From contig JAKPXO010000001.1 in assembly GCA_029567505.1 (NCBI GenBank), forward strand, positions 1-36,847: a stretch of 36,847 nt of DNA, written 5' to 3'. The DNA comes from Acidobacteriota bacterium (lineage in GTDB: Bacteria; Acidobacteriota; Thermoanaerobaculia; UBA5066). The translations under genes were made by a program, and so were the position numbers. Below, piece by piece: positions 1 through 36,847 of this stretch (positions are counted from its first letter, which is position 1; each line of letters opens with the position of its first letter). The notes under the pieces are model-generated. The model saw nothing but the letters and a program-made list of their open reading frames with translations, made no database searches and was not told where the DNA came from.

Positions 1-1
1 G

Positions 2-421
2 GTCGACCGGCTCGACGCCCTCGTCTTCGACCACACGCTCGCGGTCAACCTTCGCGGACCGTTCCTGATGGCGCGCGCCGTCCTCCCGGGGATGAAGAGC
101 CGGCGCCGCGGCCACGTCGTCAACGTCGCGTCGACGGCGGCGCTGCGCGGCTTCGCGGGGGGCGCGGCCTACTGCGCCTCGAAGTTCGGGCTCGCCGGCC
201 TCTCGCAGGCGATGCTCCAGGACGTCCGCGGGAGCGACGTCCGCGTCACCTGCATCCTCCCTTCGACCGTCGCGACCGACATGGCCCTCCGGGGCGACTT
301 CTTGAAGAGCCCGGAGACGGCGATCCGCCCCGAGGACGTCGCGCAGGCGGTCGTCGACCTCGTCCGGCTCGACTCCCGCGTCCTCCCGGTCTCCCTGGAG
401 CTCTGGCAGACGAACCCCTGA
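2..421 (+). CDS. SDR-family oxidoreductase, 3' part only
   Basis: C-terminal part of a short-chain dehydrogenase/reductase, an NAD(P)-dependent enzyme acting on alcohol or carbonyl groups. The reading frame is open from the window edge, so the Rossmann glycine motif (TGxxxGxG) is missing and lies outside. Visible SDR marks, in order, are NLRGPFLMARAVLPGM (the conserved N of helix alpha-4), NVASTAA with the catalytic serine, and YCASKFG, the YxxxK active site. An RVTCILPSTVATDM segment follows, equivalent to the usual PGxVxT after strand beta-6. The first ATG in view (68) is internal, not the real start. The substrate cannot be told. It is convergent with the SPOR gene, only 22 bp apart. Confidence 0.9.
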   Translation, partial: VDRLDALVFDHTLAVNLRGPFLMARAVLPGMKSRRRGHVVNVASTAALRGFAGGAAYCASKFGLAGLSQAMLQDVRGSDVRVTCILPSTVATDMALRGDFLKSPETAIRPEDVAQAVVDLVRLDSRVLPVSLELWQTNP

Positions 422-443
422 ACGCGCGGGGCCACGCCCGGGC

Positions 444-1982
444 TCAGGGGGCGACCACCCTGTAGACCCACCCCATGTCGCGCGTCCCCTTCGCCGCGAG
501 CTCCGCGCGGACGCCTTTGGCTTCTTCCGCCGACGGGAACTCCCCGACCATGACGCGGAACCAGATCCCCTTCTCGCCGAGGTCGACCTCCGCGACGTAG
601 CCCTCGCGCCCGACGAGCGCCTCGATCCGCTTCAGGTCCCGCTCGGCGGCGCCACGATCCCGGTACGAGGTGAAGTGGATCGAGAAGACCTCGGGGCGAC
701 CGGCCCGGTCGCGAGTGACGACGAGACCATCCCGGCTCTGCCGGACCGGTGCGGGCGGGGCCGTCTTCACGGGGACGGGCATCGGCGCCACCAGCGCGGG
801 CGCGACCGTCGGGACGGCGCCCGGGCGTTCTCTGGGAGCGGTCGGCACGGGGACGGCGACGGGAGCCGGGGCCGTCGCGCCCTCCGCCCCCGGCGCGGCT
901 GGCACCGCGGGCTCCGGCGTCGGCGACTCCACGGGGAGCGCCTCCCTCTCGGAGGCCTCCCGGGTCGGCGCCTCGGTCATCTCCGGGGCCTGCCGGGCCA
1001 CGGCGACCCGACCGGAGTCCGCGCCCCGGTCGATCCACAGTCCGACGAGGAGGTAGCCGAGCGCCGCGAGAGCCGCGAGAGCCGCGGCGATCCCGGCGAG
1101 ACGTCCCCATCGCGGCCCGCCCTCGCGTGTCGCACCGCGACGTCCTCCGCGAGGAATCGTCAGGACGGTGTCTTCGTCGTCCTCGAAAGGTGGAGGCACC
1201 GGCTCGTCCGCCCCGGGCGGCGCGTCGAGAACGGCGGCCGTCGCCGCAGCCCCGAACTCCTCCTCCCGCTCCGGGGGGCCGGCGGCCGCGCCCCCGCCCG
1301 CGAGGACCGAGCGCAGGTCGATCGACTCGGCTTCCCGCGAGAGGCGCGTCAGGGTCTCGTCTCCGATCTCCTCCTGCGGCTCGGCCGGGAAGTCCGGAGG
1401 AGCCGGCGCCGCCTCGTCCTCCGGCAGGGCGAAGACGAAACCGCCGCCCTCGGGCGCGCGGCCCGCGGGCTCCTCGGGGACCGTGAACGGCCCGCCCGCC
1501 ACGGAATCGACCGGCTCTGCCTCGGGAGCGGAGACGGGGACCTCGTCCGCCGGGAGAGGAGGAGGAGGCTCCGCCTCGAGCGGAACCGCGACGGCCGGAG
1601 CGGCGAGCGGTTCGCGCGCCTCGCGGTCCCAGCGGAGGTCCAGCGCGCCCGTCGTCTCGGAGAACGGGTCGTCCCCGGAGGGCGGAGAAGGCGGCTCCGG
1701 CTCGAAGCTCGCGGCCGGAACGAGCGGCGGCGGCGCCGGCACGACGAGCGGCGGCGGCACCCCCGCCACGCGCGCGAGCGCCCGCTCCACGAGGACCTCG
1801 ATCGGAACGCTCTCCCCGCCGGCGTCGCGGATCCTCTTCAGCTCCTCGGCGCAGACGTCCCGCGCCGCCCGGAAAGCGACGTCGGGCTCGACCGGCGCGC
1901 GCGCCGTGAGCTCGCGGAGGACCTCCGAGACCGACGGGAGCATGCGCCTCACGCGGGAGGCGGTGAGGTCTTCTCCGCTCAT
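444..1982 (-). CDS. Transmembrane SPOR-domain protein, last gene of amidase-actin operon
   Basis: A 512-residue bitopic protein. Residues 1-75 form a small, probably helical cytoplasmic domain of no family I recognise. A long acidic, proline-rich linker covers about 76-290. One membrane helix (about 294-316, GIAAALAALAALGYLLVGLW) is followed by a Pro/Ala-rich periplasmic linker and a SPOR domain at about 428-512 (VFSIHFTSYRDRGAAERDL, then WFRVMVGEFPSAEEA). SPOR domains bind peptidoglycan glycan strands stripped of stem peptides, usually at septa. The start is set by an ATGA overlap with the actin-like gene (ATG 1982, TGA 1981-1979). A longer in-frame extension runs through that gene and is spurious. 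I infer it links the upstream actin to glycan made bare by the upstream amidase. Confidence 0.88.
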   Translation of the reverse strand: MSGEDLTASRVRRMLPSVSEVLRELTARAPVEPDVAFRAARDVCAEELKRIRDAGGESVPIEVLVERALARVAGVPPPLVVPAPPPLVPAASFEPEPPSPPSGDDPFSETTGALDLRWDREAREPLAAPAVAVPLEAEPPPPLPADEVPVSAPEAEPVDSVAGGPFTVPEEPAGRAPEGGGFVFALPEDEAAPAPPDFPAEPQEEIGDETLTRLSREAESIDLRSVLAGGGAAAGPPEREEEFGAAATAAVLDAPPGADEPVPPPFEDDEDTVLTIPRGGRRGATREGGPRWGRLAGIAAALAALAALGYLLVGLWIDRGADSGRVAVARQAPEMTEAPTREASEREALPVESPTPEPAVPAAPGAEGATAPAPVAVPVPTAPRERPGAVPTVAPALVAPMPVPVKTAPPAPVRQSRDGLVVTRDRAGRPEVFSIHFTSYRDRGAAERDLKRIEALVGREGYVAEVDLGEKGIWFRVMVGEFPSAEEAKGVRAELAAKGTRDMGWVYRVVAP

Positions 1983-2995
1983 CCGGCGAGTCGCTCCCAG
2001 TCCCCTTCCGGAGCGTCGGCGGCGATCGCGAGGGAGCCGCTCGCGCCGGCGAACACCGGGTCCTCCACCGACCGGACCCGGCCGCCGCCGACCTCCTCGA
2101 GCGCCCGCTCGAGGGCCGCCGCGAGGCCGGGGATCTGCGAGCCGCCTCCCGCGAGGACGACGTTGTTTCGCACCCGCTGCTGGTACTCGGGGTCGACGCG
2201 AGAGAGGAGATCGAGCATCGTCTCGGCGAGGGGCCCGACGAGGCTCTCGCACGCCTTCCTCATCTCCGCCGTCACCTCGAGGCGGGTCGGCTTCCCGCGG
2301 ACCGGGGCCTCGACGAAGACCGGCTCCTTCGGCTCGCCGACGAAGCTGTTCCTCTCCTTCCACTCCCGGACCATGTGGATCGAGAAGTTCGCGTCGGGGT
2401 GGCGCGCGCGAATCTGAAGCCCCAGCTGCTCGTCGACCGTGTCGCCCGCGTGGGTGAGCGTCCGCTGGTCGTCGTCCGTCGGGTAGCGCCCGTTCATGAC
2501 GCAGAAGTCGCTCGTCCCGGCGCCGATGTCGATGATCATCGTGTGGAGGAGCGCGTCCATGCCGTAGGCGACGGCGAACGGCTCCGACACCAGCAGGAGC
2601 GCGTCGGCGACCCCCTTCACGGCGTTCCGCAGGTGCTGGCGGGAGACGCGCATCGCCTCGGCCGGGACCCCGACGACGGCCTGGACAGTCTTCCCGGCGC
2701 CGCCGGCCTTCTCGATCAGGTGCGCGAGAAGCTCCCTCACGGCCGCCTCGGCCTTCGGGGAGCCCTCCTTGATGAGGCCCCTCTCGAGCGGGCGGTGGAG
2801 GTCGAGCATCGGCCGGTTCTCGAGCGCCTCGTGCCCGAAGACGACCGGCTTCTTCACGACCTTCCGGGCGACCATGTCGACGGGCCATCCGACCCAGCTC
2901 TCCACGACGTGCCGCTCGCCGTTCGAGGCACAGATCGCGCTGCGCGAGGTGCCGAGGTCGATCCCGACGTGGAGGACGTCCTTCTTGCCGCTCAT
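1979..2995 (-). CDS. MamK-like bacterial actin
   Basis: A 338-residue actin-superfamily ATPase, the usual length for MreB/MamK. Phosphate-1 loop GIDLGTSRSAI is at residues 11-21, phosphate-2 loop IIDIGAGTSDF at 154-164, and the adenosine motif VVLAGGGSQIPGL at 279-291. E138 (SEPF) and D156 match the Glu and Asp needed for hydrolysis in actins. Several stretches resemble MamK more than MreB: SNGERHVVESWVGWP, DTVDEQL with RARHP, NSFVG and PEYQQRVRNNVV. It should form ATP-dependent cytoplasmic filaments. Both ends have 4-bp ATGA overlaps, with the amidase upstream and the SPOR gene downstream, so the three are translationally coupled. No magnetosome genes are nearby, so a cell-wall role is likelier than organelle positioning. 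Confidence 0.9.
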   Translation of the reverse strand: MSGKKDVLHVGIDLGTSRSAICASNGERHVVESWVGWPVDMVARKVVKKPVVFGHEALENRPMLDLHRPLERGLIKEGSPKAEAAVRELLAHLIEKAGGAGKTVQAVVGVPAEAMRVSRQHLRNAVKGVADALLLVSEPFAVAYGMDALLHTMIIDIGAGTSDFCVMNGRYPTDDDQRTLTHAGDTVDEQLGLQIRARHPDANFSIHMVREWKERNSFVGEPKEPVFVEAPVRGKPTRLEVTAEMRKACESLVGPLAETMLDLLSRVDPEYQQRVRNNVVLAGGGSQIPGLAAALERALEEVGGGRVRSVEDPVFAGASGSLAIAADAPEGDWERLAG

Positions 2996-4005
2996 CCGTT
3001 TCCGCTCCTTCCCGCTCCCGCGAGGTTGCGTGCGTCGGCGTAGGCGCGCACGCCCCGCGCGAGCGCCTCGGCGATCGCCTCCCGGTACGCCTCGTCGCGG
3101 AGGAGGCGCGCGTCCTCCGCGTGCGAGACGCTCGAGACCTCCGCCAGGATCCCCGGCATCTCGGAGGCGATCAGGACGACGAACGGGGCGCTCTTCACGC
3201 CGCGGTCGCCGGCCTCCGGCGTGACCTTCCGCGTCGAGGCGACGAGCTCGGCCTGGACCGACTCGGCGAGCCGTCTCGACTCCGCCTGGCGAACGCCCAC
3301 GTAGACCTCCTCGAGAAGCCCCCTGAAGTCCGAAAGAGAATAGCCCGAGGAAAGGTTCTCGGCGCTCGCGAGCCGGCGGATCGCGGGGTCGTCCGTCGGG
3401 CCGAGGTAGTACGTCTCGACGCCGCGGCGATCCGGGTTGGGGATCGAGTTGACGTGGATCGAGACGAGAACGTCTCCGCCCGCGTCCCGCGCCCTTCGCG
3501 ATCGCTCGCGCAGGGAGACCGTCTCGTCCCCCTCACGGGTCATCACGACGCGAAAGAGGCCCCCGCGGAGCTTCTCCCTCACCCGCCGGGCGACGTCGAG
3601 CGTGACGTCCTTCTCGGGGAGGCCGTCGGCGGTGAGCGCCCCCGGGTCGACGCCGCCGTGTCCGGCGTCGAGGACGATCGTCCTCACGTCGAGGTGGAAG
3701 AGCGTCGGGTCGATCGACTTCGGCGCGGGCCAGTCGAGCGTCTCGAGCCCCGGCTCGGGAGATGGGGCGACCGTCCGCTGCGGCACGACGACGACCTCCG
3801 TCGGGGTGACGCCCCCGCCGGAGAAGGCGTTGATCGACGCGAAGAGCGCGAGCGGGATCGCGACCAGGGCCGCGCCGCGCACCGCCCTGCCGACCCAACG
3901 CCCTCCCGGGCGGGCGCGCGCCGGGGGCCGTCCCTCGATGACGTCGAGGTTCTCCCGCACGGCGTCGCGGAGCATCTGCTTCTTGAGCCGCTCGGCGTCT
4001 CGCAT
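2992..4005 (-). CDS. Membrane-anchored N-acetylmuramoyl-L-alanine amidase (Amidase_3)
   Basis: A 337-residue zinc amidase that would cut the bond between N-acetylmuramic acid and L-alanine in peptidoglycan. Residues 1-40 are charged and probably cytoplasmic. A membrane anchor lies at about 43-62 (RGAALVAIPLALFASINAF), and the Amidase_3 domain runs from about 108 to 322 in the periplasm. Expected zinc ligands are H116 (LDAGHGGVDPGA), E131 (GLPEKDVTLDVA) and H184 (VSIHVNS). E289 in ILAEVSSVSHAEDARLL is the likely catalytic glutamate. I chose ATG 4005 because the sequence upstream in this frame is the antisense-like extension over kynB and lacks a signal. The gene overlaps the actin start by 4 bp. 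No LysM or AMIN targeting domain is present. Confidence 0.9.
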   Translation of the reverse strand: MRDAERLKKQMLRDAVRENLDVIEGRPPARARPGGRWVGRAVRGAALVAIPLALFASINAFSGGGVTPTEVVVVPQRTVAPSPEPGLETLDWPAPKSIDPTLFHLDVRTIVLDAGHGGVDPGALTADGLPEKDVTLDVARRVREKLRGGLFRVVMTREGDETVSLRERSRRARDAGGDVLVSIHVNSIPNPDRRGVETYYLGPTDDPAIRRLASAENLSSGYSLSDFRGLLEEVYVGVRQAESRRLAESVQAELVASTRKVTPEAGDRGVKSAPFVVLIASEMPGILAEVSSVSHAEDARLLRDEAYREAIAEALARGVRAYADARNLAGAGRSGNG

Positions 4006-4060
4006 GGCCAAGCTCTCATTTTCGCAGCTTTTCCCGCCCGCGGCGGGCCGCCACGGCCCG

Positions 4061-4675
4061 TCAGGGCGCGACGAGGACCGCCCGAACCGGGGAGCCGTCT
4101 CCTCCCTCGATCCGGAGCGGCAGCGCCGAGAGCTCGTAGCGGCCCGGCGGGACGTCCGCGAGGGCGAGCCCTTCGAGCCAGCAGACGCCCGCGGCGACGA
4201 GCGCCCGGTGCGCCGTGTAGGCGTGGTCGTCGTACGGGTCGACGGAGGGGGTGTCGATCCCGACGAGGACGACGCCGCGCGCCGCGAGCGCCGGGGCGAG
4301 CTCCGGATCGAGCCCCGCGAAGGCGTCATCGAACCGCTCCCGGTTCCCGAACGTCCCGGTCTTCAGGATGACCCGGGGCGCGGACGGCGGTTCGGCCAGG
4401 TCCTCGAGGCGCACGCGGCCCCGCGGTGACACCCGCGCCTCCACGACCTGGCAGGTCCCGATCCACGTCTCGAGGGGAACCTCGTCGATCGCGGCCGCCC
4501 CGGCCACCATGTGGAGCGGCGCGTCGGCGTGAGAGCCGAGGTGGAGCGTCGTCCGGATCGACGAGAAGGTCGTCCCGTCGGGAGGCGTCGTCACCTCCCG
4601 CGAGAACGGGACGTCGCCCGGCCAGACGGCGATCCGCGGCGACAGGACCGGAGAGAGGTCGTAGATCCGCGCCAC
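4061..4675 (-). CDS. kynB: Kynurenine formamidase (arylformamidase, cyclase family)
   Basis: A 204-residue cytoplasmic metal-dependent hydrolase that would convert N-formyl-L-kynurenine to kynurenine and formate, the second step of tryptophan breakdown. KynB hallmarks are DLSPVLSPRIAVWPGDVPF near the start and the metal-binding HLGSHADAPLH (H45, H49, D51, H55). GIDTPSVDPYDD follows at about 139-150, with WLEGLALADVPPGRYEL and ALPLRIEGGDGSPVRAVL near the end. Length matches the family (about 205-215). Start is GTG 4675 with a GAGGGA ribosome site just upstream. It lies 7 bp after the aromatic amino acid hydroxylase, so the two share an operon. Tryptophan dioxygenase and kynureninase are not in the window. 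Confidence 0.88.
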   Translation of the reverse strand: MARIYDLSPVLSPRIAVWPGDVPFSREVTTPPDGTTFSSIRTTLHLGSHADAPLHMVAGAAAIDEVPLETWIGTCQVVEARVSPRGRVRLEDLAEPPSAPRVILKTGTFGNRERFDDAFAGLDPELAPALAARGVVLVGIDTPSVDPYDDHAYTAHRALVAAGVCWLEGLALADVPPGRYELSALPLRIEGGDGSPVRAVLVAP

Positions 4676-4682
4676 CCGTCCC

Positions 4683-5546
4683 TCACTGCCTCTCGAGCCA
4701 CGCCGAGACGTCCTCGACCATCCGGTCGAACGAGGGGGAGACGAAGAGGAGCTCCTGGTACCGCGTCGGGTCGTACGGGATCGCGGCCGCCGCGTCGCAG
4801 TCGAGCGGGCGGATCTCGGCGTTCGACTCGAACGAGCCGAGCTCGCCGAACGAAGAGAGGAGCCCGGCGCCGACCGCCTTCCTCTGCCCCTCCTCCTCGA
4901 CGAGGCCGAACTCGAGCGTGTACCAGTAGACGTATTCGAGCCGCGCGAGCGCCGCGTCGTCGACGCGCCACGCCGCCTCGCCGAAACGCCGGGAGAGGGC
5001 CACGATGCCGGGGTGAAAGAGGCTCGCCGCGTGGCCGACGAGCTCGTGGACGACGTCCGGCTCGGGCGTGTAGAGCGGCACGGAGTGGTGACGCATGTAC
5101 TGCGTCGAGAGGAAGACCCCCTTCCCCATCATCCCGAGGAAGGTCCGCCCCTGGACGAGGCCGGCCACGGGAAGCATCTGGAAGCCGGCGCCTCTCTTCA
5201 GCGCCTCGTTCACCTCGGAAAGCTGCGGCACGCACCCTCGGTCGAGCGCGAGGGCCCTCGAGCTCTCCTTCCATTCCCGGCACGCGAACCTCTCGTGGAG
5301 CGGCGCGAGGTGCTCCCAGACGGTCCTCCAGACCGCCTGCTCGTCCTCCGTGTACTCCACGTCGGGCAGCGGCTGGCCGTCGCGGTACTCGAGCGCGAGC
5401 CGTGCGATCGCGTTCCTCCGCGCCCGGTAGACCGGGTCCTTGAAGCCCGGGTGGTCCGGGTCGAGCGGGACGAGCTCCTCCGACCCTCCGGCGTGAGGGG
5501 AGGCGCCCCGCGCCGCCTCGTCGATCTTCCGCGTGGCCTCGCTCAT
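4683..5546 (-). CDS. phhA: Biopterin-dependent aromatic amino acid hydroxylase (phenylalanine 4-monooxygenase-like)
   Basis: A 287-residue non-haem iron monooxygenase of the bacterial PhhA type, consisting of the catalytic domain alone. It should use tetrahydropterin and O2 to hydroxylate phenylalanine to tyrosine. Iron ligands are H167 and H172 (TPEPDVVHELVGHAASL) and E212 (YWYTLEFGL). The flanking YRARRNAIARLALEY, FLSTQYMRHHSVPLYT and RTFLGMM segments are typical. Start is ATG 5546; the ribosome site is weak. The neighbour 7 bp downstream is kynB, a tryptophan-pathway gene, so a tryptophan hydroxylase activity cannot be ruled out from sequence alone. Phenylalanine hydroxylase is the safer call. 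A pterin dehydratase (phhB) is not adjacent. Confidence 0.87.
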   Translation of the reverse strand: MSEATRKIDEAARGASPHAGGSEELVPLDPDHPGFKDPVYRARRNAIARLALEYRDGQPLPDVEYTEDEQAVWRTVWEHLAPLHERFACREWKESSRALALDRGCVPQLSEVNEALKRGAGFQMLPVAGLVQGRTFLGMMGKGVFLSTQYMRHHSVPLYTPEPDVVHELVGHAASLFHPGIVALSRRFGEAAWRVDDAALARLEYVYWYTLEFGLVEEEGQRKAVGAGLLSSFGELGSFESNAEIRPLDCDAAAAIPYDPTRYQELLFVSPSFDRMVEDVSAWLERQ

Positions 5547-5648
5547 CCGATCCGTCCGGCGGGCAGTCTATCCGAGAGGACCCGGGTTTCGCCCCGGCGG
5601 TCGGGCGCCTCTCACGCGGCGACGTCTCCGCCCAGAAGGCTCGGTCCT

Positions 5649-7193
5649 CTACCGCGGATGCGGCTGCGTCCGCGCCTCCACCTCGCCCAGGAGCTCTCTG
5701 AGCCCCGGCCGGGCCGGCGCGAGCGCGAGCGCCTCGCGCAGGAACGGAGCGGCCGCGGCCGGATCGCCGCGCAGAACGTACGCCGCGCCGATCCGATGGA
5801 GAAGCGCAGGGACGATCGGATGCATCGAAGGGAGGCCGAAGAGCGCACGGAGGAACAGGGGAGAGATGAACTGGCCGGCGCCTGGAGCGGGGACTCGCTC
5901 CGTCGCCCCGGCGCGTGAGACCGGAGACGCCAGGGAGAGCCCGAGCGAGCGCCCGAGCAGGAACGCGTGCCCCGAGATCGGCGACAGCGAGGGCACGACC
6001 GACACGATCTCGGGTCCCGACCGGGGCCAGCTCGACCCCTCCGGAGGCCGGCTCAGCTCCACCCACGACATCCACGCTCCGGCCGCCACGAAGACACCGA
6101 GCGCGTTCACTCCGACCCCGGCCGCCACGGCCGGCAGGACGGCTCGTCGCCGCGCGAGAAGCGCCGGCGCCGCCAGGAGCGGCAGCACCGGAAGCGTGTG
6201 ACGGGGGCCCCACGCCGAGCCCCCGTGCCAGCCCTCGAACCGGGCGACGGTCAGGACCAGGAGGAGCGGCGCGACGCCGCAGAGCACCCTCACGGCCAGC
6301 GGAACCCCGCGAAAGAGAAGGCGAGCGGCGCCGACGACGGCGAAGGGCGCGAAGAACAGCAGTCCCCGGCCCGGGGAGAGAAGGAGCCCGTAGAGGCCCT
6401 GGAGAAGCGGCGTCGTGAATCTCAGCGCCTCGTCCCCGTAGCCGAAGTTCTCGCCTCCACCGAACCGGAGAGCGCTCGCGGTCCAGCTGACGGCGAGCCC
6501 GCATGCGACGAGCGCGCCGAAGACGAAGGTTCGCCGAAGGCCGCCGGCGCGCCCGCGCCACGCGAGGGCCGCTCCGAGGACGAAGACCGGCACGAGGATC
6601 CAGAGGACGGGCTTCAGGAGCGCAGCTCCGGAGAACGCCGCGGCGGCGAGGAACGCCGGGCGGAGTCCGGTTCGACCCCCACCCTCGAGGATCTCCGCTG
6701 CGGCGCACGCGAGCCCCGCGGCAGCGAACGTCTCGAAGAAGGAGTCCGCCGCATAGGCCCAGAGGAAGGTCGACGCGAGAAACGCGGGACCCCACCACGG
6801 GGAGGATTCCGGGACCAGGAAACGGGCGAGGCGCCGGAACGCCGCGACCGCCAGCAGCGTCCCCGCCGTCCACGCGAGCGCGATTCCGGCATCGAGCCCC
6901 TGCGCTCCGAGGACGCTCCGAAGCGCCCAAGGGACCGCGACGAACGGGAGAAGCAGGAGCGTCGGGAAGAGACCGTAGTGCGAGCGGAAGGCGAAGGCGC
7001 TGTCCGGGCCGAGCTCCGCAGAGGGGAGCTTCGCTGCCTCGAATCGCCCCTGGACCAGGAACCCGAGCGTGTCGGAGATCGCCTCCGCGGCGTCCCACGA
7101 GACGACGGAGCGACCGATGAAGGCCGCGCCGAGGAGAAGGACGGTCGCGATCGCCGCGGCGCGGACAGAGGCCCTTCCGCCGCGCACGGGCAC
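5649..7193 (-). CDS. GT-C type polytopic glycosyltransferase-like protein with TPR-like tail
   Basis: A 514-residue integral membrane protein. An N-terminal hydrophobic segment (ATVLLLGAAFIGRSVV) is followed by WDAAEAISDTLGFL, where the usual GT39/PMT periplasmic acidic motif sits. Many more hydrophobic helices follow to about residue 400. The segment GLYGLLLSPGRGLLFFAPF and the WGPRHTLPVLPLLA loop recur in dolichyl/undecaprenyl-phosphate-sugar transferases of the GT39 and related families. The last 50 residues (HRIGAAYVLRGDPAAAAPFL) look like one TPR hairpin. The acceptor and sugar are unknown. Start is GTG 7193, 2 bp after the stop of the 66-codon gene, so they are probably co-transcribed. 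A second, distantly similar enzyme lies at 34792-36570. Confidence 0.75.
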   Translation of the reverse strand: MPVRGGRASVRAAAIATVLLLGAAFIGRSVVSWDAAEAISDTLGFLVQGRFEAAKLPSAELGPDSAFAFRSHYGLFPTLLLLPFVAVPWALRSVLGAQGLDAGIALAWTAGTLLAVAAFRRLARFLVPESSPWWGPAFLASTFLWAYAADSFFETFAAAGLACAAAEILEGGGRTGLRPAFLAAAAFSGAALLKPVLWILVPVFVLGAALAWRGRAGGLRRTFVFGALVACGLAVSWTASALRFGGGENFGYGDEALRFTTPLLQGLYGLLLSPGRGLLFFAPFAVVGAARLLFRGVPLAVRVLCGVAPLLLVLTVARFEGWHGGSAWGPRHTLPVLPLLAAPALLARRRAVLPAVAAGVGVNALGVFVAAGAWMSWVELSRPPEGSSWPRSGPEIVSVVPSLSPISGHAFLLGRSLGLSLASPVSRAGATERVPAPGAGQFISPLFLRALFGLPSMHPIVPALLHRIGAAYVLRGDPAAAAPFLREALALAPARPGLRELLGEVEARTQPHPR

Positions 7194-7195
7194 CC

Positions 7196-7396
7196 TCAGC
7201 GGACCCGCTTCCGGCGCGGCAGGAGGTCGTTCAGCTCCCGCAGGGCCATGTCGAGCCCCTTCTCGACGCCCGGGTCGGTCTCGCCCCGGAGCGCCTGCAT
7301 CGCCGCCTCGTCGCGAAGCCGCTGCAGGCGGTGCGCCAGTGCCCGGAGGATCGTCTCGACGGCCTTCTGCTCGTCGTCGCTGCGCTGTTTCGCCAC
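7196..7396 (-). CDS. Small helical protein of unknown function (66 aa)
   Basis: A 66-residue charged protein that I do not recognise. It appears all-helical with a short coiled-coil-like middle (ILRALAHRLQRLRDEAAM), a second helix (GLDMALRELNDLL) and a very basic tail (RRKRVR). There is no signal peptide or membrane segment. I place the start at GTG 7396; the frame stays open further upstream, but that would run into the divergent trmJ gene. The stop sits 2 bp before the glycosyltransferase start, and the 48 bp to the trmJ start must hold the promoters for both directions. The basic tail could fit RNA or membrane-surface binding, but this is only a guess. Confidence 0.6.
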   Translation of the reverse strand: MAKQRSDDEQKAVETILRALAHRLQRLRDEAAMQALRGETDPGVEKGLDMALRELNDLLPRRKRVR

Positions 7397-7444
7397 GCGG
7401 GCATTCTGGACGAGACCGGCGCCGCTTTGGAAGATGATCCGGCG

Positions 7445-8167
7445 GTGAGCGTCGACGTCCTCCTCGTCCGCACCCACAGCCCCGGGAACCTCGGCTCGGC
7501 CGCGCGGGCCTGCAAGGCGTTCGGCGCGGGCCTCCTCCTCCTCGACCCGCGCGCTGACGCCGCTCACGAGGACGCCCGGGCCTTCGCGTCGGGGGCGGAG
7601 GACCTCCTCGACGGCGCGCCCCGCCTGGCCTCGTGGGAAGAAGCCGAAGACGGGGCCGGCGCCATCCTCGCCCTCACGTCGCTCCGCGGGCGGGTGACAC
7701 GCGGGCTTCCGCCCGCCTGGAGCTGGGCCGCGGCCCGACGGACAGCCGGGAGCGGGCGGCTCCTCCTCGTCTTCGGCCCGGAGCGCTCCGGTCTGACGAC
7801 GGAGGAGGTGAGGAGGTCGCAGGGGCGGCTCGCGCTTCCAACGCGGCCCGGCTTCCCGGTCCTGAACCTCGCGCAGGCCGTCGCGGCGGCGCTCGCGCTC
7901 CTCGAGAGCGGCCGGTCCGCGCGCGGAGGCCGGAAGGACGGGCGTTCGCCGGACCGGGACACGGACGCGGCCCCCATCGCGGCGCACCGGCGCCTCCGGG
8001 AGGAGCTCGCCACCGCTCTCCGCGCCTCGGGGTTCCTGGGCCGTGAGGACGACGCCGTCCTCTTCGAGCTCCTCGCGCCGCTCCTGCGCGCCCGCCCGAC
8101 CGGGCGGGAGGCGGAACTCTGGACGGGAGCGCTCCGGAAGCTCGGGCGACGCGTGCGGGGCGCGTAG
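7445..8167 (+). CDS. trmJ: TrmJ-like tRNA 2'-O-methyltransferase (SpoU/TrmH family)
   Basis: A 240-residue SAM-dependent RNA methyltransferase of the trefoil-knot SPOUT class. TrmJ methylates the 2'-OH of nucleotide 32 in the tRNA anticodon loop. Motif 1 is VLLVRTHSPGNLGSAARAC at the N-terminus, motif 2 LLLVFGPERSGLTTEEV and motif 3 LPTRPGFPVLNLAQAV, all in the TrmJ arrangement. A C-terminal helical extension (RLREELATALRASGF onward) is typical of TrmJ and distinguishes it from the shorter TrmL. Length fits TrmJ (about 245). Start is GTG 7445, directly before the conserved beta-strand; further upstream the frame overlaps the divergent gene. It converges with the BNR-repeat gene, and a hairpin lies over its stop codon. 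Confidence 0.82.
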   Translation: MSVDVLLVRTHSPGNLGSAARACKAFGAGLLLLDPRADAAHEDARAFASGAEDLLDGAPRLASWEEAEDGAGAILALTSLRGRVTRGLPPAWSWAAARRTAGSGRLLLVFGPERSGLTTEEVRRSQGRLALPTRPGFPVLNLAQAVAAALALLESGRSARGGRKDGRSPDRDTDAAPIAAHRRLREELATALRASGFLGREDDAVLFELLAPLLRARPTGREAELWTGALRKLGRRVRGA

Positions 8168-8188
8168 AGGTAGCCCTCCACGCGCCCC
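8157..8188. terminator. Hairpin between convergent trmJ and BNR-protein genes
   Basis: GGGGCGCGT (8157-8165) pairs perfectly with ACGCGCCCC (8180-8188). A further AGG/CCT match sits inside after two mismatches. The left arm includes the last codons and the stop of trmJ. The right arm lies just past the 3' end of the gene ending at 8202 on the other strand. Symmetric placement suggests a shared bidirectional terminator; there is no long T-run on either side. Confidence 0.5.
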
Positions 8189-8201
8189 GACGGTCAACGT
8201 T

Positions 8202-11200
8202 TCACTTCAGCTCGGGGATCCGTCCGGGTGTCCACGGGGCGCCGAGCGCCTCCGCCTTCGCCTCGAGGGCCGAGATCTCCTTCGCGATCGATCGGAGCGT
8301 CTCGAGGGCCGTGCCGATCCCGGCGGCGGCCGTCTCCACTTCCCTTTCCTGAGTCGCCGTCGGCGCCGCCGTCGTCGACCAGTGCGAGTAGACGACCGTC
8401 TGGACCCGGTCGACGAGGCCCGGGAGCGCCGGCTCGTTCCGCCGGCCGAGGGTCGAGTCGCCGTTCAGGACGACGTCGAGGTCGGCGAGCGCGAGCTTCA
8501 GGCGCCGCACCTCGCCGAAGAGCTCGGCGGGGGCGGCCGGGGTGTCGAGGAACGCCTTCTCGAGGTGGTCGACGCGCCCCTTCGCCTCCTTCGCGGCCTC
8601 GACGGCTCCGAGCGCCGCGCGTTGGACGCGGGCGGTGTTCTTCGAGAACGCGAGGACCGCGGCCCGGTCGACCTCTCCGAGCGTCGCCGCGCCGAGCGGG
8701 ACGACCCGGAACGCCTGCGGCTCGCCGAGCGGCGTCACGACGCCGTCGACCCTCTTCGCGAGGGCGACGCGATAGGTGCCGGGGGCGACCATCGGCCCGC
8801 GCGGCCCGGGGTACCACGGGCTCTCCTCCGCGGGCTTCAGGCGCGCCGGGTTCGACGCCGGGTAGCGGAGGTCCCACGCGATCCGCGCGAAGCCCGCCTT
8901 CGCGGGGGCGGTCAGCCGCCGGACGACGTTCCCCGCCTCGTCGGTCACCGTCAGGAGGAGCGTCGGCTCCTCCTCGCGGTCCTCGGCGCGGAGCTCCTCC
9001 CACGTCGGGTAGAAGACGTCCTCCCCCTTCTTCGCCTTCTCCTTCTCGGCCTCCTGGCGGGCCTTCTTCTTCCCCTTCAGCTCCTCCTTCAGGTACGTCG
9101 TGAAGACGGCGCCGAACGGCGGGTTCTCGGCCGCGTAATACGACTCGCCGAGGAACGCCTTCCCCTTCAGGCCGTACGGCACCCGCGGGACGTAGGCCCA
9201 CGCGTCGCGGACCGGGAAGAGGACCGCCTCCTTCGCGAGCGTCTCGGGGGTGGCGAGGCGGAGCGGCGTCAGGTCGTCGAGGACGCGGAAGCCGCGGCCG
9301 AACGTCGCCGCGACGAGCGCCCCCTCGCGCTCCTGGATCGCGAGGTCGCGGACGCTGATGACCGGCATCCCGCCTTTCAGCTGCACCCAGCGCTTCCCGC
9401 CGTCGTGCGAGAAGAAGAGGCCGAACTCGGTGCCGCAGAAGAGAAGGCCGGGCCTCCCCGGGTCCTCGGCGACCGTGTAGACGGTGCCGCGCGCCGGGAG
9501 GTCGCCCGCCACGGAGACCCACGTCTTCCCTCGGTCGGCGCTCTTCAGGACGTACGGCTTGAAGTCGCCCCGCTTGTGATTGTCGAACGCGGCGTAGACG
9601 ACGTCCGCCTCGTGCGGCGACGGCGCCAGGTCGGCGACGTACGTCATCTCCGGCACGCCGGGGAACGTTGAAACCTTCCGCCACGTCGTCCCGCCGTCCT
9701 CCGTCACCTGGACGAGGCCGTCGTCGGTCCCGGCGTAGACGAGGTCTTCCTTCTTCGGGCTCTCGGCGAGGGAGACGATGTTCCCCCAGAAGGACGTCGA
9801 GGCGTTCTTCGCCACGGCGTCGACGCTCCAGACGCGTCCCATCACGGGGAGCCTGTTCCGGTCGACCTGGCGCGTCAGGTCGGGGCTGACGGCCTTCCAG
9901 CTGTTCCCGCGGTCCTCGCTCCGGAAGACCCGCTGCGCCGCGAACCAGAGGCGCGTCGGCTTGTGGGGCGAGATGAAGAGAGGCGAGTCCCAGTTCCAGC
10001 GCAGCGGCGCCTCGCCGGGGCCGGCCTGCGGCTGGACGTCGACCTGCTCCCCCGTCTTCCGGTCGTAGCGGACGAGGACGCCGTGCTGCGCCTCGGAGTA
10101 GACGATGTCGGGGTTCCCCGGCTCGATGGCGGCGAAGAAGCCGTCGCCCCCCTGCGTGACGAACCAGTCCTCGTTCCCGATGCCGTGCACCTTCGTCGTG
10201 GCCGACGGCCCGCCGAGCGTGTTGTTGTCCTGCGTGCCGCCGTAGACGTTGTAGAAGGGGCGCGCGTCGTCGACGGCGACGCGGTAGAACTGCGTCACCG
10301 GGAGGTTCGTCTTGAACTGCCACGTCTCGCAGCGGTCCCACGTCTCGTAGATGCCGCCGTCGTTGCCGTTCAGGAGGTGGTTCGGGTCCTCCGGGTCGAT
10401 CCAGAGGGCGTGGTTGTCGACGTGCTTCGCCTTCTCGCCGGCGTCCCGCCACGTCTTGCCGCCGTCCTCCGTCACCTGCATGTAGACGTCCATCGAGTAG
10501 ACGCGGCTCGCGTCGTGCGGGTCGGGGAAGAGCTCCTGGTAGTACTGCGCCGAACCGGTCGCGTACTCGCCCCGCTTCTCCCAGCTCATCCCGCCGTCGA
10601 GCGAGCGGTAGAAGCCGCCGTCCTTCCCGCGCGCCTCGACGAGCGCGTAGACGGTGTCGGGCGCGGTCGGCGGGATCGCCAGGCCGATCCGCCCGACGTC
10701 CCCCTTCGGGAGGCCGTTCGTCAGCTTCGTCCAGGTCGCGCCGCCGTCCGTCGACTTGTGGATGCCGCTCTCCGGCCCGCCGTTGATGAGCGTGAAGACG
10801 TGCCGCCGGCGCTGGTAGGCCGTCGCGTAGAGGACCTCCGGGTCGCGCGGGTCCATCCAGACGTCGCTGACGCCCGTCTTCGGCGAGATCGTGAGGACCG
10901 CCTTCCACGTCTTCCCGCCGTCGGTCGTCTTGTAGAGGCCGCGGTCGCCGCCGTCGGCCCAGAGCGGCCCCTGCGCCGCGACGTAGACGGTCTTCCCGTC
11001 CTTCGGGTGGACGAGGATCTTCCCGACGTGCTCCGACGCCTTCAGCCCGACGTTCTCCCAGGTCTTCCCGCCGTCGGGCGAGCGGTAGACGCCGTCGCCG
11101 TAGCCGACGCTCCGCTGGCTGTTGTTCTCGCCCGTCCCGACCCAGACGACGAGCGGGTTCGTCGGGTCGAGGGCGATGCAGCCGATCGAGAAGGAGCCCT

Positions 11201-11501
11201 CGGAGTCGAAGATCGGCTCGAACGTCGTCCCCCAGTTCGTCGTCTTCCAGACGCCGCCCGAGGCGACGACGACGTAGTACGTCCCCTTGCGGACGGGGTC
11301 GACCGCGAGGTCGCCGATGCGGCCCGAGGTGAGCGCGGGGCCGAGGTCGCGGAGCGCGAGCCCCGCGAACGTCTCGGCGGAGTACGGCTCCTTCGGCTTC
11401 TCGGCCGCGGCCTTCGAGTCCTTCGCCGCGGCCTTCGCGGGCGCGGCGAGGCCGGCCGGGGCGACGAGGGAGAGGGCAAGGAGGATCGGAAGAGTTCTCA
11501 T
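8202..11501 (-). CDS. Secreted VPS10/sortilin-like BNR-repeat protein ('glycosyl hydrolase' type)
   Basis: A 1,099-residue exported protein. A signal peptide (MRTLPILLALSLVAPAGLAAP) precedes two consecutive beta-propeller-like halves. At least nine Asp-box/BNR motifs of form S/T-x-D-x-G-x-x-W are readable, such as SPDGGKTW, TTDGGKTW, STDGGATW, SEDRGNSW and SHDGGKRW. The C-terminal 300 residues hold an Ig-like beta region and helices (EVDRAAVLAFSKNTARVQ). Such proteins are often labelled glycosyl hydrolase or VPS10-domain protein, but the Asp box is structural and no sialidase arginine triad or catalytic site is evident. It starts 4 bp after the prolyl oligopeptidase gene, with its ribosome site (GGGAAG) in that gene's 3' end. 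Role unknown; binding or processing of extracellular polymers or peptides is plausible. Confidence 0.85.
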   Translation of the reverse strand: MRTLPILLALSLVAPAGLAAPAKAAAKDSKAAAEKPKEPYSAETFAGLALRDLGPALTSGRIGDLAVDPVRKGTYYVVVASGGVWKTTNWGTTFEPIFDSEGSFSIGCIALDPTNPLVVWVGTGENNSQRSVGYGDGVYRSPDGGKTWENVGLKASEHVGKILVHPKDGKTVYVAAQGPLWADGGDRGLYKTTDGGKTWKAVLTISPKTGVSDVWMDPRDPEVLYATAYQRRRHVFTLINGGPESGIHKSTDGGATWTKLTNGLPKGDVGRIGLAIPPTAPDTVYALVEARGKDGGFYRSLDGGMSWEKRGEYATGSAQYYQELFPDPHDASRVYSMDVYMQVTEDGGKTWRDAGEKAKHVDNHALWIDPEDPNHLLNGNDGGIYETWDRCETWQFKTNLPVTQFYRVAVDDARPFYNVYGGTQDNNTLGGPSATTKVHGIGNEDWFVTQGGDGFFAAIEPGNPDIVYSEAQHGVLVRYDRKTGEQVDVQPQAGPGEAPLRWNWDSPLFISPHKPTRLWFAAQRVFRSEDRGNSWKAVSPDLTRQVDRNRLPVMGRVWSVDAVAKNASTSFWGNIVSLAESPKKEDLVYAGTDDGLVQVTEDGGTTWRKVSTFPGVPEMTYVADLAPSPHEADVVYAAFDNHKRGDFKPYVLKSADRGKTWVSVAGDLPARGTVYTVAEDPGRPGLLFCGTEFGLFFSHDGGKRWVQLKGGMPVISVRDLAIQEREGALVAATFGRGFRVLDDLTPLRLATPETLAKEAVLFPVRDAWAYVPRVPYGLKGKAFLGESYYAAENPPFGAVFTTYLKEELKGKKKARQEAEKEKAKKGEDVFYPTWEELRAEDREEEPTLLLTVTDEAGNVVRRLTAPAKAGFARIAWDLRYPASNPARLKPAEESPWYPGPRGPMVAPGTYRVALAKRVDGVVTPLGEPQAFRVVPLGAATLGEVDRAAVLAFSKNTARVQRAALGAVEAAKEAKGRVDHLEKAFLDTPAAPAELFGEVRRLKLALADLDVVLNGDSTLGRRNEPALPGLVDRVQTVVYSHWSTTAAPTATQEREVETAAAGIGTALETLRSIAKEISALEAKAEALGAPWTPGRIPELK

Positions 11502-11505
11502 GGCG

Positions 11506-13647
<2,142 letters not shown>

Positions 13648-13739
13648 GCGGGGACGCTCCTTGGATCGGCACGCGGTGGTCATCGTGCTGGGCGCGCAAT
13701 CATCCCACGGGGTGGGCCCGGGGCGGCTACCATCGGGAT

Positions 13740-15047
13740 GTGACGCGACTTTCCGCGCTCCTCGCCGTCGCCGCGCTCGCCGGAGGGCCGCTCGCGGGGG
13801 CGGGCGCCCGCCCGGCCCCGCCCGAGGTCGTCGCCGCACCGGACGGCCTCGCGTTCGCCCTCGCGCTCGGCGGCGGCGGACAGGTCCTCGCCTCCGGCCC
13901 CTACCTCCTCCGGGTCCCCGGAGCGGAAGGGCCTCTTCGCCTCGAGATGGCCCGCCTCGCGGTCGACGGGGCCCGGCTCCGGGGCGAGCTCCGGCTGTCG
14001 AACGACTCTGGGTCGCTTCTCTCGGGCCTCGAGCTCGACTTCCGCAGCGTCACGCCGACGGTGCGGGCGGTGCCGGGCCGGGCCGCCCCGGAGCCGCTCC
14101 CCCTGGCCCTCCCGCGCCCGCTCTCTGTCGGCGAGCTGCTGCCGGGCGAAGCGACGCCGTTCGTCCCGTTCGAGATCGCGCCGCTCCCTCTCGGCGAGGA
14201 CGTGACCGTCGTCGTCCTCCTCGGCGCCGTGACCGGCCTCGCCGTGTCGCCGCCGATCGCCGTCGAGGGAGCCCTTCGGCCGACCGCCCTCGACACGGAC
14301 CGCTCCGGCCGCCTCTACGTCGCCACGGCGGGCGTCGGGCGAGTCCTCCGGCTGACCGCCGCCTCGGCGGCGACACCCGCCGAGGCGGCCCGCCCGTCGG
14401 CTCCGCCCACGGGGATGGCGCTCCGCCGGCGCGACCACGGTCTCTTCGTCGCAACAGGCGGAGCGACGGTCGAGGTCTATCGCCCGGGCCGCACGCGCCC
14501 GGCGGCGCTCGACGCGGGACGGCCCGTCACGCTCCTGCGCGTCGACGCGAGCGGCGTCCTGCGGGCCGCGTCGGGGAACGGGGTCCTCGCGTTCGACGAG
14601 GCGAAGGCCGGCCCGCCCAGGCCTCTCGGCCCCGAGGGGAGCGAGGTCCTCTCCTTCGACGCCGACGCCCGCGGCCGCGTCCGGGCCGTCGTCCGGAACG
14701 GAGAGACACGGCGGGTCGTCGCCTCGGAGGCAGCGGGCGCTTCTCCCGTCGCGGCGGGCCGGGGCCCTGGAGCCGACGCCCTCGACGCGCCCCGGGCCGT
14801 CCGCTTCGCCGCGGACGGCGCCCTCTGGATCGCGGCCGACGGCCCGACGCCGGAAAGCGCCGTCCTCACGCGCTTCTCCCCGAACGGGGAGCCGCGCGGC
14901 ACGCTCCCCCGGCTCGGTCTCGCGCTCCTGCTCGGCAAGGACGAGGAGGCGGGCGTCCCGCCGGCCGTCGACCTCGCGCCCGGACCGGACGGGCTTCTCT
15001 GGGTCCTTCTCGAGAGCGGGGCGCTCTTCGGCGCCCGCCCCTTCTGA
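13740..15047 (+). CDS. Exported beta-propeller-like protein of unknown function
   Basis: A 435-residue protein that I cannot assign to a named family. An N-terminal signal peptide (RLSALLAVAALAGGPLAGAGA) is followed by a beta-rich region to about 185 and then by repeated short strands. Patterns such as ALDTDRSGRLYVATAGVGRVLRL, VRFAADGALWIAADG and DLAPGPDGLLWVLLESGALF resemble NHL/SMP-30 type propeller blades. No catalytic motif is apparent. Start is GTG 13740; an ATG two bases earlier is followed directly by TGA. It diverges from the prolyl oligopeptidase gene with only 92 bp between. An NHL-type sensor or ligand-binding protein is the most that can be said. Confidence 0.7.
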   Translation: MTRLSALLAVAALAGGPLAGAGARPAPPEVVAAPDGLAFALALGGGGQVLASGPYLLRVPGAEGPLRLEMARLAVDGARLRGELRLSNDSGSLLSGLELDFRSVTPTVRAVPGRAAPEPLPLALPRPLSVGELLPGEATPFVPFEIAPLPLGEDVTVVVLLGAVTGLAVSPPIAVEGALRPTALDTDRSGRLYVATAGVGRVLRLTAASAATPAEAARPSAPPTGMALRRRDHGLFVATGGATVEVYRPGRTRPAALDAGRPVTLLRVDASGVLRAASGNGVLAFDEAKAGPPRPLGPEGSEVLSFDADARGRVRAVVRNGETRRVVASEAAGASPVAAGRGPGADALDAPRAVRFAADGALWIAADGPTPESAVLTRFSPNGEPRGTLPRLGLALLLGKDEEAGVPPAVDLAPGPDGLLWVLLESGALFGARPF

Positions 15048-15053
15048 GCGGCT

Positions 15054-15088
15054 CGCGCCGCGGGACCGCCCTTCAGGGGCGCGGCGCG
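15054..15088. terminator. Bulged GC-rich hairpin between convergent genes
   Basis: CGCGCCG (15054-15060) pairs with CGGCGCG (15082-15088). An inner CGCCC (15067-15071) pairs with GGGGCG around a TTCA loop; a six-base bulge sits on the left side. It begins 6 bp after the stop of the propeller-like gene and reaches into the last codons of the gene ending at 15073. A shared terminator is likely, although no T-run follows. Confidence 0.4.
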
Positions 15089-15495
15089 GCCGGGACCAGC
15101 TTCGAGAGGAGGCAGAAGTCGGCCCGGTAGAGGGCCTTTCCGGCCTGGTTCGTCCCGGCGGGAACGAGGAAGAGGTCGCCGACGCGCCGGCCCCGCGTCC
15201 CGACGAGGCGCCACGTCCCCTCGGCGAGGCGGTACGGACCGTCCGCTGAGAAGAGGAGCCGGAACTGCTCCACGTCCGTCCCGGACTTCAGCTCCTCCAC
15301 CCGCTCGAGCAGGAGCGTGACGGTCGCGCCCTCGGCGCTCCGCGCCGTGAACGTCTCGCCCGCGGCGGATCGCAGCCCGAGGAGCCCCTCCTCCACCTTC
15401 GCCCGGGGGGCGGCGAGCGCCTCCGCCGGCAGGAGCGTCAGCCCCGCGAGGCCCGCGGCCGCGCCGGAAAGGAACGACTTCCGTGTGATCTCCAT
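15073..15495 (-). CDS. DUF6916-like protein with signal sequence
   Basis: A 140-residue small protein. The N-terminus MEITRKSFLSGAAAGLAGL has a basic n-region and hydrophobic core with LPAEALAAP before the mature part. It looks like an export signal with one arginine and a lysine, so Sec or a weak Tat signal. The mature region has the pattern GETFTARSAEG, LLLERVEEL, FRLLFSADGPYRLAEGTWRL, GDLFLVPAG and YRADF. The same series of motifs appears in the protein at 15609-15917, so the two are diverged paralogues. From memory the pattern matches the DUF6916 family, often seen beside tail-collar genes; function unknown. ATG 15495 is favoured over an upstream extension rich in arginine and proline. 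Confidence 0.72.
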   Translation of the reverse strand: MEITRKSFLSGAAAGLAGLTLLPAEALAAPRAKVEEGLLGLRSAAGETFTARSAEGATVTLLLERVEELKSGTDVEQFRLLFSADGPYRLAEGTWRLVGTRGRRVGDLFLVPAGTNQAGKALYRADFCLLSKLVPAAPRP

Positions 15496-15608
15496 GGCAC
15501 TCCTCACGCTACGCGCGCCGCGCCGGCGAGGCCGCCGCGGCCTCCCCGTTCCCGGGCGCTGGACGAAGCGCCCGGCCGCGGGCATCCTCCCGCCGGGCGG
15601 AGGGACCC

Positions 15609-15917
15609 GTGACCGACACGCTCTCGATTTCCGAATTCACGCCGCTCGTCGGAGCGGCCTTCACGATTCGATTCCCCGACGGAACGCTCGAGCTGACGCT
15701 CGGCACCGTGGAGCCCCTCGGGTCGCGCGCGCCGCGAGCCGACGTGCCGGCGCTCCGCACCGAGCCCTTCTCGCTCGTCTTCCTCGGCCCGCTCGCGCCC
15801 GTTCTCCCTCAGCGCACCTGGGCGCTCGAGCACCCCGTGCTCGGCACGCACGAAGTCTTCCTCGTGCCGCTCGGCCCGCAGGAAGGCCGGATGCGCTACG
15901 AGGCGGTCTTCAACTGA
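15609..15917 (+). CDS. DUF6916-like protein without signal
   Basis: A 102-residue protein. GAAFTIRFPDG, LELTLGTVEPL, FSLVFLGP, RTWALEHPVLG, EVFLVPLGP and YEAVFN line up in order with the exported paralogue at 15073-15495. It lacks a signal peptide, so this copy should stay in the cytoplasm. Start is GTG 15609 with GGAGGGA just upstream. The 113 bp between the two divergent paralogues must carry both promoters. Its 3' end overlaps the convergent GNAT gene by 8 bp. Its place at the end of the tail-collar operon suggests a shared process, possibly folding or delivery of those proteins, but that is inference. Confidence 0.75.
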   Translation: MTDTLSISEFTPLVGAAFTIRFPDGTLELTLGTVEPLGSRAPRADVPALRTEPFSLVFLGPLAPVLPQRTWALEHPVLGTHEVFLVPLGPQEGRMRYEAVFN

Positions 15918-16443
15918 CCGCATCGCCGCTCCACGACAGGAAAAGGTAGACCCCCTTGTCCTCGACGAGCCGGAACCCGAGCCGCTCGTAGAGGCGGAGG
16001 GCGGGGTTCATCCGCTCGACGTGGATCGTGACGGACTTACCGGCCGCCGACGCCCGCGCCTGCACGTCCCGGACGAGACTCGTCCCGATCCCGTCGCGCC
16101 GCGCCTGGGGCAGGAGCGCCACGTCGACGATCCTCACCTCCGAAGGTCCCTCCCAGAGGTAGAGCCGGCCCACGTCGCGCCCGTCGGCGACGACGACCTC
16201 GAACGAGGCGCCGTCGTAGTTCGCCCGCCACCAGGCGTCCTGCGCGTCGAACTGCTGGCGGAGGAACGCCTCCTTCGCCTCGGGAGGCCACGGCACCGGC
16301 GCGAGCTCCTCCTCGCGCGTCGACGCGTAGACGCGAAAGAGAAGCTCCCGGTCCGCGGGCGTCGCCGGACGGAGCGCGACGCGGCGCGCCGCGGCCGATT
16401 CTTCCGCCGCCACGCCCGTCACCGCCGCCTCCGCGCCCGTCAC
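15910..16443 (-). CDS. GNAT-family N-acetyltransferase, last gene of tail-collar operon
   Basis: A 177-residue acetyltransferase. The acetyl-CoA pyrophosphate loop is QARRDGIGTSLV (113-124, R/QxxGxG/A form), preceded by the strand RIVDVALLP. Motif B is MNPALRLYERLGF (145-157). The first 20 residues look disordered. Start is GTG 16443 with GAGGGGCGC upstream, 7 bp after the collar gene at 16451, so it is co-transcribed. The substrate cannot be told from sequence. Its fixed position after three collar genes suggests a modifier of one operon product, perhaps an N-terminal or lysine acetylation, but an unrelated small-molecule acetyltransferase is also possible. Confidence 0.85.
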   Translation of the reverse strand: MTGAEAAVTGVAAEESAAARRVALRPATPADRELLFRVYASTREEELAPVPWPPEAKEAFLRQQFDAQDAWWRANYDGASFEVVVADGRDVGRLYLWEGPSEVRIVDVALLPQARRDGIGTSLVRDVQARASAAGKSVTIHVERMNPALRLYERLGFRLVEDKGVYLFLSWSGDAVS

Positions 16444-16450
16444 GCGCCCC

Positions 16451-16972
16451 TCAGGTCCGTGGCGGGAAGACGCCCTGCAGGGCGATGTTGAAGTAGAACG
16501 TCAAGTATGGCTGCATGTTGTTGTGCGGCGCGTCTCCGCCGGCGGGGGCGAGGGCCTCGGGGGCGAGCTGCGCGTTCGACGCGGCCTGGTAAAGCGTTCC
16601 CCCAGAGGAGAGGGCCAGAGACGCGTTCGGGCTGACCACGTTCGTGTCGGCGAGGTCGAGAACGTTGGCCCGCAGGGCGTGCGAATGCGCGGGGATCTCG
16701 CTTTCCAGAAGGCTCACGGTCTCGCTGCCGCCGGTCTCCCCCAGATCGTGGAGGCTCAGGCCCGGCCCCTGTCCGGGGTGCATCGGCGCCCTTCCCTGCA
16801 AGTCCGGCAGGGCGAAGTTGCTCTTTCCGTTCCCTCCGTACGTCGTTCCGAGGAGCGAGAAGAGCGCGGTGTTCTGAGAGAGGGGCAGCAGCTGGCCATC
16901 GCACCAGGCCCAGCCCTTGGGAGCGAAGTTGAACGGGAAGATCCGGATCTCGGCGACGAAGGGATCTGCCAT
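16451..16972 (-). CDS. Tail-collar domain protein (copy 1)
   Basis: A 173-residue member of the phage tail-collar (PF07484-type, 'microcystin-dependent protein') family. The N-terminus FVAEIRIFPFNFAPKGWAWC is followed by DGQLLPLSQNTALFSLLGTTYGG and NFALPDLQGR, the family core. A PAHSH motif follows (H96, H98) and, near the C-terminus, HNNMQPYLTFYF. Phage tail-fibre proteins with this core form trimeric tips that bind receptors; free-standing bacterial versions have no agreed function. There is no signal peptide. A GAGGAG ribosome site lies 7 bp before ATG 16972. It is 27 bp downstream of copy 2. The region between the HSH and the end differs from the other copies, so it may be the specificity part. 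Confidence 0.9.
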   Translation of the reverse strand: MADPFVAEIRIFPFNFAPKGWAWCDGQLLPLSQNTALFSLLGTTYGGNGKSNFALPDLQGRAPMHPGQGPGLSLHDLGETGGSETVSLLESEIPAHSHALRANVLDLADTNVVSPNASLALSSGGTLYQAASNAQLAPEALAPAGGDAPHNNMQPYLTFYFNIALQGVFPPRT

Positions 16973-16999
16973 GGGGTGCTCCTCGTGGCTCTCTGCGGA

Positions 17000-17503
17000 T
17001 CAGGTCGGGGACGGGAAGATTCCGAACAGGCTGATGATGAAGTCGACGCAGAGATAGGGCTGGAAGTTCGTGTGCGGCTGCGAGCCGCCGACGGCGGAGA
17101 TCGCCGCGGCGGCCATGTTCCCGTTCGGTGGGTCGTTGATGTAGGGCGTCACGTTGAACGACGTCGCGGGCAGGGCTCCCGCCGGGCTGACCAGGTCGCC
17201 GGTCGCGGTGGAGGCGAGCGCCGGGTGGGAGTGGGCCGGGACCTGGTTCACCGTCAGCGTGATCTCTTCGGCCCCTCCCGTCTCCGCGAGGATGAACCCG
17301 TTCCCCTGATGGATCGGGATCCGGCCGCGCAGGTCGGGGAGGGCGAATGTCGACTGCCCGTCGCCCCCGTAGGTCGTCCCGATGAGCTGGAAGAGCGTTT
17401 CGTTCTCGGAAATCGGCAGGAGCTGGCCTTCGCAGAACTGCCAGCCTGCGGGGGCGAAGTTCCCCGCGAACATCCGGATCTCGCCGACGTAGGGCTGTGC
17501 CAT
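17000..17503 (-). CDS. Tail-collar domain protein (copy 2)
   Basis: A 167-residue paralogue of the proteins on both sides. It has YVGEIRMFAGNFAPAGWQFC, EGQLLPISENETLFQLIGTTYGGDG, TFALPDLRGRIPIH, a PAHSH motif (H91, H93) and HTNFQPYLCVDF near the end. The variable stretch between about residues 96 and 140 (TGDLVSPAGALPATSFN onward) differs strongly from copies 1 and 3. The start ATG 17503 has its ribosome site (GAGGAG) overlapping the stop codon of copy 3 only 9 bp away, so translation is probably coupled. No signal peptide. Likely a trimer subunit by analogy with phage short tail fibres; this is inference. Confidence 0.9.
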   Translation of the reverse strand: MAQPYVGEIRMFAGNFAPAGWQFCEGQLLPISENETLFQLIGTTYGGDGQSTFALPDLRGRIPIHQGNGFILAETGGAEEITLTVNQVPAHSHPALASTATGDLVSPAGALPATSFNVTPYINDPPNGNMAAAAISAVGGSQPHTNFQPYLCVDFIISLFGIFPSPT

Positions 17504-17512
17504 GTCGTCTCC

Positions 17513-18013
17513 TCAGGTCGGGCTCGGAAAGATGCCCTGGAGGGCGATGCAGAAGCTGAGCGTCAGGAAGGGCTGCATGTTGAGGTGCGCCTGGCTCCCC
17601 CCCGTGTTCGCGGCCGTTCCCGGGTGAAGGGAGGTCAGGCTGACCGGCGCGTGGTAGACGTTGTTCCCCCCGCCGAGGAACCTGCCGGTGGGGTTCGCGT
17701 TCCCACTCGTAGCCGACGAGGACGCCGCCACGACGTGCGTGTGGGTCGGGAGCTCCGCGATCGAGAGCGTGTGCGCCTGCTCTCCTCCCCTCTCTCCGAG
17801 GGTGTGGCCGCTCCCGACGTGGATCGGGGTTCGCCCCCTGAGGTCCGGCAGGGCGAAGTTCACGCGCCCGTCCCCTCCGAACGTCGTCCCGAGGAGCGAG
17901 AAGAGCGCCTGGTTCTGGTTGATCGGAAGGAGCTGCCCATTGCAGAGGGCCCAGCCCTTCGGTGCGAACACGAAGCTCATGAGCCGGATCTCGGACAGGA
18001 AGGGTTCCGCCAT
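17513..18013 (-). CDS. Tail-collar domain protein (copy 3)
   Basis: A 166-residue paralogue, first of the three collar genes after the giant surface-protein gene. Motifs are FLSEIRLMSFVFAPKGWALC, NGQLLPINQNQALFSLLGTTFGG, NFALPDLRGRTPIH, PTHTH (H91, H93) and HLNMQPFLTLSF. A GTG codon directly before ATG could also start it, but GGAGG lies 7 bp from ATG 18013 and too close to the GTG, which decides the start. It begins 15 bp after the stop of the 2,735-residue protein, so they share a transcript. The central variable stretch (ATSGNANPTGRFLGGGNN) is rich in Gly, Ser and Asn. Confidence 0.9.
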   Translation of the reverse strand: MAEPFLSEIRLMSFVFAPKGWALCNGQLLPINQNQALFSLLGTTFGGDGRVNFALPDLRGRTPIHVGSGHTLGERGGEQAHTLSIAELPTHTHVVAASSSATSGNANPTGRFLGGGNNVYHAPVSLTSLHPGTAANTGGSQAHLNMQPFLTLSFCIALQGIFPSPT

Positions 18014-18028
18014 CACTTCACCTCCATC

Positions 18029-21000
18029 TCAGGGCGTGGGGCAGGCCGCGCCGCCCACGAAGCCGCCGCCCGTCGGGACCGTGTTCGAGGCGAGCCCGGT
18101 CGTCCCGCCACCGCCGTTGCTGCCCTGAACGAAGGCCACGACCGCCGCGTCGTTGTTGTTCGCGCCCCCGTAGCCCGGGAGCCTCACCGTCGTCCCCTGA
18201 CGCTGGCGGAGGCGGAAGTCGGTTCCTGCGTTCGCCCCCGAACCCGTGATGTCGTTCGCGAGGGCGCCGGCCCCGCCGATGCTCGCGCAGATCAGGTACG
18301 TGTCTCCCGGCACGGTGCCGCCGTTGAGGTGGATCCCGTTCATCGGCAGGCCGCCCGTACCGGGCTGCTTGATCGTGTTCCCGGTGATGGTCACGTTCAT
18401 CGCGCCGCTCATCGGCAAAGCGCCGCCACCCGTCAGGAGCTCGATCCCGAAGTTGTTGTACCCGCGGATCTGGTTCCCCGTGATGCCCGCCGTGACCGTC
18501 CCCAGGCCCGCGTTCTGGATCTTGAGCCCGGAGCCCGCCTTCGAGCCCGAGTCGGCGACGCCGGAAACGCCGATCTGGTTGTTCACGAACGTTCCCGAGT
18601 AGGTTCCCGCCCCGGTCGACTTGACGATGAGGACGGCGGTCCCGTCCGAGTCCCGGAACGTATTGCCCGTGATGTTGTACGTGAGGCTCCCGCCGAGGTC
18701 GCCTCCGCTGATCGTCACGCCCCCGCCGCCCGTCGCGATCGCCGGGTGGTTGTTCGTCAGCGTGTTCCCCGTGAAGACGAGGTCGCAGGTGGCTGTCCCG
18801 TTGTTGATGAAGTTGAAGAGGTCGCCGCGTGCCGACGTGAAGGTGCTGTTCTGGATCGTGGCGTTCAGGATCGCGGCTCCCGTCAGCGCCTCGAGGAGGA
18901 TCCCGTCGTTTCCATCCGCCGTGCTGTTCGCCCCGATCGTCACGCTCGAGAACGTGATCCGGTTCAGGGTCCCCGACGTGTTGACCACCCGGAAGTTGTC
19001 GACGAGGCCGCCGCTGATGTTCGTGCTCGACACCGACGCCGTGCCGGTGAGCTCCGTGAACGAGACGCTCCCCTCGCGGGCACCGGCGCTGTTGCCGTTC
19101 ACCCCGCTGATGACCGAGCTCGCGAGCGTGAATCCGTTCACCGTGAGCCCGCGGATCGCGAAGTTCTGGAAGCCGTTCAGCTGCATCCGGCTCAGGGAGA
19201 CGTTCGTCGCGTTGTCGAGGTAGATCCCCGAACCGGCGACCGCCCCGTCCGCGCCGACCATGTTCTGGATCGTCCCTCCGGAACCGGCCGTGCCGGTTCC
19301 GACGACCGCGAAGCTCCCTGACGTGCGTTGGAGGTAGATCCCGTTGCTTCCGCCGTTTGCGTTGACGGTCGTCAGGCTGACCGCGAGCGGCGTCGTCCCG
19401 GCCGCCCTCGTGATCTCGACGGCCGTGGCGCCCGTGGTCGTGATCGTGCCGCCCGAGACGGTCAGGGTCCCGGCGTTCTCCGTCGCGAGGAGCCCTCGCT
19501 GGCCCGTGTCGGGGCTCACCGTGAGCGCTCCGAACGTCACGTTCCCCAGGTTCGAGGCGAGGTTCACCCCGGTCCCGCCCGAGGACGTCGCCGAGGTCGT
19601 ACCGAGGCTGATGGTCCCTCCGGCCACGGACGTCTGGACGTCGATGCCGATTCCCGCCGGGTTCGTGACCGTCGTCGTGCCCGAGGTGAAGGTCCCGCCG
19701 ATCCCTCCGAGGTTGAGCCCCTTGCCCGTGCTGCTCGAGGACGTCAGGCTCGTGAACGTGATCCCCGAGGCGCTCGCGGAGACGCCCGTCAGGTCGACGG
19801 CCGCGGCGTTCGTCGCCGACACCCCGACGCCGTTCTGGACGGTGACGCCGGTGATCGCGCCGGCCTGGTTGTCCGTGAAGCCCACGGCTCCGGTCGTGGA
19901 GATGTCGAGGGAGCTGACGAGGACGGAGCTGCCGCCGAGCGTGACCGTCCCGGTGAGCGTCGGCTTGCCCGCGGCGGCGATCGTGAGCCCCGAGCCGCCG
20001 AGCGAGAACGCTGCGCCCTGGCCCCAGAGGACCTGGTTCGCATCCAGCGTGATGGCCCCGGTGGTGGTCGCCGCGCCCGTGTGGACGAAGACGACGTCGC
20101 CGGCTCCCGACGAGACGTCGGCGTTGGCCAGGTTGTTGAAGGGCGAGCTCGAGGTCCCGACCCCGTTCGCGCCGGAGCTGTTGACGTACCAGACCTGCCC
20201 GACGAGCGTGATGGTGACGTTCGCCGCGGCCTGGGACTCGACGCCGTTGGACGTGACCTTGTACGTAAACGTCGCCGAGGTCTCCGCGCCCGCGTTCGGC
20301 GTGTAGCGGAAGGCGCCCGCCGCCCCGAGCGTCACGGTCCCGTTCGCCGGCTGCGTCAGGCTCGTCACGGTCAGGCCCGGCCCGAGGTCGTTCGAGAGGA
20401 TGTTGGTGGTGTTCGCGACGAACGGTGTCGCCGGCGTCGGCGCGTACCCGCCGCCGTAGAACTCGGTGTTCCCGGCTCCGTTCGCATAGGTGTCCAGGAC
20501 GGCGACCGGTCGGGAGTCGAGGGTGTAGTCCTTCGCGATCGTGCAGGTCGTCGCCGTGTTCGTCGCGGTGACCGTGAACGAGAAGGAGCCCGTCCCGAGC
20601 GCCCCGCCGGGGGTCCCCGTGAGGGCGCCGGTCGCGGCGTTCAGCGAGAGCCCCTCCGGCAGGGAGCCGGCGGTCACGGCGTACGTGAAGCCGCCCGAGC
20701 CGCCGCTCGCCGTGACGGCCTGGCTATAGGCCGTGCCGAACGTGGCGTCCGGAAGGGCCGCGGCCGCCGGTGCGATGTTTAGGACGTTCACGGTGTAGCT
20801 CTGTGCGCCCGCGCAGCCGTTGACGTCGGTGGCCGTGATGCTGAAGGAGAACGAGCCGGCCGCCGTGATGGTCCCCGCGAGGACGCCCGTCGTCGGGTTC
20901 AGGGTCGTTCCCGGCGGGAGGGTCCCGGTCACGCTGAAGGTGAACGGTGCCGTGCCCGCCGAGGGGGTGATCGTCGTCGTGTAGGTCGACCCGACCGTCG

Positions 21001-24000
21001 CGCAGGTCGGCACGGCGGAGAGTCCGATGACGGGGCAGATCCGGACCGTGTAGGCGCGGCTGCCCGTGCAGTTCGTCGTCGTGTCGGTCGCGGTGACCGT
21101 GAACGTGAACTCGCCTTCGGCCGACGGCGTCCCCGTGATCGCGCCGCCGGAGCCGAGCGTGAGGCCGGCGGGGAGAGCCCCGGCCGTCACGGCGAAGGTG
21201 TACGGGCCCGTGCCGCCGGCCGCCGTCACGGTCTCCGTGTAGGCCGTTCCTACGATCCCGCCCGGAGGCGTCGCCGGGCTGACCGTGATCGTCGGGCAGA
21301 CGACCGTGACCGAGAACGGAGCCGAGCCGGTGCAGGTCGCGCCGGTCGCCGAGTCGGTCGCCACGATCGTGAAGTTGAACGTCCCGGCCGCGTTCGGGGT
21401 CCCCGAGAGGACGCCCGCGCTCGACAGCGTCAGGCCGGTCGGCAGCGTGCCGGTCGCGGTGAAGGTCCAGGGCGAGACGCCGCCCGTCGCCGTGAAGGTG
21501 TGCGTGTAGCCCGCCACCCCCGCCGTCACGTTCGTCGGCGGCGCCCCGCCTCCGACGGTGATCGTGGCGCAGGCCACGACGAGCGTGTACGCCTGGTCTC
21601 CCGTGCAGCCCGTCGGGTCGTGCGTCGCGCGGACCGTGAAGTTGAACGTCCCCACCGCCGTCGGCGTGCCCGAGATCTCACCCGTCGTTGGGTTCAGCGT
21701 CAGGCCCGCCGGCAGGGCGCCGGAGAAGACCGAGTAGCCGTAGCTGCCGCCCGCGAGCGCGCTCGAGGCGGTGATCGTCTGGCTGTAGGCCGTCGCCGCC
21801 GTCGCGCCGGGCAGCGTGCCGGGCGACAGCGTGATCGTCGGGCAGGAGATCGTCAGCGGGTAGCTGCGCGAGACCGCGCAGCCGTTCGCGTCCGTCGCCG
21901 TCACCACGACCGTGAAGCTCCCCGGCTCGCCCGGAGTGCCGGACAGAGCTCCCGTCGTCGGGTCGAGCGTCAGCCCCGTCGGAAGCCCCGTGGCGCTCCA
22001 CGTGATCGTCGCCCCGCTCCCCGTCTGCGTGAAGGTGACCGGCCCGTACGCCGTCCCCACCGTCCCCGCCGCGAGGCTCGCCGGCGCGTCGATCGCCATC
22101 TCCGGGCAGATCCGCAGCGTGAAGGCCACGCTCCCCGTGCAGCCGTTGGCGTCCGTCGCCGTCACGACGACCGCGAAGCCCCCGGCTTCCGTCGGCGTCC
22201 CCGTGAGCGCTCCCGTCGCCGCGTCGAGCGTCAGCCCCGCCGGCAACCCCGTCGCGCTCCATGCGACCGGAAGGACGCCGCCCGTCTGCGCGAAGGTGGT
22301 CCCCGCGTAGACCTGGTTGATCGTCCCCTGCACCGCCGTCGCCGGCGTCACGTCGATCACCGGGCAGATCCGCACCTGGTACGCCGTCGCGCCGCTGCAC
22401 CCGTACTGGTCCGTCGCCGTGATCGTGAAGCTGAAGAGGTTCGCCGTCGTCGGCGTCCCCGTGATCGCTCCGCTCGCTCCGTCGAGAGCGAGCCCGTCCG
22501 GAAGCGCTCCGTTCGTCACCGCGTAGAGGTAGGCCCCTCCGCCGCCGGCCCCCAGGACGGTCTGGCCGTACGCCGTCCCGACCGTTCCGTTCGTGAGCGC
22601 CCCCGGTCCCACCGTGATCGTCGGGCAGACGATGACGACCGTGTAGGCCTGGCTCCCCGTGCAGCCGTTCCCGTCCGTCGCCACCACCGTGAAGCTGAAG
22701 GTCCCCGCCGCCGTCGGCGTCCCCGTGATCGCTCCCGTCGCCCCGTCCAGCCCGAGGCCGGGGGGAAGCGTGCCGGGCGCCACCGAGTACGTCACCGTCC
22801 CGAGGCCGCCCGTCGACCCGACGCTCTGGCTGTAGGCGATGCCCGTCGTGCCGCCCGGCAGCGTCGCCGGGCTCACCGTGATCACCGGGCACTCCACCAC
22901 GAGCGTGTAGGCCCGCGTCCCCGTGCACCCGTTCGCGTCCGTCGCCGTGACCGTGATGTCGAACGTCCCCGTCACCGTCGGCGTCCCCGAGAGGACCCCC
23001 GCCGTCGTCAGGGTGATCCCCGCAGGCAGCGCCCCGGTCGTCACGGCGTACGTCACCGCCCCGACTCCGCCCGCCTGCGTCAGCGTCACCGGCCCGTACG
23101 CCGTCCCCGCCGTCGCGTTGGAAAGGCTCGCCGGGCTGACCGTGATCACCGGGCAGTCCACGACCAGCGTGAGCGCCCGCGTCCCCGTGCACCCGTTGGC
23201 GTCCGTCGCCGTGACCGTGAAGTTGAACGTCCCCGTGACCGTCGGCGTCCCCGAGAGGACCCCCGCCGTCGTCAGCGTCACGCCCGCCGGCAGCGCCCCG
23301 GTCGTCACGGCGTACGTCACCGTTCCGACCCCGCCCGTCTGCGTCAACGTCACCGGCCCGTATGCCACCCCTGCCGTCCCGTTCGAAAGGCTCGCCGGGC
23401 TCACCGTGATGACCGGGCACTCCACCACGAGCGTGTAGGACTGCGTCCCCGTGCACCCGTTCGCGTCGGTCGCCGTCACGGTGAAGCTGAAGGTCCCCGT
23501 GACGGTCGGCGTCCCCGAGAGGAGCCCGGCGCTCGTCAGCGTCAGTCCGGCCGGAAGCGCTCCGGTCGTGACGGCGTACGTCACCACCCCGACTCCACCC
23601 GTCTGCGTCAGCGTCGCCGGCCCGTAGGCCACACCCGCCGTCCCGTTCGAAAGGCTCGCCGGGCTGATCGTGATCGTCGGGCAGCTCACCGTGAGCGTCG
23701 TCGCGAGGGTCCCGGTGCAGCCGAGGGAGTCGGTCGCGGTGACGGAGAAGGGGAACGTCCCGACGACGGTCGGCGTGCCGGACAGGACTCCCGTGGCGCC
23801 GTCGAAGGTGACGCCCGTCGGGAGAGCGCCCGCGGTGACCGCGAACGTCGTCGGGCCGACCGCGCCGGAGGCCGTGAAGGTGGTCGGCGCGATCGCCACG
23901 CCGGCCGTCGCCGCCGGAAGGGTCGCCGTGACTCCGATGGGGTTACAGACCAGGATCGGGCGCGCGACCGTTAGGTCGCAGCCGTTCGCGTCGCGATAGG

Positions 24001-26236
24001 TGATCTCGACGTCGAACTGGCCCGCCTCGGTCGGCGTGCCCTCGATCCGGCCGCTGCTCGAGACCGTGAGGCCCGGCGGGAGGCGGCGCCCCGCGAACGT
24101 GCCGGAACCGGAGCCCCCAGTGACGGTCAGGGCGACCGTCGGGTAGGGAGCTCCGACCGTCCCGGCCGGAAGGCCCGCGGGCGCGATCGACATCGGCGGG
24201 CAGCCGACCTCGATCCTGTAGGCTCGCTCTCCGGTGCAGCCGTTGGCGTCCGTGACGGCGACGGTGAACGAGGCCGCCCCGGCCTCGACCGGCGTCCCCC
24301 CGAGGAAGCCCGACGGGGTGAGGGTGAGGCCGGCGGGGAGCTCGCCTTCCGAGATCCGGAAAGCGAGCGGCGGACGGCCGGCCGCGGCCGTGAAGGAGAC
24401 CCCCGGGTACGGCTCGCCGACCGTGGGCACGGGGAGCGTCTCGGGCTCGAGCGCCAGGTCTCCGCAGACCGCGATCTGGAGCGTCCGCGTCTTCACGCAG
24501 CTTCCCTTCCGGACCTTCAGCGTCACCTCGACGGGGCCGGCTCCCGGGAAGGAGGTCTTGTACGACCGGGCGTCCTTGTCGAGCTGGAGCTCAGGGCCGG
24601 AGCCGATCCGGATCGACTGGGAGGTCAGGTTCGCGGTCGGCGGATCGATCGCGAGCGTCCAGGAGAGCGTCGTCTCGACGCCCGGAATCACCGGGAGCGG
24701 CGTCGCCTCGAGCGTGAGGATGGCGACCTTCGAGCAGTCGCCTCCTCCCGGGAGGCCGAACGAGCGCGTGACGGCGTCGCCCGAGCCGTTGTCGATCTGG
24801 CTCACGTAGGCGTCGAGGGCACCCTGCTCGACCGTGACGTCGATGCGCGAGTTCGGCGGGACCGTGGCGAGGGAGAGCCCGTCGCGCGAGGTCGCGCCCG
24901 CGAGGGCCGACGCGAACCAGTCGGCGACGCCGAGCTGGCCCCATTCGCCGGGTGCCCTCTGGAACGGCGTCCGCCCCTGCTCGGCTCCGCGCTCGTCCCG
25001 GAGGACGAGGGCCCCGGCCGCCCCCTCGGGGCCGCCGACGAGCGCGAGGTTCGTCCGCGTCCCGGGGACGTTCAGCGTCTGGTCGATCCCCGTGAAGTAG
25101 CCGGTCGAGCCCGCGGCGAGGAGCCCCGTCGGCCAGATCGAGACGAACTGCTGCGCCGAGAAGGTCCCCGTCCGGACTCCGGTCGGGTCGAGGTTGTTCG
25201 TCCGCGCCGCCACGAGGAGCGGCGTGTCCGCGGAGACGAGGAGGGCGCTCGCCGTCTGCTCGGGGAAGCCGAGGAAAGCGAGGACCCGCGGCACCTCCAC
25301 GATCCCGTTCGCGGGAATCGGGACGGGCGCGCTCGCCGCCGAGGGCGCGCCGAGGGAGCGGACCGTCGCGACGACCGGCTCGGCGCCCGGGTTGAAGAGG
25401 CGCAGGTCCGTGACCCAGAAGGCGCCGAGGTGGCCCGGCGAGAGGGCGGCGCCCGAGACGAGACGCTCGGTCGAGCCCGCGGGGACCCGCTCGCACGGGA
25501 GCGCGATCGCGTCGGAGGTGACGTTGTCGTTGACGACGGCGTAGGCCGTCGCCCGGCCGGCCTTCACCTCGAACGCCGCGCGGCCGACCGGAAGAGACTC
25601 CTCACCGGCGATCGCCGTCACCGGCTGCTGCCAGACCTGCGGGGCCGCGGCCGAGAGGGTCGTCTCGCCGGCCAGGCTCCCGTCGGCCTCGAAGACGCGG
25701 ACGACGACGACCGTTCCCGGGTCCACGAGGGTCACGGAGAGATTCGTACGGTAGCCGGTCTTCGGGTCGGCCGAGTGGCTCACCCAGATCGAATGCCCCG
25801 TCTCGCCGGTCGCGAGAAGCTCCGCCTCCGGCACCGCGCCGAGGCCCAGCCCGTAAGGCCCCTCGGCCGCGGCGACGTTGCGCGTCGTGAGGCTCGCGAG
25901 GAGCGGTGTCTCCGAAGCGACCGTGATCGTGCCGGCGCTTCCCTCCGCGAGGCCGAAGAGCGTCTTCAGGGCGGCCTCGATCCGCAGGCTCTCGCCCGCC
26001 GCGAGCGTTCGCGTGACCGGAGCGGGCGTCGTCATGCCGGCCATCGGGACGAGCCCGACCGTCGCCGTCACCGCGGCGTCACCCGGGTTCGCCAGCTCGA
26101 GGGTCGAAGAGAATCGCGCGCCCTGGAGGCCGGAGAGCTCGGCCGCGCCCGGCAAGTAGGTCGTCTCCGCGACGAGGAGCGGCGACGAGCCGAGGAGGGC
26201 GGCCAGAACGAGCCCGAGGGCGATGCGCTTCGTCAT
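18029..26236 (-). CDS. Giant secreted Ig-repeat and beta-helix surface protein (2,735 aa)
   Basis: Signal peptide at residues 1-23 (cut near LLVA). A beta-rich N-terminal region runs to about 590. Fifteen tandem Ig-like repeats of about 88 residues (He_PIG type, LPAGLTLT..G.LSGTPT..GTF.FTVTATD.NGC.G) cover about 591-1907. A cadherin/VCBS-like module (ILSNDLGPGLTVTSLTQPANG) lies near 1940-2010. A long parallel beta-helix from about 2015 to the end is rich in ITGNTF, NNQIGV and SFTELTGTASV turns. Most Ig units start with Cys and carry a second Cys in NGCTG, suggesting one disulphide per unit. ATG 26236 is preferred to ATG 26251 because GAGG lies 9 bp before it. No LPxTG, IPTL or autotransporter barrel is visible, so anchoring is unclear. 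Probably an adhesin; first gene of the collar operon. Confidence 0.88.
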   Translation of the reverse strand: MTKRIALGLVLAALLGSSPLLVAETTYLPGAAELSGLQGARFSSTLELANPGDAAVTATVGLVPMAGMTTPAPVTRTLAAGESLRIEAALKTLFGLAEGSAGTITVASETPLLASLTTRNVAAAEGPYGLGLGAVPEAELLATGETGHSIWVSHSADPKTGYRTNLSVTLVDPGTVVVVRVFEADGSLAGETTLSAAAPQVWQQPVTAIAGEESLPVGRAAFEVKAGRATAYAVVNDNVTSDAIALPCERVPAGSTERLVSGAALSPGHLGAFWVTDLRLFNPGAEPVVATVRSLGAPSAASAPVPIPANGIVEVPRVLAFLGFPEQTASALLVSADTPLLVAARTNNLDPTGVRTGTFSAQQFVSIWPTGLLAAGSTGYFTGIDQTLNVPGTRTNLALVGGPEGAAGALVLRDERGAEQGRTPFQRAPGEWGQLGVADWFASALAGATSRDGLSLATVPPNSRIDVTVEQGALDAYVSQIDNGSGDAVTRSFGLPGGGDCSKVAILTLEATPLPVIPGVETTLSWTLAIDPPTANLTSQSIRIGSGPELQLDKDARSYKTSFPGAGPVEVTLKVRKGSCVKTRTLQIAVCGDLALEPETLPVPTVGEPYPGVSFTAAAGRPPLAFRISEGELPAGLTLTPSGFLGGTPVEAGAASFTVAVTDANGCTGERAYRIEVGCPPMSIAPAGLPAGTVGAPYPTVALTVTGGSGSGTFAGRRLPPGLTVSSSGRIEGTPTEAGQFDVEITYRDANGCDLTVARPILVCNPIGVTATLPAATAGVAIAPTTFTASGAVGPTTFAVTAGALPTGVTFDGATGVLSGTPTVVGTFPFSVTATDSLGCTGTLATTLTVSCPTITISPASLSNGTAGVAYGPATLTQTGGVGVVTYAVTTGALPAGLTLTSAGLLSGTPTVTGTFSFTVTATDANGCTGTQSYTLVVECPVITVSPASLSNGTAGVAYGPVTLTQTGGVGTVTYAVTTGALPAGVTLTTAGVLSGTPTVTGTFNFTVTATDANGCTGTRALTLVVDCPVITVSPASLSNATAGTAYGPVTLTQAGGVGAVTYAVTTGALPAGITLTTAGVLSGTPTVTGTFDITVTATDANGCTGTRAYTLVVECPVITVSPATLPGGTTGIAYSQSVGSTGGLGTVTYSVAPGTLPPGLGLDGATGAITGTPTAAGTFSFTVVATDGNGCTGSQAYTVVIVCPTITVGPGALTNGTVGTAYGQTVLGAGGGGAYLYAVTNGALPDGLALDGASGAITGTPTTANLFSFTITATDQYGCSGATAYQVRICPVIDVTPATAVQGTINQVYAGTTFAQTGGVLPVAWSATGLPAGLTLDAATGALTGTPTEAGGFAVVVTATDANGCTGSVAFTLRICPEMAIDAPASLAAGTVGTAYGPVTFTQTGSGATITWSATGLPTGLTLDPTTGALSGTPGEPGSFTVVVTATDANGCAVSRSYPLTISCPTITLSPGTLPGATAATAYSQTITASSALAGGSYGYSVFSGALPAGLTLNPTTGEISGTPTAVGTFNFTVRATHDPTGCTGDQAYTLVVACATITVGGGAPPTNVTAGVAGYTHTFTATGGVSPWTFTATGTLPTGLTLSSAGVLSGTPNAAGTFNFTIVATDSATGATCTGSAPFSVTVVCPTITVSPATPPGGIVGTAYTETVTAAGGTGPYTFAVTAGALPAGLTLGSGGAITGTPSAEGEFTFTVTATDTTTNCTGSRAYTVRICPVIGLSAVPTCATVGSTYTTTITPSAGTAPFTFSVTGTLPPGTTLNPTTGVLAGTITAAGSFSFSITATDVNGCAGAQSYTVNVLNIAPAAAALPDATFGTAYSQAVTASGGSGGFTYAVTAGSLPEGLSLNAATGALTGTPGGALGTGSFSFTVTATNTATTCTIAKDYTLDSRPVAVLDTYANGAGNTEFYGGGYAPTPATPFVANTTNILSNDLGPGLTVTSLTQPANGTVTLGAAGAFRYTPNAGAETSATFTYKVTSNGVESQAAANVTITLVGQVWYVNSSGANGVGTSSSPFNNLANADVSSGAGDVVFVHTGAATTTGAITLDANQVLWGQGAAFSLGGSGLTIAAAGKPTLTGTVTLGGSSVLVSSLDISTTGAVGFTDNQAGAITGVTVQNGVGVSATNAAAVDLTGVSASASGITFTSLTSSSSTGKGLNLGGIGGTFTSGTTTVTNPAGIGIDVQTSVAGGTISLGTTSATSSGGTGVNLASNLGNVTFGALTVSPDTGQRGLLATENAGTLTVSGGTITTTGATAVEITRAAGTTPLAVSLTTVNANGGSNGIYLQRTSGSFAVVGTGTAGSGGTIQNMVGADGAVAGSGIYLDNATNVSLSRMQLNGFQNFAIRGLTVNGFTLASSVISGVNGNSAGAREGSVSFTELTGTASVSSTNISGGLVDNFRVVNTSGTLNRITFSSVTIGANSTADGNDGILLEALTGAAILNATIQNSTFTSARGDLFNFINNGTATCDLVFTGNTLTNNHPAIATGGGGVTISGGDLGGSLTYNITGNTFRDSDGTAVLIVKSTGAGTYSGTFVNNQIGVSGVADSGSKAGSGLKIQNAGLGTVTAGITGNQIRGYNNFGIELLTGGGALPMSGAMNVTITGNTIKQPGTGGLPMNGIHLNGGTVPGDTYLICASIGGAGALANDITGSGANAGTDFRLRQRQGTTVRLPGYGGANNNDAAVVAFVQGSNGGGGTTGLASNTVPTGGGFVGGAACPTP
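20517..24466 (-). repeat. Fifteen tandem Ig-like repeat units inside the giant gene
   Basis: Unit starts can be read from the recurring CPxI(T/D)VSP segment, each 84-91 codons apart. The first unit starts at 24466 (CGDLALEPETLP) and the last ends near 20517 (CTIAKDYTLDS). Units 4 to 6 are nearly identical, units 7, 11 and 13 are close relatives, and units 1, 2, 14 and 15 are the most diverged. This fits growth by internal duplication from the middle. Confidence 0.85.
22892..23683 (-). repeat. Three near-identical 264-bp units
   Basis: Ig units 6, 5 and 4 occupy 22892-23155, 23156-23419 and 23420-23683, each exactly 264 bp (88 codons). The same landmark (around ATCACCGGGCA) recurs at 22881, 23145, 23409 and 23673. 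DNA similarity is high even at third positions, so duplication or gene conversion was recent relative to the outer units. Unit number here may vary between strains and be prone to misassembly. Confidence 0.85.
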
Positions 26237-26544
26237 CTTTCTTGACCTCATGGAATCAGCAGGGAGCTTCGATTCAGGGAGGGGCTGGCGCTGGGACGAG
26301 GGGCCGGAGAGCTCAGCGAAGAGCCGGGAGCAGGACGGCCACGAGGGCTGGAGGTCTGGACTAGACGGGGGACCAGACGGACGCTACCACGGTCAGGTTC
26401 GAACACGGATCGATTCTCAATGTAATCCCTTTCCGGTCCGGAACGAAACTTTCGGGCGCATCGGGCGTAGCCGCTATATGTGCCGCACCGGCGCGGTGTA
26501 CGAACTGTGACCTTGCGTCACACTCTTCGAGGAGGACTTGCCCC
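26237..26544. promoter_or_regulatory. Divergent promoter region between giant gene and tldD
   Basis: These 308 bp hold no credible gene; short open frames here lack ribosome sites and family signals. The part from 26401 to 26480 is noticeably richer in A and T than its surroundings and should carry the promoters of both flanking operons. A TATATG (26475-26480) could be the -10 of tldD, with no convincing -35. An odd palindrome CGAAA-C-TTTCG lies at about 26444-26454. Toward the giant gene I see no clear box, only an A/T-richer stretch around TGTAATCCC. Confidence 0.5.
26506..26522 (+). promoter_or_regulatory. Perfect palindrome TGTGAC-N5-GTCACA before tldD
   Basis: A 6-bp perfect inverted repeat with a five-base spacer, 22 bp upstream of the tldD start and just before its ribosome site. 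It resembles CRP/FNR-family half-sites (TGTGA/TCACA), but the halves are 7 bp apart, not the usual 6, so it may be a different regulator's operator or a small RNA hairpin in the leader. Confidence 0.35.
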
Positions 26545-28098
26545 ATGCCTGAGAATCCCGGCATGTCGAGACGAAAGCTCATCGGCCTGGGCGCGGCGAC
26601 CGTGGCTGCCACCGCCCTGCCCGACGCCCTCTTCCGCCTCTCATCCGCCGCCGCCGCGACCGGCCCGACGGAGGGAGTCGGCTACTTCGCCCGGTTCGGC
26701 GTCACGGAGAAGATGCTCCGCGACGGCCTCTCCGCCGCCCTCTCCCGCGGGGCCGACTACGCCGACCTCTTCTTCCAGCACCGCGTCGGCAACAGCCTCG
26801 CCCTCGAGGACGGCGCCGTGAACCGCGCCTACGCGAGCGTCGAGCTCGGCGTCGGCGTGCGAGCCGTCAAGGGCGACCAGACCGGCTACGCCTACACGGA
26901 AGACCTCACCCCCGAGGCGCTGGTCCAGGCAGCGAAGACCGCCGCCGCGATCGCCGACGGTCCGGCGAGGGAAGGGCCGAAGGGGCTGAAGGTCGACACC
27001 TCCCTGCCGGCCCGCTACCCGGTGAAGACCCGCTGGGAGGACGTGCGGCCGCAGCAGAAGCTGCCGCTCCTCTCGGGCCTGAACGAGAAGGTCTTCGCCG
27101 CCGACAAGCGGATCACGAAGGTGAACGTCTTTTTCGGCGACGAGGCGGGGGCGATCCTGATCGCCGACTCGAACGGCCGCGTCGTCGAGGACCTCCAGCC
27201 GATGACGCGCCTCGGCCTCTCCTGCGTCGCGGAGCAGGACGGGAAGAAGGAGACGAACGGCTACAACGTCGCCGGGCGCGCCGACCTCGGCTACTACTCC
27301 CCCGACCGCCTCGAGCGAATCGTGAAGGAGGCCGTCTCCCGCACCCTCGTCCTCTTCGAGGCGGTGCAGCCCCCGGCCGGCGAGATGCCGGTCGTCCTGG
27401 GGGCCGGCGCTTCGGGAATCCTCCTCCACGAGGCGATCGGCCACGGGATGGAGGCGGACTTCAACCGAAAGGGGATCTCGATCTTCGCCGACCGGATCGG
27501 CAAGCCGGTCGCGAACAAGTTCGTGAACATCGTCGACGAGGGGACGATCCCGGGCGCCCGCGGCGCGATCAACGTCGACGACGAGGGGAACCCGGTCGGC
27601 AAGACGATGCTCGTCGAGAACGGCATCCTGACGACCTACCTCCACGACTCGATCTCCGCGAAGCACTACAAGGTGAAGCCGACCGGCAACGGGCGCCGCG
27701 AGAGCTACGCCTACGCCCCGGTCCCCCGGATGCGCGCCACCTACATGCTCCCCGGACCGCACAAGAAGGACGAGATCGTCGCCTCGGTCAAGAAGGGGAT
27801 CTACTGCACGAACTTCACGAACGGGCAGGTGCAGATCGGGGCCGGCGACTTCACGTTCTACGTGAAGAACGGCTACCTCATCGAAGACGGCAAGCTCACG
27901 AAGCCGATCAAGGACGTGAACATCATCGGGAACGGCCCGAAGGTCCTCGAGAAGATCGACATGGTCGCCGACGACCTCGTCATCGACGAGGGGGGCTGGA
28001 CGTGCGGCAAGGACGGACAGTCGGTGCCGGTCTCCCAGGGGATCCCCACCGTGCGCGTCGCGTCGATCACCGTCGGCGGACGCGGAAAGCAGGCGTGA
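26545..28098 (+). CDS. tldD: TldD metalloprotease subunit with twin-arginine signal
   Basis: A 517-residue TldD/PmbA-family zinc metallopeptidase subunit. In known pairs, TldD carries the zinc site and works as a heterodimer with TldE, degrading unfolded peptides and maturing some peptide antibiotics. The zinc motif HEAIGH is at 295-300, followed by MEADFNRKG. The C-terminal cysteine expected as a further ligand is C487 (GWTCGKDGQ). The N-terminus SRRKLIGLGAATVAATALP is a twin-arginine signal, unlike the cytosolic E. coli enzyme. Start ATG 26545 has GAGGAGG (26529-26535) at 9 bp; ATG 26563 would also keep the signal. tldE follows after 10 bp, so this is a two-gene operon. Confidence 0.9.
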   Translation: MPENPGMSRRKLIGLGAATVAATALPDALFRLSSAAAATGPTEGVGYFARFGVTEKMLRDGLSAALSRGADYADLFFQHRVGNSLALEDGAVNRAYASVELGVGVRAVKGDQTGYAYTEDLTPEALVQAAKTAAAIADGPAREGPKGLKVDTSLPARYPVKTRWEDVRPQQKLPLLSGLNEKVFAADKRITKVNVFFGDEAGAILIADSNGRVVEDLQPMTRLGLSCVAEQDGKKETNGYNVAGRADLGYYSPDRLERIVKEAVSRTLVLFEAVQPPAGEMPVVLGAGASGILLHEAIGHGMEADFNRKGISIFADRIGKPVANKFVNIVDEGTIPGARGAINVDDEGNPVGKTMLVENGILTTYLHDSISAKHYKVKPTGNGRRESYAYAPVPRMRATYMLPGPHKKDEIVASVKKGIYCTNFTNGQVQIGAGDFTFYVKNGYLIEDGKLTKPIKDVNIIGNGPKVLEKIDMVADDLVIDEGGWTCGKDGQSVPVSQGIPTVRVASITVGGRGKQA

Positions 28099-28108
28099 GG
28101 TGAGAGAG

Positions 28109-29437
28109 ATGGCCCAGCAGGACATGCTCGCCGCCGCCCACGCCGCCGTGAAGAGCGCCCTCGGCAAGGGGGCACAGGAAGCTTCTGCCCGCACCTACCG
28201 CGTCCGCGAGGTCGAGGTGAAGTGGCGCGACGGAGCCCTCGAGAAGGTCCACGAGGCGACGACCCGCGGCCTCGGGCTGACGCTCTACGTCGACGGCCGC
28301 TACGCGAACGTCTCGACGAGCGACCTCCGCCCCGAGGCGCTCGAGACGTTCATCGGCGACTCCGTCACCCTGACCCGCGCCCTCGCGAAGGACCCGTTCC
28401 GGACGCTCCCCGACCCGAAGCTCTACGAGGGGCAGGCGAAGGTCGACCTCCTCCTCGAGGACCCGAAGTACGCGACCGTCACCCCCGAGCAGCGCCGCGC
28501 CGTCGCGAAGGAGATCGAGGCCGCCGCCCGCTCCGTGAAGGGGTCCGGCGCGATCCTCTCCGTCACCTCGAGCTTCAGCGACACGCTCGCCGAGAGCTGG
28601 CGCGTCTCCTCGAACGGCTTCTCCGGATCGCGCCGCGACACGCAGTTCTGGGTCTCCGCCGAGGTGAGCGTGAAGGACCCCGACGGCCGCAAGCCGGAGG
28701 ACTACGCCTTCGGCGGCTCGCGCTTCGTCGGCGAGATGCCGAAGGCGGGCGAGATCGGCCGCGACGCCGCCGAGCGCGCCCTCTCGCGCCTCGGCGCGAA
28801 GAAGGGGGAGTCGGCCGTCCTCACGATGGCCGTCGAGAACCGCGCCGCGGGCCGGCTCCCGGCCTACCTCCTCGGGCCCCTCTCCGGAGGCGCGCTCCAG
28901 CAGAAGCGCTCCTTCCTCGAAGGGAAGCTCGGCCAGGCGATCGCGAGCCCCGCGCTCACGCTCGTCGACGACCCGCTCGTCCCGAAGGCGTTCGGCTCGC
29001 GCCTCTTCGACGGTGAGGGAATCGCCGCGAAGAGGATGCCGATCGTCGAGGCGGGCGTCCTCAAGGCGTACTACATCGACACCTACTACGGAAAGAAGCT
29101 CCAGATGGCGCCGACGACCGGCGGCCCGTCGAACGTCGTCTGGACGCTCGGCGACAAGGCCCAGGCCGCGCTCCTCGCCGCGATGAAGGAAGGGATCCTC
29201 GTCACCGGCTTCCTCGGCGGCAACTCGAACGGCCTCACGGGCGACTTCTCGCTCGGCGTCCAGGGCTTCCGCGTTCGCGGCGGGAAGATCGCCGAGCCCG
29301 TCGGCGAGATGAACATCTCCGGCAACCACCTCGACCTCTGGAAGAAGCTCGCCGCCGTCGGCAACGACCCCTACCCCTACTCCTCCATGAAGACCCCCAC
29401 CCTCGTCTTCGAGGGCGTCCAGTTCGCCGGGGTCTGA
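28109..29437 (+). CDS. tldE: TldE/PmbA subunit without zinc motif
   Basis: A 442-residue PmbA/TldE-type protein, partner of the TldD encoded just upstream. It lacks any HExxxH motif, as expected for TldE, which shapes the substrate channel. Family segments include RTYRVREVEVKWRDGALEKV, GLGLTLYVDGRYANVSTSD, PLSGGALQQKRSFLEGKLG, DDPLVPKAFGSRLFDGEG, TGFLGGNSNGLTGDFSLG and EPVGEMNISGNHLDLWKKL. ATG 28109 is preferred over GTG 28100 because GAGGTGA lies at a suitable distance only from the ATG. There is no signal peptide, in contrast to TldD. A strong hairpin terminator begins about 40 bp after the stop. Confidence 0.9.
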   Translation: MAQQDMLAAAHAAVKSALGKGAQEASARTYRVREVEVKWRDGALEKVHEATTRGLGLTLYVDGRYANVSTSDLRPEALETFIGDSVTLTRALAKDPFRTLPDPKLYEGQAKVDLLLEDPKYATVTPEQRRAVAKEIEAAARSVKGSGAILSVTSSFSDTLAESWRVSSNGFSGSRRDTQFWVSAEVSVKDPDGRKPEDYAFGGSRFVGEMPKAGEIGRDAAERALSRLGAKKGESAVLTMAVENRAAGRLPAYLLGPLSGGALQQKRSFLEGKLGQAIASPALTLVDDPLVPKAFGSRLFDGEGIAAKRMPIVEAGVLKAYYIDTYYGKKLQMAPTTGGPSNVVWTLGDKAQAALLAAMKEGILVTGFLGGNSNGLTGDFSLGVQGFRVRGGKIAEPVGEMNISGNHLDLWKKLAAVGNDPYPYSSMKTPTLVFEGVQFAGV

Positions 29438-29476
29438 CCGGAAGACACCGCCGAGGGCGGCACGACAAGAGCCACC

Positions 29477-29507
29477 GAGGGCCGGTCCGAATGGGCCGGC
29501 CCTCTTC
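29477..29507 (+). terminator. Terminator after tldDE
   Basis: GAGGGCCGG (29477-29485) pairs perfectly with CCGGCCCTC (29496-29504), and the stem can extend inward with a T-G wobble and two C-G pairs around a small GAAT loop. A T/C-rich TTCTCG tail follows. It lies 40 bp after the tldE stop codon and reads as a normal intrinsic terminator. Confidence 0.72.
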
Positions 29508-29636
29508 TCGTCCGGGGGGCGGTGTCAAGCGCCGGCGGCGAGACACAGGACACGAAGGACGAAGGACGAGAGGGACGACCGACGCATCCACTTCGCCGTA
29601 CCGCACGAGCCGCGGGCGGGAGGGATATCCCGCGGC

Positions 29637-29682
29637 GCTCGCCGGGGGGCCTGAGCTTCGCGCGGCCCCCCGGACCCCCCAC
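29637..29682 (+). repeat. Dispersed hairpin repeat, copy 1
   Basis: A 46-bp element: GCTCG, an 8-bp stem CCGGGGGG/CCCCCCGG around a loop with CTTCG, then a C-run ending in CCAC. 40 of 46 positions match the copy at 36720-36765 with no gaps. Stem position 29650 is C and its partner 29665 is G; in the other copy these are G and C, a compensating exchange. It lies after the tldDE terminator in noncoding DNA. Confidence 0.7.
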
Positions 29683-29768
29683 TCGCAATCTGGACTTCGC
29701 TGCTCTTCAGAGGCCTCCGCTGCGCGCGCGCGACCCGCATCGGTCCCGCTGCGCGGGCCGCCGGCGAG

Positions 29769-29800
29769 CGCGCAAGCTCCTCGCTCCGCTCGTCGAATCG
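29769..29800 (+). repeat. Imperfect inverted repeat, left arm
   Basis: CGCGCAAGCTC...CTCG...CGAATCG is matched in reverse complement by 30395-30420. The left arm has extra bases in the middle. Weaker similarity continues for some 40 bp past the arm (TGCGCG, CCCCG, GGACCG/GGAACCG), so the real repeat is probably about 70 bp. It brackets the DUF2442-like remnant. Confidence 0.5.
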
Positions 29801-29975
29801 GTGCGCGCTCTCACCCCGGCGGCCTGCTCGCGGAACCGTGCGGGTACCCCGCGCGTGCTCGAACGCTCGCTCGCGGGACACCCCTCCCGCCCGCTCACGT
29901 CCAGGGTTGCTACAGACCACGTGCGCGAGACACATTGGCCTCCCGCAAGCAGCGCCCGCGATCGGAGGGGGGCCG

Positions 29976-30270
29976 TCAGCCCTCGTCGCGGTGCTTCGGG
30001 CCCGGGTTCCGGACCTCGTAGTTCGCCGACGCGTCGCTGCCCGCGATCAGCGGGTACCGAACCTGCTCCCGGATCGGGTCGAGGCTCAGGTCCACGTCCA
30101 GGTCCGGCCAGCAGAGGTGGTCCTCCGAGAGCCTCTGGACGTTCAGGATCGCAGCCCACAGGGCCTTTCGCGAACCACGGGACCTGGTCGAGCGAGAGGA
30201 AGAACTCTCCCTCCTTGAGAAGCACCCAGATGCCATGCCTCGAGTGCAGTCTTCGCGGTCCGCACCTGAA
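29976..30270 (-). pseudogene. Frameshifted DUF2442-like remnant
   Basis: Two frames together spell one protein. From about 30240 to 30167 the minus strand reads RHGIWVLLKEGEFFLSLDQVPWFAK; from 30166 to the stop at 29976 the next frame reads ALWAAILNVQRLSEDHLCWPDLDVDLSLDPI, then REQVRYPLI. This is the layout of DUF2442 proteins: xGxWLLL, EFFL...PWF, then H.YWPDLDVDLS...HPERYPL. Dropping one G of GCGAAAGGCC near 30166 restores a perfect join. Upstream, TAKTALE in a third frame may be a remnant of the N-terminus, which would mean a second lesion. DUF2442 proteins often pair with DUF4160 in toxin-antitoxin-like modules; no DUF4160 is seen here. A sequencing error could explain one shift. Confidence 0.65.
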
Positions 30271-30394
30271 CCTCTTCGGAGAGGTCGACATCACCACGGC
30301 CGCGGGCGAGGCGGAGCGTCTCGGAGGCGACCCCGAGCACGGCCGGGGACCCGCTCGCGGTCCCGAGGACCGGGCGGGGAGACAGCCCGCGCAT

Positions 30395-30420
30395 CGATTC
30401 GAGCGAAGCGAGCTTGCGCG
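30395..30420 (+). repeat. Imperfect inverted repeat, right arm
   Basis: CGATTCGAGCGAAGCGAGCT followed by TGCGCG is the reverse-complement partner of 29769-29800. The similarity continues outward and inward at a lower level. The inner GAGCGAAGCGAGCT is itself nearly self-complementary. Confidence 0.5.
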
Positions 30421-30529
30421 GGCGCCCCGCCCGGCCGCAGGGAACGCGCAAGCGGGTCGGTCGCGCGCAGAAGGAGCCGAAGAGACGCCCAGCCCCGTCC
30501 GCGGCCCCCGGCCGAAGCGACGAGAGGGC

Positions 30530-30546
30530 GGAGAAGGGACTTCTCC
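30530..30546 (-). terminator. Possible terminator after thioesterase gene
   Basis: GGAGAAG (30530-30536) and CTTCTCC (30540-30546) form a perfect 7-bp stem with a three-base loop, 25 bp past the stop of the minus-strand thioesterase gene. There is no T-run, so this is a weak call. Confidence 0.4.
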
Positions 30547-30571
30547 GGTCTCCTGTCTCGGCTCTCCCGGA

Positions 30572-30970
30572 CTACCCCTTTTTCGGCGCCTCGAGGAAGA
30601 GGTTGACCGAGGTCGCCCTCGCGAGGAGCTCGCCGTCGGACTCGCGGGTGAGGGTCGCTTCGGCGTAGGCCTGGGTGCGGCCGTGCTTGACGACGGTCGC
30701 CTCGCAGACGACGGGCTCGGCGGGGCGCGTCGCGCGGAGGTAGGTCACGTTGAGCGAGACGGTCGTGAACCCGCGGCCGTTCGCGATCGAGACGACCGCG
30801 GGTCCCATCGTGTCGTCGAAGAAGGCGGCGAGGATCCCGCCCTGGACGGCGCCCCAGGGGTTCGTCATCTCCTCCGTCGGGCGGAAGAGACAGCGGACCC
30901 GGCCGGGCGCCTGCTCGAGCACCTCGCCGTTGAGGTACTCGAACGTCGGGGGCGGGAGCCTCGGCGTCAT
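30572..30970 (-). CDS. PaaI-type hotdog-fold thioesterase
   Basis: A 132-residue hotdog protein likely to hydrolyse an acyl-CoA or aryl-acyl-CoA thioester in the cytoplasm. The family signature is NPWGAVQGGILAAFFDDTMG, matching HGG-type loop plus helix; Gln replaces the usual His before GG, and Asp (FFDD) holds the place of the catalytic acid. Strands TTVSLNVTYLRATRP and VVCEATVVKHGRTQAYAEATL complete the fold. Its ATG is 4 bp after the M2 peptidase stop, so it rides on that transcript. The His-to-Gln change is common in some PaaI subfamilies, so activity is still possible. The substrate is unknown. Confidence 0.85.
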   Translation of the reverse strand: MTPRLPPPTFEYLNGEVLEQAPGRVRCLFRPTEEMTNPWGAVQGGILAAFFDDTMGPAVVSIANGRGFTTVSLNVTYLRATRPAEPVVCEATVVKHGRTQAYAEATLTRESDGELLARATSVNLFLEAPKKG

Positions 30971-30974
30971 CCCT

Positions 30975-32765
30975 CTACCAGCCCTTCGGCTGCCCCTTCG
31001 TCTGCTCGTCGAGCCACTTCTGGAGCGGCGCGAAGTAGTCGAGGACGGCCGTCGCGTCCATCTCGCGCTGGCCGGTGAGGGCCTCGAGCGCGTCGGGCCA
31101 CGGCTGGCTCTGCCCCATCTCGAGCATCTTGATCAGCTTCGCCCCGGCTTCCTTGTTCCCGTAGATCGAGCAGGTGTGAATCGGGTCGGTGCAGCCGGCC
31201 GTCTTCGCGAGGGCGCGGTGCATCTGGAACTGGAGGACGTGGGCGAGGAAGTAGCGCGAGTAGGGGACGCCCGCCGGGATGTGGTACTTGGCGCCCGGGT
31301 CGAAGTGGTCTTCGGTGCGCGCGACGGGCGGGACGACCCCCTGGTACTTCAGCTTGAGGTCCCACCAGGCCTCGTTCCACTTCGCCTCCGGCACCTCGCC
31401 GGCGAAGGCCTGCCACCGCCACTTGTCGATGAGGAGGCCGAACGGCAGGAAGGCGATCTTCTCGAGCGCCATGTTGAGGAGGTAGCCGACGTCTTTCCCG
31501 GGAGGAGGCGTCTTCTCGAGGAGGTTCACTTTCTTCAGGTACTCGGGCGTCAGCGAGAGGGCGATGACGTCGCCGATCGCCTCGTGGAAGCCGTCGTTCG
31601 CGCTGTCGCGGAAGAGGACGGGCTGGCGGTTGTAGGCGCGCTGGTAGACGTTGTGCCCGAGCTCGTGGTGGACGGTCGCGAAGTCCTCCGCGTTGATCTC
31701 GATGCACATCTTCAGGCGCAGGTCGTCGACCCAGTCGACGCACCAGGCGCTCGCGTGGCAGACGACCTCGCGGTCGCGCGGGCGGGTGAAGAGGGAGCGC
31801 TCCCAGAACGTCTTCGGGAGCGGGTCGAAGCCGAGCGAGGTGAAGAAGCCCTCGCCGTACCGGACCATCTGCCGCGCGTCGGTCTTCTTCTCGACGAGGA
31901 TCTTCGTCAGGTCGTACCCCGGGTCGGCGTCCTTGGGCGCGAGGAGCGGGTAGAGGCTCCCCCACGCCTGCGCCCACATGTTCCCGAGGAGGTGCGCCGG
32001 GATCGGCCCCTTCTCGGGGACGACGTCCTTCCCGTACGTCTCGCGGAGCTTCATCCTCGTGTAGGCGTGGAGCGAGACGTAGAGGGGCTTCACCTGCTCC
32101 CAGAGCCGGTCGAGCTCCTTGGCGTAGGCGTCGGCCGGCATGTCGTACTTGGACCGCCACATCGCGCCCATGTCCGCGAAGCCGAGCTCCTTCGCGCCGG
32201 CGTTCCCGAGCTCGACGTAGCGGGCGTAGTCCTTCCGGAGGCCCGCCCCGACCTCGTGCCAGCCGGCCCAGAGGGCGGCGAGCTCCTTCGGGTCGCGGCT
32301 CGTCGCGAGGCGGCTCGAGATCTCCTCCAGGGAGAGCGGCTCGCCGCCGGGCGGCGTCCACTTGCCGCGGCCGTAGGCCGCCTCCATCCCGGCGGCGACT
32401 CGCGCGAGCTCCTCGCTCTTGGCGGGGTCGGACGGCGCCGCGAGGACGAGGGAGAGCTTCAGGAGCTTCAGCTTCCGGGCCGTCTCCGCGTCGAGCGCGA
32501 GCCCGTCGAAGCGGGTCGCCTCCTTGGCGAGACCGGCGGCGAGCTCCATCCGGCGCTGGTTCCCCTCGGCGGCGATCCGCTCGGTGTCCTCGGTAATGAA
32601 GTTCGAGGCGACCCAGTTCGCGCGCTCGGCGGCGATCGAGGCCTTGAGGAGCTGCTCTTCGGCCTTCTCGACGAAAGCCTTCGCATCGGCCAGGGTCGGG
32701 GTCTGGGCGGCGATCGTCATCGGGACGAGGAGGAGAAGGAGAAGGGCGGGGAGGGTCTTCTGCAT
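30975..32765 (-). CDS. Secreted M2-family peptidyl-dipeptidase (ACE-like)
   Basis: A 596-residue zinc peptidase related to angiotensin-converting enzyme, which removes C-terminal dipeptides. A signal peptide (KTLPALLLLLLVPMTIAAQ) is followed by the all-helical M2 domain. Zinc ligands are H367 and H371 in HHELGHNVYQ and E395 in ANDGFHEAIGD, exactly the HEXXH-x23-E spacing of M2. Typical parts include LGNMWAQAWGSLYPLL, VCHASAWCV and RYFLAHVLQFQMHRAL, and IPAGVPYSRYF equals the ACE YVRYF region. Start ATG 32765 has GGAG 10 bp upstream; the longer open frame upstream overlaps the divergent hydrolase. The product would fit the secreted prolyl oligopeptidase in degrading peptides outside the cytoplasm. 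Confidence 0.93.
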   Translation of the reverse strand: MQKTLPALLLLLLVPMTIAAQTPTLADAKAFVEKAEEQLLKASIAAERANWVASNFITEDTERIAAEGNQRRMELAAGLAKEATRFDGLALDAETARKLKLLKLSLVLAAPSDPAKSEELARVAAGMEAAYGRGKWTPPGGEPLSLEEISSRLATSRDPKELAALWAGWHEVGAGLRKDYARYVELGNAGAKELGFADMGAMWRSKYDMPADAYAKELDRLWEQVKPLYVSLHAYTRMKLRETYGKDVVPEKGPIPAHLLGNMWAQAWGSLYPLLAPKDADPGYDLTKILVEKKTDARQMVRYGEGFFTSLGFDPLPKTFWERSLFTRPRDREVVCHASAWCVDWVDDLRLKMCIEINAEDFATVHHELGHNVYQRAYNRQPVLFRDSANDGFHEAIGDVIALSLTPEYLKKVNLLEKTPPPGKDVGYLLNMALEKIAFLPFGLLIDKWRWQAFAGEVPEAKWNEAWWDLKLKYQGVVPPVARTEDHFDPGAKYHIPAGVPYSRYFLAHVLQFQMHRALAKTAGCTDPIHTCSIYGNKEAGAKLIKMLEMGQSQPWPDALEALTGQREMDATAVLDYFAPLQKWLDEQTKGQPKGW

Positions 32766-32850
32766 GTGGGGTTCACTCCGATCGACGATCATCCCACGCG
32801 AGCGGTCCGCTGTTAACGTTCGCCCGAGCGCCCCCGAGGGAGGTCCCGTC

Positions 32851-34776
32851 ATGCGCCTTCGCGTCCTCGTCCCGGCCGCCGTCCTCGCCGTCCTCGCCGT
32901 CTCCACGCCCGGCGGGCGGGGCGCGGAGCCCGCGGCGTCGCTCGCCGCCTTCATCCGCGAGAGCTACACGAAGCACGAGCATCTCGTCCCGACTCGCGAC
33001 GGGACGCGCCTCTTCACGGCGGTCTACGTCCCCAAGGACGCCGGGCCCGCGAAGCGCTATCCGGTCCTGATGAACCGGACGCCGTACTCCGTGGCCCCCT
33101 ACGGGATCGACGCCTATCCGGCCGCCCTCGGGCCGTCGGAGGCCGCGGCGCGGGAGAAGTTCATCTTCGTCTACCAGGACGTGCGGGGCCGGATGATGTC
33201 GGAGGGGACGTTCGTCGACGTGCGGCCCGTCCTCCCGAAGAAGGGGCCGAAGGACGTCGACGAGACGACGGACGCCTTCGACACGGTCGACTGGCTCGTG
33301 AAGAACGTCCCCCACAACAACGGGAAGGTCGGAGCCTGGGGGATCTCCTACCCCGGCTTCTACGCGGCCCTGGCGGCGATCGACGCGCACCCGGCGCTCG
33401 TCGCCGTCTCGCCGCAGGCCCCGGTCGCCGACTGGTTCGCGGGCGACGACTTCCACCACAACGGCGCGTTCTTCCTCGCGGCGGCGTTCAACTTCTACGT
33501 CCGCTTCGGCCAGCCGCGGGAGGGGCCGACGACGAAGTGGGCGCCCCGGTTCGACCACGGCACGATGGACGGCTACCGCTTCTTCCTCGAGGCCGGTTCG
33601 GCCGCCGGCCTCTCGAAGCACATGAAGGGGGTCGCCTTCTGGGACGACCTGATGGCCCACGAGACGTACGACGCGTACTGGCAGGCGCGGAACACGCGAC
33701 CGCACCTCGCGGGGGTTCGTCCCGCGGTCCTGACGGTCGGCGGCTGGTTCGACGCCGAGGACGCCTTCGGCTCGCTCGAGACCTACCGGGCCATCGAGAG
33801 GCAGAGCCCCGGCGCGAGCAACCGGCTCGTCGTCGGCCCCTGGTGGCACGGCGGCTGGGCGCGGAGCGACGGCGAGTCCCACGGGCGCGTCACCTTCGGC
33901 CAGAAGACCTCCGTCCGCTACCGCGAGGAGATCGAGCTCCCCTTCTTCCTCCACCACCTGAAGGGGGCTCCCGATCCGAAGCTGTCGGAGGCGACCGTCT
34001 TCGAGACGGGGCGGAACGTCTGGCGCTCCTTCGATGCCTGGCCTCCGCGCGAGGCGAAGGCGACCTCCTTCCGGCTCGGCGCGGGGGGCGTCCTCGCTTC
34101 CGATCCTCCGCCCGCCGGGAGCGCCGTCGCGGCGGAATGGGTCAGCGACCCCGCGAAGCCGGTGCCGTACGTCGAATCCGTCGAGATCGGGATGGACGCC
34201 GACTACATGACGGCCGACCAGCGCTTCGCCTCGCGCCGACCCGACGTCGCCGTATGGCAGACGCCGCCGCTCGAGGCGGACCTCACCGTCGCCGGACCGA
34301 TCGAGGTGAGCCTCTCGGTCTCGACGAGCGGCACCGACGCCGACTGGGTCGTGAAGCTCGTCGACGTCTGGCCCGACGACGTTCCCGTGGAGGCGTGGGA
34401 GTGGACGCCGCGGAACGTCTGGGACGAGAAGCCGACCCGCTCGAAGCTGGGCGGCAACCAGCAGCTCGTCCGGGGCGAGCCGTTCCGGGGGCGCTTCCGG
34501 AAGAGCCTCTCCTCGCCCGAGCCGTTCGTCCCCGGGAAGGTGGAGACGGTCGCCTTCACAATGCCCGACGTCCTCCACACCTTCCGGCGCGGGCACCGCG
34601 TGATGGTGCAGGTGCAGAGCAGCTGGTTCCCGCTCGTCGACAGGAACCCGCAGACGTTCGTCCCGGTCCGCACCGCGGGTGAGAGCGACTACCGCCCGGC
34701 CACGATGCGCGTCCACGACGGCGCGGAGAGCCCCTCGCGCGTCGTCCTGCGGGTGCTGCCGCCGGAGCGACCCTGA
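32851..34776 (+). CDS. Secreted CocE/NonD (S15-type) hydrolase, alpha-amino-acid-ester-hydrolase-like
   Basis: A 641-residue exported hydrolase of the X-Pro dipeptidyl-peptidase/CocE group. A signal peptide (RVLVPAAVLAVLAV) precedes the alpha/beta-hydrolase domain with RDGTRLFTAVYVPK and the oxyanion-side YQDVRGR. The nucleophile is S166 in GAWGISYPG, the acid D301 in GGWFDAEDAFG, and the base H333 in GPWWHGGW. The C-terminal jelly-roll (from about 440, TVAGPIEVSLSVSTSGTDAD) is diagnostic of the family. The Ser-Tyr-x-Gly nucleophile elbow and WWHGGW match alpha-amino ester hydrolases, so acyl transfer or hydrolysis of amino acid esters or amides is likely. GGGAGG lies 6 bp before ATG 32851. 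It diverges from the M2 peptidase. Confidence 0.9.
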   Translation: MRLRVLVPAAVLAVLAVSTPGGRGAEPAASLAAFIRESYTKHEHLVPTRDGTRLFTAVYVPKDAGPAKRYPVLMNRTPYSVAPYGIDAYPAALGPSEAAAREKFIFVYQDVRGRMMSEGTFVDVRPVLPKKGPKDVDETTDAFDTVDWLVKNVPHNNGKVGAWGISYPGFYAALAAIDAHPALVAVSPQAPVADWFAGDDFHHNGAFFLAAAFNFYVRFGQPREGPTTKWAPRFDHGTMDGYRFFLEAGSAAGLSKHMKGVAFWDDLMAHETYDAYWQARNTRPHLAGVRPAVLTVGGWFDAEDAFGSLETYRAIERQSPGASNRLVVGPWWHGGWARSDGESHGRVTFGQKTSVRYREEIELPFFLHHLKGAPDPKLSEATVFETGRNVWRSFDAWPPREAKATSFRLGAGGVLASDPPPAGSAVAAEWVSDPAKPVPYVESVEIGMDADYMTADQRFASRRPDVAVWQTPPLEADLTVAGPIEVSLSVSTSGTDADWVVKLVDVWPDDVPVEAWEWTPRNVWDEKPTRSKLGGNQQLVRGEPFRGRFRKSLSSPEPFVPGKVETVAFTMPDVLHTFRRGHRVMVQVQSSWFPLVDRNPQTFVPVRTAGESDYRPATMRVHDGAESPSRVVLRVLPPERP

Positions 34777-34791
34777 CGCCGGACGGCGCCT

Positions 34792-36570
34792 TCAGCCCGG
34801 CAGATCCCAGATCGTGATCGAGCCGCCGACGAGGGCGACTCTTCGTCCCCGTGCCTTCAGCGCGCGAACGAGCTCGGCGACCTGCCGCGCGGCTGCCTCT
34901 CCCTCGAACTCCCTCACGAACGGCTCGCCGAGCGTCTCCATCATGTGCGAGACGGCGTAGCGGCCCGGACGGATCGGGGCCGCGGGGTCGAGCACGCGTG
35001 CCCGGCGCGACCAGTAGTTCGTCGCGACGCCGCTGAACGCGACGATCGTCGTCTCTTCCTCCCACCCCCGCTCGGAGAGGTAGAGGTGGAGCCGGTAGAG
35101 GTCCTGCCCCCAGTCGACGTTCGAGTCGGAGAACCAGCGGCGCCCGCCTTCGGGACCTCCCGCCAGGACGTTGAACCAGGCGATCGGCGAGTCCCCGGCG
35201 GAGCAAAGCGTGAGTCCCGCCGACAGGACGAGCGCCCCGGCGAGCGCCGCGCGGAGCCGGGGGCGCGCCGCGAGCTCGCGGCCGACGACGACGGCGCCCG
35301 CGAAGACGAGGAGGGCCCAGATCGGGAGGAGATGCCGCGCGCCGATGTTGAAGGCGGAGCGCGTCGAGGCAAGGAGGAGCGCCGCCGAAACGGCGAGCGC
35401 GAGGAGGACCGCGGTCGTCGTCGATGGCCCTCCGGTACCGGAGCGACGAAGCCGCGCGAGGCCGAGGACGAAAGCGGTCGCCAGGAGCACGAGAACCGCC
35501 GACGTCGACTTGAGGAGGAACGCCGCCGGGAAGTAGAGCGGGAAACCCTTCTCCGAAACCTCGCCGCGGAACCAGTTCGCCCCGCGCCCGCGCTCGCTCA
35601 GGAGGGCGACTCCCTTCGCCCCGGCGACGTAGTGGCCGATCGGCGGGACGGCCCGCGCGAGGGCGGCGTAGCGCTCGACCTCGTCGGGGCGCGCGGGGCG
35701 TCCCGACAGGTACCCGCGTACGGACGCCTCGACGAGCGCCGCCGGCATCGCGCGAAGGACGTAGGCGTAGACGCCGTAGACGACGAGGCCGGCCAGGCCG
35801 AGGGCCGCGAGCGCGGCGAGGCCGCGATCGCGCAGGGCCCCCCGCGGCGCCGGCCCGCCCCCTCCCTGGCCGGGCCGAACGAGCGACGGCGCGAGCGGCA
35901 GCAGCGCGACGACGGGGACGAGGAGGGCCGTGGAGAACTTCGTGACGAGCGCGAGCCCGAGCGCCAGGCCGAGCGCGAGCCAGGGGCCGAGCCTCGCGGT
36001 GAGAGCCGCCCGTGCCGCGAGCGCGACGACGGAGAGAAACGCGAGAGCGGCGCCGACGTCGGTGTGGACGTAGGCGGCGTGCGCGACGAACGTCGGGTCG
36101 AGGGCGACGAGCCCGGCCGCGAGAAGCCCGGCCGCGGGCCCCGCGAGCGGCCGCACCGCGAGGTGTAGCGCGACGACGAGTATCGCGAGGACCCACGGGA
36201 AGGGGCGTCTCCCCGCCGCGACGAGGACGTGCGCCGGAGCGGCGTTCCCGTAGAGCCACCGCGGGTACGCCCCGAAGGGCGACGCGGCGCAGGGCGTCTC
36301 GCCGCAGGGGCTCCGGAGGCCGAGCGGCCGGAGCGCGAACGCTCCGGCGAGCTTCAGGAGGGGCGGGTGCTCCGGGTTCATCCAGCTGGAGCCGTCCTCG
36401 AGCGCCTCGGCCCCGGAGTAGAGGTGGATCCCCTCGTCCGAGGTCGGGGAGTCGTCCTTCTGGTGCGCGTGGACGGCGGCGAGGGAGAGCGTCACGAGGC
36501 CAGCGAGCAGGAGCGCCTCGAGGAGGATCCCGAAGGGCCGCGGCGACCGCGCTCCTCCTGCTTCCGTCAT
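34792..36570 (-). CDS. GT39-like polytopic glycosyltransferase
   Basis: A 592-residue membrane protein of the GT-C class. The N-terminal helix (FGILLEALLLAGLVTLSLAAV) leads into a periplasmic loop with SPTSDEGIHLYSG, the acidic DE motif of protein mannosyltransferases and ArnT, and then PEHPPLLKL, another family mark. About ten further helices follow. The C-terminal periplasmic part has WFSDSNVDWGQDLYRLHLYL and FSGVATNYW, often found in bacterial GT39 relatives. It would move a sugar from a lipid carrier to an acceptor outside the membrane. Start ATG 36570 overlaps the stop of a 33-codon frame (ATGA). It converges with the CocE-type gene 15 bp away. Confidence 0.82.
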   Translation of the reverse strand: MTEAGGARSPRPFGILLEALLLAGLVTLSLAAVHAHQKDDSPTSDEGIHLYSGAEALEDGSSWMNPEHPPLLKLAGAFALRPLGLRSPCGETPCAASPFGAYPRWLYGNAAPAHVLVAAGRRPFPWVLAILVVALHLAVRPLAGPAAGLLAAGLVALDPTFVAHAAYVHTDVGAALAFLSVVALAARAALTARLGPWLALGLALGLALVTKFSTALLVPVVALLPLAPSLVRPGQGGGGPAPRGALRDRGLAALAALGLAGLVVYGVYAYVLRAMPAALVEASVRGYLSGRPARPDEVERYAALARAVPPIGHYVAGAKGVALLSERGRGANWFRGEVSEKGFPLYFPAAFLLKSTSAVLVLLATAFVLGLARLRRSGTGGPSTTTAVLLALAVSAALLLASTRSAFNIGARHLLPIWALLVFAGAVVVGRELAARPRLRAALAGALVLSAGLTLCSAGDSPIAWFNVLAGGPEGGRRWFSDSNVDWGQDLYRLHLYLSERGWEEETTIVAFSGVATNYWSRRARVLDPAAPIRPGRYAVSHMMETLGEPFVREFEGEAAARQVAELVRALKARGRRVALVGGSITIWDLPG

Positions 36571-36668
36571 GGGGGCGTCCGCTCGCCGGGGAGGCCGGCT
36601 TGCCCGAGGGCGATCTGCCGGAGGGAGAGGGGGATCTCGGCGCGGAAGCGGTGGAGGAAGGCTTTCAT
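36567..36668 (-). CDS. 33-codon reading frame overlapping the glycosyltransferase start
   Basis: ATG 36668 to TGA 36569-36567, encoding MKAFLHRFRAEIPLSLRQ and 15 more residues. Its stop overlaps the glycosyltransferase ATG in the ATGA arrangement used for translational coupling in this genome (as in the amidase-actin-SPOR operon). The peptide is basic and helical at its start, proline-rich at its end, and matches nothing I know. It could be a small gene, a leader peptide, or chance. No good ribosome site is visible upstream. Confidence 0.35.
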   Translation of the reverse strand: MKAFLHRFRAEIPLSLRQIALGQAGLPGERTPP

Positions 36669-36719
36669 GCGGGCCGCGGCGCGATTCTAGGCCGCGGTCA
36701 GACGTCGAGGCTATCCGGT

Positions 36720-36765
36720 GCTCGCCGGGGGGGCTCGGCTTCGGGCGCCCCCCCGGCCCCCCCAC
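36720..36765 (+). repeat. Dispersed hairpin repeat, copy 2
   Basis: Second copy of the 46-bp element found at 29637-29682, in the same orientation. The stem CCGGGGGG/CCCCCCGG is intact and extended by G36733-C36748. The loop holds CTTCG followed by G, which can close as a C(TTCG)G tetraloop. It lies 11 bp past the stop of the gene that runs off the right edge. Confidence 0.7.
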
Positions 36766-36776
36766 CGACCTTCAGC

Positions 36777-36847
36777 TCACACGTCCAGCGCGTCGGCTTC
36801 CCGCGCCCGCTCGGTGATGAACCTGTAGCGGGCGCCGGCGTCCTTGC
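36777..36847 (-). CDS. C-terminal end of a gene running off the right edge
   Basis: The minus strand is open from the window edge to TGA at 36779-36777 and reads KDAGARYRFITERAREADA then LDV. G/C third positions and the lack of stops fit coding sequence, and the peptide looks like a helical C-terminus. I cannot name the family from 22 residues. The adjacent hairpin repeat at 36720-36765 lies just downstream of its stop. Confidence 0.5.
   Translation of the reverse strand, partial: KDAGARYRFITERAREADALDV

Follow-up and report, generated by a model that had tools for sequence, protein, structure and literature searches.

An operon joining a membrane-anchored cell wall amidase and a MamK-like actin in Acidobacteriota: a probable actin-guided peptidoglycan amidase module

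In an Acidobacteriota bacterium we find an operon whose products probably make up an actin-guided peptidoglycan amidase module. The operon occupies positions 4005-444 on the minus strand of the window, by which we mean the whole 36,847-nucleotide stretch of DNA that was analysed. It consists of tandem genes for a membrane-anchored N-acetylmuramoyl-L-alanine amidase of the Amidase_3 family (337 amino acids; 2992..4005), a MamK-like actin (338 amino acids; 1979..2995) and a single-pass membrane protein with a SPOR domain (512 amino acids; 444..1982). Adjacent genes share four-base ATGA overlaps, one between the amidase stop and the actin start (2992..2995) and one between the actin stop and the start of the SPOR gene (1979..1982). 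Both junctions were read in the sequence and bear out the layout of three genes with two ATGA overlaps put forward in a sequence-only reading of this DNA. All features given below by coordinate also lie on the minus strand. The source assembly is of metagenome type (5.1 Mb in 532 contigs, with the window on contig G000:C62). Sequence comparison confirms that the operon goes beyond chance: actin orthologues of the same genus are 92-96% identical, and the amidase-actin pair is kept across phyla. The actin is 96% identical to that of another acidobacterium (a Thermoanaerobaculia bacterium, L155), and we assign the genome to that group accordingly.

Judged by sequence models and trees, the actin is a member of a clade beside MamK; it lies outside MamK by the NCBI cut-off and is neither MreB nor BeeR. 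It scores 371.7 bits (E = 2.9e-111) with the MamK model NF040964, below the curated cut-off of 400, which is passed by two amidase-linked relatives (L132, 432 bits; L129, 412 bits). The nearest solved structure by sequence is also MamK (E = 1e-77), and the AlphaFold model of the actin (pLDDT 93) finds the MamK filament 5ljv as its top PDB match (TM-score 0.92), then BeeR and then MreB. The protein combines the MamK-type subunit fold with the catalytic glutamate, as Glu138 aligns with MamK E143 and is invariant in 25 relatives. The likeness to MamK noted from the sequence alone is thus upheld.

Other identities fit less well. The match to Pfam MreB_Mbl has E = 6e-20, and the MreB NCBIfam models give 45-65 bits against cut-offs of 293-515. 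The canonical MreB of the same genome is at G000:C228 (482 bits with the Pfam model) and is followed by mreC, a gene for a PBP2-type transpeptidase and rodA (RodA/FtsW-type). Because the canonical MreB has its own mreC-PBP2-rodA cluster, the window actin is an extra actin. It does not fall inside canonical MreB, and we reject that reading on model score, the separate MreB cluster and structure. The MreB-RodZ/MreBCD elongasome likewise couples an actin to wall enzymes through membrane proteins, but its actin is a separate gene here. The BeeR actins of Verrucomicrobiota (PMC11929497) are, like the window actin, non-magnetosome relatives of MamK. They are, however, more distant from it (220 bits with the BeeR model, for which the cut-off is 530, against 372 bits with that of MamK) and have an N-terminal extension of 30-50 residues that the window actin lacks. 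With the MamK of magnetotactic bacteria it shares about 41% identity over the structural alignment, the fold and the catalytic Glu, but it differs in its separate clade, its amidase partner and its surroundings. No magnetosome genes occur among the scanned neighbours within the window. A cluster of cation-efflux genes near MamK-like actins has members from L165, L168, L183, L190, L198, L204 and L205 and from no amidase-linked locus. On the local context scanned and on the separate clade, we set a magnetosome reading aside as unlikely.

The association of the actin with the amidase was followed through the phylum. The actin is present in 45 of 61 close genomes, and within the class 88 of the 111 near-complete genomes carry it. 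Among 396 genomes drawn from the phylum it occurs in 46, four of which are outside the class. Sixty phylum loci, these four among them, were read in detail, and at every one the amidase gene is directly upstream of the actin gene on the same strand, mostly within 30 bp. An amidase of the paired type, called at E of 1e-55 or better, occurs in 88/88 class genomes with the actin and in 0/23 without it (three of the 23 were counted by subtraction); the actin-free genomes have just the housekeeping enzyme, which matches less well (best E 2e-37 or weaker). Counted among the 88 is G044, in which the paired amidase gene is broken (E = 6e-35) yet adjoins the actin gene; for two of the 88 genomes, amidase and actin were assembled on separate contigs. 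Because the actin-free genomes of the class are spread over several families, the pair seems to have been lost jointly on repeated occasions.

The pair is not confined to the phylum. Searching GTDB genomes with the acidobacterial actin profile gave 80 named loci. All of those scoring at least 468 bits have the amidase directly upstream, and they come from Nitrospirota, Rokubacteria, Desulfobulbaceae, one more delta-type bin, Syntrophobacteraceae, Gammaproteobacteria and Acidobacteriota. Phylum labels of single loci are provisional because bins can carry misassigned contigs, but the pair itself is independent of the labels. An upstream amidase is found in none of the loci at 437 bits or less (Planctomycetota, Omnitrophota, Desulfamplus, SAR324 and Magnetospirillum). 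The amidase-linked actins form one clade apart from the magnetosome MamKs, with 99/99 support in a maximum-likelihood tree from which the sister sequence L149, too near a contig start for its upstream gene to be judged, was left out. A larger, quickly built tree with MreB included gives the clade an SH-aLRT value of 91. Adjacency in several phyla, together with joint presence and absence, strongly supports the conclusion that the actin and the amidase function together. Neither of the two findings that would have counted against the sequence-only reading, an actin inside canonical MreB and a trio without conservation, was obtained: the gene set is conserved, with the SPOR gene as a member that is not constant.

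Neighbours other than the amidase and the actin are not common to different families, and no plasmid-borne relatives were found. The gene context bears on the possibility that the module serves the placement of an envelope structure, where the actin would position a pilus, a secretion system or another appendage and the amidase would open the wall for it. This role is quite unlikely: MamK is a positioning actin and the pair is dispensable in several lineages, but a comparison of 40 neighbourhoods shows no conserved third gene, of whatever kind, beside the pair.

The amidase (Pfam Amidase_3, E = 1.2e-47) has a catalytic domain of the AmiA/B/C type (3046..3678, PF01520 match) with zinc ligands and a catalytic Glu; H116, E131, H184 and E289 are invariant in 20 relatives. 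Its best structural match is E. coli AmiA, with a TM-score of 0.83 over the target. The earlier claim of membrane anchoring agrees with a transmembrane helix at about residues 45-63 (3817..3873; hydropathy 1.78; model helix 35-60), which has five K/R on its N side and one on its C side, following the positive-inside pattern. Hydropathy and charge counts suggest an N-in/C-out topology for both the amidase and the SPOR protein, in which the catalytic domain of the one and the SPOR domain of the other are outside. The amidase model has an AmiA-like extra helix (residues 224-233), and the enzyme may require a separate activator. Because at least one other Amidase_3 gene is retained in the paired genomes examined, the paired amidase is probably specialised and not the sole enzyme of daughter-cell separation.

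The 40-residue inner tail of the amidase contains a motif conserved from Acidobacteriota to Gammaproteobacteria. In the window it reads LKKQMLRDAVRENLDVI (residues 7-23; 3937..3987) and in Desulfobulbus LKSAILRGVYDENLRMN, and we propose it as an actin-docking motif. When 20 amidases are aligned, the one column ahead of the catalytic domain that never varies is Asn19, and the core motif fits all 26 intact amidase tails in the named loci. A further match of 51/51 tails holds by construction, as the anchoring used the Asn itself, but the 20-amidase alignment is free of that effect. AlphaFold predicts residues 2-23 to be helical at modest confidence (pLDDT about 66). Housekeeping amidases of the same genomes lack the motif, with tail-profile scores of 0.7 bits or less; several of them plainly begin with signal-peptide-like segments.

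With its predicted bitopic topology, a conserved inner tail and a gene beside that of a polymer, the amidase has the features of a cytoskeleton-tethered hydrolase. The same arrangement is seen in the BacA-LmdC system of Hyphomonas and Rhodospirillum, in which a cytoskeletal gene adjoins that of a bitopic peptidoglycan hydrolase with a short inner N-terminal tail, and residues 1-38 of LmdC, its inner tail, bind the bactofilin directly (PMC10945521). That system differs in using a bactofilin, an M23 endopeptidase and a beta-hairpin tail, with no SPOR partner, whereas the system described here has an actin, an amidase and a helix, and its tail-polymer binding is predicted. By analogy with bactofilin-LmdC, we infer that the amidase tail is a docking helix that ties the enzyme to the filament.

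The tail would also account for coupling without a filament. The actin fold could be an ATP-driven membrane switch that activates the amidase through the inner tail, as the ATPase FtsEX does through EnvC, without long filaments; the AmiA/B/C type of the amidase and its extra helix, as found in regulated enzymes, would suit such a scheme. We consider a switch unlikely, however, as the actin retains a MamK-like filament architecture (the TM-score of 0.92 is to a filament subunit), a conserved PEYQ loop adjoins the position of A278, mutation of which blocks MamK polymerisation, and the operon is without an FtsX-like partner. Mere co-transcription, in which amidase and actin share an operon and act separately, is very improbable. 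In its favour, a direct interaction of amidase and actin is a prediction. It is at odds with the perfect co-presence in 111 genomes, the survival of the pair while all other neighbours shuffle, the single actin clade across phyla and the fact that an enzyme acting outside the membrane has an Asn on the cytoplasmic side that does not vary.

The third protein of the operon has a SPOR domain at residues 437-499 (486..674; E = 3.3e-8; 34.2 bits against a gathering score of 21) and scores 11.3 bits with the FtsN model TIGR02223, for which the cut-off is 107.65. Hydropathy and charge place its transmembrane helix at residues 295-313 (1044..1100), with five K/R on the N side and two on the C side. 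The inner part of about 290 residues is indeed sizeable, as had been claimed, and reaches well past residues 1-75. It comprises an N-terminal region, some 70 residues long, that is conserved (residues 1-75 in an alignment of 12 orthologues; 1758..1982), a stretch conserved in the orthologue alignment (DPFSETTGALDLRW, DPFxETTGALDLRW; 1629..1670) and a Pro-rich linker. The N-terminal region matches no family confidently (DUF2336 only, E = 0.009). The tail motif is absent from this protein, its best score being -7.6 bits against 48.7 for the window amidase, which is in the training set.

In the window's family, in a second family of its order and in one genus of another family, the third gene encodes a SPOR protein that shares this N-terminal region. 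In the Nitrospirota loci L128, L129 and L195, a different fusion of response-regulator receiver, TM helix and SPOR domain (SPOR E = 2e-12 to 5e-15) directly follows the actin. On two or more occasions, then, and in two phyla, a SPOR protein with a cytoplasmic part has been added to the pair, each time of a different form, which supports a functional tie between them. In most lineages, however, no SPOR gene lies beside the pair; SPOR genes elsewhere in the genomes of these lineages match the window SPOR domain weakly and lack its N-terminal part. Because it is not a constant member of the gene set, the SPOR protein, which the sequence-only reading took for the natural link to the filament, is unlikely to be the primary link, and we reject it as a universal one. 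The conserved cytoplasmic tail of the amidase is the better candidate.

In the actin-guided module that we favour, the MamK-like actin would polymerise in the cytoplasm with ATP. The amidase, anchored in the inner membrane so that its catalytic domain faces outwards, would dock its short inner helix on the filament, which would then set where peptide stems are cut from glycan. In the acidobacterial order to which the window belongs, the outer SPOR domain would sense the amidase product by binding denuded glycan, as is known for the SPOR domain family (PMC6895207). The large inner part of the SPOR protein, with its conserved N-terminus and the DPFxETTGALDLRW stretch, would signal to the filament or to other partners and so give local reinforcement. 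This feedback step cannot be general, because most lineages are without a SPOR gene beside the pair. The division septum or the pole is our guess for the site of action. The septal loop of E. coli formed by FtsA, FtsN and AmiA/B/C likewise combines an actin-fold protein and a denuded-glycan-producing amidase with a SPOR protein that crosses the membrane once and has an inner tail; FtsN binds through this tail to the actin FtsA and through its SPOR domain to the products of amidases (PMC8998562). The loop differs in having FtsA as its actin and periplasmic amidases that are activated by FtsEX-EnvC, whereas the window operon pairs the actin gene with that of an amidase that bears an inner tail itself. 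The E. coli FtsA, FtsN and AmiA/B/C genes are unlinked. By analogy with the septal loop, both the self-guiding property and the role in septation proposed from the sequence alone are plausible.

We also ran a profile trained solely on amidase tails on 48 non-amidase MamK-like loci. There, the gene directly upstream of the actin scores highly at its C-terminal end. The score exceeds the 99th percentile of 1,940 other ORF ends at 27 of the 48 loci and their maximum at 17, both counts taking the best of several ORFs per locus; a rank test that takes in every upstream ORF gives P = 1e-10. A simple pattern, drawn up post hoc once the hits had been seen, occurs in 34/48 upstream genes versus 7/1,940 others. 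Examples are the C-terminus of a GGDEF protein (L172, QKKELLSALFDANLRMK) and a Nitrospirota sequence (L179, LLKTIVRENIDIMEG, compared with MLRDAVRENLDVIEG in the window amidase). Independent cases are few because most planctomycete partners are homologous, forming one family by BLAST. They comprise the amidases, this planctomycete family, the family of L179, L183, L190 and L168, which comes mostly from loci with cation-efflux genes of the magnetosome-cluster kind, and one or two others. Beyond the amidases, scores for the motif are graded, and the motif is not universal, because the upstream genes of the Magnetospirillum-type loci L198 and L204 are without it.

On these comparisons, we put at roughly even odds the proposal that a single short terminal helix (hydrophobic pair, xx, hydrophobic pair, xx, Asn), carried by otherwise unrelated partners, is what MamK-like actins generally recognise. 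It would be found in the inner tails of wall amidases in several phyla, at the C-termini of planctomycete GGDEF or coiled-coil proteins, and at the C-terminus of the protein encoded directly upstream of mamK in several deep-branching, apparently magnetotactic bacteria.

We found no published link between a MamK-type actin and a wall enzyme in the open-licence literature, and the mapping of MamK-partner contacts in deep-branching groups is just beginning (PMC12748827). If our reading of the operon is right, it would provide a job for the widespread non-magnetosomal MamK-like actins, in which an actin directly steers wall cleavage instead of wall synthesis. It would also supply a 17-residue candidate docking motif that is relevant to cultured magnetotactic bacteria as well. 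If the broader proposal of a shared terminal helix is true, the magnetosome filament and the actin-guided wall-cutting machine would be two uses of one adaptor system.

In Planctomycetota, the protein encoded upstream of the MamK-like actin is conserved (L172:4944-5942, L167:4737-5873, L158, L170, L187 and other loci of this phylum). The N-terminal parts of these partners differ from one another, with GGDEF in L172, and they have a coiled-coil-like C-terminal region that ends in the residues KKELMxxIFxANLxL. At three Nitrospirota loci, a fusion of a receiver domain, a transmembrane segment and a SPOR domain is encoded directly 3' of the actin gene (L128:1915-3264, L129:2099-3322 and L195:7057-8127). 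Similar fusions are also present at other sites in Nitrospirota genomes.

At locus L045 (genome G044), the amidase paired with the actin lies in two frames beside an intact actin gene, reflecting either an assembly error or a broken gene. Upstream of the operon in the window, a gene assigned to the cyclase family (PF04199) adjoins one assigned to the biopterin-dependent aromatic amino acid hydroxylases (PF00351), both within 4061-5546 on the minus strand. The same strand carries a single open reading frame of 2,740 codons at 18029-26251.

The MamK-like actins of L200 and L201, from bins titled euryarchaeote/Poseidoniales, form a branch of their own; they could be archaeal or wrongly binned. 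The actins of L132, L129 and L172 score above the cut-off of the NCBI MamK family model, and we saw no magnetosome genes adjoining them. Thus, a MamK label from this model does not constitute evidence of magnetotaxis.

Follow-up and report, generated by a model that had tools for sequence, protein, structure and literature searches.

Here, I propose that the Tat translocase moves an assembled TldD/TldE peptidase chamber through the inner membrane by means of one signal, that of the catalytic subunit TldD, the signal-less TldE crossing as a hitchhiker. Among the explanations considered this is the best one, and I put its probability at roughly 70%. It builds on features that are computed, namely a signal present on TldD only, the recurrence of that signal among relatives, a conserved active site, the order of the two genes and the presence of a Tat system in the genome. 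The gene pair lies in a stretch of 36,847 nucleotides from an Acidobacteriota bacterium, which was analysed as a whole and is referred to below as the window. The initial annotation of this DNA had already put forward the hitchhiker reading; comparison with relatives supports it, the crossing of TldE itself being what I infer from that comparison.

The gene pair and its active site

Both products are members of the PmbA/TldD family (Table 1). TldD scores 62.4, 53.5 and 225.1 bits against the first, second and third PmbA_TldD domains of Pfam, and TldE 206.1, 46.9 and 36.7 bits, all above the cut-offs; no HExxxH occurs in the translation of TldE. Against NF008006, the NCBIfam equivalog of the E. 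coli-type TldD, the window TldD reaches 413.1 bits, below the cut-off of 513 bits, and it is a member of the family, not an E. coli equivalog. Its AlphaFold2 model (mean pLDDT 81.5) superposes on E. coli TldD (5nj5_A) with a TM-score of 0.86 by query length and 0.92 by target length, an rmsd of 2.3 and 40% identity, and the nearest solved relative of the window TldE is 1vpb (BT3649) from Bacteroides thetaiotaomicron (E 3e-105).

Table 1. Features of the tldD/tldE locus in the window and of the second pair on contig C409 of the same genome (coordinates of the last row are those of C409)
Feature	Position	Strand	Evidence
tldD, 517 aa, catalytic subunit with predicted Tat signal	26545..28098	+	ORF and PmbA/TldD domains
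tldE, non-catalytic, signal-less subunit	28100..29437	+	445 aa from GTG 28100; 442 aa from ATG 28109
Shine-Dalgarno-like GAGGAGG	26529..26535	+	read in sequence; 9-nt spacing to the TldD ATG
Predicted Tat signal peptide and linker, TldD residues 1-43	26545..26673	+	RR motif, h-region; pLDDT under 50
Twin-arginine codons R9 and R10 of TldD	26569..26574	+	nearly invariant in alignment A1
HEAIGH metal motif, H295/E296/H300 of TldD	27427..27444	+	invariant, 31/31 aligned rows
Cys487 of TldD, expected third metal ligand (E. coli Cys454)	28003..28005	+	invariant, 31/31; role taken from the E. coli homologue
C-terminal domains of the second pair, C409	TldD-like ~4021-4596; TldE-like ~2564-3223	-	PF19289

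The GAGGAGG placed 9 nt 5' of ATG 26545 supports a TldD start that takes in the Tat signal. For tldE, GTG 28100 stands one base past the stop codon of TldD, and ATG 28109 is as likely a start. A promoter scan around tldD and tldE found none, and no terminator-like site was found 3' of tldE on the coding strand. Upstream of tldD, at 18029-26251 of the window on the reverse strand, lies the gene of a 2740-aa protein made of many similar repeats, putative-Ig-like by eye.

The Tat signal of the window TldD

The N-terminus of TldD reads MPENPGMSRRKLIGLGAATVAATALPDALFRLSSAAAAT. Its residues 7-14 are M-S-R-R-K-L-I-G, followed by an uncharged hydrophobic stretch and then by an alanine-rich end, and the conserved core of the protein starts at about residue 46; residues 1-43 fall outside the fold modelled by AlphaFold2. 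It had been claimed at the outset that TldD starts with a Tat signal and that TldE has none, and both claims hold, for the RR motif, h-region and alanine-rich end follow a plausible ATG in the former and neither a Tat nor a Sec signal is found in any plausible start of the latter. By the in-house rule (RR motif, h-region and c-region) the window TldD is called a Tat substrate. The genome encodes TatC (E 3.2e-69) together with two TatA/B-type genes. The signal of the window lineage has no lipobox, and an exported chamber would there probably be soluble.

The signal across orthologues

All signal calls come from in-house rules and not from SignalP or TatP. A Tat signal was taken as RR-x-[FILVMAWY] followed by a charge-free hydrophobic stretch that is correctly spaced from the core, with a start codon upstream; after shuffling of the upstream stretches this rule still gives a call in 1.3% of them. 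The near loci are 80 of the 488 confirmed stretches obtained when one genome of each GTDB species was scanned; together with further genome-search loci and fetched regions they form the wide set, which counts 144 catalytic TldDs and 127 TldE-type partners, all distinct. Six duplicate ORFs were dropped, among them L087, L116 and L123 (the same as L072, L044 and L069, respectively), and L151_5, slightly nearer to TldD by score but lacking HExxxH, was placed with the TldE-type partners.

A Tat signal is called in 77 of the 144 TldDs, and a signal of any kind, Tat or Sec-like, in none of the 127 partners, as hitchhiking demands of the subunit that is carried. Among the near loci the orthologue check returned a Tat signal at 58 of 80, from many phyla (one of them, L049, is doubtful by eye), in line with the initial annotation; the 22 loci without it comprise several Anaeromyxobacter, some Vicinamibacteria, one Aminicenantes and others. 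Around the twin arginine, F occupies position +2 in 57 of the 77 signals and L, I, V or M position +3 in 75, and the preceding residue is mostly S, T or N. In no TldD of the wide set is RR replaced by KR, RK, KK, QR or HR in such a signal, as would be predicted for Tat but not for Sec. A lipobox ends 29 of the 77 signals, against 3.6 expected from shuffling of the same 42 residues; for a lipobox is sensible only on an exported protein, its excess provides independent evidence of TldD export. Lipobox-ended signals are found in many Myxococcota and Bacteroidota, where the chamber would probably be anchored to the membrane.

TldDs of the flavobacterial type, added later and by eye, start with KRRDF and have signal-less TldEs adjoining. 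In one genome of the Bacteroidota sample, three Tat-type TldD genes are clustered with two signal-less TldE genes (contig C12 of G246, L193-L195).

On a FastTree phylogeny of 153 TldDs, from which sequences with fewer than 380 core residues or with internal stops were excluded, about 12 changes of the Tat state are counted (11 if restricted to rows for which a TldE close behind is available) and no TldE follows; among the Tat rows the lipobox changes about 9 times. The repeated changes of state characterise the signal as a module that comes and goes, TldE remaining signal-less throughout. TatC is encoded in 48 of 50 genomes of the relatives; it was not found in G153 and G182, both of which carry Tat-type TldDs, the latter being also one of the genomes with a sole pair (see below).

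Gene order and neighbourhood

A TldE match lies 3' of TldD at all 80 near loci, some of them cut by contig ends. That a Tat-bearing TldD always neighbours a signal-less TldE, a point raised for checking at the start, agrees with the set used for the tree: a TldE-type gene stands directly downstream of 79 of the 79 Tat-bearing TldDs for which downstream DNA is available (82 in total), vs 41 of 66 resolvable cases among non-Tat TldDs. With phylogeny taken into account, the tighter linkage of Tat pairs lacks significance (independent-pair sign test, median p 0.5), and gene linkage was therefore rejected as a discriminator between Tat and non-Tat pairs, the contrast being largely phylogenetic and the linkage consistent with hitchhiking. 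Cysteine depletion of TldE, considered as an independent mark of periplasmic life, proved uninformative; Tat and non-Tat pairs do not differ in TldE cysteine count within the near clade (p 0.46), and the p of 0.046 in the wide set is phylogenetically uncorrected.

Beyond widespread response-regulator-like ORFs, no neighbour gene recurs across phyla among the compared loci, and no conserved neighbour gives a clue to the substrate. The pair had also been said to accompany other exported peptidases of the window. The M2 (angiotensin-converting-enzyme-like) peptidase at 30975-32954, on the reverse strand, is the one that was checked, and there the statement stands by eye, an internal Met beginning a Sec-like signal; as a conserved partner of the pair it was discarded, since it is not recurrent among the compared loci.

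A Sec-type relative with two signals

A divergent relative provides a natural contrast to the window pair. The family is held by 15 of 70 sampled genomes of the phylum of G185, and in four of them a divergent pair bears Sec-like signals on both subunits. Strong relatives of this Sec type (E under 1e-50) occur in 18 of 198 genomes of the same phylum and in 19 of 119 of the window's phylum (L183, L189, L196-L212, L226-L243 and other loci, in Bacteroidota and Acidobacteriota), and the bacterial family of G185 holds both Tat-type and Sec-type pairs. Like the window pair, the Sec-type pair has PmbA_TldD_3rd in both subunits (three proteins tested), HExxxH in one only, mostly adjacent genes and export signals; unlike it, the subunits are about 590 and 580 aa long, lack a PF01523 match (three proteins tested) and both carry a Sec-like signal. 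Such signals are called in 34 of 36 ORFs for the catalytic subunit and in all 35 for the partner, counts which exclude ORFs whose match starts past residue 150 or which have no upstream sequence, and in both members of 22 of 23 adjacent pairs; the same detector, run on the main set, picks none of the 127 TldE-type partners and 2 of the 67 TldDs devoid of a Tat signal. Judged by these N-termini, the Sec type looks Sec-exported. Two signals with Sec and one with Tat are to be expected if Sec moves the subunits singly and Tat a folded pair.

TldD might also be exported alone, to work as a homodimer or with some other partner, TldE being a cytoplasmic assembly or proofreading chaperone of TldD. 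Dedicated chaperones exist for other Tat substrates, and the confinement of the signal to TldD as well as the strict co-linearity of the two genes would fit a private chaperone. In addition, a TldD homodimer of Sulfolobus is reported to be active (cited in PMC5810440, in the portion of that paper available here), so that an exported TldD might do without TldE, which counts against hitchhiking. Nevertheless I consider lone export unlikely. TldE retains all the PmbA/TldD domains and evolves in step with TldD, the identity matrices of the two being correlated with r 0.96 (n = 115 pairs, phylogeny not removed). It is equally present beside the signal-less TldDs of the near clade, and help with export is thus not its general role, whereas the invariably self-signalled partner of the Sec-type pair suggests that a TldE-like subunit is wanted outside.

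Second pairs and sole pairs

A search with PF01523 had indicated that the window pair is the only TldD/TldE of its genome. This is wrong, for PF19289 reveals a divergent pair, missed by PF01523, on contig C409 (L160); its TldD carries HEVVGH, and neither subunit has a visible signal. A second signal-less TldD pairing with the window TldE had been named at the outset as the finding that would speak against hitchhiking. Such a TldD does exist, but it pairs elsewhere, being 23% identical to the window TldD and having a TldE of its own adjoining (22% identical to the window TldE).

Five other two-pair genomes were compared. In four of them, the TldE next to the Tat-bearing TldD resembles the window TldE (0.47-0.66) more than it does the other TldE of its own genome (0.25-0.32); in the fifth, G152, the two are tied. 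G152, an Anaeromyxobacter MAG, has two related pairs (L013 and L050), one with a Tat-lipoprotein TldD and one signal-less; their TldDs are 68% identical, which points either to a recent change of compartment or to a chimeric bin.

According to PF19289 (genome completeness not stated), 13 genomes have a sole TldD, which is Tat-bearing, and a sole TldE, which is signal-less. They are 9 of 50 genomes (G164, G168, G175, G182, G184, G185, G189, G190 and G198) and 4 of 26 in a second sample (G405, G408, G415 and G416); G407 is also single-pair, but its stretch ends within the start of TldD, and it stands outside the 13. Where the Tat-bearing TldD is the sole one, TldE would be orphaned if kept inside. 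For the window genome has a second pair, this argument draws on the 13 other genomes.

The presence of one pair only in these genomes would equally suit a chamber active in both compartments, with export partial or slow, a cytoplasmic pool that remains active and a signal that adds a second location; likewise, that pairs alike in other respects have repeatedly gained or lost the signal suggests that both sites are viable. I hold such a dual location for quite unlikely, though, because the lipobox of so many signals suggests a committed exported form and because several genomes, that of the window included, keep a separate signal-less pair. That the N-terminus of TldD is no export signal at all, but a vestige or an inner-face membrane anchor of a cytoplasmic pair, is very improbable, for even if export is predicted from sequence and signal-less orthologues occupy part of the near loci, the Tat consensus around RR extends over many phyla and a vestige would decay rather than show a lipobox excess.

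A proposed route for the assembled chamber

According to the favoured explanation, Tat hitchhiking, the products of tldD and tldE would fold and assemble in the cytoplasm into a closed, metal-loaded chamber, which the Tat translocase would carry whole over the inner membrane on the one signal of TldD; this signal would then be removed or acylated, and the periplasmic chamber may trim unfolded peptides that enter N-terminus first, at no expense of ATP. We infer export of TldD, co-export of TldE and this chamber function alike. In the E. coli complex both subunits are required for activity, the assembly is stable and about 65 A across, its active site lies within a shell entered by unfolded N-termini, and the TldD homodimer is too unstable for purification as a dimer (PMC5810440, same portion). 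Certain Tat substrates are transported as heterodimers that bear one signal between them (PMC10924467, as far as available).

On a broader scale, it appears rather probable that periplasmic, often lipid-anchored TldD/E chambers are widespread in Acidobacteriota, Myxococcota, Bacteroidota and several candidate phyla, hitchhiking through Tat, that a Sec-exported relative with two signals exists independently, so that one chamber became extracytoplasmic by two evolutionary routes, and that the number of signals is set by the pathway. If large bacterial groups do export assembled TldD/E, its main task there would be extracytoplasmic, namely to turn over or process peptides in a compartment free of ATP; existing annotations as 'modulator of DNA gyrase' would mislead, and Tat hitchhiking would extend beyond redox enzymes. 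Moreover, as Sec and Tat types contrast inside a single protein clan, the one-signal rule lends itself to a direct test.

Comparison with known systems

TldD/E, known as a protease of the cytosol, matures microcin B17, and both partners of the E. coli pair reside in that compartment. The E. coli pair (TldD/PmbA, PDB 5NJ5 series) resembles that of the window in its domains, in its metal site of HExxxH and Cys and in its non-catalytic partner; unlike the window TldD, E. coli TldD has a shorter N-terminus with no leader, residue 64 of the window protein pairing with residue 41 of the crystallised construct. Tat hitchhiking is already known, and full-text searches of open-licence PMC papers found no published account of a Tat-exported TldD/E, so that TldD/E was not found described as its cargo. 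As to the established hitchhikers, such as Ni-Fe hydrogenases, formate dehydrogenases and PaoABC, the likeness to the route proposed for the window pair consists in one signalled subunit that carries a folded partner (PMC10924467, as far as available); those named in the literature consulted, in the parts available, are redox enzymes, whereas the candidate cargo is here a two-subunit peptidase chamber with its metal site in the signal-bearing subunit.
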